Positions 1-64,000 of a stretch of 64,000 nt of DNA are shown piece by piece; within the stretch, counting starts at the first letter, position 1, and each line of letters opens with the position of its first letter. The notes below the pieces were generated by a model that did not search any database, was not told the DNA's origin, and was given only the letters and a program-made list of their open reading frames with translations. This DNA comes from Anaerolineaceae bacterium. GTDB taxonomy: Bacteria; Chloroflexota; Anaerolineae; Aggregatilineales; Phototrophicaceae. The translations under genes and the position numbers were made by a program. Location: NCBI GenBank assembly GCA_002699585.1, contig PABP01000021.1, positions 1-64,000 on the forward strand. The letters are read 5' to 3'.

Positions 1-58
1 CCGCAAGCGCCGATGGTACTGCACGGGTGACTGTGTGGGAGAGTAGGCCGTTGCCAAC
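1..58 (+). rRNA. rrf: 5S ribosomal RNA, 3' part
   Basis: The window opens inside a 5S rRNA. The stretch beginning GCCGATGGTACTGCACGGG and continuing to GAGAGTAGGCCGTTGCC matches the conserved 3' third of bacterial 5S rRNA (CGCCGATGGTA... loop, GAGAGTAGG, closing TGCC). The 5' part and presumably the rest of the rrn operon lie upstream of position 1. The 3' end is approximate. The following 220 bases (59-279) hold no gene I can support, only AT-rich sequence with short T-runs near 72 and 100 that could end the rRNA transcript. Confidence 0.85.
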
Positions 59-279
59 CTAATGAAAACACTTTTCTACTGGAAGAGCATTTTCAAAGAC
101 ACTTTTCTAGGTCGCGACTGAGCACATCACAAACACCACTCCAACCCCTTGCTCTTTTGCTTTTAATGGCCCATCTTCCTCTATATATCGCTCAGCTTGC
201 TTTGAATCCCCGATAGCAACTTCTGTTCCTCTTCATTACAATGAGTATCAAAATAAAATGTGTAACTGTGAGTGTCCAA

Positions 280-1233
280 ATGAATGACACACTAACTGCA
301 GTTCCTGGCATTCGTGTTGGCCATGCCACTGATCTGGATGCAGGCACAGGTTGTACGGTGGTTCTATGTCACCCCAACACGGTGGGGGCTGTTGATGTTC
401 GGGGTGGGGCACCTGGCACCCGTGAAACAGACCTCTTGCGACCTGAAAATACGGTTCAGTCGGTTAACGCGATATTTCTTTCTGGCGGTAGCGCATTTGG
501 CTTGAGCGTTGCTGATGGCATTATGCGTTATCTAGTTGAGCAAGGCACAGGCTATCAAGCTGCGGGCGGTCATATTGTTCCTATCGTACCGGGAGCAATT
601 CTTTTTGACCTGATGCTGGGCAATGGCGATATCCATCCTGATTCCGCGATGGGTTACGCGGCTTGTCAGGCCGCGACTGAAGACCCGGTAGCCCAGGGAA
701 CTATCGGCGCTGGAACAGGCGCTTTAGTGGGCGGCATGATGGGGCCACAACTTGCGACAAAAGGTGGTATTGGCTCAGCAAGTATCACGCTGCCTAGTGG
801 CTTAATTGTGAGCGCGCTCGTTGCGGTCAATGCCGTTGGTGACGTCATGAGCCATGAGGGGAAGGTCATAGCTGGCTTGCGTGATGCGGATTCAGGGCAT
901 TTCATTGGCACGCTGAATGCGTTTAAGGCGATGGCGAATATGCCAGATACCGGGCGCGAGAATACCGTCATCGGTGTAGTTGCTACCAACGCTAAGCTGG
1001 ACAAAGCTCAGGCCTTTAAAGTCTCCCAGATGGCCCATGATGGTATTGCCCGTGCTGTGCATCCATCGCACACGCCATACGATGGTGATACGATCTTCAC
1101 CCTGGCTACAGGCACGCACAATGCAGATGCTGGTCTGGTTGGGGCCTTAGCGGCTGATGTCTTTGCGGATGCCATACGCAATGGCATCATGTCGGCGACG
1201 AGCTTGCATGGTGCCCGTGCTGCCATTGAATAA
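280..1233 (+). CDS. P1 family (DmpA-like) autoprocessing aminopeptidase
   Basis: This is an N-terminal nucleophile hydrolase of the DmpA/BapA/NylC family (MEROPS S58). The family cleaves itself into two chains and then removes N-terminal residues or opens beta-peptide or nylon-oligomer bonds. Visible are the N-terminal VPGIRVGHATD, the GGAPGTRETDLL motif, the FLSGGSAFGL loop, the G-rich AGTGALVGG segment, and the processing site in ENTVIGVVATNA. By analogy with NylC (Asn/Thr) and DmpA (Gly/Ser), self-cleavage would expose the Thr encoded at 964-966. The frame is open from ATG 241, but neither start has a good ribosome site. The ATG at 280 puts VPGIRVGH eight residues in, as usual for the family, so I prefer it. 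No signal peptide is seen. The gene stands alone between the rRNA and a two-component system. The substrate is unknown. Confidence 0.85.
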   Translation: MNDTLTAVPGIRVGHATDLDAGTGCTVVLCHPNTVGAVDVRGGAPGTRETDLLRPENTVQSVNAIFLSGGSAFGLSVADGIMRYLVEQGTGYQAAGGHIVPIVPGAILFDLMLGNGDIHPDSAMGYAACQAATEDPVAQGTIGAGTGALVGGMMGPQLATKGGIGSASITLPSGLIVSALVAVNAVGDVMSHEGKVIAGLRDADSGHFIGTLNAFKAMANMPDTGRENTVIGVVATNAKLDKAQAFKVSQMAHDGIARAVHPSHTPYDGDTIFTLATGTHNADAGLVGALAADVFADAIRNGIMSATSLHGARAAIE

Positions 1234-1301
1234 GTGGCTGTATGGTAAGATAGTTAGGATTATTTATTGTTTTCTCGCTGTTAAAGATGTGATGTCATAA
1301 C

Positions 1302-1338
1302 TTAACATAAACTTATCATATCTTTGCTACACTTAACC
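1302..1338 (+). promoter_or_regulatory. Pho-box-like direct repeats before the response regulator
   Basis: Three hexamers sit exactly 11 bp apart: TTAACA (1302), TTATCA (1313) and TTGCTA (1324), with a further TTAACC at 1333. A -10-like TACACT is at 1328-1333 and there is no good -35. Eleven-base direct repeats of TTAACA-like hexamers are how PhoP/PhoB-family winged-helix regulators bind, and here they lie about 30 bp upstream of such a regulator. Autoregulation is an inference. Confidence 0.45.
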
Positions 1339-1366
1339 GGATTTTTTACCTGCAAGGTGTAAACTA

Positions 1367-2059
1367 ATGGCGAAGAAAATTCTCATCGTTGAAGATGAAC
1401 AGAATCTTGTCAACAATCTTGCGGAAAAGTTGCGTGCAGAGGGATATTCCGTCATGACTGCACTCGATGGCGAAGAGGGTTGGAACAAGATTCGTAATGA
1501 CAAACCGGAGCTGGTCATTCTTGACATCATGTTGCCCGGACTGGATGGCCTCAGCTTGTGCCGTATGGTACGCAATGAGCCAACGACCAAGCATATTCGT
1601 ATCATCATGCTCACAGCGCGTGGCGCGGAAGTCGATAAGATTATCGGCCTGGAAAGTGGTGCTGATGACTATATCGTCAAGCCCTTTGGTTTAGGGGAGT
1701 TCCTGGCGCGGGTACGGGCAGTCATGCGTCGGCCAGAGCCAGAAACTACGCTCCAGCAAGATGAAATGACATCCGGTGATCTCGTGCTCAATATGACAGG
1801 CCGTCGCCTGTTTAAGGGCGAGGATGAGATCAAGCTGAGCAACAAAGAGTTTGATCTGTTGACTGAACTGATGCGGAACAAGAATGCTGTTCTCTCGCGT
1901 GATCTGATCCTCACGAAAGTTTGGGGATATGACTATTTTGTTGACAAGCGCACCGTAGATGTACATATCCGTTGGCTAAGAGAGAAAATCGAAGATGATC
2001 CATCAAGCCCACGCCGCATTATCACTGTACGAGGTGTCGGTTATCGATTTGAGGGGTAA
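1367..2059 (+). CDS. OmpR/PhoB-family response regulator
   Basis: This is a DNA-binding response regulator of 230 residues. The receiver domain (about 1-120) has all signature residues: the acidic pair in VEDE (E9, D10), phospho-acceptor D53 in LDIMLPGLDG, T83 in MLTAR and K105 in IVKPF. The C-terminal winged helix (about 133-230) ends in the family's VRGVGYRF. It is followed after 11 bp by the cognate histidine kinase, so the two form one operon. The upstream 11-bp repeats suggest autoregulation and a PhoP/PhoB-like role, for example phosphate response. The sequence alone does not prove the signal. A strong ribosome site is not obvious, but the start fits the family N-terminus (KKILIVEDE). 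Confidence 0.9.
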   Translation: MAKKILIVEDEQNLVNNLAEKLRAEGYSVMTALDGEEGWNKIRNDKPELVILDIMLPGLDGLSLCRMVRNEPTTKHIRIIMLTARGAEVDKIIGLESGADDYIVKPFGLGEFLARVRAVMRRPEPETTLQQDEMTSGDLVLNMTGRRLFKGEDEIKLSNKEFDLLTELMRNKNAVLSRDLILTKVWGYDYFVDKRTVDVHIRWLREKIEDDPSSPRRIITVRGVGYRFEG

Positions 2060-2070
2060 GTAATTCCTAG

Positions 2071-3549
2071 ATGAGCGAAATACTTGTTGTCATAGCACTG
2101 GTTCTACTCGCTCTATTGGCATATGCATATTACCAACAGAGCCTTACGCTGCGCCGTCTACGGGATGAATATGAGGAAACCAACCAGCAAGAGTCCAATC
2201 TTGCAGACGAAAAGATTAAGCTTGCCGAGGAGCTTGGTCAGGTGAAGGAAGCGTTTGCGAAAGCCAATGAACGCAACCACGTTCTGGAGTCTCAGGTAAA
2301 CTCGCGCCAGCAAGAAATCAGCCGACTGAAGTCGGAAATGGTGCTGTCTGAGCAGGATTCCAAACAGAGCCGAGCGCTGTTTTCCACGATTGCAAGTGTT
2401 GCTTACGATATTGTCTTTGTCCTCGATGAAGACCTGACGGTTGTTGCGCACAACCGCGCGGCTGAGCCTATGTTTGAGGTGAAAAACGCGCTGGGGTCGC
2501 TCATAACGGATATCATCGATCTGCCAGAGTTAGAGTCTATCTTACAAGGCACGTTAGCCCTCCCTGTTGATGAAGACTTCGAAGAACAGCTTATCTATCA
2601 AGGCCAGCACTATAAGATCCGCACGCGGTTAATGCCTTATCATGATGGCACGTACTTCCTTGGTGTGGCTATGCAGAATATCACCCAACTGGTACGGCTC
2701 AACCGCTCCCGGCGTGATATGGTGGCCAACATCTCCCATGAACTGCGCACCCCAATCGCGACGATCCGCCTCAAGATTGACAGCCTCTTTGAATCTGACG
2801 AGAAGATCAAGCGTAAAACCAGCATTCAGACGCTCAAAGAAATTAGCACACAAACCGATTCTTTGGAGCGTATGGTCCAGGAGCTTCTCGACCTCTCAAT
2901 GATCGAATCTGGCCAAGCCATCATGAAGCTAGTTCCTAATAACTTGCTAGCGATACTCGAAGATGCCACCGAGCGCTTAAGCGATCAACTGGAGGCTAAA
3001 GACCTTTCCATAGTGGTTCATGTACCCGAGCGCTATGAAGTCCTCGCGGACCGCGATCATATCCGGCGCATTTTCGTCAATCTGATCGGCAATGCGATTA
3101 AATTCTCACCTGAGGGTGAATCTATTACGGTGAGTGCGCAGGCCAAGAACGAGGAAATTGAGATCAGTGTCTTTGATAATGGCCCTGGCGTGCCGGATGA
3201 TCAGCGGCAGCGTATCTTCGAGCGCTTCTATCAGGTGGATATCGCTCGTACCAAGCGTGAGGGTAGTGGGCTGGGTTTGGCGTTGTGTAAACACATCGTT
3301 GAACATCATGGCGGCCAGATTTGGGCCCAGGGTAACAGTCAAGGCAGTGGCGGACGTTTCCTGTTCACGCTATTGAATGCAAGCCCCGCGGAGCCTGAAG
3401 ACGAAATGGACCGCGGCCAGCATGATCTTCCGCTGGCGTCGGTAGCCTCTTCGGCGGCTGCAAATGGGAATGGAACCCCCGTAACTGAGGATCAACCCGA
3501 CGAGCAAATTGCGCAAGAAGCGCCCGAAGAAGAGGAAGAAAACGCCTGA
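2071..3549 (+). CDS. PhoR-like sensor histidine kinase
   Basis: This is a membrane sensor kinase of 492 residues, partner of the regulator 11 bp upstream. One N-terminal membrane helix (about 4-22) is followed by a charged coiled coil (about 25-95), a PAS-like domain (about 100-210), a HisKA dimerisation domain with phospho-acceptor H223 in NISHELRTPIA, and a HATPase domain. The ATPase has the N-box (FVNLIGNAIKFS), DNGPGVP and GSGLGLALCKHI. The last 50 residues are an acidic, low-complexity Glu-rich tail. There is no second transmembrane helix and so no extracytoplasmic sensor loop. This resembles PhoR/WalK-type kinases that sense through the membrane helix, the PAS domain or a partner protein. 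Confidence 0.9.
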   Translation: MSEILVVIALVLLALLAYAYYQQSLTLRRLRDEYEETNQQESNLADEKIKLAEELGQVKEAFAKANERNHVLESQVNSRQQEISRLKSEMVLSEQDSKQSRALFSTIASVAYDIVFVLDEDLTVVAHNRAAEPMFEVKNALGSLITDIIDLPELESILQGTLALPVDEDFEEQLIYQGQHYKIRTRLMPYHDGTYFLGVAMQNITQLVRLNRSRRDMVANISHELRTPIATIRLKIDSLFESDEKIKRKTSIQTLKEISTQTDSLERMVQELLDLSMIESGQAIMKLVPNNLLAILEDATERLSDQLEAKDLSIVVHVPERYEVLADRDHIRRIFVNLIGNAIKFSPEGESITVSAQAKNEEIEISVFDNGPGVPDDQRQRIFERFYQVDIARTKREGSGLGLALCKHIVEHHGGQIWAQGNSQGSGGRFLFTLLNASPAEPEDEMDRGQHDLPLASVASSAAANGNGTPVTEDQPDEQIAQEAPEEEEENA

Positions 3550-3562
3550 ACATCGCGAAGAA

Positions 3563-3579
3563 TGTCATATTCGATGACA
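3563..3579 (+). terminator. weak hairpin after the kinase gene
   Basis: TGTCAT and ATGACA form a 6-bp stem with a 5-base loop, 14 bases after the stop codon. No real U-run follows (ATTTGCTG), so termination is uncertain. Confidence 0.3.
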
Positions 3580-3651
3580 ATTTGCTGAGTTCTGCTAGAT
3601 TGCGCATGGTCTCTCTGTTATACTGACAAGCGAAGTGAACAAGTAAATATG

Positions 3652-3832
3652 TAGACCTTCGGGGCAGGGTGCAAGTCCCTACCGGCGGTGAAGTACACAA
3701 AATGTACACAGCCCGCGACCCGTGTCACAGATTGCCAGTACAGGCAGTTTGTGCGTCGTAATCAGCATGATTGCGCCGGTTGATCTGGTGAGAAGCCAGA
3801 GCCGACGGTAATAGTCCGGATGAGAGAAGGTG
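3652..3832 (+). ncRNA. FMN riboswitch (RFN element)
   Basis: All conserved blocks of the RFN aptamer are present in order: AGACCTTCGGGGCAGGGTG, CCCTACCGGCGGTGA, AGCCCGCGA, a variable arm, GATCTGGTGAGAAGCCAGAG, CCGACGGTAATAGTCCGGATG and a closing GAGAAGGT that pairs with the 5' ACCTT. The variable arm (about 3718-3776) is fairly long. A -10-like TATACT at 3619-3624 could start the leader. Downstream, AACTG (3835) and CAGTT (3854) can form a hairpin followed by GGCTTTTG, a weak candidate terminator for the expression platform. FMN should repress the transporter genes that follow. Confidence 0.95.
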
Positions 3833-3999
3833 AAAACTGTGAGCGTATGCTGCCAGTTGGCTTTTGTAATACATGGCCGCTGGTTATGATGTTAATTCAT
3901 ATGCTTGCGGGTGTTTCATATGCCACTGCCTCGATTTCGATTCTAGAAAGCGGGGCGTTTTTGATTCCGTTCCAATCCGCAAAAAAGAGCAGTACCACC

Positions 4000-4815
4000 A
4001 TGAAGGCTGATGTCCGTCGCCAGCGCCAAAAACGTGCATATTCTCCTATGCTCTTGAAGGGGATACGTCGGCTGGCGCCCATCTTAACGGTGCTTATAAT
4101 CGTTATCATCTGGCAGGGCATCTATACAGCCGAAGTCTATCCGAGCTTCCTCATTCCTTCCCCGGCGTCCGTACTAGAGACCTTCGTTGAAAGTGTGCAG
4201 GATGGCATACTACTGTATCATCTGAGCATTACCCTGCAAGAGACCCTGATTGGCCTCTTAATTGGTGTAGCGATTGGGTCCAGCCTGGGCTATATCATTG
4301 CCAACGTACCTATTTTGGAAGACCTGCTTTCCCCATTGATTGTGGCCTTCCAGTCCACACCGACAATTGCCTATGCGCCCCTGCTCATTCTCTGGTTCGG
4401 CAATGACATCCAGAGCAAGATCGTCATTGTGGTCATCATCGTCTTCTTCCCGACCATGATGAATACCATTGCTGGACTTCGTGCTGTTCCCGAAGGGTTG
4501 CGTGATGTCTTCAAGGTCATGAAAGCTACCCGCTGGCAATTATTCACCAAGCTGGAGTTACCTGCGGCGCTGGCGGTCCTCCTGGTGGGCCTAAAGACCA
4601 GTGCGACCCTGGCCGTCATCGGGGCTGTTGTTGGCGAGTTCGTCAGTGTGAACGAAGGTTTGGGGAGCATGGTTGCTATTGCGCGCAACCAATATGACAC
4701 GCCGCTGGTATTCGTCGGGGTCATTAGCCTGAGTTTGCTGGCATTATCCCTGTACACGCTGGTAAGTTTCTTGGAATACTATCTCCTGAGGTGGCGGCGT
4801 TTTGGCCGCACATAA
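4000..4815 (+). CDS. ribX: riboflavin-type ABC transporter permease (RibX-like)
   Basis: This is an inner-membrane permease of the SsuC/TauC/ThiX (BPD_transp_1) type with about six membrane helices. The EAA loop is visible as GLRAVPEGLRDVFKVMKATR. It should move riboflavin, or another flavin precursor, delivered by the next gene's binding protein. Assignment to riboflavin rests on the FMN riboswitch immediately upstream and on the known RibXY system of Chloroflexota, not on residues in the protein. The reading frame is open back to 3820, but that start lies inside the riboswitch. ATG 4000 gives 272 residues, the normal length, beginning with a basic segment before the first helix (about residues 22-40). 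The ribosome site there is weak, so the start is provisional. The next gene follows after 54 bp. Confidence 0.85.
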   Translation: MKADVRRQRQKRAYSPMLLKGIRRLAPILTVLIIVIIWQGIYTAEVYPSFLIPSPASVLETFVESVQDGILLYHLSITLQETLIGLLIGVAIGSSLGYIIANVPILEDLLSPLIVAFQSTPTIAYAPLLILWFGNDIQSKIVIVVIIVFFPTMMNTIAGLRAVPEGLRDVFKVMKATRWQLFTKLELPAALAVLLVGLKTSATLAVIGAVVGEFVSVNEGLGSMVAIARNQYDTPLVFVGVISLSLLALSLYTLVSFLEYYLLRWRRFGRT

Positions 4816-4869
4816 GTCTATTGACGCATTACATTGTGCTACCCTCATCTGGAGAGGAAGAAGACCCAA

Positions 4870-6003
4870 ATGATTAAGCGTATCGTGATCGTCTTACTGT
4901 TTAGCGTCGTTGTCTATGGCGTTTCTATTGCCCAGGATGATCTGGAAGATGAGCGTTTCTTACTTACATTTGTGCCCAACATCCAATTCTCACCGCTGTA
5001 TGTAGCGATTGAGCAAGGCTATGCTGAGGATGCAGGTTATAACCTGACCATCGAATATCTCAATGAACCTGATGTAGTGGATCTGGTTGCGGCAGGGCAG
5101 GCCAATTTTGGTATGGTGAGCGGCGAACAGGTGATTACGGCTGTCTCGCGCCAGCGCCCGATTGTTTATGTTTATGAGTGGTTCCAGCAGTATCCGGTTG
5201 GTGTGGTTTTGGATGCAGCCAGTGATATTACGCAGGTATCAGACCTGGCTGGTAAGCGTATCGGTTTGCCAGGGCGTTTTGGGGCTTCCTACAGTGGTCT
5301 GACAACCCTGCTTACTGCCAATGATATGTCCGAACGCGACGTTGAACTCCAGGAAATTGGATATGTCGCGCCGGATGTGTTCTGTACAGGTGGGGCTGTG
5401 GATGCCGTTGTTGTCTATTTGAATAATGAACCGCTGCAAATTCAACTACGGGCTGATGCGGGCGATTGTGCAGATGTTGAATCTGTTCGCGTGTTTCCTG
5501 TAGCGGAATCAACCGACCTGGTGGCGAATGGCATCATAACCAGCACGGAGCTTTTAGAGCGTGATCCAAACCATGTTAGTGCTATCGTGATGGCTTTTGA
5601 CCACGGCTTACGCGATGTCATCAATAATCCTGCGCGTGCCTATCTCCTGAGCGAAGCCTATGTCGAAGGGCTGCCGCTATCCGATGAACTACGTGAGGCA
5701 TTAAACACATTGGCTGATGAACAGGATGCGTTCCTGGCTGATCAGCCAACACGCGAAGACATCATAGCCAGTCGTTCCGCCATGCTGGAAACATTGCAAT
5801 CCACGATAGCCGACCCGGCGGAACTCATTCAGTTCCAGGTGTTGCTGGCGTCGATTAATCTGTGGGATGCGGATCAACTTGGCTACAGTGATATGGCAAG
5901 CTGGGAAGCCATGCAGACAACGCTGATCGAACTGGGGTCGTTGGACGATGCCATCGACCTGGAAGGCATATTTACAAACCAATTTGTGGATGAAACTGAC
6001 TAA
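4870..6003 (+). CDS. ribY: NMT1/THI5-like flavin-binding protein (RibY-like)
   Basis: This is the extracytoplasmic solute-binding component, 377 residues. A hydrophobic signal peptide (residues 1-21, with likely cleavage near SIAQ) precedes an NMT1/THI5-like fold: LTFVPNIQFSPLYVAIEQGY, VVDLVAAGQANFGMVSGEQ, and LAGKRIGLPG. There is no lipobox cysteine at the cleavage site, so attachment to the membrane is not evident. ATG 4870 is chosen because GGAGAGGAAG lies about 10 bases before it. The in-frame ATG at 4834 would add 12 residues in front of the signal peptide. The stop codon overlaps the ATPase start by one base (TAATG), so the two are translationally coupled. Confidence 0.87.
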   Translation: MIKRIVIVLLFSVVVYGVSIAQDDLEDERFLLTFVPNIQFSPLYVAIEQGYAEDAGYNLTIEYLNEPDVVDLVAAGQANFGMVSGEQVITAVSRQRPIVYVYEWFQQYPVGVVLDAASDITQVSDLAGKRIGLPGRFGASYSGLTTLLTANDMSERDVELQEIGYVAPDVFCTGGAVDAVVVYLNNEPLQIQLRADAGDCADVESVRVFPVAESTDLVANGIITSTELLERDPNHVSAIVMAFDHGLRDVINNPARAYLLSEAYVEGLPLSDELREALNTLADEQDAFLADQPTREDIIASRSAMLETLQSTIADPAELIQFQVLLASINLWDADQLGYSDMASWEAMQTTLIELGSLDDAIDLEGIFTNQFVDETD

Positions 6004-6758
6004 TGCAAATTGCGGCAGAGGGTGCAGTCATTGAGTATGCAATGGCCGGGGGTGGCCATCTGGCCGCGCTCGGCCCAGTAACGTTCATCATCGAAGATGG
6101 TACGTTTGTCTCGCTTTTGGGACCGAGCGGCTGTGGCAAAAGCACCCTCATCCGTGCCCTGGCTGGCCTGGAGAAGCCGACCCGGGGCAGCTTCCGAATT
6201 GACGACCGTATCGTGACCTCACCCTCAACCGAGGTGGGGGTCATGTTCCAGAGTGCGAACCTCATACCCTGGCGGACCGTGTCTGAAAATGTGATGCTGC
6301 CCCTGGAATTAGCCGGAGCGCCCAAGAGCCAACGCAACAATGCCTCGAAACGTATTCTTGAGCCGCTGGGCCTCTCGGAATACGAAACACTGTATCCGGG
6401 CCAGTTATCGGGTGGCATGGCGCAGCGCGTTGCCCTGGGGCGCGTCTTGATACAAAGCCCGGATGTGCTGTTATTAGACGAGCCATTCGGCGCGCTTGAT
6501 GCCATGAACCGCGAGAAAATCAGCATGGATTTGCTGCGCATCTGGTCGCAGCAGCGGCAAACGCTGTTGATGGTCACCCATGATGTGCAAGAAGCGGTCT
6601 TGCTTTCTGATCGCGTATTGGTGATGAGCCATCGACCTGGGCGCATTATTGACGATGTGTCTGTTGATTTGCCGCGCCCACGCTATTCCGAGATGATCTA
6701 CGAACCGGCATTTACTGAAGTGGCTCGTCATCTACGGCGTGCGATTGATCGCGCTTGA
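6003..6758 (+). CDS. ABC transporter ATPase of the flavin importer
   Basis: This is a cytoplasmic ATPase of 251 residues that powers the RibX/RibY importer. It has Walker A GPSGCGKST, the Q-loop FQSANLIPW, signature LSGGMAQRVALGR, Walker B VLLLDEPFGALD and the H-loop VTHDVQEA. The closest general class is the SsuB/TauB/ThiZ group, which fits the permease and binding-protein types. It begins on the last base of the ribY stop codon. After its stop, the next genes are on the opposite strand, so it closes the riboswitch-controlled operon. Confidence 0.9.
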   Translation: MQIAAEGAVIEYAMAGGGHLAALGPVTFIIEDGTFVSLLGPSGCGKSTLIRALAGLEKPTRGSFRIDDRIVTSPSTEVGVMFQSANLIPWRTVSENVMLPLELAGAPKSQRNNASKRILEPLGLSEYETLYPGQLSGGMAQRVALGRVLIQSPDVLLLDEPFGALDAMNREKISMDLLRIWSQQRQTLLMVTHDVQEAVLLSDRVLVMSHRPGRIIDDVSVDLPRPRYSEMIYEPAFTEVARHLRRAIDRA

Positions 6759-6770
6759 GTGGCACGCTTG

Positions 6771-6992
6771 TTATCGGTTGTTATCGTGATAGCGACCGTT
6801 GGGTGAGTCCAGTCGTTCCCAGGTGGTCATATCCTGGCAATAATCACAGATGTCAGGTGGCTCTTGCCCCGGCGTAGTGAAATGCTGTTGACCGCACGTC
6901 AGGCAGCGCCAACGCACAATATCGGCCAACTCGTCGTTGTGGGCCTTGTTGCCTTGTGGGTTGTCCTCTCTTCGGGAATCAGCCAGCGTCAC
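6771..6992 (-). CDS. small rubredoxin-like zinc-ribbon protein
   Basis: This is a 73-residue protein with two CxxC knuckles (CLTC and CDYC) about 18 residues apart, separated by a Pro-rich turn (PGQEPPDI). The pattern is that of a rubredoxin-like or zinc-ribbon fold binding one Zn or Fe. It starts with GTG at 6992 and overlaps the stop of the upstream histidine kinase by four bases (GTGA), so it is translated by coupling to that kinase. The N-terminal 25 residues are polar and unconserved in appearance. Function is unknown. The coupling suggests it works with, or is dosed with, the kinase. Confidence 0.6.
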   Translation of the reverse strand: MTLADSRREDNPQGNKAHNDELADIVRWRCLTCGQQHFTTPGQEPPDICDYCQDMTTWERLDSPNGRYHDNNR

Positions 6993-8722
6993 GAAGCATC
7001 CTCTGACGTTGATGATGTGTCCTGGCTAGCCACACCTGGGGTGTCTTCGGTTTGATACGGCAGTGAGATGCCAAATGTACTGCCTTTGCCTTCTTCGCTC
7101 TCGACGTATGCTTGGCCGCCATGTGCTTCTGCTACCGATTTGACGATAGCTAGACCCAGACCGGAGCCATCGGCTTTGGCGCGCATATCTACTCGGTAAA
7201 AGCGATCAAACAGGCGTGGCAATGCCTGCCGGGGAATCCCAGGACCCTGGTCAATTACTTCAAAGCAGACGCAGTCACCGCTGCTGTACACATTAAACAT
7301 AATAGCGCCATCATCAGCATATTTGATGGCGTTTTCCAGGTAGTTGGTGAGGGCACGTTGCATCCACTCTCGGTCGAGATTCATCATGGCGGGTACATCG
7401 CTGCTGACCTGGGTATTGAACTCAATATCTTGGCTGGTCATGACCGCCTGCATCTGTAAACCGACCTCGTAGCACATTTCGCGCAGATCAACCTCTGACA
7501 GATGGAAGTTATAGCCGCTTTCGATCTCCTCAATATGCATCAGATCATCGATGAGGCGGCGCAGGCGCTTCATACCAGTGCGGGCAATGCCGATGACTTC
7601 CTTGACGGTTTCATCTTCGGTATCGATCATGCCTTCTAGCATATGGATTGAGCTTTGTGTCACGCCCAGCGGATTTTTCATATCATGGGCGGCGGCCTGT
7701 ATGAACTGTACACGCGCTAGTTCGGCTTCTCGCAAGTGGGTGATGTCTTGCAATACGATGACCCAGCCATCTTCATCGGGCGTTTCTTTGGCGACAATCT
7801 GGCTGGGAACGCTGACTGGCGATACCTGTATCGATAGTTCTGGTCCGTCCTCAAGATGCACGCGGCTGTTGCGTTGGTGCGGTGGCGCATCGGGGGCGAT
7901 GCCCTTGAGAATCGCATCTCTGACGCGCTCCTGTATGGCGGCTTCTCGCAGGGGGACGCCCATAACAGCCTTTTCGTCGACATCTAGCAATTGGGATGCG
8001 GCATAGTTAATCAAACTGATGCGCCCATCTTGATCGGTCGCTAGGATGCCATCGGCAGAGGAGTGCAAAATGGCAGTGAGTCGATTTTGCTCAACCAGGT
8101 TGCTCTCATACAGACGGGCATTTTCAATGGCGACACCGACTGTATCCGCGATAGATTTGAGCACGGCGATGTTATCATCATCGAATGAGTTCTTTTTATG
8201 GCTCATGATGCTCAGTATGCCGATAATGCGGCCACGCGCATGCATGGGGGCCATCGCAATGGCCCGGAAACGCTCTTTTTTGAAGCTGGGTACAGCATAC
8301 GTTTCGCTACCATCCAGATCGTTGTGGACCAGCACCTCATCGTTACCAATGACCTTGCCCGACATGCCTTCGCCCATCGGAATACGCATGGGGTTGGTCA
8401 CGACAAAATCATTCAACCATCCGGCTTGTGCCCGCAATACCAATTCGTTGGCATTGGCATCAATCAGACTGATACCTGCTGCTTCTGCGCCGACTGCATT
8501 GCGTACCGCGTCCAAGGCTGTGTTCAGCGTCAGGTTCAGGTCCAGCGAATGGCTGACGGTCGAAGCGACAATATTTATCGCAGAAATCTGGTCTGTGCGC
8601 CGCTTGATTTCTGCATTGAGTCGTTCGTTTTGTAGCGCCAAGCTGCCATCGCCTTCCGACGCTTCTACTGGAGCATCTGTAGGTGGTGACTCGTATGGCT
8701 GCTTTTCTTTATCGTCTGTCAT
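6989..8722 (-). CDS. GAF-PAS sensor histidine kinase, soluble, orphan
   Basis: This is a 577-residue cytoplasmic kinase without membrane helices. Order: a disordered acidic start, a short coiled coil (about 28-50), a GAF domain (about 55-205; MGEGMSGKVIGNDE, IGILSIMSHK), a PAS domain (about 215-330; SSADGILATDQDGRISLIN), HisKA with H346 in AAAHDMKNPLG, and HATPase with NYLENAIKYA, DQGPGIP and GSGLGLAIVKSV. The start has an acceptable ribosome site (ACAGGTAAC). No response regulator is adjacent. The nearest on the same strand is absent, and the degenerate one at 11776 is on the other strand. GAF and PAS domains suggest sensing of a small ligand or redox state. Confidence 0.88.
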   Translation of the reverse strand: MTDDKEKQPYESPPTDAPVEASEGDGSLALQNERLNAEIKRRTDQISAINIVASTVSHSLDLNLTLNTALDAVRNAVGAEAAGISLIDANANELVLRAQAGWLNDFVVTNPMRIPMGEGMSGKVIGNDEVLVHNDLDGSETYAVPSFKKERFRAIAMAPMHARGRIIGILSIMSHKKNSFDDDNIAVLKSIADTVGVAIENARLYESNLVEQNRLTAILHSSADGILATDQDGRISLINYAASQLLDVDEKAVMGVPLREAAIQERVRDAILKGIAPDAPPHQRNSRVHLEDGPELSIQVSPVSVPSQIVAKETPDEDGWVIVLQDITHLREAELARVQFIQAAAHDMKNPLGVTQSSIHMLEGMIDTEDETVKEVIGIARTGMKRLRRLIDDLMHIEEIESGYNFHLSEVDLREMCYEVGLQMQAVMTSQDIEFNTQVSSDVPAMMNLDREWMQRALTNYLENAIKYADDGAIMFNVYSSGDCVCFEVIDQGPGIPRQALPRLFDRFYRVDMRAKADGSGLGLAIVKSVAEAHGGQAYVESEEGKGSTFGISLPYQTEDTPGVASQDTSSTSEDAS

Positions 8723-8880
8723 TCTGTTACCTGTCGTCTTTAAACACCTTGAGTGGCATCAGTTGCAAAGTCGCTGGTTCTAACTCGGATAGGTTGCAAT
8801 GTGTTAGACTGTACTGTCTATGCTGATGCAATAAGTCGCGTCGATAAGTCGTGTGTTGATTCTAAGATAGTGTAGCGAAA

Positions 8881-8901
8881 AGGCTATTATTGCGATAGCC
8901 T
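8881..8901. promoter_or_regulatory. inverted repeat upstream of the PLP enzyme
   Basis: AGGCTAT and ATAGCCT are perfect 7-base arms around a 7-base spacer, 63 bases upstream of the start at 8964, in a 241-bp divergent intergenic region. It could be an operator for either divergent gene or a leader hairpin. No regulator can be named. Confidence 0.35.
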
Positions 8902-8963
8902 GCGAGTTTCGTATGCGCTTTTGATCATTGCACTTTTGATTAGTCTGTATCTGTGGAGAATAT

Positions 8964-10226
8964 ATGATGAGCCAGTTTGACGCCAGCGCCGTGCGTATGA
9001 TGTTCCCAAGTTTGAATATCCCTGCGGAAAGTGGCAATTTGCCTGTTTTCTTCGATAATCCGGGTGGGACGCAAGTTCCCCAAATGGTGATTGATGCTGT
9101 TACGGATGTGTACCGCAGGGCGAATGCGATCCCAGGTGGCCACTTTGCGACAAGCAAACGCAGTGAAGTTTTGTTCAATGCGGCTCATGAAGCGATGGCG
9201 GACTTCTTCAACGCACAAAGTCCGAATGAAATCGTCTTTGGCATGAACACGACCACGCTCAATTTCGCTCTGTCCAGGGCGTTAGGGCATCGTGTGCAGT
9301 CCGGTGACGAAATCGTGCTGACGCGCATGGACCACGATGCGAATATTTCTCCCTGGCTTCGTCTGGCTCAGGATCAAGACCTGACGGTGAAATGGGCTGA
9401 CATCCACACCGAGGATTGCACGCTCGATATGGCTAGCCTGGAAGCAGCTTTGTCGGAACGTACGCGGATTGTGGCAACGGTTCACGCCTCAAATGCTGTT
9501 GGTACGATTAACCCGGTATCCGCGATTGCCGATATGGCCCATGCTGTCGGTGCCGTCTATGTGATGGATGCTGTCCAGAGCGTGCCACACGAACCTATTG
9601 ATGTGCAGGTCATCGGCTGTGACTTCCTGCTGTGTTCCTCTTATAAATTCTTTGGGCCGCATCTGGGCGTGATGTACGGTCGCTATGACTTGCTCGATGA
9701 ACTACCTGCCTACCAGGTGCGGCCAGCCAAACCCAAACCGCCTGCAAAGTGGGAAACAGGTGTCCAGAGCTTCGAGGCCATCAATGGCATCAACGGCACG
9801 ATCCAATACCTCGAACAGATTGGTGCCCAATATGGCGAAGGTGAGTTCCCCGAATATACAGGTCGTCGGCAGCTTTTGAAGCGTGCTATGGCCGCGACGA
9901 AGTTGTACGAAGCTGACTTGGCCGCATATTTGATCGAAGGCCTACAGAGCATCCCTGGCGTGCAAATCTATGGCATCACGGACCTCAATCGCATGATGGA
10001 TCGCGTACCGACGGTGTCCTTCACGGTGGAAGGGCACTTACCAGAGCATGTCGGCAAACATCTCGCGGATCGTGACATCTACCTGTGGACAGGCGACTAT
10101 TACGCTATCGAGATTATGAAGCGTCTGGATCACAGCGCACACGGCATGGTGCGCGTCGGATTGGCACACTACAATACCCGTAATGAAGTTGATCGCTTAC
10201 TGGAAGCAATCAAAGAATTAGCCTAA
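8964..10226 (+). CDS. class-V aminotransferase, cysteine-desulfurase-like (VC1184 type)
   Basis: This is a PLP-dependent fold-type I enzyme of 420 residues. The PLP lysine is K228 in SSYKFFGPH, with the cofactor Asp in VMDAVQSVPHE and the early FFDNPGGTQVP motif. It resembles the cysteine desulfurase-like family sometimes called VC1184, not true SufS or IscS. The SufS catalytic-Cys loop (RTGHHC) appears here as WTGDYY, with Tyr where Cys should be. It therefore probably does not mobilise sulfur from cysteine by the usual persulfide route. The substrate is unknown. The start has a GGAG site seven bases before ATG. It has no suf/isc neighbours and stands as a single gene. Confidence 0.85.
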   Translation: MMSQFDASAVRMMFPSLNIPAESGNLPVFFDNPGGTQVPQMVIDAVTDVYRRANAIPGGHFATSKRSEVLFNAAHEAMADFFNAQSPNEIVFGMNTTTLNFALSRALGHRVQSGDEIVLTRMDHDANISPWLRLAQDQDLTVKWADIHTEDCTLDMASLEAALSERTRIVATVHASNAVGTINPVSAIADMAHAVGAVYVMDAVQSVPHEPIDVQVIGCDFLLCSSYKFFGPHLGVMYGRYDLLDELPAYQVRPAKPKPPAKWETGVQSFEAINGINGTIQYLEQIGAQYGEGEFPEYTGRRQLLKRAMAATKLYEADLAAYLIEGLQSIPGVQIYGITDLNRMMDRVPTVSFTVEGHLPEHVGKHLADRDIYLWTGDYYAIEIMKRLDHSAHGMVRVGLAHYNTRNEVDRLLEAIKELA

Positions 10227-10253
10227 GTCCCGACTGTGTGACGAGCCAGCGCC

Positions 10254-11420
10254 CTATTGTTCCTGGCTCGTCAAATAATCCAGCGTAGCCAATCCCAGCA
10301 CGATCAGTTGCTGCAAACCCTGGATGACGGGCTTAGTCTCAATGTATTCGTCTAGACGATGGGCATTACCGCCGCAGGTGATGCCGATGGTGACGGTTGG
10401 GCAGCCCGCATGCAGCGGAATATTGCCATCGGTGCTGCCATTTTCCAGGCCAGCATTGACACCCTGTTGCTCAAGTATCTGCAATGCGCCCGTAAGCAGC
10501 GGATGGTCAAGGGCAATACTGCCCGCCGGACGATCCCCAACCACTTCCGTGCTGAATGTGACTTCGTTGGTATTGGCTGTCTCGATGAGACGATGGACAT
10601 GCTGTTTCAGACGTTCCAGCTCGATCTGGCTTTCCGACCGTAAATCAAGCCAGAACTCCGCTGACGGAGCGATAACGTTGATCCCTTGACCGCCGTTGAT
10701 GACACCGATGTTTAATGAGGTCCGGGGTTCGGTCGGAATTGCCACATGGGTGATGCGTGTTGCGAGCTGGACCAGCGCATGCAGTGAACTCTCGCGACCA
10801 TAGTGGACCCAGCTATGCCCACCGCCGGATGTAGCCGTCACCTTCAGCCTGTGGACAGCAATACCCGCATGATAAACATAGCCAAAGGCGAGTCCTTCCA
10901 GGTTGATGACTGCGCCGACGCGATCTTCAAGCTTCTTAAATGCAGTGCGTACGCCACATAAGTCGCCCAGACCTTCTTCACCCACTGTTGCCACAAACCA
11001 GATGTCCGTTGCGGGTGTGATGTCATGATCGATAAGCCATTTGCGGAAAGCGACCATCCCGGCAACACCCATGCAGTTATCGCCCAAACCAGGGCCATAG
11101 ATCAGATCGCCTTCCTCGCGGATCGTCAGGTCCGTTTCCGCTGGGAAGACGGTATCAATGTGTGCCATGACCATCAAAGCGGGTGCGTTGCGATCTTGCC
11201 CTGGTAGCAGGCCGTAAACGTTGTTGATGTCATCACGCTCGACGTGTTGCAAGCCCATATCGTCGAATTGCTGCTCGACGAATTCTGCTCGTACGCGCTC
11301 TTCGAAGGTCGGGGCAGGTATCTGTTGTACCTTGATGCCAAAGTCAATTGCCCAATCGCGCAAGCGCTTGAGGTCAGTCCAGTCGGTTGTGTGTAAGAGG
11401 TGTTCAACGAGATCTTTCAT
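10254..11420 (-). CDS. M20 family metallopeptidase (PepT-like)
   Basis: This is a 388-residue dizinc exopeptidase or amidohydrolase. Zinc and catalytic motifs are all present: AHIDTVFP (His ligand and Asp), GPGLGDNCMG (bridging Asp), VGEEGLGD (catalytic Glu and ligand Glu), STDGN and HRLDEYIE (last His ligand). The dimerisation domain is inserted at about 185-300. There is no signal peptide, so it acts in the cytoplasm, probably on small peptides. It is convergent with the PLP enzyme, leaving only 27 bp. The closest named relatives are tripeptidase T and allied M20 peptidases. The exact substrate cannot be read from sequence. Confidence 0.85.
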   Translation of the reverse strand: MKDLVEHLLHTTDWTDLKRLRDWAIDFGIKVQQIPAPTFEERVRAEFVEQQFDDMGLQHVERDDINNVYGLLPGQDRNAPALMVMAHIDTVFPAETDLTIREEGDLIYGPGLGDNCMGVAGMVAFRKWLIDHDITPATDIWFVATVGEEGLGDLCGVRTAFKKLEDRVGAVINLEGLAFGYVYHAGIAVHRLKVTATSGGGHSWVHYGRESSLHALVQLATRITHVAIPTEPRTSLNIGVINGGQGINVIAPSAEFWLDLRSESQIELERLKQHVHRLIETANTNEVTFSTEVVGDRPAGSIALDHPLLTGALQILEQQGVNAGLENGSTDGNIPLHAGCPTVTIGITCGGNAHRLDEYIETKPVIQGLQQLIVLGLATLDYLTSQEQ

Positions 11421-11435
11421 GTTCTTGATGTCAGA

Positions 11436-11449
11436 GCACCCTTGGGTGC
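11436..11449. promoter_or_regulatory. perfect palindrome upstream of the M20 peptidase
   Basis: GCACCC-TT-GGGTGC lies 16-29 bases before the peptidase start on the minus strand. It could be an operator or a small leader hairpin near the ribosome site. The rest of 11421-11775 (355 bases) holds no supported gene. An open frame at 11400-11681 lacks a credible start site and overlaps the peptidase gene's start. A -10-like TATAAT at 11738-11743 probably serves the next gene. Confidence 0.35.
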
Positions 11450-11737
11450 CTGCACTGCGTTCCCTTCTATGCTATACTCTTCTTGCGAATCCACACCCAG
11501 CACAACTGATCCAGTGCCAGCGCAAAATGCCATCAAATACCCGGTGAGGCTTGATTTCTTAAATAGTCGCGCTGTTGGTGAAGTATCCGTAACACGGTTT
11601 GTCTGTTGGTACTGTACACAAAGTTATCAAGCAATCAAGAGCCGAGATGCTCAACTTGAATACAAAGAATCTGATGAATAAATTGCCCCCTTTGGGTATG
11701 TATTTTTGATTTGTTATTAGGGACAGTGCAAACAGTA

Positions 11738-11743
11738 TATAAT
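11738..11743 (+). promoter_or_regulatory. -10 element for the atypical regulator
   Basis: A consensus TATAAT hexamer sits 32 bases before the GTG start at 11776. The best -35-like sequence (TTGTTA, 11711) is 21 bases away, too far for a standard promoter, so an activator may be needed. Confidence 0.35.
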
Positions 11744-11775
11744 TCTACTTTGGGGCCACGGGAAGGGGATTCATA

Positions 11776-12447
11776 GTGGCAGCGAAAGTCGTCTATGTAG
11801 GCGAAAATAGAGGTTTCTTAAGGGGCCTACAAAAGCGATACATAACGTTCCATGTTCGGTCTGGTAAACGAGCGATTGATGTCGCGCAGGAAGAAAATGC
11901 CGCTGTCGTCGTATTGGATGCGGCATCTTTAGGTACAACAGGTGAGCGCATCTGTACGCGCCTGCGTTCTGCGTTGTCTGATGCCAGTCTGATTCATATC
12001 TATGATCATAAGCCCGTCGCCAAATCGGAACATGCTGACGAGGTGTTGGTGATGCCCTTTACATCACGCAAATTGAACAACTGTGTGGAGCGTGTCCTCA
12101 ATGTAGCCACAGTGCACGCCGATGATCTGTTGGTATGCGGTCCTTTTGCCATGAGTGTGGATAAGCGTATTTTGCTGGCGCATGGCCAGGAAATCAGCCT
12201 ATCACCGAAGCAAGTGGCACTCTTACAGGCATTTTTCAGCCATCCTAATGAAATTTTAGACCGTGCGTGGTTGATGCAGAATGTCTGGGATACGACTTAT
12301 ACAGGCGATACACGCACCCTGGATGTCCATATACGCTGGGTGCGCCGTGTGCTGGAAGATGGCGGCAAACGTCCTAAATTCTTAAAAACGGTGCGAGGGC
12401 GCGGCTATCGCCTGGAAGTGAGTACCTCGTCAGTGGATGCCAAATAG
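11776..12447 (+). CDS. response regulator with degenerate receiver, winged-helix
   Basis: This is a 223-residue DNA-binding protein built like OmpR/PhoB. The winged helix (about 120-215) is intact: SLSPKQVALLQAFF, TLDVHIRWVRRVLED, TVRGRGYRLE. The receiver-like half (1-110) is not. The acidic pair of a normal VDDE is replaced by VGEN. A possible phospho-Asp is kept in VVVLDAAS (D48), but the conserved Thr/Ser region reads LIHIYD and the conserved Lys reads LVMPFT (Met for Lys). It is therefore probably not controlled by ordinary phosphorylation. The GTG start at 11776 has GAAGGGGA before it. No kinase is adjacent. Targets are unknown. Confidence 0.8.
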   Translation: MAAKVVYVGENRGFLRGLQKRYITFHVRSGKRAIDVAQEENAAVVVLDAASLGTTGERICTRLRSALSDASLIHIYDHKPVAKSEHADEVLVMPFTSRKLNNCVERVLNVATVHADDLLVCGPFAMSVDKRILLAHGQEISLSPKQVALLQAFFSHPNEILDRAWLMQNVWDTTYTGDTRTLDVHIRWVRRVLEDGGKRPKFLKTVRGRGYRLEVSTSSVDAK

Positions 12448-12473
12448 CCCGCATACCACACTTAATAGAAAGC

Positions 12474-12500
12474 AAAAAACCGCCCCAAAAGGGCGGTTTT
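12474..12500. terminator. bidirectional intrinsic terminator
   Basis: ACCGCCC-CAAAA-GGGCGGT is flanked by an A-run on the left and TTTT on the right. It serves the atypical regulator on the plus strand and rpsT on the minus strand. Confidence 0.85.
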
Positions 12501-12525
12501 CTGTGTCAGATTATAGAAACGGTGC

Positions 12526-12795
12526 CTACTCAGCGGACATCGCCGCAAGCTGCTTCATCAAGCGGCTTTTACGACGAGCGGCATTACGCGGGTGTACAAC
12601 ACCACGACGAGCCAGCATGTCCAGATCCTTGACGGCTGCGCGCGTAGCGGTTTCAGCAGCAGTCTTGTCGCCCGATGCAATAGCAGCGCGTGCACGCTTG
12701 ACAAGCGTACGGGTGCGGTTGCGGAATGTGCGATTGAAAGTACGGCGTTTCTCATTCTGACGAATGCGCTTTAGTGCAGATGCGTGGTTCGCCAT
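12526..12795 (-). CDS. rpsT: 30S ribosomal protein S20
   Basis: This is an 89-residue, Lys/Arg/Ala-rich helical protein. It begins MANHASALKRIRQNEKRR and carries the S20 core (RTLVKRARAAI, AVKDLDMLARRGVVHPRNAARRKSRL). S20 binds 16S rRNA early in 30S assembly. The length is normal. GAGGTAAC lies about eight bases before the ATG. The transcript ends at the shared terminator 26 bases downstream. A short palindrome in its leader (12843-12858) may be regulatory. Confidence 0.95.
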   Translation of the reverse strand: MANHASALKRIRQNEKRRTFNRTFRNRTRTLVKRARAAIASGDKTAAETATRAAVKDLDMLARRGVVHPRNAARRKSRLMKQLAAMSAE

Positions 12796-12842
12796 AAGTT
12801 ACCTCATCTTGACAGCGTTTGCTGCGTTCAAATAAAAACGAA

Positions 12843-12858
12843 GTCTCATCAATGAGAC
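12843..12858. promoter_or_regulatory. palindrome in the rpsT leader
   Basis: GTCTCAT-CA-ATGAGAC is a perfect 7-bp stem with a 2-base gap, 48 bases upstream of the rpsT start. The position suits either an operator or an S20 autoregulatory hairpin. S20 autoregulation is known in E. coli, but this element is not recognisably related. Confidence 0.3.
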
Positions 12859-12907
12859 ATATACGATAAAGATTGTAGCAAAGACAGTGCATACCTGTCT
12901 AGGCTGC

Positions 12908-14002
12908 TTATGCAATGACCTGAATCACAATAGCAGCGATAGCCCCGAAGTTTAGTAGCACCAGCAAGCCAACTATGGCTTTTAGCCCACCAGAGACAGT
13001 TTCGACTGTGCCCGGTAAGCGAGTTGCTTTTATCGAAGGGGGAATCAGACGAAACATCTCCTTGGGGTCTTCTTCCGCTTCTGCATCCTCATCATCAAAC
13101 AGGAAATCCGCCCCGGAAGGATCACTCAGTTGCTCAATGCTATCAATCTGGCTGAGGTCGGTGAAGTCATCTTCACTAAAGACATCATCAGCAACTAAAT
13201 CCGTGTCGAAGTCCTCGAGGAAATCATCGTCACCCGATGGACTCATTGTCGGCGCTGGAGCAGGTGATGCTGGAGCAGGCGAGGCTGGGGCAGGCGATGT
13301 TGAGTGAGGCTCGTCAAGCGGTGCATCGCCAAAGAGATTGTCATCAAACGCGCTGTCGCCAAAACTTGTTTCATCAAAACTCGTATCGTCAAAGCTGCTG
13401 AATGCTGCATTGCTTTCAGCAGTAGCGCTCCCAAAGACATCAATGGCCTCAGAAGAGTCATCTTTGAAAGCACCTGAAGACGGCTGTTGTTGATCGGCTC
13501 CTGGCGCTGGTGCTCCGCCCAGGTTCAGGCTATTGACCCAGCTATCGTAATCGTTGGAAGATAACGATGGCGGCTGGTAATTGCTGCTGGCGCTGCTCGT
13601 TGCTATCGTATCATCCCATTCGGGCTGGGATGTTGCCGTATTGTCGGAAATGTCAAAAGCATTATCTGGGTCAGCGTCGAAGTCGAAGTCGGAAAATGGC
13701 TGTGCCGTATCGGTCGTGCTGAATGGGCTTTCTGGCTCCGGGGGTGTTTCGGGTACAGCCGGTTCGAGTGCTTCAAGTCCCTTCTGCGCACGTTCATTCG
13801 ATGGGTTGATGACGAGGACATTCTCCAGGCAAGTGCGTTGTTCCTCTTTGGTATCGACAACGGCACTCAGCCAGAGCCAGGCTTCTTCATTGTAATCGTC
13901 GAGTTCGATGGCTTTTTCGAGCAAAGCGCGGGCTTCTATTTTATTACCTGCTTGATAAGCATCTACGCCTGCACGGATCATGCCTTCCACATTGGCTGGC
14001 AT
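12908..14002 (-). CDS. TPR-start protein with long acidic linker and C-terminal membrane anchor
   Basis: This is a 364-residue protein in three parts. Residues 8-80 are two TPR-like helix pairs (AGVDAYQAGNKIEARALLEKA, then EEAWLWLSAVVD, NPSNERAQKGLEAL). Residues 80-310 are low-complexity and strongly acidic, rich in Asp, Ser, Phe, Pro, including a run of PAPAS repeats. Residues about 340-362 form one hydrophobic helix (AIVGLLVLLNFGAIAAIVIQ). The TPR head probably sits in the cytoplasm, with the tail anchored in the membrane. GAGGAG lies seven to eight bases before the ATG. Many Chloroflexota proteins share this TPR-linker-anchor plan, but no function can be given. Confidence 0.75.
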   Translation of the reverse strand: MPANVEGMIRAGVDAYQAGNKIEARALLEKAIELDDYNEEAWLWLSAVVDTKEEQRTCLENVLVINPSNERAQKGLEALEPAVPETPPEPESPFSTTDTAQPFSDFDFDADPDNAFDISDNTATSQPEWDDTIATSSASSNYQPPSLSSNDYDSWVNSLNLGGAPAPGADQQQPSSGAFKDDSSEAIDVFGSATAESNAAFSSFDDTSFDETSFGDSAFDDNLFGDAPLDEPHSTSPAPASPAPASPAPAPTMSPSGDDDFLEDFDTDLVADDVFSEDDFTDLSQIDSIEQLSDPSGADFLFDDEDAEAEEDPKEMFRLIPPSIKATRLPGTVETVSGGLKAIVGLLVLLNFGAIAAIVIQVIA

Positions 14003-14182
14003 AAGAGATACTCCTCATGAGTGATTACATGCAACATCGTTCTACAATATCATCATAGTAACATGGAATAATGATCTGCGTAGCAAAAGACTGTGTGGAT
14101 TCTTGTTTGGGCCACCGCTTGCGATAGGGATGTTTTGAGGGTGGAAATTCCTATGGGAATGCTGTCACATATAGTATTGGAA

Positions 14183-14209
14183 GCTCGCCAGGGCCATTCA
14201 TATGCGAGC
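14183..14209 (+). promoter_or_regulatory. leader stem-loop before the CDF transporter
   Basis: GCTCGC (14183) and GCGAGC (14204) can pair around a 15-base loop, just after a -10-like TATAGT (14171-14176) and before the ribosome site GAAGGG. It does not match any metal riboswitch I know. It may simply be a leader hairpin or an operator. Confidence 0.3.
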
Positions 14210-14234
14210 GAGACTGTAAGAAGGGTATAACTTC

Positions 14235-15143
14235 TTGAATCGGACTGTATTACAACGTTATGCTTGGTTGTCGATTGTCGCAGCTGTACTCACCATCGCA
14301 CTAAAAACGAGTGCTTATTGGTTGTCAGGCTCGGTTGGCTTGCTCTCAGATGCGATGGAATCGGGTGTTAATCTGGTGGCGGCTATTGTCACCCTCGTTG
14401 CCCTGATGATTGCCGCACGTCCGCCGGATGAAACTCATAATTACGGCCATGATAAAGCCGAGTATTTTTCCAGTGGTGTTGAGGGGACGCTCATCCTATT
14501 GGCGGCAGTTGGTATTGCCTATGCCAGTATTGAGCGCTTACTTAACCCGCAGCCTCTAGATCAAGTCGGCTTGGGTTTAGTCGTATCCATTATCGCCTCT
14601 GTCGTTAATCTGGTTGTTGCCCAGGTGTTGCTCAAGGCTGGCAAAAAGCACGATTCGATTGCCCTTGAAGCTGATGCCCACCACTTGATGACGGATGTCT
14701 GGACATCAGCAGGTGTTGTAGTGGCTGTTCTCGCGGTGATGCTAACCGGTTGGCAGTGGTTGGACCCGATATTTGCGTTGGCGGTCGCGGCGAATATTCT
14801 GTGGTCAGGTATCAAGCTGATTAAGCGCTCTGCCGGGGGATTGATGGATAGTGCTTTTGACGATGAGACATTAGCCAGCGTCACCAGTGTGCTGCAAAAG
14901 TACGAAACGGACGGCATCACCTGGCATGGCTTGCGAACACGACGGTCAGGCGCGCGTCAATTTATGTCGGTGCATATTCTGGTTCCAGGCGCATGGAGCG
15001 TCAAACGAGGTCACGATTTGCTGGAACGTGTCGAAGGTGACATCCGGCAGATTTTGCCCCGTGTGGTCATCGTAACACACCTGGAACCTGTTGAAGACCC
15101 GGTATCTCAGGAAGATATTTCCATTCAACCTATCCGTGAGTGA
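14235..15143 (+). CDS. cation diffusion facilitator (CDF) metal exporter
   Basis: This is a membrane antiporter of 302 residues exporting a divalent metal (Zn, Fe, Mn or Co). It has about six membrane helices followed by a cytoplasmic ferredoxin-like dimerisation domain (about 210-290). Helix 2 carries [14 protein letters not shown] and helix 5 carries [13 protein letters not shown], the H-x3-D half of the transport site. After helix 2 comes the family [14 protein letters not shown] loop. The start is TTG at 14235 with GAAGGG about nine bases upstream. No metal-responsive regulator is adjacent, so the metal cannot be assigned. Confidence 0.88.
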
Positions 15144-15161
15144 GCCATTAACTGAGCAGCT

Positions 15162-16478
15162 TTATGAGTACTGGACCAAAGCAGCCCAATAGCCTTCCAA
15201 TGTAGGCGTTTCTAAAGTTAGTTTACCACCCTCTGGTTGAACTTCTGATGCTTCTGAGTGCCATGCGGCCTTGCGGATGTCCATCCAGCGCACGCTCACT
15301 GGCGTATCTGCGTCGATTATCAGCCGCACATTGCCACCCTCAGGGAAGAACACGCCATATTCTACGCCGGGGTTGGCGATGCAGTAGGCTTCATTTTGAC
15401 TGCGGAATTCGATCAGGTCGAGATGCGGCTCACACTGGGTGATGGTCATTGCGTCTGTGAATTGGCGCAATGCATGGATATGCTTTTGGGCGATGTCGCT
15501 TAGGCCTAAGCCATGAGGCGGTCGGTGGAAACGGGCGGATGCCACCCCGCCGAAAACCGCCCGCCACAAGCGTTCCTGGGCATCCCGATGGGTGCCATAT
15601 TGACCCGTATTGGCCCCATAAATCTTGACCATATTCATCGGGCGCAACTGGCCGCTCTCAAGAATGCGCTGACGGACAGACTGTAAGTTTTTCCAATGGT
15701 TCAGCCCCACATTATGGTTGTTCTGTGAGACATCGACGAAGCCGTACAATTCAGGATGATCCAGCGTGGCATTGTGCTGTGGGTCAGTCAGGTCCCAGGC
15801 ATCCCACATTTCAGTGACGTATACCGTTTTCCCGGCAGCCCCCGCCTTCTGTTTAATCTGTGTTGCCCAGTATTTTCCCCACTCCGGCGATTCGTTGGTT
15901 TCATTGTCCATGCAGTACAATACATTGGGATACTTGAGCGAAATTTCCAGCAACCAATCGACAAGCTGGTGTTGATAGGGCAGGAGGACCGTGTTGTTTT
16001 CTAGTGCAGGCACGCTGCGGAAGAAGGCACTTTCGCGTCGGCCAGGGTGCGTCTCAATGACTTCTTTGAGGCCGCTTGCTTCGGCTGTATAGGCGTGGTT
16101 GTTGCGCGGATTAAGCGGATTATCTTGCCAGGGCGCACGCGCAAAATCGAAACGATCCCATACCTCGATTTGGGCGATGATGCCGCGTTCTTGTGCCAGT
16201 GAGAGTAATCGCTCAAACTTTTCCCAGTAAACCGGGTTGGGCTGCGTCAGTTCGTAACTGCCATCCCCGTTCGGCAAAAACGGCCATACATCGCCCTCGT
16301 CTCGGCTGGACATCGTACAGCGTACATAGTTCCCACCAACTGAGGCCAGCAGATCAAGATGGGCTTCTAGATTGGCTATCTGGAAGAGATTGTCTTCCAC
16401 ACTACCGCCAATAAGCAGAACCGATTTGTCGTTATAGGACCAATAAAATGGATTTTTAGAGTCAGGTTTGAGTACCAT
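15162..16478 (-). CDS. glycoside-hydrolase-like TIM-barrel protein
   Basis: This is a 438-residue protein resembling cellulase/apiosidase-like (DUF4038-type) glycoside hydrolases. A TIM-barrel region (about 1-340) contains LEAHLDLLASVGGNYVRCTM, IIAQIEVWDRFDF, VLYCMDNETNESPEWG (a likely catalytic acid/base Glu) and VYVTEMWDAW (a possible second Glu). The C-terminal 100 residues look like a small beta domain (PGVEYGVFFPEGG, ADTPVSVRWMDIR), as in collagen- or carbohydrate-binding tails of such enzymes. There is no signal peptide, so it would act inside the cell. It is divergent from the giant secreted gene, sharing a 361-bp intergenic region. The substrate is unknown. Confidence 0.65.
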   Translation of the reverse strand: MVLKPDSKNPFYWSYNDKSVLLIGGSVEDNLFQIANLEAHLDLLASVGGNYVRCTMSSRDEGDVWPFLPNGDGSYELTQPNPVYWEKFERLLSLAQERGIIAQIEVWDRFDFARAPWQDNPLNPRNNHAYTAEASGLKEVIETHPGRRESAFFRSVPALENNTVLLPYQHQLVDWLLEISLKYPNVLYCMDNETNESPEWGKYWATQIKQKAGAAGKTVYVTEMWDAWDLTDPQHNATLDHPELYGFVDVSQNNHNVGLNHWKNLQSVRQRILESGQLRPMNMVKIYGANTGQYGTHRDAQERLWRAVFGGVASARFHRPPHGLGLSDIAQKHIHALRQFTDAMTITQCEPHLDLIEFRSQNEAYCIANPGVEYGVFFPEGGNVRLIIDADTPVSVRWMDIRKAAWHSEASEVQPEGGKLTLETPTLEGYWAALVQYS

Positions 16479-16839
16479 ACTAATCTTTCTTTACCTTATG
16501 AAGTTATTTGATCTGCTTGTGATTAGTCATGTGGATGATTTATGTGTGCGAAGCGTATTGTAACAATCTAGGCTCTAACTGGCGATAGATGTACAACACT
16601 GACGCTTGGAGGGCAAATAAATCGTCGTTATCACTATCTATTTATATAACAAACTAACTAGGTAGAATGTACGTAAAGAAATACGCATTAGTTGGTATTT
16701 ACAAAATTGTTATAAAACAATGTCGTCGGGTAACCTTAACGCTATTCGCCTATATAGTATGTTATCAGTGTAATTAACGGTAGGTACTTGCGTACCATAT
16801 TTTTTCCAACTCAATACTACGGAACGGGGTCGCCTAGCT
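16479..16839. promoter_or_regulatory. 361-bp AT-rich divergent control region of the giant gene
   Basis: No gene is seen here. Two elements stand out. ATTGTT-ATAA-AACAAT (16706-16721) is a 6-bp inverted repeat of operator type. GGTAC-TTGC-GTACC (16783-16796) followed by ATATTTTTT (to 16805) looks like a short intrinsic terminator, 35 bases before the ATG of the 6051-residue protein. A -10-like TATAGT at 16753-16758 could start that leader. The arrangement suggests attenuation or a 5' hairpin protecting a very long mRNA. Both are inferences. Confidence 0.4.
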
Positions 16840-19800
16840 ATGTTTTCAAAATGGCATAGGTTTTTTGCGTTTATTTTGATTTTCTTCGTTGTTGCTTATC
16901 CACAACAGCATACATCTTTACAGTTTGTAGCGAGCGCCCAGGAGGCGCAGCCTACATCCGAGCAGCCTGTTGCAACCGGGACACCTGAACAAGCCCCGGA
17001 TTTGCAGTCTGAACAAGACCCAACACAACCGGCTGAAACGCAACCGGCAGAGACGCCGCCACCTGATAATCCAACAGCCGAGCCTACTGAAAAGGCCACG
17101 GGTGAGCCGACAGATAGCCCAACGGATGCGCCAACAAGTGAACCCGTTGATAGTCCAACCGACGAACCTTCAGACGAGCCGACGGATGAAGCGGCAGTTG
17201 AACAACCGAGCGACCCAACGGAAGATCCAACGGATGACCCAACGGAAGATCCAACGGATGAGCCGACAGAAGCCGCCACTGATGAGGTGACAACGACACC
17301 AGAAGATGTGCCGGAGGGTACGCCGACTGAGTTGCCATCGGATACCCCTGCGCAGGAGCCGACCGATGTTCCTGCGGAAGAACCTACCGAATCAGCAGAT
17401 GCGCCCCCAGCCACATTTAAGCCTTCATTTAACGTATCGCCCCAGCAGGGTAATGCGCCGCTGACGGTCAACGTCAGTGACACAACCTCTGGCAACCCGA
17501 CCAGTTGGAGCTGGAACTTCGGCGATGGCTCCGGTGAGGCAAGTGGTTCATCTGCCTCGCATACTTATAATCAGCCCGGTACCTATACCATTACGCTCAC
17601 CGTCAGCAATGACACCAATTCCGGCCAGGCCACACGCCAGGTTGTGGTTTCAGCAGCTCAGGCCAGCATACAAGCCAATTTCGATGTTCAGTATGTGGGC
17701 GCACGGGCCGTGCCCCAGGCTGTGCAGTTTAATAACAACAGCACGGGCGACATCACCAAACATGAGTGGGATTTCAACGGTGATGGGACAGTTGATAGCA
17801 CGGCGACGTCGCCTTCTTTTACGTATAATGCGGTGGGTAACTATACCGTCAGCCTAACGGTGACGGGCAGCAATGGCCAGACATCGACGGCTGTGCGCAC
17901 AGTGAGCATTGTGGCTGGCAACGTTGCCCCGGTTGCCGCCTTCCGTGCAGAACCCGCAACTGCCCAGGCTCCAGCGACGATTTCCTTCATTGACGAAAGT
18001 CAGAATACCATTTCGCAGTGGCTGTGGACCTTCCATGATGGCAGTACAGCCAGTTCGCAGAATGCCCAGTTCACTTACAATACGCCAGGGACATATACGG
18101 TGACATTGCAGGTGACTGGTCCGGGTGGCAGCAACAGCACATCCCGTGATGTCGTCATTACTCAACCCGGCTTTTCTTATACCTGTACATTTGAACGTGC
18201 CCCTGCGACTGGGGTTTCGCCGCTTAATGTCGCTTTTGATGCGGACATCAGCATGTCGGCAGGTGGCCAGGTTACCAGCGTTACCTGGGACTTTGGCAAT
18301 GGCCAGTCGGCGAGCGGTAGCTCGGTCAGCATGACCTATTCGACTGACGAAAGCACCACGACCTACGATACGACCATGACTGCCACAATTTCCGATAGCA
18401 ACGGTGGCAGCTATAACTGTACGAAAGTGCGCGATGTCACTGTGTATCCGGCGACGGCGATAAATGCCGTGTGTAGCGTACCTGATAGTGCTCGGCCCAA
18501 TCAGTCGATAACGGCGTCCGAACGCAGCATTGGCAACAACATTACATCCTGGCAATGGACCTGGGGTGACGGTAACAGTTCCAGTGGTAATGACCACGAT
18601 GCGCGTACCCATGCCTATGCCAATGTCGGCTCATATGATGTCTATCTCCAGGTAACCAATGGCGATGGTGGCAGTGATTCTCAATACTGCGGTACGGTCG
18701 TCGTCAGCGATGGCGTCCAAGCCAGCTTCTCAGGTGTGCCTTCGGAAATTACTATCTTTGATGAATTTACGCCAAGCGATACCAGCCAGGGCGATATTGT
18801 CTCCTGGGCCTGGGACTTTGGTGATGGCACGACATCAGGAGCACAGAACCCCGGTTCCCATGCCTACACTGCTCCGGGACAATACACGGTTTCGTTGACC
18901 GTTGGCTCTGCTACGGATAGTGACACGGCAACCCGTACCGTTACAGCCCTCAACAACATTTTTGCTGATTTTGAGCCTGATGATGGCTTCGCGGTTGTTG
19001 GCCAATCCATCGGACTGATCGACGAGTCAACCGGTCCGATCACGTCATGGTCCTGGGATTGGGGCGATGGCAGTGATTCGGTTAATCGACAAAATCCGGG
19101 CTATCATGCCTATCGCCAGCCTGGGACGTATACCATTAGCCTGACCATCAATAACGACCTGGGCTTCCCTGAAACCACAACCCGTGACGTCCAGGTGGTG
19201 CCTGCTTTGAACCCGCGCGTCAGCGTGAACCCCAGCAACGCAACTGCACCCCAGACCGTTACCTTCAGTGGTCAAACCGATCAGCCGACCAGTAGCTGGC
19301 GTTGGGCATTTTCCAACGGTTGGACCGCAAGTGGCCAGTCCGTTAGCTTGACCTTTGATGAGCCAGGTACTTACACAGCCACGCTTACGGTCGCTGGTCC
19401 GGCTGGCGAAGAACGCGCACAAGGGACCGTCACCTTAACATCTGGTGGCGAAATTCGGGCGGCGTTCTCGCCGTCGCAGTGGAATGGTATTGCCCCTCTG
19501 ACGGTCTCATTCTCTGATCAAAGCGTCGGTGATGGTATTCATCAATGGGCATGGGATTTTAACGGCGATGGCAATATCGACAGCAGCATCCCGAACCCAT
19601 CTTATACATTTAACAGCGCTGGAACCTATAATGTTCGCCTGACCGTGACAGGGGATGCTGGTAGCGCCAGCGCCAGCAATTCGATCACTGTTTATGATGT
19701 GAATAGCTCATCCGCCAGCTTCTCCGTCGATTATCTATGCGATGGTGAAGTAACCTTCAGCGCCAGTAGCGGTGTTGACGTGCTGAGCTGGGACTTTGGC

Positions 19801-22800
19801 GATGGTGATGTCGGCACGGCAGAATCGGACATCAGCCACGTGTACGCCTCTGGTGACTACACTGCAACCATGATCTATGCGGGTCCCGGCGGTGCTAGCT
19901 TGGCTGTGAGCCGCAGCATCAACGTAGAAAATAATCCCTGTGATGGCAGCAGTGAACCCATCAGCGACACATTCGATCCCACACTCGGTAAGGGTGGCTG
20001 GCTGCCAGAGGGTAGCCTCGGTTTGCCTGGTCAACCCGTTGTCTGGGAAATTACCGTCGGCAATAATGGCAATGTCCCTGGGACGGGCGTTCGCGTCCGC
20101 GACCAGATTAATGATTATCTCCAGGTGATGGATGTGCGTGTGCCTGATGGCCGTGACATCACCTATACCGTCGATGGCCAGCGCGTAGACGTCATTATTC
20201 CCGTGCTTGAGCGCGACAATCCGGTTGTCTTTTACATTGACACTGTCGTCGTGACCTCACCGGAGAGTGGCCTGGTCAACAATATGGCTGCCCTGGATGG
20301 CAATGGACTGACGGCATGGGCAGAGGTAAAGGTTGCTGCTGGGTCTGAAGATGTCAATACGATTATCATTCAGGCGGAACCGCCGTCATTACCCGATGGC
20401 CCTGATCCGAACATCAGTGGATTACCTTATCCGGCAAGTATCTGGGCTAATGAACAGGCGTGCTTCACAGCCCGTTTCACCAACTCCGGGACCAATCCTG
20501 GCTTTGGGCCTTACCTTCGCGTGTTGCTGCCACCAGAACTTATTCTGGATAGTGCTGATTTCATCAACACGCCCCAGTCTATCATCAACGTCGGCACGTT
20601 TACCGGCCCAGGCAATCAGCTAACAGATCCCATTTCTGAGGATAATGTCATTGGCACTACGGGCTGGCAGTTCTTTGTGATTCGGTATCCGATTGGCTCT
20701 GTCGTGACAGGCAACCCGCCGCTCGATATGGAAATGTGCCTCTCAGTCGATGAGAGCATCGCGCTCATTGGCATAACCTATCCTTTCGAAATTATTCCCG
20801 GCTATGAATTTGGTGATACGGCGACTGGCGACAATGGCCCGATTGTCGATACAGATGACCCAGGAAAAGATGGGGCTGTCGAGCTTAAGTTGGTGGAATT
20901 CGAAAAGGACAATTCCACACCTGAAGACGAACGTCCGCCCGGACCAGTCTGGGAGTACGAATATTATCTGACAACAACATTGGCCCCCGGCCAGCGCCTG
21001 ACAGACATTGCTATCGTCGATACGCTGGATGCCGATTGGCAGTTTACGTCGTTTGATGGCATCAGCGGCACCTGTAATGCCGTCCAGGCGGGGGCGCCAT
21101 CAACGCCTGCGGCACCACCACCACCTGTCGGTGGGGGCACAATCACGGTCAACTTCAGTGAGATCGAAAACACTGGCTCGAATACCTGTACAGTCGTCAT
21201 CACTTACAGCGGCTACATCCTCGATATTCTGACCGAGGACGGTACGATTGATCCTGACGAAGAAGGCATCGTTAATGTGGCGACCTTCGACAGCTCATGG
21301 ACAGGCAACGATGACTTACAGGACATCACTGTACCAGAGTTGAGCGATACCAATACTGTTCTGGTCGATAATATGGTCTTCCAGAAGAGCGTCTCGCCAG
21401 GTACAAGTGTACCAGAAACAGACCTGGCCTATACAATCAATTTCCAGATTACCCAGTTTGATAGTATCTCGGCTGCGGTCATCACCGATACGATACCAAA
21501 TGGCATCAGCACCGATTATGATTCTTATAGGGTTAGAATTGGTGGTTCCACTTATCCTGTTCCAAATACGGCAATCACTCATATCAACAATGCTGATGGC
21601 ACGATTACTGTTTCGTTTGACCTCGAAGATGCAACGGACATCCCCATACCGCTGCCGAGTTCTGGCGATGGGCAAATTCAGTACGATGGCGTCATTGATG
21701 TGTACTATCGGGATAGTGCTGGCAATCCAAACACAGACGAACCGATTCGTGCATCGGATAGCATGACGAATACCGTCACTGGGGACTTCGTTCTCTCAAG
21801 TGGTATGACCCAGTCCAATGATTCCAGCGCGACGGTGGACATCATCCCTGTGACCATTTCCAAGCAGACGTTAACAACTATCAATCCGCCGGAAAATGCG
21901 GCTGGTTACTCGCACGGTGAAGATGTGACTTTCCGCCTGACGATGAATATCCCCTCAGGCGATACGCGCGGTATTGTCTTCCGCGACTTCTTGCCGCTCC
22001 CGGTCTTCGATATTGATGACCCTGACCTGGGCTTTGAAGTACCTGCTGGACCTGGTCCCTTCACAGTGCCCGTCCAGAATACGAGCAATGTGTGTTATCA
22101 GCAGTTTAACCTGGGCGATAACGACACCAATTGTGGTATCACCTGGGGGCCGGATGCGACCATCTTCCCGCAGATTGAAAGCTTCAATCTCGATGGCGCG
22201 ACCAACAGCCTGGAAATCGTGTTTGAGGACATCAATACCAGTGGTGCCCAGACGATCCAGATTGATCTGACGGTTGCCGTCATTGACAATCCCTTTGCAG
22301 ATGGGTTGTTCTTATCGAACCAGTTTGAATCTGAGGTACAGAATACCCCCGGCACGATTCTGCCACTGGACGCGATTTCTTACCTGAACCTGAGCGCTCC
22401 ACACCTGGAAATCATAAAAGGCGTGGTTGATAGCTCCAATAGCAGCGTGGTGATTAGTCCTGCGGCAACAGGCGGTGCAGTGGACGCTGATTCCGATGGC
22501 GATGCTTCTGGCTTTGATGCCAACGATCAGGTGACGTACGCCATCACCGTAACCAACACGGGTGGGGCACCCGCATATGACGTCCTTGTTGGTGATGATA
22601 CCTCGTCGCTGACGGGCCTGGAGAACTGCGTTGTCGACACTGTAACGACAGAAACAGGCACGTCACTGACCTATACGGGCAGCTTGCCTGCTATCACACT
22701 TACCAGCCCGATTGCGCCATCCGGGCAGGCGGTCGTTCGCCTAACGTGCGAAACGACGGACATCATCAACCCGAATCAGAACATCACAAATACAGCGACA

Positions 22801-25800
22801 GCCGATTACAACGGCTTGCCCATCCTTGACTATACATACAATTCGGCGCCTATCGCCTATCCACAAGTGAGCGACACCGCTGAGATCACCATGCGCGATG
22901 TCGAAATCGCTAAATCTGTTGCTCCGACGAGTGCGACCATTGGTGAGACGGTGACTTATACCGTGACCGTCACCCTGCCCGGTGGTGAAATTGACAACTT
23001 GCAGGTGCAGGATGTGCTGCCCGCGGGTATGGCATTTGTTGATTGCACCAGCGTGACGCCCTCCGGTAGTACTGCGGTTGTGACCAATCTTCCTGGCGGG
23101 TTCGCAGATGCCTGCAACGCACCAATCAATCCGACCATTGCTGGCAGTGGCACGACCATTACTTTCGATCTTGGCGATGTTTCAGTGAGTTCACCGACAG
23201 GCAATGCCGATGTTCGCACGCTGGACATCGTCTACACAGCGGTTGTACTTGATGTCGGTACGACTGAAGGGCTTGGCGGTACAACAACCGATCTAACCAA
23301 TACAGTAACGCAAAGCAGCGATGATACTGACGATCACACAGATCAGGCGACGCTGAGCGTCATTGAGCCAGAACTGACGATCTCCAAAGAGGCGACGCCG
23401 GATACAGGTGACGCTGGCGATACCATCGACTATGTCATTACTGTCGAGCACACGGCCAACAGCAATGCCGATGCCTACGATCTGGTCGTGACGGATGTGA
23501 TCCCGGCAGGCATGACCTTCGACGCATTCGGTACCATCAGCCCAACGCCATCCGTAGCTGCTTCCTATAATGGCACGGATACGATTACGGTTCGTTTTGA
23601 TGCCCTGACCACCAGCCAGACAGCGACAATCCGCTACAGCGTCACGCTGGATAACGATGTCGAAGCTGAGCAGCAGCTTACCAATGATGTGGGCCTGTCC
23701 TATGACTCGCATCCAGATGATGACCTAACGGATGTTTCGCCCTATACCGACCCCACCGACCGTGAGCGCGATTACACGGATACGACCGACGACACGGTGA
23801 CGATTGTGCCGTTCCTGCTGGATAAGACCGTCACCAGCACCAGCGAAGTCGCGACGACAGGTCTCGTCAACGTCGCGATTGGTGAGCGCGTAACCTATAC
23901 CGTTACCGTCGATGTGCCGGAAGGTGTCCATGATAACGTGGTGCTGGTCGATACACTTGACAGTGGCCTTGCCTTCGCGGATTTGAGTGCAACGGGTGGC
24001 ATCAGCAGCATCAACTTCAATGGGGTTACGTCCAGCCGCACGACGACCCAAATCCTCAACGACGCTGATACCAGTGTCACCCTCAGTGGGCGGCAAGCGA
24101 CGTTCAACTTTGGCACGTTAACCAACAATGCAGCCCTGACTGATGGCGTGGACCGGACATCGGTTACGCTGGTTTACGAAGTGGTTGTGCTGGATTCTAG
24201 CGCGAACAATCGGGGCAATACGCGCAATAACAGCGCCAATTTGACCTATGATAATGGCGGAGATGTGACTGATTCGGCCCCCAATGTGCGCATTGTGGAG
24301 CCAACTCTCCAGATCAATAAGACCGCTAACCCGGCTACCGGCGATTCTGGCGATGCGATTACCTTTACGATGGTGATTTCGCATACAACAGCGAGCAATG
24401 CAACTGCATTCGATATTGCCCTGGAAGATGTCATCCCAACAGGCATGACCTATGTCGCCGCATCGCTGACGAATACGGGTGGTGTCGCTCCTGCTACCTT
24501 GACCGAGAGCGGCGGCACGATCACAGCCACCTGGGATAGCCTGACGACAGCCCAAACCTCAACTTTAGAGTTCCAGGCGACGTTGGATGGCACCGTTTCA
24601 CCCGGTTCGACCATCACCAATACAGCTGACATCACCGACTATGATTCATTGGCTGGGGATAATATCGACGATGGTTTGTCGCCATACATCCCTGGCAATG
24701 AAGACAGCGAACGTGATTACACCACCAGTGATACGGCGGATGTCGAGATCGCTAACCTGACGATGGATAAGACCATCACCGCGACCAGCGAAACCGCCAC
24801 CACAGGTAATGACGTTGCCATTGGTGAAGTTATTTCTTATCGATTGGCCTTTGGTGTGCCGGAAGGTGTGACAACCAATGTCACGCTTATGGATACACTC
24901 GATGCGGGCCTAGCCTTCGCAGACATGACTAACGCAACAATCAATTTCCCCAGTGGTGTGACGTCCAGTGTGGCCACGCCAACTATCTTGAGTGCGGCCA
25001 ATACCAGCGTTGGCAACTGTAATGGGGGTGGTTGCTCGGTCACATTCGACTTTGGCACCCTGACTAACAGCAATACCAGCGGCACCATCAGCCGCCCGGA
25101 AATTGTCATCACCTATGATGTCGTTGTGCTCGATATCGCGGGCAATACGCGCGGCACAGATCGTGGCAATGCCGCGATGCTGGACTATGACACAGCGCCA
25201 GTAGATGGCATCAGCCCCGTGTCACCGCCGCAAGTTACTATCGTTGAACCGGGCCTGCAAGTAGTCAAGACGGCTAGCCCAACGACTGGCGATGCTGGCG
25301 ATGAAATCCTGTTTACATTGGTCATTTCACATATAGTGGCTAGTGATGCCACAGCATTCGATATTGCCCTCGAAGATGTCATTCCGGCAGGTGTAACCTA
25401 TGTGGCTGCATCCCTGACGAATACGGCGGGTATCGCTCCGGCTACCCTGGCTGAGAGCGGTGGCACGATCACAGCTACCTGGGACAGCCTGACGACAGCG
25501 CAGTCCTCAACCATCACGTTCCGAGTGACATTGGATGACGCGACTGAACTTGATCAGGTCATCACCAATACCGCTGACATCACCGACTATGACACCCTCG
25601 TCGCTGACGATGTCACCGATGGTCTATCAACGCATGTCAACGACGGGACCGATGGTGAGCGTGACTACAATACGAATGACACCGCCAATGTGACCATCAC
25701 AAATGGCAATACCATCACCAAATCGGTGACGAGTACCAGCCACACAGGTACGGATGCCAGTGGTGACAGTCAACATGACTTGACTATTGGTGAAGAAGTT

Positions 25801-28800
25801 AGTTATGAACTGGTCGTCACATTCCGTGAAGGCACCAGCGATAACGTCCGTGTAGAAGATGTCTACCCGGCAGGCGTCGCCTTTGACTTTATCAGCGCCA
25901 GCGTGACCGCTGTTGGCGGTAACCTCACGGGCATCACCAATGGCGCATTGCCGACAGGTGGTAACGGGACCGCAGGCACACCGCTGTACTGGGACTTCGG
26001 AACGGTTGTCAATACAGCCGACAATGTCTCAAATACGGATGATCAGATTACCATCACAATCGTGCTGCGTGTCGATGACAACGTGGCCAACGATGGTACG
26101 GGAACCAACGATAAGAATCAGTCCAACACAGCGACGGTTCGTTATGAGGATTACCAGACCAACGCCGAATCCGACAGCGATACAGCTACGATTGATGTGG
26201 TCGAGCCCGAACTCTCACTGACCAAGACGCGCGTCACCACTCCGGGTCCGTTTGAAGCAGGCGATACGATCGAGTATCGGATTACGCTGGAGCATACGGC
26301 CCAATCAACAGCCAATGCCTACGACATTGTCGTCACCGATACCTTACCGACAGAGGTGAGCTTAGTGGGCCTCGTGGGGGCCAGCACAACCTGTGCTAGC
26401 GTCACACCGAGCTTCACAGCGCCGACGCTGACCTTAACGATTCCATCGCTGAGCCTAGCGACGGACAGTTGCGACATCGTCTATGAAGTGACGGTCGGCA
26501 ACGATGTGGAACCAAGTTCGACGTACACCAACACGGCAGGCAGCAGCTACAGCACGCTGCCCGGTACGCCAACCGATGATCGTACCAAGAACACGAGCGA
26601 TGATACGGCCACGTTTGATACACCCAACCCGACTATCACCAAGGCCGCGACCAGTACTAGCCATGCCGATACCGGCACAGGCGCAGATAGCGACTTCGAT
26701 TTGGCCATTGGTGAGCAGGTCACCTACACGCTGACCGTCACCATGCCGGAAGGCACGACGGACAACGTCCGCGTCATCGACCTGCTGCCGCAGACAGGCG
26801 TTTCCTTCGAATACATCAGCTCGCAGATTGCGACCATCGGCACAGGCATCACGCTGGGTAGTGGCTCAGTCGGTACAGCCGGAAGCTACGCAGCAGGTGC
26901 GGAAACGGTCACCTGGACGCTGGGCACCGTCACCAACCCACCCGGTAATGGCGATACCCTGACTTTCGAAATTTTGGCACGTGTCAATGATGTCGCCGCC
27001 AACGTGGGTCTTGTCACAGACCAGGATGTCAATCTGGTGAATACGGGCCGCCTGATCTACGAAGACAGCACCGGAACCGACCAGACACTCAATGACACCG
27101 AGACAGTCGATCTGGTCGAGCCTGAACTCTCGCTAGCCAAGACACGTCTCACGACACCTGGACCGTTTGAAGCAGGCGATACCATCCAGTATCGTATTAC
27201 TCTGGATCATACGGCACAGTCAACAACCAATGCCTATGACATTGTCGTCACCGATACCTTGCCAACGGCAGGTATGGGTTTCGTGGGCATTGTAGGCGGT
27301 AGCACGACCTGTGCCAGCGTCACACCGAGCTTCACATCGCCGACGATTACGTTCAGCATCCCGTCGATCACATTGGCCTCAAGCAGTTGCGACATCGTCT
27401 ACGAAGTGACTGTCGGCAATGACGTCGAGCCGAGTTCCAGCTACACGAACACGGCGGGTAGCAGCTACAGCACGCTGCCCGGTACGCCAACGGATGATCG
27501 CACCAAGAACACGAGCAATGATACGGCCACGTTCCAGACGGCCAGCCCAACGATCACCAAGTCAGTGACCAGTACCAGCCATGCTGATACGGGCACAGGC
27601 GCAGATAGCGACTTCGATCTGGCAATCGGTGAAGAAGTGACCTACACGCTGACGGTCACCCTGCCAGAGGGCACGACAGACAACGTTCGCGTCATTGACT
27701 TGTTGCCGCAGACAGGCGTTTCCTTCGAATACATCAGCTCGGAGATTGCGACTGTGGGCACGGGCATCACCCTGGGAAGTGGATCAGTCGGCACAGCCGG
27801 AACGTATGCAGCAGGTGCGGAAACGGTCACCTGGACGCTAGGCACCGTCACCAACCCGCCCGGTAATGGCGATACCCTGACTTTCGAAATCGTGGCCCGT
27901 GTCAATGATGTGGCCGCCAACGTGGGTCTCGTCACAGGTCAGGATGTCAATCTGGTCAATACGGGTCGCCTGATCTACGAAGACAGTACAGGTGCGGATC
28001 AGACACTCAACGATACCGATACGGTCGACTTGGTTGAGCCGGAACTCTCGCTGACAAAGGCGCGCGTCACCACGCCAAATCCGTTCGACGCCGGAGATAG
28101 CATCCAATACACGCTGACACTCAGCCACACGGCCCAATCAACGGCCAATGCTTATGACATCGTCGTAACCGATGTGTTCCCAACCACACTGACCAGTTTC
28201 GCCAGTGTAGATGGTGGCACTTGCACAGTTAGCGCGACCAACACATCGACAGCAGGACAGGTTGGCTTTACGGTTGCTCAACTCAACCTGGGTGCGACCT
28301 GTACCATCACTTACAGCATCACTGTGGGTGTTGATGTCGAGCCGGGGACGACCTATACCAACACGGCATCGGCTGTTTACAGCAGCCTACCCGGTACGCC
28401 TGCGGATGATCGTACGAACACCACACCAAACGATACGGCTACGTTCACCACACCCGGACCGAGTATCACGAAAGCGGTCTTCGGCACATCTGATGCGGGT
28501 AACCAGAACTATGCCATCGGCGAACTGGTGACATACCACATCATCGTGACACTGACCGAAGGCACCACGCGCGGCGTCACCGTCAGCGATGCACCACCAT
28601 CCGGCACAGCGACCCTCACGCCCATCAGCATGAGCGTCCTGGGTGCGGTCGGCGGAACCGATACAGCCATCACGACTACAGGCGCTAACCTGAGTGCTAC
28701 CGATACCGCCGCGCCGTTGTCCATCAACTTCGGTGATGTGACGAATCCGGCGGGCGGCACCAACCAGATTGTTCTGGAAGTCATCGCCCAGGTGACGGAT

Positions 28801-31800
28801 GATGTCATCAACACAGGTCTGGTTGGCAATCAGGATACCAACGTGACCAATACGGCTACGCTGGCTTACACCGATGGCAACGATGCACCGCAGACTGAAA
28901 ACGATACGGCCCAAATCAACTTTATTGAGCCAGAACTGACGCTGGCGAAAGATAACCAGCCGACAGGTGTCCCGGTTGCGGATGGCGGTGATACGCTGCA
29001 ATTCCGTATTACCTTGACACACACCGCCAATTCACTGGCCGATGCCCATAACATCGTCGTAACAGATGTGCTGCCCACAGCTGGAATGAGTTACAACCCG
29101 GCGACGGGTATCGTTGGGGCCAGCACAACCTGCGTTGGTGTGACGTCCAGCTTCGCATCACCGAACATCACTTTCAATGTGCCGACGCTGGCCCTGGCGA
29201 CGAATAGCTGTGACATCGTCTATAGCGTGACAGTCGGCACGGACGTCCAGCCAAGTTCGACGTATACCAACGTGGCGGATGCAGATTACGACTCATCGAC
29301 TACGGTTGATGATCGTACCAAGTCGACCAATAGCGACGATGCTGAGTTCACGACACCCGGTCCGCAGTTGGTCAAGCGCATTGTGAGCACATCACTGGCG
29401 GATACTACCGATGGTCTCGATCTCGACCCGGATGTAGCCATTGGCGAAATCGTCACCTTCGAACTGGAAGCGACGATGGCCGAAGGGACCAGCAACAACG
29501 TATCGCTGGTCGATACCTTGCCAGCGACCTTCACGGTTGTGGATTCGGAAGTTTATGCCATTGGTAGCAACATCAGCGGTTCATCATTGACCGTGGGCAC
29601 TGCCGGAACGGTTGCAGGCAATCAGGTGACGTTCAACTTCGGCAACATCGTCAATATGCCGGATGGTGTTACAACGGCTGCTGATCGCATCGTTGTGCGC
29701 ATTGATGCGCGTCTGACAGATGATCCATCCAACGCTGATGGCCAGACCAAGACCAACACGGGCCAGCTCAACTACACCGATAGCACCAACGCGCCACAGT
29801 CCCTATCCGATACGGACGATATTGATGTGGTTGAACCTGCGCTTGTCATGACAAAAGCCTTCAGTGAAGCTCAAGTCGTGCGTGGCTCCATGCTCAACAT
29901 GGTGCTGACTGTTACCAACAATGGCACGGCCCCGGCTTATGACATCGTGGTAAACGACATCTTTGCTGGTACCAACCCCACAGGCGACATTGACCTGAGC
30001 AAGGTCCGTATCAATAGCGTTACGGTGACATCTGAACCAAGTGGCGCCAATACCAATACCAGCAGCAGCGTGACGGGCACCTATGGCACCAGCCAGTTGA
30101 TCGCCAATATCGCGCGTTTGATGCCAACAGAGACAGTCGTCTTGACAGTCAATATCACCATTGATCCAACAGCGACGCCTGTGCCGTTGCTGGGTACGGA
30201 TGCGCTCGACAACACAGCCACCGTTGACTATGATTCCACGCCGGATGATGCCCAGCACAACGATGCCTCGGATCGTGATTACGACACGAATGCCAACGAC
30301 ACGCTGGAAATCATCATACCGACCATCACTGTCACCAAGGTCGATGATGTTGACCCTGTCAATGCGGGTGGTATCGTCATCTACACCATCACCGTCGAAA
30401 ATACAGGCACGCCAGATGTTCCGGCTAACGATGTCATCGTCACGGATACGCTGCCGACGCCAACCGATGGTGTAACAGTCGTGTTGGTGACGCCTAGCCA
30501 GGGGACGTGTGGACCTGTTGTGGGGGGGCAATTAACTTGCTCGTTGGGCACCCTTCTCAGTGGTGCGAATGCAACCATCACCGTCCGTATGCGCGTTGAT
30601 GCCGCAAATCGTCCGCAGCAGATGACCAACAACGTCAATGTCACCACACGTCAGGGTAACGATGAGGATGCTGACGAAACAACCGACATCGTTGATCAGA
30701 TTGATCTGGAATTGGACAAGGTCGTCAGTCAAACGCAGCCAGCCGAAGGTGATACCATCACCTACACGCTGACCGCCAGCAACAACGGTCCTTCGGATGC
30801 GACCAATGTGGTTGTAACGGATACCTTGCCCAGTGGCTTGACCTATGTCCAGTTCATTCCGAACACGTTGCCATGTGTCTTCACAGATCCGACGCTGACC
30901 TGCACCTTCCCGACCCTGGATGCACTCGACTTTGTAGAAGTCGGCATCCAGGCCACCGTCGATACGGGCGCAGCCGCCCTGACGCAGCCCATCGTGAATG
31001 CTGCGGCCGTCATCGCTGATGAAAGCGGCGGCGCAGGTTATCCTGATGAAACGGACAACACCAACAACGAAGATACGGCCCCGATCACAGTTACAACGGT
31101 TGACCTGGCTGTTGTGAAGTCAGTCACGCCGACTGCACCGTCAGAAGGCGACATCGTGACCTATACCATCCAGGTGACGAACAATGGTCCCGCCAATGCG
31201 ACTGGCGTGGTCGTGACCGATACGCTCCCGGCTGGCCTGACCTACGTCAGCAATAACAGCGCCAGTACCGGGACCACATATGCGCCAGCAACAGGGGAAT
31301 GGGCTATTGGCGATCTGACAATTGGAGCCAGCATCCAACTGGAAATCAGGGCGCGTGTCAACGCCGGTACAGCCGGAACGCAAATTACCAATACGGCCTC
31401 GCTGACCGATGTCGATCAGACGGACCGTGACCCCACCAATAACAGTGACGACGCCGTTATCGTAGTCGATGGCCTCGATCTGGAAGTCATCAAGACGGTC
31501 AATAACACTATCCCGCAGGAAGGGGATACGATCACATACAGCATTCTGCTGCGTAATTTGGGTGCGGCCAACGGAACAGGCATCACTGTAACCGATGACC
31601 TCAATGGGGTAACAGGTATCACCTACGTCAGCCATACGGCACCAGGCAGCACCAGCTACAACCCGGCAACAGGCCTATGGACGGTTGGCAGCCTGAACGC
31701 TAACCAATCGCTGACGCTGACCGTGGTTGCAACTGTGGATGCGGGCGCTGCTGCCCTGACGCAGCCCATCATCAACAATGCCGCTGTGTCCGCTGTCGAT

Positions 31801-34800
31801 CAGACAGATGTCAATCCAGACAATGATGACGATGATGCGGCTATCAATGTGCTGCCGCTGGACCTGGCTGTGACCAAAGTGGTTGATAACAACACGCCGG
31901 TTCCGGGTGAGCAGATTACCTACACGATTACCGTCATCAACAATGGCCCAGCCAATGCAACCGGTGTGGTCATCAGCGATGCACTCGATGCCAACTTGAC
32001 CTTCATCTCGGCTGCGCCGATAGGTGTATATGACAGCGTCACGGGCCTGTGGACGATTGGTAACCTGAATGCAGGCGTTAACCAGACGCTGACGATTGTC
32101 GCCCAGGTAAACGGTGCGGCAACAACGGGCACAGTCATCCCGAATGTGGCTGCAGTCCAATCGGTTGACCAGACAGACAGCGATCCGACCAATGACCAGG
32201 ATGACGCTCCGGCGACCGTCGGCGGTCTGGATCTGGTGGTCACCAAAGTCGTGGATGATGCCACCCCGCGTGAGGGCGATACGATCAACTACACGATCAC
32301 CGTCGAAAACCTGGGTGCTGCGAATGCTACCGGCGTCATCATCGAAGACATCGTCCCGGCTGGCGTGACTTTTGTGTCATCCAGTGCGACAGTGGGCAGC
32401 TACAACAGTGTCAGCAACTTGTGGACTGTCGGTCCGCTGGCTGTGACACAAACAGCCTCGCTGATCATCACCGCGACGGTTGATAATGGTACATCCGGCA
32501 CGACCATCGACAACATCGCAACACTCAACAGTGTCGATCAGCCGGATGCCGACCCCGACAACAACCAGGATAACGCTAGCATCACCGTCGAAGCGGTTGA
32601 TCTGGCGATTACCAAAGTCGTGGACAACGCGGGGCCATCCCAGGGCGATACGGTGACCTATACGATCACCGTCACGAACCTAGGCGAAGGCGATGCCACA
32701 GGCGTCGTCGTGACTGAAGACTTACCAGCCGATGGTGTCAGCTTGTCGCTTCTGAACAACACGCCATCCCAGGGCAGCTTCACGCTGGCCCCACCGAACA
32801 GTACCTGGGCAGTGGGTGATCTGGCAGCCAATGCCAGCGCGATCCTCACCCTCACCGTGCGTGTGGAAGTCCCGAATGGTCTGATCGTGAATACGGTCAC
32901 CGTGACAGGCGATCAGCCTGACCCGGATACCAGCAACAACGAGGATCAGGCAGCAATCGCGCTCAATGGTACCGATCTGGCTGTGACCAAGGTCGTCGAT
33001 AACGATGTGCCGTTCCATGGAGACCAGATTGTCTACACCATCGTAGCCAGCAACCTGGGGCCGAACGATGCCACTGGCGTCTATGTCGATGACATCCTGC
33101 CTGCGGGTCTAGACTATGTCTCTGATGACAGCGGCGGTAGCTTCAACAGCACAACGGGCGACTGGACCATTGGCGACCTGGCCAGTGGTGCCAGTGCTAC
33201 GCTCAACATCACCGTGACTGTCATCGATACGAGCGGATCGATTACCAACACTGCGGAAATCATTGGCGATCAGCTCGATCCGAACCTGGACAACAATACC
33301 GATGTCGAAGAAATCATCGTCGGCGGGGCGGACCTCAGCCTGACGAAAGTTCGGTTGGTGAGCGGCACGAAGACGGGTGATCTGGTTACTTATGTCCTGA
33401 CGGTCGTCAATGATGGCCCGAATCCAGTCAGTGGCGTGGAAGTTACCGACTACATGCCAGAACCGATTACTTACGAATCGGCGACACCATCCAAGGGCAC
33501 GGTTAGTTCGCCACCGGATGCACCCGTTATCTGGTCAGTAGGTGACCTGGCTATTGGTGAGTTTGCCACCCTGACGATCAACGGGCGTATCAATGATCGC
33601 TATGGCAGTACGACCAATGTCGCAGAAGTGACTGACGCCAGCCTGCCTGACATCGATTCCACACCGGGCAACCGCGCCGGTGGGGAAGATGACATGGCCA
33701 GCACCACCGGGCCAGTGGTCAATGTGCCACCGCCCGCAGGTGCCTCAGAAGAAGAAATGCCGGAATCCGTATCCGTACCGGGTATTGGTGGCGCTTTTGG
33801 CCAACCCGTATGCAGCTATAGCTGTGTGTCCTACCAGTTCTATCACACTAACCGGGACGGCAACTGGGAAATCTATCGCCTGGGTGATATCCCTGGCCAA
33901 CCCGATGCCAACCCGAACCTGACCCAGGGTACAGGCGAAGGTATCGATGACATCGCACCAAGCCGCTCGCCCAATGGCGAATGGATCGCTTTTGCCTCAA
34001 ATCGTGATGGTAACTGGGAAATCTACGTGGGTTCTGTCGATGGCACCGAGCAACGGCGCGTCACCTACAACAACATCGCCATTGATACTGATCCCGTCTG
34101 GGGGCCAACCAACGCGGTCGTTTACGAGAGCAGCCGTGATGGTAACTGGAACCTCTACATGATCGATATGACAACCGGTACTGAAGTTCGTCTGACGGAT
34201 GACGATGCCAGTGACCTGAATGCCTCCTGGGCACCTTCAGGCGACCGCATTATCTTCCAGAGTGACCGCAGCGGCACATGGCAAATCTACGAACTGAATC
34301 TGACGACCGATACGCTGCGCGTTCTCAGTGATGGCAATGGCCAGGACTTCGATCCGCAGTACTCACCCGATGGTCAGCAGATCGTGTTCCGCAGCTACCG
34401 GGGCGATGCCGATGACACCAGCGTCCTATATGTCATGAATCGGAATGGCGGCAATGTTCGTGCCATCAGTGACAATGCTGGCAATGCAACCAATGCCTCC
34501 TGGTCACCGGATCGTAACTTGATTGCTTATCAGTCAGACATCAATGGCGACCTGGACGTCTTCGTCCACGACCTGACTACGGGTCAGACGCGACAAGTCA
34601 CCGATAACGACATTGATGACTACGCGCCGACCTGGTTGTGCAGCACGACCCACATCCTGTTCACATCGGACATCGATGGCGACCCGAATATCTACGAAGT
34701 GGACGCCGCGCCGATGCAAGCCGACCCGGTCAGTGTCGAAGATAAGGATGAGGTGATTCAGCGTACCGATAGCACCTTCGATGACATCTATCCTGAAGGC

Positions 34801-34995
34801 GCACCGACTGAGGAAAATGCCAGCCGTGAAGGTCGCTTGCCGGATGTTGGCAGTCTCAACTACGGCACACAAACTGACTATCTGCCAGTGGATACCAGCG
34901 TCACCCGTGTGGACACCTCATCACAGCGTGGCACTGTCTGGCAGCCCATCAATGGGTGTGGATGTGAGGATTGCCTCAGCGAGCAGGATGAATAG
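16840..34995 (+). CDS. giant 6051-residue secreted PKD / DUF11 / beta-propeller protein
   Basis: This single open frame encodes an extracellular, probably filamentous or adhesive protein. Residues 1-34 form a signal peptide (basic start, FFAFILIFFVVAY, cleavage near ASAQ). Residues 35-190 are an acidic Thr/Pro/Glu/Asp stalk. Residues 193-1034 hold ten PKD domains (WDFGDG, PGTYTVTL motifs). Residues 1035-2175 are divergent beta-domains of the DUF11 type. Residues 2176-4331 are seven A/B supermodules. Residues 4332-4620 are two more single repeats, and 4621-5617 are eight canonical DUF11 repeats. Residues 5665-5958 form a seven-bladed PD40/TolB-like propeller. The tail ends in GCGCEDCLSEQDE. 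No LPXTG, S-layer-homology or C-terminal membrane helix is seen, so attachment is unexplained. The ribosome site is weak (CGGAACGGGG). Function is inferred from domains only: surface structure, adhesion or matrix. Confidence 0.9.
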   Translation: MFSKWHRFFAFILIFFVVAYPQQHTSLQFVASAQEAQPTSEQPVATGTPEQAPDLQSEQDPTQPAETQPAETPPPDNPTAEPTEKATGEPTDSPTDAPTSEPVDSPTDEPSDEPTDEAAVEQPSDPTEDPTDDPTEDPTDEPTEAATDEVTTTPEDVPEGTPTELPSDTPAQEPTDVPAEEPTESADAPPATFKPSFNVSPQQGNAPLTVNVSDTTSGNPTSWSWNFGDGSGEASGSSASHTYNQPGTYTITLTVSNDTNSGQATRQVVVSAAQASIQANFDVQYVGARAVPQAVQFNNNSTGDITKHEWDFNGDGTVDSTATSPSFTYNAVGNYTVSLTVTGSNGQTSTAVRTVSIVAGNVAPVAAFRAEPATAQAPATISFIDESQNTISQWLWTFHDGSTASSQNAQFTYNTPGTYTVTLQVTGPGGSNSTSRDVVITQPGFSYTCTFERAPATGVSPLNVAFDADISMSAGGQVTSVTWDFGNGQSASGSSVSMTYSTDESTTTYDTTMTATISDSNGGSYNCTKVRDVTVYPATAINAVCSVPDSARPNQSITASERSIGNNITSWQWTWGDGNSSSGNDHDARTHAYANVGSYDVYLQVTNGDGGSDSQYCGTVVVSDGVQASFSGVPSEITIFDEFTPSDTSQGDIVSWAWDFGDGTTSGAQNPGSHAYTAPGQYTVSLTVGSATDSDTATRTVTALNNIFADFEPDDGFAVVGQSIGLIDESTGPITSWSWDWGDGSDSVNRQNPGYHAYRQPGTYTISLTINNDLGFPETTTRDVQVVPALNPRVSVNPSNATAPQTVTFSGQTDQPTSSWRWAFSNGWTASGQSVSLTFDEPGTYTATLTVAGPAGEERAQGTVTLTSGGEIRAAFSPSQWNGIAPLTVSFSDQSVGDGIHQWAWDFNGDGNIDSSIPNPSYTFNSAGTYNVRLTVTGDAGSASASNSITVYDVNSSSASFSVDYLCDGEVTFSASSGVDVLSWDFGDGDVGTAESDISHVYASGDYTATMIYAGPGGASLAVSRSINVENNPCDGSSEPISDTFDPTLGKGGWLPEGSLGLPGQPVVWEITVGNNGNVPGTGVRVRDQINDYLQVMDVRVPDGRDITYTVDGQRVDVIIPVLERDNPVVFYIDTVVVTSPESGLVNNMAALDGNGLTAWAEVKVAAGSEDVNTIIIQAEPPSLPDGPDPNISGLPYPASIWANEQACFTARFTNSGTNPGFGPYLRVLLPPELILDSADFINTPQSIINVGTFTGPGNQLTDPISEDNVIGTTGWQFFVIRYPIGSVVTGNPPLDMEMCLSVDESIALIGITYPFEIIPGYEFGDTATGDNGPIVDTDDPGKDGAVELKLVEFEKDNSTPEDERPPGPVWEYEYYLTTTLAPGQRLTDIAIVDTLDADWQFTSFDGISGTCNAVQAGAPSTPAAPPPPVGGGTITVNFSEIENTGSNTCTVVITYSGYILDILTEDGTIDPDEEGIVNVATFDSSWTGNDDLQDITVPELSDTNTVLVDNMVFQKSVSPGTSVPETDLAYTINFQITQFDSISAAVITDTIPNGISTDYDSYRVRIGGSTYPVPNTAITHINNADGTITVSFDLEDATDIPIPLPSSGDGQIQYDGVIDVYYRDSAGNPNTDEPIRASDSMTNTVTGDFVLSSGMTQSNDSSATVDIIPVTISKQTLTTINPPENAAGYSHGEDVTFRLTMNIPSGDTRGIVFRDFLPLPVFDIDDPDLGFEVPAGPGPFTVPVQNTSNVCYQQFNLGDNDTNCGITWGPDATIFPQIESFNLDGATNSLEIVFEDINTSGAQTIQIDLTVAVIDNPFADGLFLSNQFESEVQNTPGTILPLDAISYLNLSAPHLEIIKGVVDSSNSSVVISPAATGGAVDADSDGDASGFDANDQVTYAITVTNTGGAPAYDVLVGDDTSSLTGLENCVVDTVTTETGTSLTYTGSLPAITLTSPIAPSGQAVVRLTCETTDIINPNQNITNTATADYNGLPILDYTYNSAPIAYPQVSDTAEITMRDVEIAKSVAPTSATIGETVTYTVTVTLPGGEIDNLQVQDVLPAGMAFVDCTSVTPSGSTAVVTNLPGGFADACNAPINPTIAGSGTTITFDLGDVSVSSPTGNADVRTLDIVYTAVVLDVGTTEGLGGTTTDLTNTVTQSSDDTDDHTDQATLSVIEPELTISKEATPDTGDAGDTIDYVITVEHTANSNADAYDLVVTDVIPAGMTFDAFGTISPTPSVAASYNGTDTITVRFDALTTSQTATIRYSVTLDNDVEAEQQLTNDVGLSYDSHPDDDLTDVSPYTDPTDRERDYTDTTDDTVTIVPFLLDKTVTSTSEVATTGLVNVAIGERVTYTVTVDVPEGVHDNVVLVDTLDSGLAFADLSATGGISSINFNGVTSSRTTTQILNDADTSVTLSGRQATFNFGTLTNNAALTDGVDRTSVTLVYEVVVLDSSANNRGNTRNNSANLTYDNGGDVTDSAPNVRIVEPTLQINKTANPATGDSGDAITFTMVISHTTASNATAFDIALEDVIPTGMTYVAASLTNTGGVAPATLTESGGTITATWDSLTTAQTSTLEFQATLDGTVSPGSTITNTADITDYDSLAGDNIDDGLSPYIPGNEDSERDYTTSDTADVEIANLTMDKTITATSETATTGNDVAIGEVISYRLAFGVPEGVTTNVTLMDTLDAGLAFADMTNATINFPSGVTSSVATPTILSAANTSVGNCNGGGCSVTFDFGTLTNSNTSGTISRPEIVITYDVVVLDIAGNTRGTDRGNAAMLDYDTAPVDGISPVSPPQVTIVEPGLQVVKTASPTTGDAGDEILFTLVISHIVASDATAFDIALEDVIPAGVTYVAASLTNTAGIAPATLAESGGTITATWDSLTTAQSSTITFRVTLDDATELDQVITNTADITDYDTLVADDVTDGLSTHVNDGTDGERDYNTNDTANVTITNGNTITKSVTSTSHTGTDASGDSQHDLTIGEEVSYELVVTFREGTSDNVRVEDVYPAGVAFDFISASVTAVGGNLTGITNGALPTGGNGTAGTPLYWDFGTVVNTADNVSNTDDQITITIVLRVDDNVANDGTGTNDKNQSNTATVRYEDYQTNAESDSDTATIDVVEPELSLTKTRVTTPGPFEAGDTIEYRITLEHTAQSTANAYDIVVTDTLPTEVSLVGLVGASTTCASVTPSFTAPTLTLTIPSLSLATDSCDIVYEVTVGNDVEPSSTYTNTAGSSYSTLPGTPTDDRTKNTSDDTATFDTPNPTITKAATSTSHADTGTGADSDFDLAIGEQVTYTLTVTMPEGTTDNVRVIDLLPQTGVSFEYISSQIATIGTGITLGSGSVGTAGSYAAGAETVTWTLGTVTNPPGNGDTLTFEILARVNDVAANVGLVTDQDVNLVNTGRLIYEDSTGTDQTLNDTETVDLVEPELSLAKTRLTTPGPFEAGDTIQYRITLDHTAQSTTNAYDIVVTDTLPTAGMGFVGIVGGSTTCASVTPSFTSPTITFSIPSITLASSSCDIVYEVTVGNDVEPSSSYTNTAGSSYSTLPGTPTDDRTKNTSNDTATFQTASPTITKSVTSTSHADTGTGADSDFDLAIGEEVTYTLTVTLPEGTTDNVRVIDLLPQTGVSFEYISSEIATVGTGITLGSGSVGTAGTYAAGAETVTWTLGTVTNPPGNGDTLTFEIVARVNDVAANVGLVTGQDVNLVNTGRLIYEDSTGADQTLNDTDTVDLVEPELSLTKARVTTPNPFDAGDSIQYTLTLSHTAQSTANAYDIVVTDVFPTTLTSFASVDGGTCTVSATNTSTAGQVGFTVAQLNLGATCTITYSITVGVDVEPGTTYTNTASAVYSSLPGTPADDRTNTTPNDTATFTTPGPSITKAVFGTSDAGNQNYAIGELVTYHIIVTLTEGTTRGVTVSDAPPSGTATLTPISMSVLGAVGGTDTAITTTGANLSATDTAAPLSINFGDVTNPAGGTNQIVLEVIAQVTDDVINTGLVGNQDTNVTNTATLAYTDGNDAPQTENDTAQINFIEPELTLAKDNQPTGVPVADGGDTLQFRITLTHTANSLADAHNIVVTDVLPTAGMSYNPATGIVGASTTCVGVTSSFASPNITFNVPTLALATNSCDIVYSVTVGTDVQPSSTYTNVADADYDSSTTVDDRTKSTNSDDAEFTTPGPQLVKRIVSTSLADTTDGLDLDPDVAIGEIVTFELEATMAEGTSNNVSLVDTLPATFTVVDSEVYAIGSNISGSSLTVGTAGTVAGNQVTFNFGNIVNMPDGVTTAADRIVVRIDARLTDDPSNADGQTKTNTGQLNYTDSTNAPQSLSDTDDIDVVEPALVMTKAFSEAQVVRGSMLNMVLTVTNNGTAPAYDIVVNDIFAGTNPTGDIDLSKVRINSVTVTSEPSGANTNTSSSVTGTYGTSQLIANIARLMPTETVVLTVNITIDPTATPVPLLGTDALDNTATVDYDSTPDDAQHNDASDRDYDTNANDTLEIIIPTITVTKVDDVDPVNAGGIVIYTITVENTGTPDVPANDVIVTDTLPTPTDGVTVVLVTPSQGTCGPVVGGQLTCSLGTLLSGANATITVRMRVDAANRPQQMTNNVNVTTRQGNDEDADETTDIVDQIDLELDKVVSQTQPAEGDTITYTLTASNNGPSDATNVVVTDTLPSGLTYVQFIPNTLPCVFTDPTLTCTFPTLDALDFVEVGIQATVDTGAAALTQPIVNAAAVIADESGGAGYPDETDNTNNEDTAPITVTTVDLAVVKSVTPTAPSEGDIVTYTIQVTNNGPANATGVVVTDTLPAGLTYVSNNSASTGTTYAPATGEWAIGDLTIGASIQLEIRARVNAGTAGTQITNTASLTDVDQTDRDPTNNSDDAVIVVDGLDLEVIKTVNNTIPQEGDTITYSILLRNLGAANGTGITVTDDLNGVTGITYVSHTAPGSTSYNPATGLWTVGSLNANQSLTLTVVATVDAGAAALTQPIINNAAVSAVDQTDVNPDNDDDDAAINVLPLDLAVTKVVDNNTPVPGEQITYTITVINNGPANATGVVISDALDANLTFISAAPIGVYDSVTGLWTIGNLNAGVNQTLTIVAQVNGAATTGTVIPNVAAVQSVDQTDSDPTNDQDDAPATVGGLDLVVTKVVDDATPREGDTINYTITVENLGAANATGVIIEDIVPAGVTFVSSSATVGSYNSVSNLWTVGPLAVTQTASLIITATVDNGTSGTTIDNIATLNSVDQPDADPDNNQDNASITVEAVDLAITKVVDNAGPSQGDTVTYTITVTNLGEGDATGVVVTEDLPADGVSLSLLNNTPSQGSFTLAPPNSTWAVGDLAANASAILTLTVRVEVPNGLIVNTVTVTGDQPDPDTSNNEDQAAIALNGTDLAVTKVVDNDVPFHGDQIVYTIVASNLGPNDATGVYVDDILPAGLDYVSDDSGGSFNSTTGDWTIGDLASGASATLNITVTVIDTSGSITNTAEIIGDQLDPNLDNNTDVEEIIVGGADLSLTKVRLVSGTKTGDLVTYVLTVVNDGPNPVSGVEVTDYMPEPITYESATPSKGTVSSPPDAPVIWSVGDLAIGEFATLTINGRINDRYGSTTNVAEVTDASLPDIDSTPGNRAGGEDDMASTTGPVVNVPPPAGASEEEMPESVSVPGIGGAFGQPVCSYSCVSYQFYHTNRDGNWEIYRLGDIPGQPDANPNLTQGTGEGIDDIAPSRSPNGEWIAFASNRDGNWEIYVGSVDGTEQRRVTYNNIAIDTDPVWGPTNAVVYESSRDGNWNLYMIDMTTGTEVRLTDDDASDLNASWAPSGDRIIFQSDRSGTWQIYELNLTTDTLRVLSDGNGQDFDPQYSPDGQQIVFRSYRGDADDTSVLYVMNRNGGNVRAISDNAGNATNASWSPDRNLIAYQSDINGDLDVFVHDLTTGQTRQVTDNDIDDYAPTWLCSTTHILFTSDIDGDPNIYEVDAAPMQADPVSVEDKDEVIQRTDSTFDDIYPEGAPTEENASREGRLPDVGSLNYGTQTDYLPVDTSVTRVDTSSQRGTVWQPINGCGCEDCLSEQDE
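17416..19941 (+). repeat. array of ten PKD domains
   Basis: Ten Ig-like PKD units of about 80-90 residues lie within the giant gene. Each has a W-x-(F/W)-G/N-DG core (for example WSWNFGDG, WAWDFGDG, WSWDWGDG) and an H/F-x-Y...PGTYTVTLTV strand. Units four and five carry Cys pairs. PKD domains typically act as rigid extracellular spacers or in protein and carbohydrate contacts. The units are well diverged from each other at the DNA level, so this array is old. Confidence 0.88.
23365..29832 (+). repeat. seven two-domain A/B supermodules
   Basis: Within the giant gene an A domain (VEPELxLxK ... AGDxIxYxIxxxHTAxSxAxAYDIVVTD) alternates with a B domain (TKxxTSTSxAxTG ... AIGExVTYxLxVxxPEGTTDNV) seven times. 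A domains start at 23365, 24298, 25246, 26203, 27118, 28036 and 28927. A last A-like domain starts at 29833 and closes the series. The spacings are 933, 948, 957, 915, 918, 891 and 906 bp. Both domains are DUF11-like beta-sandwiches. The regular period shows that growth happened by copying A+B together. Confidence 0.85.
26203..28035 (+). repeat. recent in-frame tandem duplication, 915 + 918 bp
   Basis: Supermodules 26203-27117 and 27118-28035 are close to identical over long runs. Both encode TLGTVTNPPGNGDTLTFEI and SSYSTLPGTPTDDRTKNTS. At DNA level 26890-26921 and 27808-27839 are the same 32 bases. Neighbouring supermodules share only the fold pattern, so this pair arose recently or is kept alike by gene conversion. 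Confidence 0.9.
30700..33690 (+). repeat. eight canonical DUF11 (SdrD-type B) repeats
   Basis: Eight units of about 120-133 residues begin at 30700, 31099, 31474, 31858, 32227, 32596, 32971 and 33328. Each opens with D-L-x-(V/L)-x-K-V and GDxITYTIxVxNxGPxxATGV, continues V-(T/S)-D-x-LPxGLTYVS and x-W-(T/A)-(I/V)-GxLxxG, and ends in a D-x-x-xxDPxNNxDxA acidic loop. The acidic loops look suited to Ca2+, as in staphylococcal Sdr repeats. That is an inference. Confidence 0.85.
33832..34713 (+). repeat. seven PD40/TolB-like propeller blades
   Basis: Seven blade signatures of the type S-x-R-D-G-x-W-(E/N/Q)-(I/L)-Y occur in a row: NRDGNWEIYRL, NRDGNWEIYVG, SRDGNWNLYMI, DRSGTWQIYEL, a diverged DTSVLYVMN, DINGDLDVFVH and DIDGDPNIYEV. 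Each is preceded by P-x-W-S/A-P-(D/S)-G-type turns. Seven blades would close one beta-propeller. A C-x3-C pair lies immediately before it (33811-33825). Confidence 0.85.
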
Positions 34996-35040
34996 TGGAG
35001 AATAGGTCATAACACTGTTCTATCATCGCCGAATAAAGAG

Positions 35041-35074
35041 CAAAGGCCGACGACATGTTGGCCTTTGTCGTTTT
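35041..35074 (+). terminator. intrinsic terminator of the giant gene
   Basis: CAAAGGCC and GGCCTTTG form an 8-bp stem with an 11-base loop, followed by TCGTTTT and, further on, TTTTT at 35081. It lies 46 bases after the stop codon. Confidence 0.8.
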
Positions 35075-35111
35075 GATGACTTTTTATCATGCTGAGATCG
35101 GCGAATAATCG

Positions 35112-36020
35112 TTAATCCCTACTGGCGGGTTGAGTCAGGTCTTCCCATGCTTCCTGCAAAAAATGACTGAAGGCGGTGCTCAACAGCGTTACTTCTCGCC
35201 CTTGATGTCGCGCTGCAACAATCGTGCGCTGGACCGGATTGTGGGACATCTCGCGGAATACTAAGCCCTCGTTTGAGTGAATCTGTACTGAACACGCTGG
35301 CACCAGCGAAATGCCGATGCCCAACCGCACCAGCTCAATCACTGTCGATAAGTGTGATGTCTGATAAATCGTTGGCGGATCGATTTTCTGGACATAACAA
35401 AACGCATCTAACTGATCGGATAGGCAATCTTGATCGGACAGCCGAATAAATGGAATATCCCTCAAGGTATCGGCTTCAATTGTCGATGTAGAGGCTAAGG
35501 TATGCGTTTCTGGTATGGCGATGTACAGCGATTCCTCAAACACTGGCTCTGTGGTGATGTGCTTATTGGCAATCGGCAGGCTGACAAAAGCGACATCCAA
35601 CTCAGCACTCATAAGCTGATCGATGAGGTTGTTAGTCATATCCTCTCGAATTTTCAGCGTTGCTTCAGGATAGGCTTTCTGAAAACGAGATACTGTCTGG
35701 TAGAGTAAATAAGAACCCAGGGTGGGGATAATGCCGACCGACAGCGTGCTGACTTCCGGCTTGAATCCATCTGTTAGCGCGTACTTCGCCTGCTGCACAT
35801 CGGAAATAATCGAACACGCGCGCGGGTAAAACAAATTGCCCGCCTCGGTAATCGTAATGCGCCGCCCCAGTCGATTGAATAGCTTGCGCCCCAGCTCATT
35901 TTCAAGATTGATGATTTGTTGGCTCAGTGATGGCTGCGTGATGTTACAGCGCACGGCCGCCTGACTGAAGCTGCCCGTTTCGACTACAGCGACGAAATAT
36001 TCCAGTTGATGTAATTCCAT
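35112..36020 (-). CDS. oxyR: OxyR, peroxide-sensing LysR-family regulator
   Basis: This is a 302-residue LysR-type regulator with an N-terminal helix-turn-helix (LEYFVAVVETGSFSQAA, QPSLSQQI) and a periplasmic-binding-type sensor domain. The sensor carries DCLSDQLDAFC, which matches the OxyR redox loop. With the start at 36020 its cysteines are C199 and C208, the same numbers and spacing as the disulfide pair of E. coli OxyR. I prefer ATG 36020 (MELHQLEYF, the usual OxyR start) to the 12-residue longer frame from 36056. It is divergent from katG, with an OxyR-type site between them, so it should activate katG under peroxide and probably control itself. Confidence 0.93.
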   Translation of the reverse strand: MELHQLEYFVAVVETGSFSQAAVRCNITQPSLSQQIINLENELGRKLFNRLGRRITITEAGNLFYPRACSIISDVQQAKYALTDGFKPEVSTLSVGIIPTLGSYLLYQTVSRFQKAYPEATLKIREDMTNNLIDQLMSAELDVAFVSLPIANKHITTEPVFEESLYIAIPETHTLASTSTIEADTLRDIPFIRLSDQDCLSDQLDAFCYVQKIDPPTIYQTSHLSTVIELVRLGIGISLVPACSVQIHSNEGLVFREMSHNPVQRTIVAARHQGREVTLLSTAFSHFLQEAWEDLTQPASRD

Positions 36021-36038
36021 ATTCCGACCAACTCTATT

Positions 36039-36074
36039 ATAGGAAATACCTATCAATGAATAGGTAACAATACT
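36039..36074. promoter_or_regulatory. OxyR binding site between oxyR and katG
   Basis: The sequence reads ATAG-N7-CTAT-N6-ATAG-N7-TACT. The E. coli OxyR consensus is ATAG-N7-CTAT-N7-ATAG-N7-CTAT. Three half-sites are exact, the middle gap is one base short, and the fourth half-site is degenerate. It begins 19 bases upstream of the oxyR start and ends 68 bases before katG, as expected for shared control. Confidence 0.75.
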
Positions 36075-36121
36075 TTAAAACTATACTAGGGTTTGTTATC
36101 CTTAAGTAGGGTAGAAAATAA

Positions 36122-38332
<2,211 letters not shown>

Positions 38333-38363
38333 TCTTGTCACAGCATGACATAGTCGCTTAACG

Positions 38364-38393
38364 AAAAAGACCGTCACAAAGACGGTCTTTTTT
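38364..38393. terminator. bidirectional terminator for katG and the tRNA-Ser pair
   Basis: AAAAAGACCGTC-ACAAA-GACGGTCTTTTTT is a 7-bp GC-rich core extended by A-T pairs, with T-runs in both directions. It ends katG on the plus strand and the two tRNA genes on the minus strand. Confidence 0.9.
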
Positions 38394-38397
38394 GCTG

Positions 38398-38487
38398 CGG
38401 GGAGGACAGGATTCGAACCTGCGGTCGGGGTATAAGCCCGACAACCGCTTAGCAGGCGGCCCCAATCAACCACTCTGGCACCTCCCC
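38398..38487 (-). tRNA. tRNA-Ser (anticodon GCT)
   Basis: The minus strand starts GGGGAGGTGCCAGAGTGGTT, with a 7-bp acceptor stem closed by CCTCCCC, a D-arm, an anticodon loop CTGCTAA (anticodon GCT, codons AGC/AGU), a long variable arm (GTCGGGC...GACCGCA region) typical of tRNA-Ser, and GGTTCGAATCC in the T-arm. CCA is not encoded. Confidence 0.95.
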
Positions 38488-38513
38488 AAAAATATAGAAT
38501 TATGAAGGTATTG

Positions 38514-38600
<87 letters not shown>

Positions 38601-38627
38601 AAGCCGGGGTTCGGCCAATGACGGTGT

Positions 38628-38656
38628 ATCCTAGCATACGGCCCATATGACGTCAA
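38628..38656 (-). promoter_or_regulatory. sigma-70-type promoter of the tRNA-Ser pair
   Basis: On the minus strand TTGACG (38656-38651) and TAGGAT (38633-38628) are separated by exactly 17 bases. The predicted start, near 38621, is about 20 bases before the first tRNA. Confidence 0.75.
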
Positions 38657-38701
38657 TGCTAAGGTCACTCAAATTGGGATTGAATCAGGCAGATGACAGC
38701 C

Positions 38702-39907
38702 CTAAAAGAGAGCCAATTGCTGCGGTGGCCGCTGACCGCCTAATAGAACATAGGGTGACATCTGCTGCGGGTTGCGGATGCCCAGGCGGCTCAGTTGGCC
38801 CAGATCGCGCAGCCGACGCTCACGGCGCGCTTTCAGGATGGCTTCGGCTGCTTTGATGCCCACGCCCGGTACGCGCAGCAGTTGCGACCGATCTGCTGTC
38901 ATCAGATCAATCGGATTCTGGCGTAGATAGATGTCGGCCCAGGCTTGTTTGGGGTCGACGTCGGTACGCAAGTTGCCATCACCCAGGAAGGGCAGGTCTT
39001 CCACATCCCAGGCGTAGTCTCGCAGTAAGAAACTCGATTGATACAGGCGATGCTGGCGCGTCTTTGATGCTGCCGCCAGATTATCAAAAGGCGTATCTAC
39101 CACTGGGCTGAACGCAGAATAATAGGTACGGCTCAAACCGAGTTTATTGTATAGATTATCGCTCAGGCTCAATAGCTCCAGGTCGGTATCGCCAACTGCG
39201 CCGACCACAAACTGGGTCACAATGCTGGCCCGGATGCGATCATGATTCTGCTTGATCTCATGTGCGCGTTGGAGCTGTACGAGTAACTCTTGCATAAAGC
39301 CTTTCTTGGGGGCAAGTGCCTCCAGCCGTTCTTTGGTTGGCCCCTCAAGATTAATCGATACACGATCCGCGATTTGCATAGCACGCAGCAGTTGATCATA
39401 TTCAGCACCCGGCATAATCTTCAGGTGAATATAGCCAGTGTACCGATGCTTTTGCCTCAGGATCTCTGCGGCATCAATGATTTTATCCTGCGAAGTAACG
39501 CCACCCTTGATGATGCCCGATGATAAAAACAAGCCGTCGATTTGCTTGGCTTGCTGCATAACAACTGTCGCATGGGCAATTTCATCGGGCGTCAGCGTGA
39601 CACGCGTCGTCTTACTGCGCCCCGCCCGGAATGGACAGTAATTGCAATTACGCTCGCAAGCGCTGGTAATCATCGTTTTCAGGACAGGCTTAGAGCCTCG
39701 CGGCGTCTGAACATGTGAGATGCAGTCCGCAAAATCAAAGGTGCTCCGCCCACGCTGGACCTGTGTCTGTGCTTCATGGAAAGGCGTGTCACCTGCTGGT
39801 TCAAACAGCGTGACATCGCCCATTTTTGTCAGTTTTTCAAAGACAGTGCTGCTACTGGGTGCAGGCATGGCGGCGGTTCCGATTTCATCAGCGAACAACT
39901 CACTCAA
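38702..39907 (-). CDS. radical SAM protein with C-terminal HhH (putative DNA modification/repair)
   Basis: This is a 401-residue radical SAM enzyme. The 4Fe-4S motif is CERNCNYC (Cx3Cx2C) in TSACERNCNYCPFRAG, followed by a radical SAM barrel. The C-terminus has a helix-hairpin-helix (LLRVPGVGIKAAEAILKAR) that usually binds DNA. The combination matches the family annotated as putative DNA modification/repair radical SAM, which is often next to a uracil-DNA-glycosylase-like gene. No such neighbour is seen here. The frame opens with TTG at 39907. ATG 39868 is an alternative, and neither has a clear ribosome site. The chemistry is not known from sequence. Confidence 0.85.
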   Translation of the reverse strand: MSELFADEIGTAAMPAPSSSTVFEKLTKMGDVTLFEPAGDTPFHEAQTQVQRGRSTFDFADCISHVQTPRGSKPVLKTMITSACERNCNYCPFRAGRSKTTRVTLTPDEIAHATVVMQQAKQIDGLFLSSGIIKGGVTSQDKIIDAAEILRQKHRYTGYIHLKIMPGAEYDQLLRAMQIADRVSINLEGPTKERLEALAPKKGFMQELLVQLQRAHEIKQNHDRIRASIVTQFVVGAVGDTDLELLSLSDNLYNKLGLSRTYYSAFSPVVDTPFDNLAAASKTRQHRLYQSSFLLRDYAWDVEDLPFLGDGNLRTDVDPKQAWADIYLRQNPIDLMTADRSQLLRVPGVGIKAAEAILKARRERRLRDLGQLSRLGIRNPQQMSPYVLLGGQRPPQQLALF

Positions 39908-39943
39908 TTATAGAACAAATGATCTTGTAGGGCAAGGCGGCAA

Positions 39944-41005
39944 TTGTCGAGCTTCCCGGTGGCGACTATACTGATTAGAGTGGTCATCATAGAAAGTGCG
40001 CATGCATTGGAACTCATAATAGGTGTTCTTTATCTAGCGATTTTGATATTTCTTGCGCCAACGACGAGAGAAAAAGACGATCCCTCTCCCTGGTATCGGT
40101 TGGCACTGATTGGTCTGCCCGTACTGATGATCTTCCTGGGGACCAATGTGTTGCTGGCAGCCGTGGCACCGACTGAGCTAGCCTATGACATCACGCGCGA
40201 AACAGCCCTGATTTATGCGGGCTTTGCCGCTACATTGTCAGGCATGGCCTGGTATGTCATTCAAAAACGGACGCTGCGCATCTGGGTGTCGCGCTTTGTC
40301 CTGCCAGGTGGCACTTACGACCCGGATAGGGCCACGCATACAGTCGCGGTGGTTGTTGCCCTATTTATGATCGTCTATACGGGGGCCTCATTTGTCCTGC
40401 TCGGTGGCCTGGATGGCATCGCCGATGCTATCTCACAATCGCAGCCCGGACTCCTTGAAATTTCAGCAACAGCCTTCCGATTTGTAGCTGTCGCATTTAT
40501 CGGTGTCGGCGCCTTGCTTCATCGTGACATCAATGCCACCCTGGACCGCCTGGGTCTAACAGTCCCAACCTGGCGTGAATTCATTGTTGGCTTGGGGATG
40601 GGACTATTAGCTTTTGGGTTGATGATTGTTGGCAGCATCATCTGGACATTGCTGTCCTCACCAGAGGCCATTAGTAGTGTCAATGAAACATCGATGGAAC
40701 TGGTATCGGCCTACGGTGATACGCTCTTGATGGCGCTGCTGTTCGCATTTCTTTCTGGCTTCAGCGAAGAATTGCTTTTCAGGGGTGCTATACAGCCTGT
40801 ATTTGGCCTCATCCCAACCTCAATTTTCTTTGGGCTGATGCATGTGCAATACTGGTTTACACCAGCAATCTTGATTATCGTCGTGGTGGGGTTGTTGTTT
40901 GGCTGGCTCCGTATGCGTTATTCGACGACATCCGCCATCACCGCCCACCTCGTATACAATTTTCTGCCCTTTTTGCTGATTAGTGTGCTCAATACAACCA
41001 GTTGA
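39944..41005 (+). CDS. CPBP-family intramembrane metalloprotease
   Basis: This is a 353-residue polytopic membrane protein (about eight helices) of the CPBP/CAAX-protease-like (Abi) family. The C-terminal part has the catalytic motifs SEELLFRG (EExxxR), a His in GLMHVQYW and HLVYNFLPF (second His). Such proteins cleave peptides within the membrane or process prenylated or bacteriocin substrates. The start TTG at 39944 has AAGGCGG about four bases upstream. The next gene follows after only 6 bp, so the CPBP protease, the secreted protein at 41012 and rlmN probably form one operon. Confidence 0.82.
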   Translation: MSSFPVATILIRVVIIESAHALELIIGVLYLAILIFLAPTTREKDDPSPWYRLALIGLPVLMIFLGTNVLLAAVAPTELAYDITRETALIYAGFAATLSGMAWYVIQKRTLRIWVSRFVLPGGTYDPDRATHTVAVVVALFMIVYTGASFVLLGGLDGIADAISQSQPGLLEISATAFRFVAVAFIGVGALLHRDINATLDRLGLTVPTWREFIVGLGMGLLAFGLMIVGSIIWTLLSSPEAISSVNETSMELVSAYGDTLLMALLFAFLSGFSEELLFRGAIQPVFGLIPTSIFFGLMHVQYWFTPAILIIVVVGLLFGWLRMRYSTTSAITAHLVYNFLPFLLISVLNTTS

Positions 41006-41011
41006 GAATTC

Positions 41012-42523
41012 ATGATGCAACGACATGCCACTTTTCCTATAGTCATATATCTTGCACTGCTTTTTGCTTTGGTATCAACTGCTTCGGCCCAATCGAATAC
41101 GACTATTCGGGAGCGCGTCGTTATGTCGTTCCCACAGAGCGTATATTTTGAATTGTTCATTCCTGGCTCAGCCGGGACCATCGACGAACTGTCATTGACG
41201 CTCCAGATTGATGGACAGGTAGCTCAAAACATCGATTTTGCTTCAGGCAATTCCATTGACCGTCGCGGCGATGATCGCTATGTGAGTTACACACTCACAT
41301 TCGCAGAATCCAGCGCGCCAAAGCTTTTCGACGTCATCCATTACAGTTGGCAGGGCAGGGTCGGCGGTGAAGACATCAGCTATTCCGGCGAGGAGCTATA
41401 CGCAGACCGAAACGTGGATTGGACGACAGCATCCAGCGAAGATGGTCGTATCAAGCTCGTTTCAGACCGCCGTGTTGTGCTTGCCAGTGAAATTTTCTCA
41501 CGCTATGATGCCACCCTCGGCTTAATGCAAGAAAAGACACAGCGCACACCCGACCTGGAGCTAGCTTTTTACCTCAATGATGATTTGCCAGCCTGCCCGG
41601 TGAATGCAGATGGTGAGCCAATCATAGAAGCTGTCGCGAATTATGTTCTCGTCACAATCCCCTGCGATACTGAGTTACTCGATAGCGTGCTAGCAGCAAG
41701 CGATTATCAGTTCATCCAATCAGAGCGCAATGCCAATATTGAGTCTGACTTGATAGGGCCGCTCATTGATGCCTATTATCTCCCGCTGTGGGAGGGCGTC
41801 AGGGTGCCGGATTGGTTCCGCTATGGTTTGCAGACATTTTTCTTGCCGCGCGGCGATGCTGGCAACCTAGCGATAGCCCGTCAGGTTGTGCGCAGTGGGG
41901 GGACATTCCGACTTTCCGATATGGCCACGATCCCGCTTACAACGTCGCTCCAAACGGATTGGCAAGCGCAGGCGCATGGCATGGTACTGTATCTGGCATC
42001 CCGGCACGGCGTCAATGAATTCTTTGAGTTTGCACGCTCTATCGGACCTTACCAGACATTTGAGGAAGCCTATGAGGCAATCATCGGTGATGACTACGAA
42101 GCACTGATACCGGATTGGGAAATTTGGTTGTTTTCTGATGCTGCCGATATGGCATTTGGTTATACGCCGTATCTTGAAACAACACCTACAATTCCGCCGA
42201 CGCCAACCGTCACACCCAGCTACGTCGTTCCTACGGCGACTGTGACACCGACCTCGACACCTTTTATGACGGATACGCCACGTCCGACGCGCACACCTGT
42301 GCCACCAACAGCTACGATCACGCCACTGCCTGCGGAGGGCTTTGTCGTGCGGGCCACAGCGACCAGCACGCCAATACCAGAGCCACCTGATGGAACCATC
42401 GAGATTCCAGGCATTGGCGCGCTTTCGGATATTCAGATCATTGTGCTGGCGGTCGGTGGCCTCATTGCGCTGGCGTTTGTGCTCATCGCGATCTTCTCGC
42501 GTGGCCCGCGGGACAATCGCTGA
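41012..42523 (+). CDS. secreted peptidase-MA-like protein, membrane-anchored, active-site motif absent
   Basis: This is a 503-residue extracytoplasmic protein. A signal peptide (about 1-26, ending STASAQS) precedes a body resembling peptidase MA-like (gluzincin-type) domains found in many Chloroflexota. Its last part reads WQAQAHGMVLYLASRHG and DYEALIPDWEIWL. The HExxH helix expected for an active enzyme is not there: the equivalent place reads VPDWFRYGLQTFFLPRG. It is therefore probably inactive or a binding protein. Residues about 388-440 are a Thr/Pro linker. About 471-495 is a single membrane helix (IIVLAVGGLIALAFVLIAIF), followed by a basic end. It sits 6 bp after the CPBP protease. Confidence 0.7.
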   Translation: MMQRHATFPIVIYLALLFALVSTASAQSNTTIRERVVMSFPQSVYFELFIPGSAGTIDELSLTLQIDGQVAQNIDFASGNSIDRRGDDRYVSYTLTFAESSAPKLFDVIHYSWQGRVGGEDISYSGEELYADRNVDWTTASSEDGRIKLVSDRRVVLASEIFSRYDATLGLMQEKTQRTPDLELAFYLNDDLPACPVNADGEPIIEAVANYVLVTIPCDTELLDSVLAASDYQFIQSERNANIESDLIGPLIDAYYLPLWEGVRVPDWFRYGLQTFFLPRGDAGNLAIARQVVRSGGTFRLSDMATIPLTTSLQTDWQAQAHGMVLYLASRHGVNEFFEFARSIGPYQTFEEAYEAIIGDDYEALIPDWEIWLFSDAADMAFGYTPYLETTPTIPPTPTVTPSYVVPTATVTPTSTPFMTDTPRPTRTPVPPTATITPLPAEGFVVRATATSTPIPEPPDGTIEIPGIGALSDIQIIVLAVGGLIALAFVLIAIFSRGPRDNR

Positions 42524-42556
42524 GGCGACAACAACACGTAAATTGATAGGACAATC

Positions 42557-43600
42557 ATGACGAATATTTTGCAATATGATCTCCCTGAATTGACCGAATT
42601 GCTCGTATCCTGGGGAGAGCCGCGTTTTCGTGTTAAGCAAGTCTGGGACTGGCTTTACGAGAAGCGCGTCACACAATTTGATGACATGACCAATCTACCG
42701 CAGAATTTGCGCGATCATCTAAATGAAGAAATGACGATTGGCTCGCTGGAACAGGTGGTTGAGCAGTCCAGCGAGGATGGTACGACCAAGCGTCTCTACA
42801 AGCTAGATGATGGCCAACTCATCGAATCCGTGCTGATGCCCTACGATGATCATCGACGTACGGCTTGTATCTCGTCGCAGGCGGGATGTGCGATGGGTTG
42901 CGTCTTCTGTGCGACAGGGCAGATGGGTTTTGCGCGTAATCTGACAAGTACTGAAATTTTCGAGCAAGCCTATCGCTTTGCTCAGTTGCTGGCTGAGGAT
43001 GGTGAGCGTCTCAGCAATGTCGTCCTGATGGGTATGGGCGAACCTTTCCATAATTATGATGCCGTCATGGAAGCCATCCATCGGCTGATTAACGACCTGG
43101 GTATTGGCGCGCGGCATATCACCGTCAGTACCGTTGGCCTCGTGCCACAGATCAGGCGTTTTGCTGATGAAGGATTGCAGGTATCTTTGGCCATCAGCCT
43201 GCACAAAGCGACAGATGCGGAACGCACGCCGCTGATGCCAATCAACAAACGTTGGAACATTATGGAGCTAATGGATGCCTGTCACGAGTACGTTGCCAAA
43301 ACCAACCGCCGTGTGACGTTCGAATGGGCAGCCATCGCTGGTGAGAACGACACGCCAGAGGAAGCCCAAAAACTGGGTCGGTTGCTCCAGGGGTTGAACT
43401 GCCACGTCAATATCATTCCGCTGAACCCCACCGGTGGCTATGCAGGACGTCCAGCAGACCCGGAAGCGATCAACAATTTTATTGACATTCTTGAGCAATA
43501 TAGCGTCAGCGCAACGGTGCGCGTTCGGCGTGGCATTGATATTGACGCGGGCTGTGGCCAACTCAAGTCAAAAGTGATTGCACCGGGTGATATCGCCTAG
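42557..43600 (+). CDS. rlmN: 23S rRNA (adenine-C2)-methyltransferase RlmN
   Basis: This is a 347-residue radical SAM methyltransferase that methylates A2503 of 23S rRNA and A37 of some tRNAs. The cluster motif is GCAMGCVFC (Cx3Cx2C) in SSQAGCAMGCVFCATGQMG. The methyl-carrying and resolving cysteine context at the end is RRGIDIDAGCGQL. GMGEPFHNY and the N-terminal RFRVKQVWDWLY are typical. The ribosome site AGGA precedes ATG 42557. It follows the secreted protein by 33 bp and is probably co-transcribed with it. Confidence 0.95.
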   Translation: MTNILQYDLPELTELLVSWGEPRFRVKQVWDWLYEKRVTQFDDMTNLPQNLRDHLNEEMTIGSLEQVVEQSSEDGTTKRLYKLDDGQLIESVLMPYDDHRRTACISSQAGCAMGCVFCATGQMGFARNLTSTEIFEQAYRFAQLLAEDGERLSNVVLMGMGEPFHNYDAVMEAIHRLINDLGIGARHITVSTVGLVPQIRRFADEGLQVSLAISLHKATDAERTPLMPINKRWNIMELMDACHEYVAKTNRRVTFEWAAIAGENDTPEEAQKLGRLLQGLNCHVNIIPLNPTGGYAGRPADPEAINNFIDILEQYSVSATVRVRRGIDIDAGCGQLKSKVIAPGDIA

Positions 43601-43604
43601 TGAA

Positions 43605-43627
43605 GCCCAATATATTGCTTGTTGGGC
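43605..43627. terminator. hairpin after rlmN
   Basis: GCCCAA (43605) and TTGGGC (43622) pair around an 11-base loop just after the stop codon. There is no U-run, so it may stop transcription poorly or only stabilise the mRNA end. Confidence 0.35.
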
Positions 43628-43752
43628 CTCATAGATAGACATTCTAGTTTCGATATTGGATTTGACCATGCGGTCCATCGTTTTGGTGATTTGACGCGCG
43701 TGCGGTATTTTTAGGTGTCGAAAAAAATCGAAAATGGGCGTGAGGGTTACCA

Positions 43753-44730
43753 ATGAAATATACACATTTGGGCGCGACGGGCTTGACTGTATCTCGCATC
43801 TGTTTGGGGATGATGAGTTACGGTAGCCAAACATGGCGCGAATGGGTACTGGAATATGACGACGGCTATCCGATTGTCAAGCGGGCAGTCGAGCTGGGTG
43901 TCAATTTCTTTGATACCGCAAACGTCTATTCAACGGGGGTGAGTGAAGAAGTCACGGGCAAATACCTCAAGGAATTCTTTACCAGTCGCGATCAATATGT
44001 ACTTACAACCAAGGTCTTTGGCAAAATGGGGGATGTTCCCAATATGCAGGGACTCTCTCGTAAACACATAATGGATGCGGTCGATGCTTCGCTGCGTCGC
44101 CTGGGTGTGGACTATATTGACCTGTATCAGATACATAGATGGGATTACAACACGCCCATCGAAGAAACGATGGAAGCACTGCACGACGTAGTCAAGTCAG
44201 GCAAGGTGCGCTATATCGGTGCTAGCAGTATGTGGGCCTGGCAGTTTAGCAAGGCGCAATATACAGCCGTTCTCAACGGTTGGACGCGCTTTGTCTCCAT
44301 GCAAAACCATTATAGCCTCATCTACCGTGAAGAAGAACGGGAGATGAACCCGCTGTGTGAAGATATGGGCGTTGGTCTGATACCCTGGTCACCATTGGCG
44401 CGGGGCTTCCTGGCAGGTAATGTAAGCCGATTGGAAGGTGCCCAGACGATTCGTGCGCGTACTGATCCTTATATGTTGGATTGGCGTGATGTGGACTTCG
44501 ATACGCGCGATCGGGTGGCGGAACTTGCCGAGCGTCATGGTGTGACAGCGGCGCAGATTGCTCTCGCCTGGATTTTACAGCGCCCCGCTGTGACCAGCCC
44601 GATTGTGGGTGCCACCAAACTGCACCACATCGAACAAGCCGCATCGGCTGTTAAGCTTGTCTTGAGCGAGGACGAAGTCGACTATATTGAAGAACCCTAC
44701 CGTCCCAGGCCGATACACGGGCACAACTAA
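43753..44730 (+). CDS. aldo/keto reductase
   Basis: This is a 325-residue NADPH-dependent TIM-barrel oxidoreductase. The catalytic tetrad is visible: Asp and Tyr in FFDTANVYSTG, Lys in LTTKVFGK and His in YQIHRWD. The NADP-binding end is SPIVGATKLHHIEQA. The layout is close to the YajO/YghZ-type group. It is followed after 11 bp by a Nudix hydrolase, so both are likely co-transcribed. GAGGG lies near the start. The substrate is unknown. A second, different aldo/keto reductase lies on the other strand at 45217. Confidence 0.9.
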   Translation: MKYTHLGATGLTVSRICLGMMSYGSQTWREWVLEYDDGYPIVKRAVELGVNFFDTANVYSTGVSEEVTGKYLKEFFTSRDQYVLTTKVFGKMGDVPNMQGLSRKHIMDAVDASLRRLGVDYIDLYQIHRWDYNTPIEETMEALHDVVKSGKVRYIGASSMWAWQFSKAQYTAVLNGWTRFVSMQNHYSLIYREEEREMNPLCEDMGVGLIPWSPLARGFLAGNVSRLEGAQTIRARTDPYMLDWRDVDFDTRDRVAELAERHGVTAAQIALAWILQRPAVTSPIVGATKLHHIEQAASAVKLVLSEDEVDYIEEPYRPRPIHGHN

Positions 44731-44741
44731 GGGATATGTAG

Positions 44742-45161
44742 ATGGAAGTTGTTCTAAAAGTCCGTGCGGTGATCGTGCAGAACAACCAGATGCTGCTAGT
44801 GGAGTTCGATGACGAAACCGGCCTGCACTATAATCTGCCCGGTGGCACAGTAGAAGCAGGTGAGTTCCTGGAAGATGCGCTGGTCCGCGAAGTGCAGGAA
44901 GAGACATCAGCCCAGGTTTTTGTGGAGCAGTTGATGCTCACGCATGATTATCTTCCAGATATATCGCCAAATGACTATGGCGAGAAGCGCATTCTGACAC
45001 TGGTGTATCGCTGTGGGCTGGTACCCGATGGCCCTGACCCGCATATGCCAGCGAAACCAGATGACAACCAGACAGCGGTTCGCTGGATTGAAATCGACAA
45101 GCTGCATACCATCTGGCTGTTACCAGAAATTGTCGATGACCTATGGGCAGTGCTTCGCTAG
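44742..45161 (+). CDS. Nudix hydrolase
   Basis: This is a 139-residue pyrophosphohydrolase. The Nudix box GGTVEAGEFLEDALVREVQ continues to EETSAQV, matching Gx5Ex7REUxEExxU. The fold starts VRAVIVQNNQMLLVEFDD. Substrates in this family are nucleoside diphosphates linked to another group. This one cannot be specified. It is the second gene after the aldo/keto reductase, with an 11-bp gap, and its transcript ends at a strong bidirectional terminator. Confidence 0.9.
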   Translation: MEVVLKVRAVIVQNNQMLLVEFDDETGLHYNLPGGTVEAGEFLEDALVREVQEETSAQVFVEQLMLTHDYLPDISPNDYGEKRILTLVYRCGLVPDGPDPHMPAKPDDNQTAVRWIEIDKLHTIWLLPEIVDDLWAVLR

Positions 45162-45176
45162 TAAAGTCGTAAATCC

Positions 45177-45208
45177 AAAAGAGTGTTCTGCTGAAGAACA
45201 CTCTTTTT
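45177..45208. terminator. bidirectional intrinsic terminator
   Basis: AAAAGAGTGTTC-TGCTGAA-GAACACTCTTTTT is an 8-bp stem with an A-run and a T-run on its two sides. It separates the Nudix gene (plus) and an aldo/keto reductase (minus). Confidence 0.9.
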
Positions 45209-45216
45209 ATGTCGGG

Positions 45217-46218
45217 TCATAAGGCCGCAATTTCATCAGGATGCACGATGGTGCGCATACTGCTCGGCGGCTTATTGTTGAGTATCTCCTCAATCGCTTC
45301 TTCGATTTCCGGCGTGAGGTTAATCTTCAGTGCTTCCAGGTTCGAGAGAACATGCTGCGGCTTGGTTGCGCCCGTAATGACGCTATCAACATGATGATGT
45401 TTCAGCGCCCATGCCAGCGCCAACGCCGCTGGTTTGACTTCGATCTGGGTCGCCAGTTGGCTGATCTTGCGGGCACGCTCTAGCCGGAATTCAGCAAATC
45501 CTTCTTTGATGAAATCCTGATCGAAAGTCGCCGCGCGGCTGTCCCCTGGAATTCCCTTATCGTACTTGCCTGTCAACAATCCGCCTGCCAATGGCGACCA
45601 GACGACTAAGCCAATACCATGTTGGCCCAATGTATCCTCCAGGCCACCTTCGACAGCGTGTCGGTCAAGCATATTGTAGATTGGCTGCTCGACAACTGGG
45701 CGGTAAGCGTTAAACTGGTCGGCTGCCTGGACCGCTTCGTCGATTTGGCTGCCCGTCCACATGCTGGTGCCCCAATACAGGATTTTCCCCTGGCGAATCA
45801 AATCCTCGATTGCGCGAACTGTCTCATCAACCCGCGTATGAGGGTCATAACGATGGCAGAAGAAAATGTCGATATAGTCCGTTCCCAGGCGCTTCAGCGA
45901 TTTTTCCACGGATTGCATGATGTTCTTGCGTGATAGCCCCTGATCGTTGACATCCTCGCTCATCGGGAAGAAAGTTTTGGTGCTGACGACCAGCTTGGTA
46001 CGATCATAGTCCTTGATGACGTCGCCAACCGTTTCTTCTGCGCCACCATGGGCGTAAATGTTGGCTACATCGATGAAGTTGATGCCATTATCGATAGCCG
46101 TGCGCAGGCAGGCTATGGACTGCTCGTCATCGACATGTGAACTGCCGTAGGTCAGCCATGCACCGATAGAAATGGCGCTGACTTGCATGCCGGTCGTGCC
46201 TAACCGCCGATATTCCAT
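45217..46218 (-). CDS. aldo/keto reductase, potassium-channel-beta-like
   Basis: This is a 333-residue NADPH-dependent reductase close to the YghZ/Kv-beta (AKR6) subgroup. The tetrad is Asp and Tyr in FIDVANIYAHGG, Lys in VVSTKTFFP and His in FFCHRYDP. The NADP site ends with VITGATKPQHVLSNL. The frame opens at 46227, but AGGAG lies nine bases before the second ATG (46218), so MEYRRLGTTG is the real start. It is convergent with the Nudix gene. Similarity to the other reductase at 43753 is only at family level, so this is not a recent duplicate. Confidence 0.9.
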   Translation of the reverse strand: MEYRRLGTTGMQVSAISIGAWLTYGSSHVDDEQSIACLRTAIDNGINFIDVANIYAHGGAEETVGDVIKDYDRTKLVVSTKTFFPMSEDVNDQGLSRKNIMQSVEKSLKRLGTDYIDIFFCHRYDPHTRVDETVRAIEDLIRQGKILYWGTSMWTGSQIDEAVQAADQFNAYRPVVEQPIYNMLDRHAVEGGLEDTLGQHGIGLVVWSPLAGGLLTGKYDKGIPGDSRAATFDQDFIKEGFAEFRLERARKISQLATQIEVKPAALALAWALKHHHVDSVITGATKPQHVLSNLEALKINLTPEIEEAIEEILNNKPPSSMRTIVHPDEIAAL

Positions 46219-46399
46219 AATAAACATCTCCTGATCGCTAGGGCATCTGATGACTGTATTATAGCGCCTATCTGGTTTGACCCTGTTGGTTTGCTAAGGC
46301 TAATGTGGCTTGCGCTGGCGCATCCGCCAATAGCTTACTGAGGCCCAGGTGCGGTACAATGACTTCATAGATGCACGGACAAATGAAAGTTACTCGCTT

Positions 46400-47080
46400 T
46401 TGACACCACAGATAAAAATCGCACCCTCGATACTGGCTGCCGATTTCGCGCGGTTGGGGAAACAGGTAACAGAGGCCCAGGAATCTGGGGCGGACTGGCT
46501 GCACTTCGACGTCATGGATGGTCGTTTCGTGCCCAATATCTCAATGGGAATGCCGATCCTGCGCTCACTAAAACGAGTTGCGACGATTCCGATTGATGTT
46601 CACCTTATGATCGTTGAACCTGAGCGCTATGTGCAGGCGTTTGCCGACGCGGGTGCGGCCAGCATCAGCGTCCATATTGAGGCGTCGCCGCACTTACATC
46701 GCACATTGACGCTCATCAAAGAATCCGGTTGCCGGGCGGGGGTTGCGATTAATCCCCATACGCCAGCTTCTTTTTTGCAAGAAGTGCTGCCATTGCTCGA
46801 TATTATCAATGTGATGACTGTCAATCCGGGCTTCGGTGGCCAGTCCTTTTTGGATTTCACGCTCAAGAAAATCAGCGAATTGCGCCAGATGGCTACTGCT
46901 ATCCATAAAGATATTGATATTGAGGTCGATGGTGGCATCAATACCGAGACTGCACCGAAAGCAATCCAGGCAGGGGCCAATGTTCTGATCGCTGGGACGA
47001 TGATTTTCGGCAATGCAGATGGTATCAAGTCGGGTATTGACGAACTACGCGCTGCAGCTGATATAGCAACATCCATTTGA
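46400..47080 (+). CDS. rpe: ribulose-phosphate 3-epimerase
   Basis: This TIM-barrel enzyme interconverts ribulose-5-phosphate and xylulose-5-phosphate (pentose phosphate pathway). It has IAPSILAADF, the metal motifs HFDVMDGRFVPN and DVHLM, VNPGFGGQ and VDGGINTETA. The open frame reaches back to a GTG at 46349, which would add 17 residues unlike the family. TTG at 46400 gives 226 residues, the normal size. Neither start has a strong ribosome site, so the exact start is open. It stands ahead of fakA with an 83-bp gap. Confidence 0.93.
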   Translation: MTPQIKIAPSILAADFARLGKQVTEAQESGADWLHFDVMDGRFVPNISMGMPILRSLKRVATIPIDVHLMIVEPERYVQAFADAGAASISVHIEASPHLHRTLTLIKESGCRAGVAINPHTPASFLQEVLPLLDIINVMTVNPGFGGQSFLDFTLKKISELRQMATAIHKDIDIEVDGGINTETAPKAIQAGANVLIAGTMIFGNADGIKSGIDELRAAADIATSI

Positions 47081-47163
47081 TATGGGTGCGTTTTCTCAGT
47101 AACTATTCAGCAAGTGAACGGTTAGAACTATTACAGTGGTCGTTTTGATGTGGGTCAGCGGGC

Positions 47164-48864
47164 ATGCTCAATCGGAATAAAGTGCTATACATCGACGGAC
47201 ATGAATTCCGCCGCCTATTTACAGGCGGCGTGGACTGGCTGTCCCAGCATGTCGATACCATCAACAACCTCAATGTGTTCCCTGTGCCGGATGGCGATAC
47301 CGGGACCAACATGCTGCTGACCGTCCAAAAAGCCCAATCCTTTGTCGACAAGCTGGCTGATGACCATATTGGCCGTATGACTGAAACGCTGGCGACAGGG
47401 GCCCGTTATGGGGCGCGCGGTAACTCCGGCACGATCTTATCTATGTTACTACGCGGATTTGCCCAGGGTTTGGCTGCTTGTGAAGTCATGGATGCTCAGG
47501 CATTATCTGTTGCCTGTCGGCACGCTGTTGACTATGCCTACGAAACCGTTCGCTCTGTGATGACACCCCAGGAAGGCACGATTCTGACGGTTGCTGAAGC
47601 AGCCGCGGCGTCAGTGGAATCGCTCATCCAATCAGAATCTAATCTCTTTAAGTTGCTGGATGCGATGATCCAGGCGGCTGGTAAGACTTTAGAGGAAACG
47701 CCCGAATTACTGCCAGTGCTCAAAGATGCGGGCGTTGTGGATTCCGGCGGGGCGGGGTTGGTTGCATTGCTGGAAGGCTTCCAACAGGCTGCAACTGGCG
47801 AGGCTGTTCAAGCAAGCGTTTTTGGAACGATCATAACCCGCCAGATGTCTTATTCTGCGAATGGCGTTGCTCAACAGACAACCGTAACCTCGCCACCCCC
47901 AGATGACCCTGAAGGCTATGGCTATGATGTCCAATTCCTGATGCTGGGTGATGATCTCGACGTTGCCAAAGTCCAGGCTGACATCAGTGCGATGGGATGG
48001 TCACCACTCGTTGATGGCGATAAGAACATGATTAAAGTGCACATCCATGTGCACAATCCGGCTGTGCCCCTGGATTACGCTATTCAATCCGGCGCGCAGC
48101 TTGATGACATTGTTGTGGAGAATATGCAGCGTCAATACGAAGCTTTCGCAAGCGGTTCACAACCGGGTCACAATGGCGAAAATCCCGCTGCAACAGACGA
48201 CATCGCTGTGATTGCTGTTGTGCGTGGCGACGGACTGCATGACATCTTCATCGAATATGGCGTGACAGCCATTGTTGAGGGCGGCCAGACCATGAACCCC
48301 AGCACAGGTGATTTGCTGGCGGCTGTGGATGCCTTACCCAATCGCCGTGTCATCCTGCTGCCAAATAATAAGAACATCATCCTGGCCGCACGCGGTGCAG
48401 CCGATATCAGCGACCGACAGATTACAGTCGTTCCGACACAGTCTATTCCCCAGGGATTAGCGGCGTTATTGGCCTTTGGCGATTATAAAGACGATGCATC
48501 ATGGGAGATGTTGACCGAGCATATGCACGATGCTGCCGCGTCGGTCCTCACGCTGGAAGTTACAAAGTCCACGCGTAGGGTCGACAAGCTCGGCGACATT
48601 TCTATTCAGGATGGCGATTTTCTGGTCTTAGCGGATGGCAAAGCATCATCATCATCAGCCGATATGTTTGACGCGATTCTGGCGGCATTTGCGACGGTTG
48701 ACCTGGACCAGCGTGAGCTGGTAACGATCTACTATGGCGCGGATGTCACATCGGAACAAACCGCGTTACTAATCGAAAACTTGCATGCTGCGTATCCTCA
48801 ACTACAATCTGAAGCGGTTGCTGGTGGGCAACCGCTGTATCCATATGTGCTGAGTATCGAATAA
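47164..48864 (+). CDS. fakA: fatty acid kinase FakA (DhaL/DAK2-domain)
   Basis: This is a 566-residue kinase that phosphorylates fatty acids bound to DegV-type partners, feeding exogenous acyl chains into phospholipid synthesis. The N-terminal DhaL-like ATP domain (about 10-200) shows NVFPVPDGDTGTNM (Mg ligands), GARGNSGTILSMLLRGFAQG and DAGVVDSGGAGL. The C-terminal half is the DegV-like FakA domain, with MIKVHIHVHNP before it. It overlaps the first DegV gene by one base (TAATG), confirming an operon with two fatty-acid-binding partners. Confidence 0.9.
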   Translation: MLNRNKVLYIDGHEFRRLFTGGVDWLSQHVDTINNLNVFPVPDGDTGTNMLLTVQKAQSFVDKLADDHIGRMTETLATGARYGARGNSGTILSMLLRGFAQGLAACEVMDAQALSVACRHAVDYAYETVRSVMTPQEGTILTVAEAAAASVESLIQSESNLFKLLDAMIQAAGKTLEETPELLPVLKDAGVVDSGGAGLVALLEGFQQAATGEAVQASVFGTIITRQMSYSANGVAQQTTVTSPPPDDPEGYGYDVQFLMLGDDLDVAKVQADISAMGWSPLVDGDKNMIKVHIHVHNPAVPLDYAIQSGAQLDDIVVENMQRQYEAFASGSQPGHNGENPAATDDIAVIAVVRGDGLHDIFIEYGVTAIVEGGQTMNPSTGDLLAAVDALPNRRVILLPNNKNIILAARGAADISDRQITVVPTQSIPQGLAALLAFGDYKDDASWEMLTEHMHDAAASVLTLEVTKSTRRVDKLGDISIQDGDFLVLADGKASSSSADMFDAILAAFATVDLDQRELVTIYYGADVTSEQTALLIENLHAAYPQLQSEAVAGGQPLYPYVLSIE

Positions 48865-49751
48865 TGCCGAATTACTTCGTTGTCGCGGATAGCAGTGCCC
48901 GTTTCAGTTATCCGCAGATGATTGCCCAATATCCTGTGTCGATTGTGCCGTCCAAGGTCCATATCAACGGTGAATCCTATCGTGAAGGCGTTGACATCCA
49001 GACTGAAGAAATCATCGCGCGTATGGCCGCTTCTGATGATTGTAAAGTGCAAGTTGAGCCACCGAGCATCACGGAATTTATCGAGACATATTTGCAACTG
49101 GCGCGGCGGGCTGATGGCATTATCTCATTGCACCCCTCACGAGAAGTCTCTCAAAGCTGGTATCAAGCCCAGCAGGCTGCGCATCAGGCCAATATTCAGT
49201 GCCCAATTGAGATTGTGGATACCCGTACCCTGTGTGCTGGGTATGGCATTCTCGTCAAACTGGCTGCGGAGTCTGTGGGGCGCGTCGGTGACTTTGATGA
49301 ACTGGTTACGGTGACGCGCGATGCCATTGACCGCATTTATGCCATGTACTATGTCGACGATTTTGAGTATTTGCGCCGCAGCGGCCTGATGAGTGACTCG
49401 CGTGCGGTGTTGGGGGATATGCTGGCAGTCAAAGGCATCATCAACATTGAAGATGGCCAGATCATCGTGACGGAGAAGGCGCAGTCTATGGCCGATGCAC
49501 CCGATGGTTTGCTCAACTTCATCATGGAATTTGAACAGGTTGAAGATGCCATGATTTTGCAGCACCGTCCGCAGATTTTTGAGTACACACGCGTCTTGCA
49601 AGATCGCCTCACGTTGGAGTTCCCCGGCCAGCATTTTCCCTTCGGCGTCTACAGTGCGTTGATGGCTTCCTTAATTGGACCAAAAGCCTTTGGGGTGGCT
49701 GTCATGGAAAATGAATTCCCTCTAGAAGATGATGACGATGACGCGTATTAA
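48864..49751 (+). CDS. DegV-family fatty-acid-binding protein, divergent (FakB-like)
   Basis: This is a 295-residue DegV fold protein, likely partner of FakA. It opens YFVVADSSARFSY and contains IVDTRTLCAGYGIL and YLRRSGLMSDSRAVLGDML, typical of the family. The lipid-head-group loops are unusual. Where most FakB proteins have a TSQPSP-like loop this one has VQVEPPSITE, and the SSGLSGTYQSA motif reads LHPSREVSQSWYQA. It may bind a different acyl chain or have another role. Start and fakA stop share one base. Its 3' end overlaps the next DegV gene by 23 bases. It ends in a short acidic tail. Confidence 0.83.
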   Translation: MPNYFVVADSSARFSYPQMIAQYPVSIVPSKVHINGESYREGVDIQTEEIIARMAASDDCKVQVEPPSITEFIETYLQLARRADGIISLHPSREVSQSWYQAQQAAHQANIQCPIEIVDTRTLCAGYGILVKLAAESVGRVGDFDELVTVTRDAIDRIYAMYYVDDFEYLRRSGLMSDSRAVLGDMLAVKGIINIEDGQIIVTEKAQSMADAPDGLLNFIMEFEQVEDAMILQHRPQIFEYTRVLQDRLTLEFPGQHFPFGVYSALMASLIGPKAFGVAVMENEFPLEDDDDDAY

Positions 49752-50580
49752 GATTATTGTGGATAGCGTCGCTGATATACCGCTGTCTATGCGTCAAAAA
49801 TGGGACATTGGTCTGATCCCAACCTACGTCAATTATGGCGGTAATAGCTATGCTGATGATGGGATTGAGTTGGACCGCACAGCATTTTATAATGCGATGC
49901 CGGACATGGGCGAGTTCCCGACGACCTCGGCACCTTCACCGGCCCTGGCTGAGGACATCCTGCGACAAAGCCTTGACGGCTACGACCATATCGTTGCTAT
50001 ACATGTCCCGGAGCGGTACAGCTCCACGATCAATGTGACACGCTTGGCTGCCCAAGAAATTGCACCTGACCGGATTACGGTAATTGATGGGCACTCTCTG
50101 ACTGCCGGACTGGGTCTACTTGGCTTGATGGCTGCTGAAAAAGCCGCAGAAACAGACGATGTGCAACAGATTGTCAGCCTTGTTGAGCGCGTCCGTGATC
50201 AGATCACGATCTATGCTGCCATCGCTACCATGACGTATATGCAACGCAGTGGCCGGGTCAATAATGTGGTGGCGGCTGTTGGCTCGATTTTGCAGATCAA
50301 GCCGCTGCTGCGTGTACAACAGGGTGACATCGACGTGCTTCATCGCATTCGTACTTTTGGCCGTGCTGTCGATAAAGTCCGCGAACTGGCGCATGAGCAT
50401 ACACCGCTGGAACGGTTGATGGTCCTGCACATCCAGAATGAAGACGGTGCGAACCAGCTCAAGTCGGATTTGGAGCCACTGTTGCCCCAGGATATTCCTA
50501 TTATGGAAGTCGGGCCGACGCTCGGTAGCTTCATCGGACCAGGCTCTTTGGGCGTGCTCGTCTTACCACAAGTTAAGTAA
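49729..50580 (+). CDS. fakB: DegV-family fatty-acid-binding protein (FakB)
   Basis: This is a 283-residue DegV protein with more typical features: IKIIVDSVADIP at the start, the lipid loop TTSAPSPALAE, HVPERYSSTINVTRLAAQE, VIDGHSLTAGLGLLGL and YMQRSGRVNN. In FakB the Thr/Ser of these loops hold the fatty-acid carboxylate for FakA. The open frame starts inside the previous gene. ATG 49738 (MTRIKIIVDS) is an equally possible start. Two unlike FakB proteins after one FakA suggest separate specificities, as described for saturated and unsaturated acids in Firmicutes. Confidence 0.88.
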   Translation: MMTMTRIKIIVDSVADIPLSMRQKWDIGLIPTYVNYGGNSYADDGIELDRTAFYNAMPDMGEFPTTSAPSPALAEDILRQSLDGYDHIVAIHVPERYSSTINVTRLAAQEIAPDRITVIDGHSLTAGLGLLGLMAAEKAAETDDVQQIVSLVERVRDQITIYAAIATMTYMQRSGRVNNVVAAVGSILQIKPLLRVQQGDIDVLHRIRTFGRAVDKVRELAHEHTPLERLMVLHIQNEDGANQLKSDLEPLLPQDIPIMEVGPTLGSFIGPGSLGVLVLPQVK

Positions 50581-50627
50581 TGTGATATTCTCAACAACAT
50601 CATTATCACTTAGGAAAGAATCCCTAA

Positions 50628-53291
50628 ATGGCATTTGCCTTAGAAACACTCGTCAAAATACTCCGCACTGAACGTGACCAGAACTGCCAGAATACGGCGG
50701 TAGGTGAGGGTCTCAGTGCCTATATCGAAAGTTGGGCGGAAAAAGCGAAACAGCAGGCACGTCGCCCCGAACAATATGTGCTGGCGATTGAAGTCACGGA
50801 TGTGCTGCGTGATTACGACAGCGCAGACAGCGAAGCGACTCGGCTAGAGATGGTTAGTTATGTGCTGGATCGGCTGCATTTTCGTAAGCCCTTGCCCCCT
50901 GAATACGAGAAATACCTTGAAGAGGCTGAGAACGCGCTCGGTACGGCTGCCTCGTCTTCTTCCCAGTCCTCTTCCAAAAAACAGGACGATAGGCGATCGG
51001 ATAACCGGGATCGCAGCGATAGATCATCACGATCAAATGCATCTTCACAGCGCAATGAACAGCGTACTGAGCGTAAAGAATCGTACGCACCTCAGCAGGA
51101 CGTCGAGGTGCTACAGGAGGATCAAAAGCCTGCCTCCAGTGGTGATGCGGATATTCCGCAGATGCCGCGCTTAGCCAGACCCCCGCGTCGTCCGCGTGGA
51201 GAGCAATCCTACGAGAGCATGGTAGAGCAGCTCAAAGCGCTGGAAGACTCTGTGACAGCGGTCAAGGGCATCGGTGCCAGCAAAGCTAAGGTTCTTGAAA
51301 AACTGGGCATCCATACGATCCGGGACATGCTGTACTACATGCCCCGTCGTTATGATGACTATACCCAACTGAGCTACATCAGCCGATTGGAACCGGGTCA
51401 GGTTGCTACGGTTATTGGCCAGGTTGTATATAAGCAGGTGCGGGTGGCCGCGGGTGGCCGCAAGGATTTCTTCATGGCTATTGAAGATGGGACGTCGCGC
51501 TTGAGCGTCACGTTCTTTGGCCAGGATTTTTTGATCCGCAGCATCCGCCAGGGACAGCAGGTTGTGCTCAGTGGCAAAGTAACCGCCTACCGTGATACGT
51601 TGCAGATGACCAACCCGCAGTGGGAATCGCTCGATAGTGATAACCTGCATACGATTGGTATTGTGCCCGTTTATCCGCTATCTGAAGGGGTCAAGGAACG
51701 CAGCTTCCGCCGGGATATGAAGCGTGTCATCGATGAATGGGCGGATCAAGTCCCGGACTATGTACCGGAAGCCACACTGGAACGAGCTGAACTCAGTGAC
51801 ATCGGTTGGGCCATCCAGAACATTCACTTCCCGGAAGGCTTCGACCATCTCGACCATGCCCAGCGGCGCTTGGTATTCAACGAGTTGCTGCTGCTGCAAT
51901 TGGCTGTTTTGCGTAATCGCCGCGATTGGCAGTCGCTCCCTGGTCAGGCGCTCACCGTGACCGATGACTTCCTTGAGAGCTTTATCGAGTCCGTTTTCCC
52001 CTATGAATTAACAGGTGCACAACGTCGTTCCATTGACGACATTCGCCGCGATGTGACCCAGGCCATTCCCATGAATCGGTTGATTCAGGGCGATGTTGGC
52101 AGTGGTAAGACGGCTGTTGCAACGGTCGCGATGGCGATGGCCCTGGCCAATGGCAAACAGGCTGCATTGATGGCGCCGACCAGCATCCTGGCCGAGCAGC
52201 ACTATCGCGGCATGTCGGAGACTTTCCAGAAAATGCCCGGGGATCAGAAGCCGGTGATTGCGTTGTTGACGGGTTCGTTGAGCACGACAGAACGCGAATC
52301 GATCTATCGTGGCTTGGCAGATGGTTCCATCGACATTGTGATCGGCACCCATGCCTTGATCCAATCCGGCGTGGAGTTCAACGATCTGGCTGTAGCTGTC
52401 GTTGATGAGCAACATCGCTTTGGTGTTGAGCAGCGCGGTGCACTGCGTGGCAAGGGCACCAATCCGCACATGCTGGTGATGACGGCGACGCCGATTCCGC
52501 GTACGTTGGCCCTGACGCTCTATGCTGATCTCGATCTCTCGATTATTGATGAGAAGCCGCCCGGTCGTCAGCCGGTGCAGACCAAGGTGTTGTACCCGGT
52601 CGCGCGAGAACGCACATATCAGTTCATTGAGCAGCAGATCGAGCAGGGGAGGCAGGCATTTGTCGTTCATCCCCTGGTCGAAGCTTCGGATAAAATTGAG
52701 GCCAGGAGCGCTGTGGAAGCCTATGATGAACTCAAGCGTGTCTTCTATAAATATCGGGTTTGCTTGCTGCATGGGCGCATGTCGCCGTCGGAAAAAGACG
52801 ACATCATGGCAGCCTTTGCCAACCATGAGTACGATGTCATGGTGACGACCAGCGTCGCCGAAGTTGGTGTCGATGTACCCAATGCCAGTGTCATTCTGAT
52901 TGAAGGCGCGAATCGTTTTGGCTTGGCGCAGTTGCACCAATTCCGCGGGCGTGTAGGCCGTGGTGAACATCAATCATACTGTCTGCTCATCGCTGACAAC
53001 GAAACACCGGAGTCCCAGGAACGTCTGGCTGCCATGGAAACGACCACCGATGGCTTCCGTCTGGCGGAAATCGACTGGAAACAGCGTGGTGCTGGCGACT
53101 TGTTGGGTACGCGTCAAAGTGGCCAACAGAACCTACAATTGGCTGAATCCATGACGCCGGACCTGGTTGTCCTGGCACAGCAAGAAGCGAAGACCATTTA
53201 TGAAGAAGATCCTTACCTGCAATCGTCGGATCATCGTCTGTTAGCCGAGCAAATCGGCATCTTATATGATGATGAGGGTGATATATCCTAG
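50628..53291 (+). CDS. recG: ATP-dependent DNA helicase RecG with long N-terminal extension
   Basis: This is an 887-residue branch-migration helicase acting on stalled forks and Holliday junctions. The OB-fold wedge lies at about 245-345 (GQVATVIGQVVYKQVRVA). The helicase core has GDVGSGKTAVA (Walker A), VDEQHRFGVEQR, MTATPIPRTLALT and the C-terminal HQFRGRVGRG with the RecG TRG-type end (GAGDLLGTRQSG). Residues 1-110 are an extra helical domain, and 110-200 an Arg/Ser/Gln-rich disordered linker. RecG is usually about 690 residues, so this part is additional. AGGAAAG lies nine bases before the ATG. Confidence 0.95.
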   Translation: MAFALETLVKILRTERDQNCQNTAVGEGLSAYIESWAEKAKQQARRPEQYVLAIEVTDVLRDYDSADSEATRLEMVSYVLDRLHFRKPLPPEYEKYLEEAENALGTAASSSSQSSSKKQDDRRSDNRDRSDRSSRSNASSQRNEQRTERKESYAPQQDVEVLQEDQKPASSGDADIPQMPRLARPPRRPRGEQSYESMVEQLKALEDSVTAVKGIGASKAKVLEKLGIHTIRDMLYYMPRRYDDYTQLSYISRLEPGQVATVIGQVVYKQVRVAAGGRKDFFMAIEDGTSRLSVTFFGQDFLIRSIRQGQQVVLSGKVTAYRDTLQMTNPQWESLDSDNLHTIGIVPVYPLSEGVKERSFRRDMKRVIDEWADQVPDYVPEATLERAELSDIGWAIQNIHFPEGFDHLDHAQRRLVFNELLLLQLAVLRNRRDWQSLPGQALTVTDDFLESFIESVFPYELTGAQRRSIDDIRRDVTQAIPMNRLIQGDVGSGKTAVATVAMAMALANGKQAALMAPTSILAEQHYRGMSETFQKMPGDQKPVIALLTGSLSTTERESIYRGLADGSIDIVIGTHALIQSGVEFNDLAVAVVDEQHRFGVEQRGALRGKGTNPHMLVMTATPIPRTLALTLYADLDLSIIDEKPPGRQPVQTKVLYPVARERTYQFIEQQIEQGRQAFVVHPLVEASDKIEARSAVEAYDELKRVFYKYRVCLLHGRMSPSEKDDIMAAFANHEYDVMVTTSVAEVGVDVPNASVILIEGANRFGLAQLHQFRGRVGRGEHQSYCLLIADNETPESQERLAAMETTTDGFRLAEIDWKQRGAGDLLGTRQSGQQNLQLAESMTPDLVVLAQQEAKTIYEEDPYLQSSDHRLLAEQIGILYDDEGDIS

Positions 53292-53332
53292 ACCGTCAAC
53301 AGAGCATTTGGGTTATTTGTGGGATATTTGTC

Positions 53333-53375
53333 CTAGCCTTTGGGAAAAAGCACATTTTTGCTAGCGCTTTTTTCA
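53333..53375 (+). terminator. possible terminator after recG
   Basis: CTAGC (53333) can pair with GCTAG (53360), and inside it AAAAA pairs with TTTTT. CGCTTTTTT follows. It is AT-rich, so it is a weak candidate, but it lies where recG should end and coaD begin. Confidence 0.35.
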
Positions 53376-53417
53376 CGATCATACTAAAATGAACCAGTAG
53401 AACCCTGGAGCCGTTAC

Positions 53418-53897
53418 ATGCATCGCATCGCCGTCTATCCGGCATCGTTGGACCCGATTCACTTTGGACACATTGACGTTGCGACGCGAGCGTTGCGCAT
53501 CTTTGATGAGGTAATTGTTTCAGTCTATAGTACGCCCAAGAAGAATGTCCTGTTCCCGATTGATGAACGGGTCGCATTAGCGCAAAAGTGCTTCCAGGCG
53601 TATGACAATATCAGTGTTACATCGTTTTCCGGGCTGACAGTCGATTATGTTCGGTCGGTCGGCGCGATAGCCATTATTCGTGGCTTGCGCGTCTTTGGGG
53701 ATTTTGAGTTTGAGTTCAGGATGGGGATGGCCAACAAGAAATTGGCGCCCGATGTCGAGACGGTTGCCATCCTTGCGTCCGAGCCATATATACATATTAG
53801 CTCCAGCACAGTGCGCGAAATTGCAGAGCTAGGCGGTGATGTCACATCGTTTGTTCCAGGGCACGTTGCTGAAGCGCTCAAAGGGCGTTTTGCCTAA
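53418..53897 (+). CDS. coaD: phosphopantetheine adenylyltransferase
   Basis: This is a 159-residue enzyme of coenzyme A synthesis that joins ATP and 4'-phosphopantetheine to dephospho-CoA. Nucleotidyltransferase motifs are PASLDPIHFGHIDV (HxGH) and ISSSTVRE (the ISSTxxR motif). RGLRVFGDFEFEFRMGMANK, which binds the substrate, is normal. Start ATG 53418 follows CCTGGAGCC. The gene lies between recG and a coiled-coil protein, as in many Chloroflexota and Actinobacteria. Confidence 0.95.
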   Translation: MHRIAVYPASLDPIHFGHIDVATRALRIFDEVIVSVYSTPKKNVLFPIDERVALAQKCFQAYDNISVTSFSGLTVDYVRSVGAIAIIRGLRVFGDFEFEFRMGMANKKLAPDVETVAILASEPYIHISSSTVREIAELGGDVTSFVPGHVAEALKGRFA

Positions 53898-54025
53898 ATT
53901 CTTTGTTTATGCTATTTTATGACATATATCCTATCTATCGGATCGAATGTCTGTGATTGCGTAAACTGTGATTGTCAAAAAAATAGTGTGGGTTGCGTGA
54001 GCAAGTTACCGGAGGGAACTGTCTG

Positions 54026-54562
54026 ATGGATATTCAGCATCTTGTCGATCGTCTAGAAGATTTGATCGATGAAGGTCGCCATATTTTTGGCACTAAATTC
54101 ACCGTGGTTGATGAAGAGCGCGCGTTGGAATTGATCGACCAAATGCGTATTTCCATCCCAGAGGAAATTGAAAAATCGGCTCGCATTTTGTCACAGCGAG
54201 ATCGTATTCTGGCTGAGGCCCATGAAGAAGCTGGCCGCGTTGTTCAGCAACATCGTGAAAAGGCTGAATTGATGCTGGACCAGGACGCAACCGTCCAGGC
54301 AGCCAGCGCCCGTGCTGAGCAGATCAAAGAGCAGGCACGTCGAGAAGCGGCCCGTATCACCGATGAGGCTGACCAGTACGTGATGCAGATGCTATCTCGT
54401 CTGGAAGAGCAGCTCAATCGCAACCTGGGTGAAGTTCGCAATGGCATCATGGTCTTGCAGGAACCTGATCACACGGCTGCTGCGCCCGCAGCACCCGCGT
54501 CACCTCCTGTATCGGTTTCGCAACCCGTCTCGGAAGTGGTCGAGGTCGAAGACAAGGCCTAG
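54026..54562 (+). CDS. DivIVA/SepIVA-like coiled-coil protein
   Basis: This is a 178-residue, highly charged helical protein. Residues 1-20 (MDIQHLVDRLEDLIDEG) and about 35-140 form a long coiled coil with AEAHEEAGRVVQQHREKAEL and ARREAARITDEADQYV, resembling DivIVA- or SepIVA-like proteins and the stalk of ATP-synthase b subunits. The last 40 residues are Pro/Ala/Val-rich and disordered. ATG 54026 is chosen for its CGGAGGG site ten bases upstream. The longer frame from TTG 53993 has no site. Position after coaD fits a role in septum or cell-pole organisation, which is an inference. Confidence 0.7.
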   Translation: MDIQHLVDRLEDLIDEGRHIFGTKFTVVDEERALELIDQMRISIPEEIEKSARILSQRDRILAEAHEEAGRVVQQHREKAELMLDQDATVQAASARAEQIKEQARREAARITDEADQYVMQMLSRLEEQLNRNLGEVRNGIMVLQEPDHTAAAPAAPASPPVSVSQPVSEVVEVEDKA

Positions 54563-54612
54563 TCTCGTCCAACACCGGATAGACTCGCCTCTATAAAGAA
54601 CGATACCTCAGA

Positions 54613-54640
54613 GAAGGTGCAGCTTGCTGTGCCTTCTTTT
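54613..54640 (+). terminator. intrinsic terminator
   Basis: GAAGGTGCAGC-TT-GCTGTGCCTTC is an 11-bp stem with two G-U pairs, followed by TTTT. It ends the coiled-coil gene, 51 bases after its stop. Confidence 0.8.
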
Positions 54641-54749
54641 GCGTTTGGCTGGTTTTGCGCTTGCTTTCGGTAAGAACGTTTGCTTAAGCTTGCGCAATAT
54701 GCTACCTTCAGAGTGTGTATTCATGCAGTGACCATGATTTGAGTTTGGC

Positions 54750-57098
54750 ATGCGGCTCATCTACATTGTGTTCGGTTGGATAGCGGGCATTCTGATAGCC
54801 GCTGCTGTGCCGAGCCTGCCTGCATTGTTCTGGTTGCTAGCCGTCACGATGATGGCCTTTGTTGCCGTGCTCGCATGGCGACACCGCTATCGGATGCTAT
54901 GGCTGGTGCTATTAGCAATCGCACTCGGTGGCTACCGCATGCAGCTCGTTCCCCGTCTAGGTGCCGTTGCTTACTTCAATGACAGTCTACAAAATGTGCA
55001 GGTTGAGGGCCTCGTCGTTGGTGAACCCCGCTTTCGTGATGATCGCGTTGATCTGCGGATTGAAGCTGATTCGCTCTTTAATGGCCAATCGACTTTCCGT
55101 GTAAACGGTTTGTTACTGGCAACAGTCGATGGTCGCCCGGATATAGCCTATGGTGACCGCATTCGGGTCAGTGGTCATCTGGCAACACCCGCTCGTTTTG
55201 ATACATTCTCCTATGCGGATTATCTGGCGCGTGGCAGCGTCTTTAGTATCATGCAAAATGCGCGATTGGAGATCGTGGCCCACGATGAAGGCTCACCTAG
55301 CCTGACAGCGATATTGTCGCTCAAAGAGGTGTCCCGACAGCGCATTGATGCCGCACTGCCAGACCCAACGGCGGCGTTACTCAAAGGCATTCTGCTGGGC
55401 GATGAAAGCGGCATTGATGTCACTCTGCGCGAGGACTTTAGCATCGCAGGCGCATCGCATGTCATTGCTATAAGTGGCTTCAACATGGTGATCGTCAGCG
55501 GTATCATCATGCAATTGATGAGTCAATTGACCAGCCGCCGCTGGCTAGCTGGATCGCTCGGCATTGTGGTGTTGGTAGCTTACACGATATTTGTTGGGGC
55601 CAATGCGGCTGTGGTTCGCGCTGCGTTGATGAGTTCCCTGCTGATTATTGGGCCTTTGCTACGCCGAAAAACCTATGTGCCCGCGTCCCTGGCCTTCGTC
55701 GTTTGGGTCATGACACTTATCAATCCGCTGACCGTCTGGGATATTGGCTTTCAACTGAGTGCGGCGGCGGTACTTGGACTGGCGCTCTTTGCTGATCCAT
55801 TGCAGACGCGCTTTGATCGCCTGATTGAGCGCATGTTCCCCAGAGGGCTGGCGAAAGTCTTATCAAACACGCTGCGTGATCCGCTTATCGTGACTCTGGC
55901 TGTACAGATCACCACGCTGCCGATTTCCATTCTTTACTTTCAACAAGTGTCACTCGTGATGATTCTCGTCAATTTGTTGATTGTGCCTGTACAGTCTGCA
56001 TTGCTCATTGTTGGTGGGTTAGCACTAATTATTGCGATAGTTGTTCCCGGTATTGCCATGCCGCTGTTCTGGATCTGTGGCTTGCTGCTGGGTTGGACAA
56101 TCGGCATTGTGCGCTTGTTTGCCGGATGGCCGGGGGCAGCGGTCCCGCTGTATATCGACCCGCGTTTGATTGCGGGCTATTTCCTGATTATTGTAGGGGG
56201 AGCACTGGTGATGTCCGCTAAACCCTTGTGGAGTGTCCGGCTGGCTGCGTTTTTCCGGCGTAAGATGGTCATCAATGCCCTGGTATGGGGTGGGTTGGGC
56301 GTGCTTAGTCTGATGATCGCGGTTGTTATCAGTCGGCCCGATGGCAAGTTCCACCTTTGGGTGCTTGACGTGGGCCATAGCAATGCCATCTTGATGCAGA
56401 CACCATCCGGTGCCCAAATTCTGGTCGATGGCGGGGCGCAGCCCTCACGTTTGCTGACCGCCTTAGGGGATCGTCTGCCATTCTATGATCGCCAGCTTGA
56501 ACTCATCATGATGTCCCACCCGGATGAAAATGACATTGGTGCGCTGCCGTCTGTCTTGCGCCGCTACCAGACGAATGCCATCTTGACCAACGGCCATCCG
56601 GTCGTCACTGAAGCCCAGCAGCAGGTTATTGACCTGGCAGGCGACACGCCGATAGTGCCCGTTTCCGCGGGCTACACGGTTGAGTTTGCCGATGGTGTCT
56701 CGATTGCCGTTTTGCATCCATCACAGCAGCCGCAAGCTGGCGACTTATTCAATGATGGGTCGCTGGTGCTTCGGGTGACTTATGGGGAGTTGTCTGTTCT
56801 GTTGACGAATGATGTGAGTGCCGTGGGGCAAAGCTTATTGCTAGAGCAGGGCCAATGGCCTGTCTCGACGGTGATGGTCGTTCCCAATCATGGCCGTGTG
56901 GGTGCGATAGATGATGCGTTTGTTGAGGCCGTCAGTCCGCAGTTGGCACTGATGCCCATAGACCGCGCCAATCGTTGGGGCGACCCGGACGGTGCCTCAC
57001 TGGCACAATTAGAGGGCATTCCACTTTACCGTACAGATGAAAATGGCCCCATACACCTCGTCAGCGATGGGGCCACAATCTGGCTAAAACAAGAATGA
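54750..57098 (+). CDS. comEC: ComEC/Rec2-family DNA uptake channel
   Basis: This is a 782-residue polytopic membrane protein. It has N-terminal helices with a DUF4131-like OB region (about 75-165; VEGLVVGEPRFRDDRVDLR), the ComEC competence core (about 205-490; DFSIAGASHVIAISGFNMVI, GANAAVVRAALMSSL) and a C-terminal metallo-beta-lactamase-like domain (about 535-782; WVLDVGHSNAILMQTPSG). In the last, the metal motif HxHxDH reads SHPDENDIGAL, so it is partly degenerate. ComEC moves single-stranded DNA into the cell. No ComEA or pilus gene is near, so competence here is only possible. It is convergent with the small membrane protein at 57112. Confidence 0.88.
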   Translation: MRLIYIVFGWIAGILIAAAVPSLPALFWLLAVTMMAFVAVLAWRHRYRMLWLVLLAIALGGYRMQLVPRLGAVAYFNDSLQNVQVEGLVVGEPRFRDDRVDLRIEADSLFNGQSTFRVNGLLLATVDGRPDIAYGDRIRVSGHLATPARFDTFSYADYLARGSVFSIMQNARLEIVAHDEGSPSLTAILSLKEVSRQRIDAALPDPTAALLKGILLGDESGIDVTLREDFSIAGASHVIAISGFNMVIVSGIIMQLMSQLTSRRWLAGSLGIVVLVAYTIFVGANAAVVRAALMSSLLIIGPLLRRKTYVPASLAFVVWVMTLINPLTVWDIGFQLSAAAVLGLALFADPLQTRFDRLIERMFPRGLAKVLSNTLRDPLIVTLAVQITTLPISILYFQQVSLVMILVNLLIVPVQSALLIVGGLALIIAIVVPGIAMPLFWICGLLLGWTIGIVRLFAGWPGAAVPLYIDPRLIAGYFLIIVGGALVMSAKPLWSVRLAAFFRRKMVINALVWGGLGVLSLMIAVVISRPDGKFHLWVLDVGHSNAILMQTPSGAQILVDGGAQPSRLLTALGDRLPFYDRQLELIMMSHPDENDIGALPSVLRRYQTNAILTNGHPVVTEAQQQVIDLAGDTPIVPVSAGYTVEFADGVSIAVLHPSQQPQAGDLFNDGSLVLRVTYGELSVLLTNDVSAVGQSLLLEQGQWPVSTVMVVPNHGRVGAIDDAFVEAVSPQLALMPIDRANRWGDPDGASLAQLEGIPLYRTDENGPIHLVSDGATIWLKQE

Positions 57099-57111
57099 TT
57101 GGCTGTTTAGG

Positions 57112-57513
57112 CTAGTAGACCACGTTGGGGGCGACAAACGCGAAAATGGCATAAATGCTCCCCATGATGCCCGCTAATATTGCTACGGGTATTGCTAGTC
57201 GACCTTTACGGCCCGGTACCCGGATGCCGCCTGCTGCCAGGAATGGTACGATGCCCATAATGAGGTGTGTCATCATGGTACCAAAACCCAGGTCATCAAA
57301 GCCATCCACGGGGATGACCTCACCATTGCGACCGCGCATCAAATCGATCACACAGGCGAAAAGGACTGCCAGAATCATATAGTTGGCACGGTCATTTTTC
57401 TCAGGTGTTAATACCAATACCAAAAAGTTGATGATGAATAAAAGGTAGATGAAGTAATCACCCAGGGTGTCAGGTCGTAAAGCATCCCCAACTTGTGCGA
57501 GTAAATCTTCCAT
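57112..57513 (-). CDS. small four-helix membrane protein, unknown
   Basis: This is a 133-residue protein with four predicted membrane helices (YFIYLLFIINFLVLVLT, YMILAVLFACVIDLM, MMTHLIMGIVPFLAAGGI, IPVAILAGIMGSIYAIFAFV). Charged loops include TPEKNDRAN and RGRNGEV. I do not recognise a family. The frame is open from 57594, but GGAG lies eight bases before ATG 57513 (MEDLLAQVG), which is the better start. It is convergent with comEC (13 bp) and divergent from the YihY-type gene. Confidence 0.6.
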   Translation of the reverse strand: MEDLLAQVGDALRPDTLGDYFIYLLFIINFLVLVLTPEKNDRANYMILAVLFACVIDLMRGRNGEVIPVDGFDDLGFGTMMTHLIMGIVPFLAAGGIRVPGRKGRLAIPVAILAGIMGSIYAIFAFVAPNVVY

Positions 57514-57630
57514 AATCGCAGCTCCAACGCATGATTTACGATAACATCGCTGTATTATATCATCATACCGACCTGCGTAGTCGGAAGAAATCAATCAATC
57601 ACTCATGATGGCAGATGTTTTTGGGACCCC

Positions 57631-58596
57631 ATGTTACGTCAAAGAATAGACAATGTTCGTACGTATCTGAAAGACCGCTGGAACGCCTGGTGGTCGCTGA
57701 GAAGTGAAGCAACTCAATTGCTACCGAGTTATATCTGGCGAGCGGTTCGCAATTATCTGCGAGGTGGGTCGCGTCAGGCGGCAGCCTTAGCTTACTATGC
57801 CATCTTTTCGATATTTCCTCTTGTGCTGCTACTGGCGATCTGGATTGGTAGTTTTGTGGGCCCGGCTGTTGCTCAGGAACAAATCGCCAGCGGCCTTGAA
57901 CTATTCTTACCAGCCTCGACCGTCAGCAATATTCAAAACACAGTCGGCGCCGCAGTCAAGCAAAGCGCGGAATTCAGTATTGTCGCTGTCCTGGGTCTGC
58001 TATGGTCGGCAACGGGACTCTTCTCGAATATCACCCTGGCGCTGGATACCATCTTCGCTGTGCCAGCGATCCGCAGCATCTGGCGCATGCGTTTGCTGGC
58101 CCTAATCATGGGTCTGACGCTGTTTGTCTTGGTGCTGGCGTCCTTTGTGACCTCAGGCGTGCTCCGATTGCTAGAAGCCTTGTCTCTTGAACTCAACATC
58201 TGGTTGACGATTGGGTCGTGGTTTTTGCCTTTTGGCCTTGATCTGGTGATTTTCGCCTTGTTGTTCCGTTACGTGCCCGCTCGGCGCGTTCACTGGGATG
58301 CGGTCTGGCCGGCGGCTGTTTTTGGTGCATTAGGCTGGGAAGTCGCTAAATGGTTGTTTGAGTGGTATCTAGGAAATCTAAGCAGTTTCTCGGTGATTTA
58401 TGGTGGTATTGCCGTAGGTATCGTGCTGCTGTTCTGGGCGTTTTTGTTGGCGTCTATCTTCCTGATTAGTGCTGAGTTGTGCGCTCGCTTGAATGAATGG
58501 CTGATCGAAATTCACTGGAATCAAGACTATCATCAGCCAAGGGTGGTTTCTTTGCCAACTAAAAAATCTCCATCTATGCTGGAGTCTCCTGATTAG
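57631..58596 (+). CDS. YihY/BrkB-family membrane protein
   Basis: This is a 321-residue membrane protein of the YihY (formerly RNase BN/BrkB) family with about six helices. Typical sequences are GGSRQAAALAYYAIFSIFPLVLLL, here in parts: RQAAALAYYAIFSIFP, LGLLWSATGLFSNI, FRYVPARRVHWDAVWPAAV and SFSVIYGGIAVGIVLLFW. The function of the family is unsettled. Transport or envelope roles have been suggested. It begins 117 bp from the divergent small membrane protein and is followed by a terminator that it shares, at least in part, with minus-strand small genes. Confidence 0.85.
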   Translation: MLRQRIDNVRTYLKDRWNAWWSLRSEATQLLPSYIWRAVRNYLRGGSRQAAALAYYAIFSIFPLVLLLAIWIGSFVGPAVAQEQIASGLELFLPASTVSNIQNTVGAAVKQSAEFSIVAVLGLLWSATGLFSNITLALDTIFAVPAIRSIWRMRLLALIMGLTLFVLVLASFVTSGVLRLLEALSLELNIWLTIGSWFLPFGLDLVIFALLFRYVPARRVHWDAVWPAAVFGALGWEVAKWLFEWYLGNLSSFSVIYGGIAVGIVLLFWAFLLASIFLISAELCARLNEWLIEIHWNQDYHQPRVVSLPTKKSPSMLESPD

Positions 58597-58636
58597 ACCA
58601 CTTCAATAAGGTACAGCAAGTGGTCATTAAAGCAAA

Positions 58637-58656
58637 AAGGGCACCGTAGTGCCCTT
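58637..58656 (-). terminator. terminator of the small-gene operon
   Basis: On the minus strand AAGGGCAC-TACG-GTGCCCTT is followed by TTTGC and more Ts. The plus-strand side lacks a U-run (GGTTGTT), so it works mainly for the minus-strand genes at 58671 and 58888. Confidence 0.8.
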
Positions 58657-58670
58657 GGTTGTTATTGAAG

Positions 58671-58841
58671 TTACTCGGCAGCGAGCTGCTTACCCAGGTA
58701 AATCATGCCACGCCCGACTGCTTTGCGCAGACCATTGCGTCCGCCAGTGCGTTCAAGGTCGCGTGCAGTGCGTTCGCGTTCCGCTTTGATTTCCAGGTAC
58801 TTAAGTCGTATCCGATGTTCTTCCAGATTTGCATAGAACAT
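58671..58841 (-). CDS. 56-residue basic small protein
   Basis: This is a short gene. It starts MFYANLEEHRIRLKYLEIKA and ends MIYLGKQLAAE. AGGGAGA lies seven bases before the ATG, and the stop is 15 bases before a strong terminator. The first half is a likely amphipathic helix rich in Arg, Glu, Leu. The middle is RTGGRNGLRKAVGRG. No family is recognised. It follows the 74-residue gene by 46 bp and is probably in one operon with it. The good ribosome site and terminator make it more likely real than chance. Confidence 0.6.
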   Translation of the reverse strand: MFYANLEEHRIRLKYLEIKAERERTARDLERTGGRNGLRKAVGRGMIYLGKQLAAE

Positions 58842-58887
58842 GTTGATGTCTCCCTAATGCGTATCTCTGCAATGCTGATGTCGATGA

Positions 58888-59112
58888 TTAAGTGGTGCGA
58901 CGGCGTAAACGAAGTTGACGGCGTTCTACGGTCACTTGCGGCTGACGTTTTGCGAACCTGCTCAGTAAGCGCTCTAGGGCACTGGGTCGCGCATTGACGT
59001 ATTTCTCGGTTTGGCGAACGTCGTTAGCCAGACGATGCTGACTGGTTCTTTGCTGTTGTTCCCGTTGATAGTGCTTGTTCAGTTGGTACTGATATTGTTT
59101 GACCGCGTTCAT
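58888..59112 (-). CDS. 74-residue very basic small protein
   Basis: This is a small, Gln/Arg-rich protein: starts MNAVKQYQYQLNKHYQREQQ and ends RRQLRLRRRTT. GGAG lies about nine bases before the ATG. It is likely helical and could bind nucleic acid, but nothing in it is diagnostic. It is first of two short genes ended by the terminator at 58637. No promoter is obvious in 59113-59236. Confidence 0.55.
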   Translation of the reverse strand: MNAVKQYQYQLNKHYQREQQQRTSQHRLANDVRQTEKYVNARPSALERLLSRFAKRQPQVTVERRQLRLRRRTT

Positions 59113-59236
59113 GCGTTTGTCTCCACATCGGCTGGCATGGCCAGCAGTGATTTCTCTTAAATGTGATGAGTGACCTTTTTATCATCTCATCTAGCGGAGG
59201 CTGTTACTCGGTTTTAGGTAAATTTCTGCCTAAATG

Positions 59237-59269
59237 AAAAACAGCCAGCAGTTATGGTGCGGCTGTTTT
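59237..59269 (-). terminator. intrinsic terminator of the short transcript
   Basis: On the minus strand AAAACAGCC-...-GGCTGTTTTT forms a 9-bp stem with a 14-base loop, followed by a T-run. It ends a short minus-strand transcript that should start near 59483. Confidence 0.75.
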
Positions 59270-59309
59270 GGAGTCAGTTTACTATCAGTTTGATAGAGGA
59301 GGTTGGTAC

Positions 59310-59474
59310 TTATCCACCAGCCGCGAGCATTCCCGTGGCTGCAGAGTCTATTGGTTCAGTTAGCAAGCCATCGGGCACAATGTTGCGACGTATGCGATTG
59401 TCATAAACTTGCCATCGTACATTGACAACATGTGTTGTGTTCCTTTCAGACACGCGAACATGATATTCCTGAAT
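59310..59474 (-). CDS. possible 54-residue protein without an ATG start
   Basis: This open frame reads QEYHVRVSERNTTHVVNVRW, then QVYDNRIRRNIVPDGLLTEP, and ends AATGMLAAGG. It looks coding (a beta-rich, balanced composition), but has no ATG before its body. ATT at 59474 is preceded by GGAGAAG at the right distance. GTG at 59453 is a second choice without a site. An overlapping ATG-started frame of 33 residues (59461-59360) has AGGA five bases before it, but its Met/Cys-rich product looks accidental. Promoter and terminator frame this transcript closely. It could also be a non-coding RNA. Confidence 0.4.
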   Translation of the reverse strand: MQEYHVRVSERNTTHVVNVRWQVYDNRIRRNIVPDGLLTEPIDSAATGMLAAGG

Positions 59475-59489
59475 GGCTACTTCTCCGTT

Positions 59490-59519
59490 ATCCTATCATA
59501 GCTCTCGCTTCGTTGTCAA
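59490..59519 (-). promoter_or_regulatory. strong sigma-70-type promoter
   Basis: On the minus strand a perfect -35 TTGACA (59519-59514) and TAGGAT (59495-59490) are separated by 18 bases. Transcription would start near 59483, only about 9 bases before the ATT of the short frame, giving an RNA of about 250 bases. Confidence 0.65.
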
Positions 59520-59705
59520 GAGGTCTAAGGGTGTATTACGGGTTTTTTATTAGTTTAATGAGGTTTTAATGGGTCAAAATAGATCTTTGATTCGTTAAAC
59601 TTGTTGCGACTTGTGGCAAATTGATGAAAGCATCATAGCTAAAAGCGCAAAGGTGTTGTAGACTTCCTGTCTAGCTGAACGGCTTGCGATGATGTGTTGT
59701 CTTAC

Positions 59706-60311
59706 ATGACTGACGATTACGATTTTATACATTTTGACCCTGACAGTAGTGACATTGTAAATAGAGAAGTCGTAGAACATACCATTCCTTCGACTGATCG
59801 TAGCATCGCGCGCCGTGTAACACTTCAAGTGCTATACGAGATCGATGCAGCGAACCATCCTCCTGGTGATGTCCTCCAAAATATGCTGACGCAAGAAGAA
59901 GAGGTGCGTAAAGTTCGTACCTATATTCGACGGCTTGTCGCTGGCATTCTGGACAATCGGACTACGATGGACGCGATTTTACAGGACTATGCGCCTGAGT
60001 TCCCTTTACAGCAGATCGCGATTGTAGATCGCAATATTTTGCGCATTGCGCTCTATGAGATGGCAATTGGTACCCGCACGCCCATAGGCGTGGCCATCGA
60101 CGAAGCTGTGGAACTGGCCAAGCTTTTTGGGGCAGATGGCTCCGCTCGTTTTGTGAATGGTGTGTTGGGCGCAGTTGCACTCAACATCGATGTGTTACGC
60201 GACAAGCTCGCTGATGCGAGTGTCACAACTGCTCTGGACGATCCTGATGCGGATGATGCCGAGTTCTACGACAATGAACCGGAAACTGAGCCGCCTACCT
60301 CGTCGTCCTAA
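59706..60311 (+). CDS. nusB: transcription antitermination factor NusB
   Basis: This is an all-helical RNA-binding protein that joins NusE/S10 at boxA in rRNA leaders. The NusB core spans about residues 34-170: ARRVTLQVLYEIDAA, YIRRLVAGILDNR, IVDRNILRIALYEM and the end TPIGVAIDEAVELAKLFGAD plus RFVNGVLGAV. An acidic N-terminal extension of about 30 residues and a Glu/Asp-rich tail of 30 residues are extra. ATG 59706 is preferred to GTG 59694. Neither has a clear ribosome site. It ends at the bidirectional terminator at 60338. Confidence 0.92.
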   Translation: MTDDYDFIHFDPDSSDIVNREVVEHTIPSTDRSIARRVTLQVLYEIDAANHPPGDVLQNMLTQEEEVRKVRTYIRRLVAGILDNRTTMDAILQDYAPEFPLQQIAIVDRNILRIALYEMAIGTRTPIGVAIDEAVELAKLFGADGSARFVNGVLGAVALNIDVLRDKLADASVTTALDDPDADDAEFYDNEPETEPPTSSS

Positions 60312-60337
60312 CTGCTGATATCTACTGACAATTCAAT

Positions 60338-60371
60338 AAAAAAGAGCGTCCGTTATGCGGGCGCTCTTTTT
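60338..60371. terminator. bidirectional intrinsic terminator
   Basis: AAAAAA-GAGCGTCCG-TTATG-CGGGCGCTC-TTTTT is a 9-bp stem with one G-U pair. It ends nusB on the plus strand and the P-type ATPase on the minus strand. Confidence 0.9.
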
Positions 60372-60395
60372 GTGTTTTGCTACAGGGAGATCGGG

Positions 60396-63300
60396 TTATG
60401 CCGCCGCGGCTGCTTGCTGTTGTTCGTCTTCTTGTTCCTGCCGGTTGATAACCTTTTCCAACTCGACAGCGAACAAAACGGTTGATGCGAGTACCAGGCT
60501 CACCAGCAGTTCTGGTCCACCTAGCGGGGCTGTATGGAACGCTGCCTGCAAGAAGGGTACATATAGTACAGCCAGTTGCAGCATGAATGTACTGATGACA
60601 GCGCCGAGCAGCAGGTTGTTCTTGCCGAAGCCTTTGCGGAAGAACGAAACACGATCACCCGAGTGGATGCCCATGACCTCAAACATCTGCGTGAAGGCCA
60701 GGATCGTGAAGGCAATCGACCGCGGAATCCGTTCCGCCTGACCGATGATATCGTCATTGGCGTCGTGTTCCAGCAACGCAACGTCCGCCCCTTCACCCTC
60801 ACCGAAAAAGGCCGTACGTTCTTCTTCAGGTAAGTTATCCCAATCAGCTGGTAGCTCGATGTCGCCTATGATCTCAACCAGTTCTGCTTCGCTCAAATTG
60901 GCATATTCTTCTTCAAGGACAGCGACACGCTGTGTTTCATTCAGGTCATCCCAATTCAGCGGGACGAGTTCTTCATCGACGAGATCGGTCAGTTCTTCAT
61001 AGCTAAAGTTTTCGATACCCAGGGTGGGGCTGAAGGCTTCCATGCCATACTGGGAATGGCCCCATATATAGCCCCACAGTGTTACAGCAGCGATCAAGAT
61101 ACCAATCACCACAATATGACGCCCAATGCCGCCCGCGAAGATGCTTTCATCTTTGGGACGAGGCCTGCGCCGCATAACGCCTTCTTCAGCAGGTTCGAAA
61201 CCGAGCGCAATCGCCGGGAGGCCATCTGTCACCAGGTTAATCCACAAAATCTGGATGGCAATCAGCGGTACTTTCAAGCTCATCAGCAACGCTACGAACA
61301 TAACCAGAATCTCGCCAACGTTGGAGCTAAGCAGGTATTTGATGAACTTACGAATGTTATCGTAAATGGCGCGGCCTTCTTCAATCGCGGATACGATTGA
61401 TGCGAAGTTGTCATCCGTTAGCACCATTTCGGCAGCACCTTTGCTGACCTCAGTGCCCGTGATGCCCATCGCCACGCCGATGTCGGCCTGCTTGAGGGCT
61501 GGCGCATCGTTAACGCCATCGCCAGTCATGGCTGCGATCTGGCCGTTATCCTGCAATAACTTAACGAGCTTGAGTTTGTGGGCTGGCGAAACACGCGCAA
61601 AGCATGATGTTTCTTTGAGCGCCGCGACGATCTCGTCATCGCTCATCTTGTCGAGTTGTTGCCCGGTAATGGCACGCTGATTCTCGCCGAGGATACCCAG
61701 GTCACGGGCGATGGCCTCACCTGTGAGGGCATGGTCGCCAGTAATCATGATCGTGCGAATACCAGCAGTCTTTGCGACTTCAACCGCTTCTTTTGCTTCA
61801 GGCCGGGACGGATCGAGGATGCCAACCAGGCCCAACAAAACTAGATTGCGTTCGATGTCCTCATCAAGGACTTCGCCCGGATGTTCATCATGTTCACGGT
61901 AGGCGACACCCAGTACACGCAGGCCCTCACTGGCCATTTCATTGACTTCTGCAAACCAGCGCTCGCGCCGCTGATCTGAAAGCGGCTTCGGGCCACTGGG
62001 CAAGTGTTCATGGGAGGCCCAGGTAATCAGGCGATCCGGCGCGCCCTTGGTAATCGAAATGAAATTCATTTTATCAAAGAGCGTATCTTCGCCAACGACC
62101 TCATGGACTGTGGTCATGGCCTTGCGTTCACTGCTAAAGGGCAGTTCAGCCACGCGTGGGAGATGCTCTTCCAGATTTTCGCGCGTCCAGCCGACTTTGC
62201 GGGCTGCGACTAGCAGCGCGCCTTCAGTGGTGTCGCCGACGACGTTCACGCTGCCGCTATCTGCGTGCTCCAGGTAGGCATTAGTAGAGAGTGCCATTGC
62301 CTTCAAGAAGCGCCCAACAGCCGGGTCTTGCGTGGGGTCGAGTGGGTCGCCATCTTCTTCGACAAAGTCGCCTTCAGGCGTATAGCCGATACCACTGACA
62401 TTGACATCATCACGACCGGGCAGTGCCAGGAATGTGGCTGTCATTTCATTTTTGGTGAGTGTACCTGTCTTATCGGAACAGATCACCGTCACGGAACCTA
62501 GTGTCTCTACGGCGGGCAAACGACGAATCAGGGCGTTGCGCTTGACCATCCGGCTGGCACCCAGCGACAGGCCAATCGTGACCAGGGCAGGTAGGCCTTC
62601 AGGAACAGCAGCCACCGCCAGCGATACCGCGATGAGGAACATCTGGTCCGGGGCGATGCCCTGTACGAATACACCCACGATGAACACAATCGCGACAACG
62701 ATGACTGCGCCACCAGCCAGGACCTTGCCAAGCTGATCCAGACGACGCTGCAAGGGCGTTTCGCCCTCTTCCACGCCCATGAGCATACCGGCGATCTTGC
62801 CGATTTCCGTGCTCAGGCCGGTTTCGGTCACCAGCAGGATGCCACGCCCATAGGTGACGGATGTTCCCATGAAGGCCATATTGGCGCGATCACCCAGTGG
62901 TGGTTCGCCCTCGCTCTTAATGGGGGCAACGAACTTGTCGACTGGAACAGATTCACCCGTGAGGGCTGCTTCTTCAATTCGTAAATTGATGCTGCCAATC
63001 AGACGCCCGTCAGCGGGGACGCGGTCGCCTTCTTCCAGCAGCACGATATCGCCAGGGACGAGTTCCTCAGCGCTGATCTGGCGCACTTCATTGTCGCGGC
63101 GGACACGGACCAGAGGTACTTGCATCGCGCTGAGTGCTGCCAGGGCCTGTTCAGCTTGATACTCCTGGTAAATGCCGAGAGCAGCATTCAGCACCACGAT
63201 TATCAGAATGACAATCACGTCCGTTGTTTCACCCAAAAATGCGGAAATCACCGCGGCAACAATCAGGATGATGACCATGATATCGGTGAATTGGCCGGAA

Positions 63301-63458
63301 ATGAGTTTGAACCAATTGATGCCTTCATCACGCGGCAGTTCGTTGGGACCGTGTTTCTCACGACGTTTAGCCGCTTCCGCGCTCGTCAAGCCGGTCTCAC
63401 GGTCGACATCCAGGCGGCTGAGCGCTTCGTTTGCTTCTAAACGATAGTATTGCTCCAT
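60396..63458 (-). CDS. calcium-type (P2) cation-transporting P-type ATPase
   Basis: This is a 1020-residue ion pump. It has the cation ATPase N-domain (about 1-70), [11 protein letters not shown] in the actuator domain, [20 protein letters not shown] in helix 4, phosphorylation site [30 protein letters not shown] and [25 protein letters not shown] and the C-terminal helices fit a Ca2+ (PMR1/SERCA-like) pump. The start is ATG 63458 with AAGGA eight bases upstream, not the TTG of the longer frame. Between helices 7 and 8 (about 60735-61060) an acidic loop of about 105 residues is inserted, much longer than in typical family members. It ends at the terminator 25 bases downstream. Confidence 0.92.
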
Positions 63459-63583
63459 ATAGTGCTTCCTTAGTGGTGGTTCATGTTTACACAAACGAGC
63501 CGTTGCGTTGGATGTGACGACCGTAATGGCTCGATAATTCGTCAGATAAGGGATAGAACGTAGGTATTTCGATTATAGTTTAT

Positions 63584-63745
63584 ATGAAAGCTGATTACCT
63601 GCCACCTACTATAGATGCTGATGAGAATTTGAGCCTGATATCTATGCTGGAAGATGGTTTAGGTACGAAACAGCACTATGTTTTCCAAAAAGATACGCCC
63701 GCATACATATTGAATGAACCCCTAATAATTGGGGGTATATGCTGA
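63584..63745 (+). CDS. possible 53-residue protein, weakly supported
   Basis: This ATG-started frame reads MKADYLPPTIDADENLSLIS, then MLEDGLGTKQHYVFQKDTPA and ends LNEPLIIGGIC. Composition is plausible, but there is no ribosome site and no visible promoter beyond a -10-like TATAGT near 63574. It lies in the 366-bp gap between the P-type ATPase start and the next minus-strand gene. Apart from it and a weak ACCCC/GGGGT hairpin at its 3' end (about 63717-63738), that gap shows nothing I can name. It may be chance. Confidence 0.25.
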   Translation: MKADYLPPTIDADENLSLISMLEDGLGTKQHYVFQKDTPAYILNEPLIIGGIC

Positions 63746-63771
63746 ATAATGGGATCATCGGGCCGGAAATC

Positions 63772-63801
63772 AAAAAGACCGCCCAGTAATCGGACGGTCT
63801 T
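63772..63801 (-). terminator. terminator of the gene leaving the window
   Basis: On the minus strand GACCG-TCC-GATTACT-GGG-CGGTC (one mismatch) is followed by TTTTT. It lies 24 bases after the stop codon at 63825. Confidence 0.8.
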
Positions 63802-63824
63802 CTGCTTATTTAGTGAGAAAAGGT

Positions 63825-64000
63825 CTATTCTTCGGGGACGTATAGGCCCAGAGCGTATTCGGCAGACGGGTCACCGAAGCTGAAGGAGAAGAGCGGTTCT
63901 TCCACAGCGATGACGTATAGATCGCCACCGGGGATCACGCCCATCGTGCCGCGTGTGACCAGACCACCGCCGAGAGCAGCCACTGCTGACAGGCGACCGG
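63825..64000 (-). CDS. C-terminal part of a protein, gene runs past the window
   Basis: Fifty-eight codons are open on the minus strand up to the TAG at 63825. The product ends SAVAALGGGLVTRGTMGVIP, then GGDLYVIAVEEPLFSFSFGD, and PSAEYALGLYVPEE. It looks like the end of a beta-rich or repeat-containing protein. The start, and most of the gene, are beyond position 64000, so no function can be assigned. The terminator directly downstream supports it being a real gene. Confidence 0.6.
   Translation of the reverse strand, partial: GRLSAVAALGGGLVTRGTMGVIPGGDLYVIAVEEPLFSFSFGDPSAEYALGLYVPEE

Follow-up and report, generated by a model that had tools for sequence, protein, structure and literature searches.

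What kind of protein is encoded by an open reading frame of 18.2 kb in a chloroflexote, and does its union of PKD, DUF11 and PD40 domains represent a singular construct or one member of a wider family of surface giants? The question arises from the window analyzed here, a stretch of 64,000 nucleotides of an Anaerolineaceae bacterium, in which a single open frame (16840..34995, +) runs from an ATG start to a TAG end, with the exact bounds of the ORF, and codes for 6,051 aa. An earlier, sequence-only reading of the window had taken the product for a surface protein joining the three domain kinds in an order of which it knew no described example, and had named an assembly artefact as one way in which its view would fail.

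The giant gene and its N-terminal part

The frame contains 1 stop, versus 88-396 in the other five frames. Near-identical repeats are absent from the ORF: the identity of direct repeats does not exceed 83% (over 173 nt), nor does that of whole supermodules (see below) exceed 75% in nucleotides. Copies differ mostly at the third position of codons, as in supermodules 5 and 6 (52/41/132). Such divergence and third-position excess indicate that the array is old, selected and coding, rather than collapsed or duplicated in assembly; combined with the same domain order in four other assemblies, they rule out an assembly artefact, so that the uninterrupted frame of 6051 residues stands as first described. 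As regards a possible foreign island, the GC content of the gene is 0.551 versus 0.519 in the remainder, and its GC3 is 0.605 versus 0.545-0.596 in four neighbours. No other DUF11 giant is encoded in the genome of the window. Among the neighbouring genes, which by eye include katG and genes for a LysR regulator and an RlmN-like protein, no evident link to the giant and no conserved operon was found; adjoining it lies a gene (15162-16478, -) for a 438-aa protein that looks by eye like a glycoside hydrolase, with no Pfam match at E 0.001.

The Pfam scan of the giant, which the sequence-only reading had proposed as a check, returns PKD (10 stretches), DUF11 and PD40 in the expected order. At the N-terminus, a short run of hydrophobic residues precedes an A-x-A site (VASA/Q), which by sequence inspection delimits a signal peptide of residues 1-33 (16840..16938, +); its 19-residue hydropathy is 1.59, versus ~3.0-3.5 in most of the sister giants that have an N-terminal transmembrane (TM) helix, and comparable cleavable signals occur in three of the orthologs discussed below (L129, L130 and L171). 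There follow an acidic stalk rich in Pro and Thr, defined by composition (residues 34-195; 16939..17424, +), and ten PKD domains (residues 204-1020; 17449..19899, +), recognized by Pfam as PF18911/PF00801 and counted again as ten with an own-repeat profile, that is, a profile built from the repeats of the window protein itself and used to count its domains. All three features had been read correctly from the letters, as had the want of an obvious anchor: by sequence inspection, Pfam and NCBIfam we found no LPXTG-type signal, C-terminal TM or wall-binding domain, and the chain, which starts with its A-x-A signal peptide, ends in ...NGCGCEDCLSEQDE without TM and without the sorting signal and charged tail of LPXTG-type adhesins. 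The genome of the window encodes three sortases.

The DUF11 shaft and its kinship with grappling-hook proteins

Past the PKD block, DUF11-family domains extend to residue 5603; the own-repeat profile detects 29 DUF11-like domains (1064-5603), and about two more are likely in the gaps. Divergent DUF11-type domains, found with the same profile, lie ahead of the supermodules (residues 1060-2018; 20017..22893, +) and include most of the junction block (residues 1693-2027; 21916..22920, +); then come the A/B supermodules, eight in number and made of isopeptide domains (residues 2019-4493; 22894..30318, +), and nine tandem canonical DUF11, or CLIPPER, domains (residues 4494-5610; 30319..33669, +). 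The A modules match the isopeptide-forming family TIGR04226 of NCBIfam, while for the B modules, and likewise for the C-terminal array, the match is TIGR01451/DUF11. Since A and B modules are both caught by the DUF11-like profile, they do not constitute a third domain kind. The supermodules of the sequence-only reading therefore exist, but they number eight instead of seven and are pairs of DUF11-type isopeptide domains; the DUF11 repeats after them, previously given as eight, are nine.

The AF2 model of one A/B pair has a pLDDT of 88.3 and is nearly all beta; the fold search with the supermodule matched integrins and antigen I/II C-domains with modest TM-scores, which support only an Ig/CnaA-like fold. 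In alignment A2, encompassing 24 supermodules (eight each from the window protein, L129 and L130), no more than 13 columns are fully conserved; these include all six triad positions, the Lys, Asp and Asn of K7, D53, N140 and of K173, D211, N276. Lysine is rare in the window protein (0.8% of residues), and 28 of the 41 lysines between residues 1040 and 5640 occupy the place in the first strand where a Lys-Asn bond would require them, the triad Lys being present in 27 of the 29 detected domains. Isopeptide bonds in DUF11 domains have been demonstrated by crystallography, and the domain has been renamed CLIPPER; with these stalk domains (PDB 9ifr) the window protein shares the Pfam family, the Lys-Asp-Asn triad, the tandem copies and the setting in a long secreted protein (PMC12617251). 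The kinship holds at the domain level only, for the window protein alternates A and B types eight times and then ends in a propeller. We infer from the conserved triads that each shaft domain would be locked by a predicted Lys-Asn isopeptide bond.

The same order of PKD, DUF11 and propeller is present in four further full-length proteins of 4,774-4,799 aa, namely L129 (4,799 aa), L130 (4,776 aa; JAFLCH010000005.1, UWPOB_ANAER3), L171 (4,774 aa) and L172 (4,776 aa), which is very close to L130. Each of these orthologs has 7-8 detected PKD domains, one junction block, exactly eight supermodules, DUF11 domains, the head and the Cys tail. L129 is collinear with the window protein over ~4,500 columns at 34% identity, and the latter has about eight extra DUF11 domains ahead of its head. 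A search for other proteins of this order, also proposed by the sequence-only reading, has thus been answered, and the singularity that it implied is ruled out by these orthologs and by a head family widespread in the order. Our literature search for the combination of PKD, hook-type shaft and propeller found no describing paper.

Grappling-hook proteins are used by some bacteria to grab other cells. One of them, GhpA of Aureispira sp. CCB-QB1, was reportedly described by Lien et al. in 2024 with the structures PDB 9flp and others. Searching the PDB with the supermodule profile, we retrieved GhpA (9flp, 5,898 aa) at E 2.4e-60, with the best stretch, 827-1128, scoring 184 bits; on this profile, the window protein's own ordinary DUF11 domains of the tandem kind score no more than 22-50 bits, and so the match is of the supermodule type rather than of DUF11 in general. 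Moreover, residues 511-795 of GhpA score 94 bits on the junction profile with filters off (at most 10.8 in 200 shuffles), and their BLASTP search places window residues 1693-1990 first (E 7e-20), the next place having 2e-6. Window residues 1693-2322 match GhpA in order; hence two neighbouring blocks, junction and adjoining supermodule, are common to both proteins in the same sequence. GhpA was not returned by PDB searches at default filters with A3, A4, A5 and a 4,992-aa piece, perhaps because of how HMMER's filters treat a long biased sequence, nor by default searches with the PKD and propeller parts. It is likewise a giant single chain, but has one strong supermodule match versus eight in the window protein; it comes from a bacteroidote and is reported to be secreted by the type IX system (PMC11205867).

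Within the Chloroflexota, GhlA of Litorilinea aerophila (WP_141610714.1) is a 6,596-aa DUF11 protein of 180-nm hooked polar filaments with a three-stranded stem, for which 49 DUF11 domains and a predicted N-terminal TM without signal peptide have been reported (PMC13319060). A frame of exactly 6,596 aa in genome G227 is very probably GhlA; it has two A/B supermodules ahead of its tandem array, and neither PKD, head nor (by profile) junction block was found in it. The window protein thus resembles GhlA in its phylum, its long DUF11 array and the supermodules that precede it, but differs in having a cleaved signal peptide in place of the N-terminal TM, PKD domains, a propeller and fewer DUF11 domains. 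As in hook proteins, a chain of more than ~5,000 aa consists mostly of DUF11-type Ig domains (6,051 aa, at least 29 domains), and its shaft core shows homology beyond generic DUF11, with the two GhpA blocks in order and the supermodules of the probable GhlA. Other Anaerolineae DUF11 giants (in G175, G264, G275 and G318) align to the window protein from about residue 1195, just past the PKD block. The window protein thus has the look of a shaft of the hook type that has been placed within another family of surface proteins, behind its PKD base and ahead of its propeller tip. Neither this homology nor the isopeptide build had been noticed in the sequence-only reading.

The propeller head, its tail and its family

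The C-terminal head (residues 5657-6002; 33808..34845, +) is defined by PD40 matches, alignment A1, an AF2 model, fold search and a head profile. Structure prediction, suggested at the outset and carried out for this propeller and the A/B pair mentioned above, gave a pLDDT of 88.8 and a pTM of 0.88 for the head; its strand pattern, like its sequence repeats, is consistent with seven blades, with closure by the N- and C-terminal strands, and the fold search matched TolB and S9-peptidase propellers. Together with Pfam, these data sustain the single seven-bladed PD40 propeller originally described. The head shares PD40 repeats and propeller fold with TolB, but the N-terminal domain of TolB is absent, and this propeller, which has a cap Cys and an EENASR end of its own, sits at the tip of a giant; on TIGR02800 (TolB) it scores 196 bits, below the cut-off of 343, with only the propeller part matching. 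The signature that emerges from alignment A1 is a Cys cap, a YHT motif and the C-terminal EENASR end, and the window head scores 547-555 bits on the head profile, within the Aggregatilineales head family that we define by these features.

The last 49 residues (6003-6051; 34846..34992, +) form a tail with a conserved Cys, homologous to the linker between the heads of two-headed relatives (L029-L032), in which the tail-like segment leads into the second head ('GxQTDYL...VTPxD...NGC' in L029). The Cys tail of the sequence-only reading is therefore real, but a separate, conserved Cys-rich domain is ruled out, given that only one Cys is common to relatives and that the segment corresponds to an inter-head linker. 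Among 60 single-headed proteins, 19 have all three of long tail, second cap Cys and tail Cys, 31 have none, and 10 are mixed, mostly distant members. The co-occurrence of these features (Fisher p 3e-14 for the two pure classes) has to be read as a correlation along a tree, for the proteins are kin and not independent events. From this covariation, a disulfide probably links the tail Cys with the additional Cys of the N-terminal propeller cap.

With a threshold of E <= 1e-60, the head family was detected in 69 genomes among the 200 related ones covered, and is missing from G001, the only one of the same genus (one contig); close relatives in public records are named Aggregatilineales, Anaerolineae or Chloroflexi. 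The head is nearly always the last domain of a larger protein, while the stalks beneath it differ, consisting of PKD plus unnamed 'GGxM' repeats, of SdrD_B domains or of DUF11. Some head proteins begin with a TM helix that is not cleaved off (L038, L044) or with a lipobox (VGAC in L047), which, with the head at the opposite terminus, places the latter at the free end. These anchored sisters support the C-terminal propeller tip of the long fibre proposed earlier, the fibre itself being what we infer.

Other features of the family deserve mention. The 'GGxM' Ig-like repeats between PKD and head (middle parts of L038, L044 and L045) match no Pfam family, with a sub-threshold hit of bMG6 only. L170:2168-15910 encodes a 4,580-aa head protein with junction block, three supermodules, DUF11 and SdrD_B (18 stretches) and without PKD, a case of shaft swap. 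Upstream of sister giants of the TM type (L038, L040, L063, L087) lies a gene set for cNMP-binding proteins, a PrsW-type protease that itself carries a cNMP-binding domain, and an ECF sigma factor; its first gene, encoding a protein of ~200 aa without Pfam match, is found also at L035 and L043. Head genes in records labelled Rhodococcus, Bacteroidetes and Pleurocapsa (L071, L083, L087, L103) all lie on MAG contigs, and the labels look like those of mis-binned or misnamed chloroflexotes.

Possible roles of the giant

On balance we lean, by a little, towards a secreted and very long fibre of the grappling-hook type, with the PKD block as base and the propeller as tip. The chain would be exported by Sec and displayed at the surface, with the N-terminal stalk and PKD block facing the cell; isopeptide-locked domains would make the shaft resistant to pulling and proteases, several chains would associate into a bundle over the length of the DUF11 shaft, as do three in GhlA and seven in GhpA, and the propellers, gathered at the free tip, would bind a surface, a polymer or a partner cell. 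The length of an Ig domain is about 4-5 nm, and we estimate a fibre of ~150-200 nm from ~40 domains, a length comparable to the 180 nm of GhlA filaments. Assembly into filaments, binding of a ligand and anchoring are putative for the window protein. More speculatively, this chloroflexote family might build hook-type filaments with a tip of clustered propellers and an isopeptide-locked shaft of eight supermodules, the shaft of a hook protein having been fused into a separate PKD/propeller family to yield a new capture appendage. In the literature that we found, grappling hooks are known by experiment from two bacteria, Aureispira and Litorilinea (2026); our results extend the occurrence of a related shaft to further Chloroflexota, where surface giants exchange it as a module, and define a conserved tip domain of ~345 residues that is small enough to be expressed and tested for its ligand. 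The constant eight supermodules and invariant triads lead to testable predictions on fibre design and force resistance.

Against the hook-type reading count the lack of PKD and propeller in GhlA and its predicted N-terminal TM in place of a cleaved signal peptide, the four default searches that did not retrieve GhpA, and the fact that DUF11 stalks are common in ordinary adhesins. The giant could conceivably be a single-chain fibrillar adhesin, in which PKD and DUF11 would form a monomeric stalk holding a binding propeller with no hook filament; we regard this as doubtful, though worth keeping in view. DUF11 and PKD domains are the stalks of many adhesins (PMC12617251), the stalks of head relatives are so different (PKD with 'GGxM', SdrD_B) that the stalk may be a spacer only, and the junction block is absent from GhlA by profile. 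However, the homology to GhpA is specific to the two-block core and goes beyond DUF11 generally, and a mere spacer would have no need of the eight supermodules kept across orthologs.

It is unlikely that the protein is instead a released matrix or S-layer-like scaffold, shed to cross-link matrix or aggregates, with its propeller binding polymers. Sorting signal, TM and wall-binding domain were not found in it even though the genome encodes sortases, and archaeal DUF11 proteins stabilise aggregates (as cited in PMC12617251); but sister proteins with the same head possess N-terminal membrane anchors, and a single head in 6,000 residues is more in keeping with a tip than with a matrix. Very improbable, in our judgement, is a surface sensor whose propeller would bind an outside signal reported by the giant stalk via a regulatory system. 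The gene set with cNMP-binding proteins, PrsW-type protease and ECF sigma factor does precede several TM-anchored sister giants, but the window gene has no such neighbourhood, the ORFs flanking L129 and L130 also fall outside the clusters, and cleavable signal peptides, instead of TM helices, begin the window protein and its orthologs.

Several Anaerolineae DUF11 giants, namely the probable GhlA (L159) and those of G264 (L166) and G177 (L162), terminate in a short hydrophobic-Leu-Pro motif with a basic residue after it (...RIYLPHVERR and ...KILLPLVNR are examples), which is possibly a sorting signature and is absent from the window protein. The DUF11 giants of G275 and G318 end in a sortase domain (PF04203) within the same chain (L168:6731-7630 and L164:5491-6390, -).
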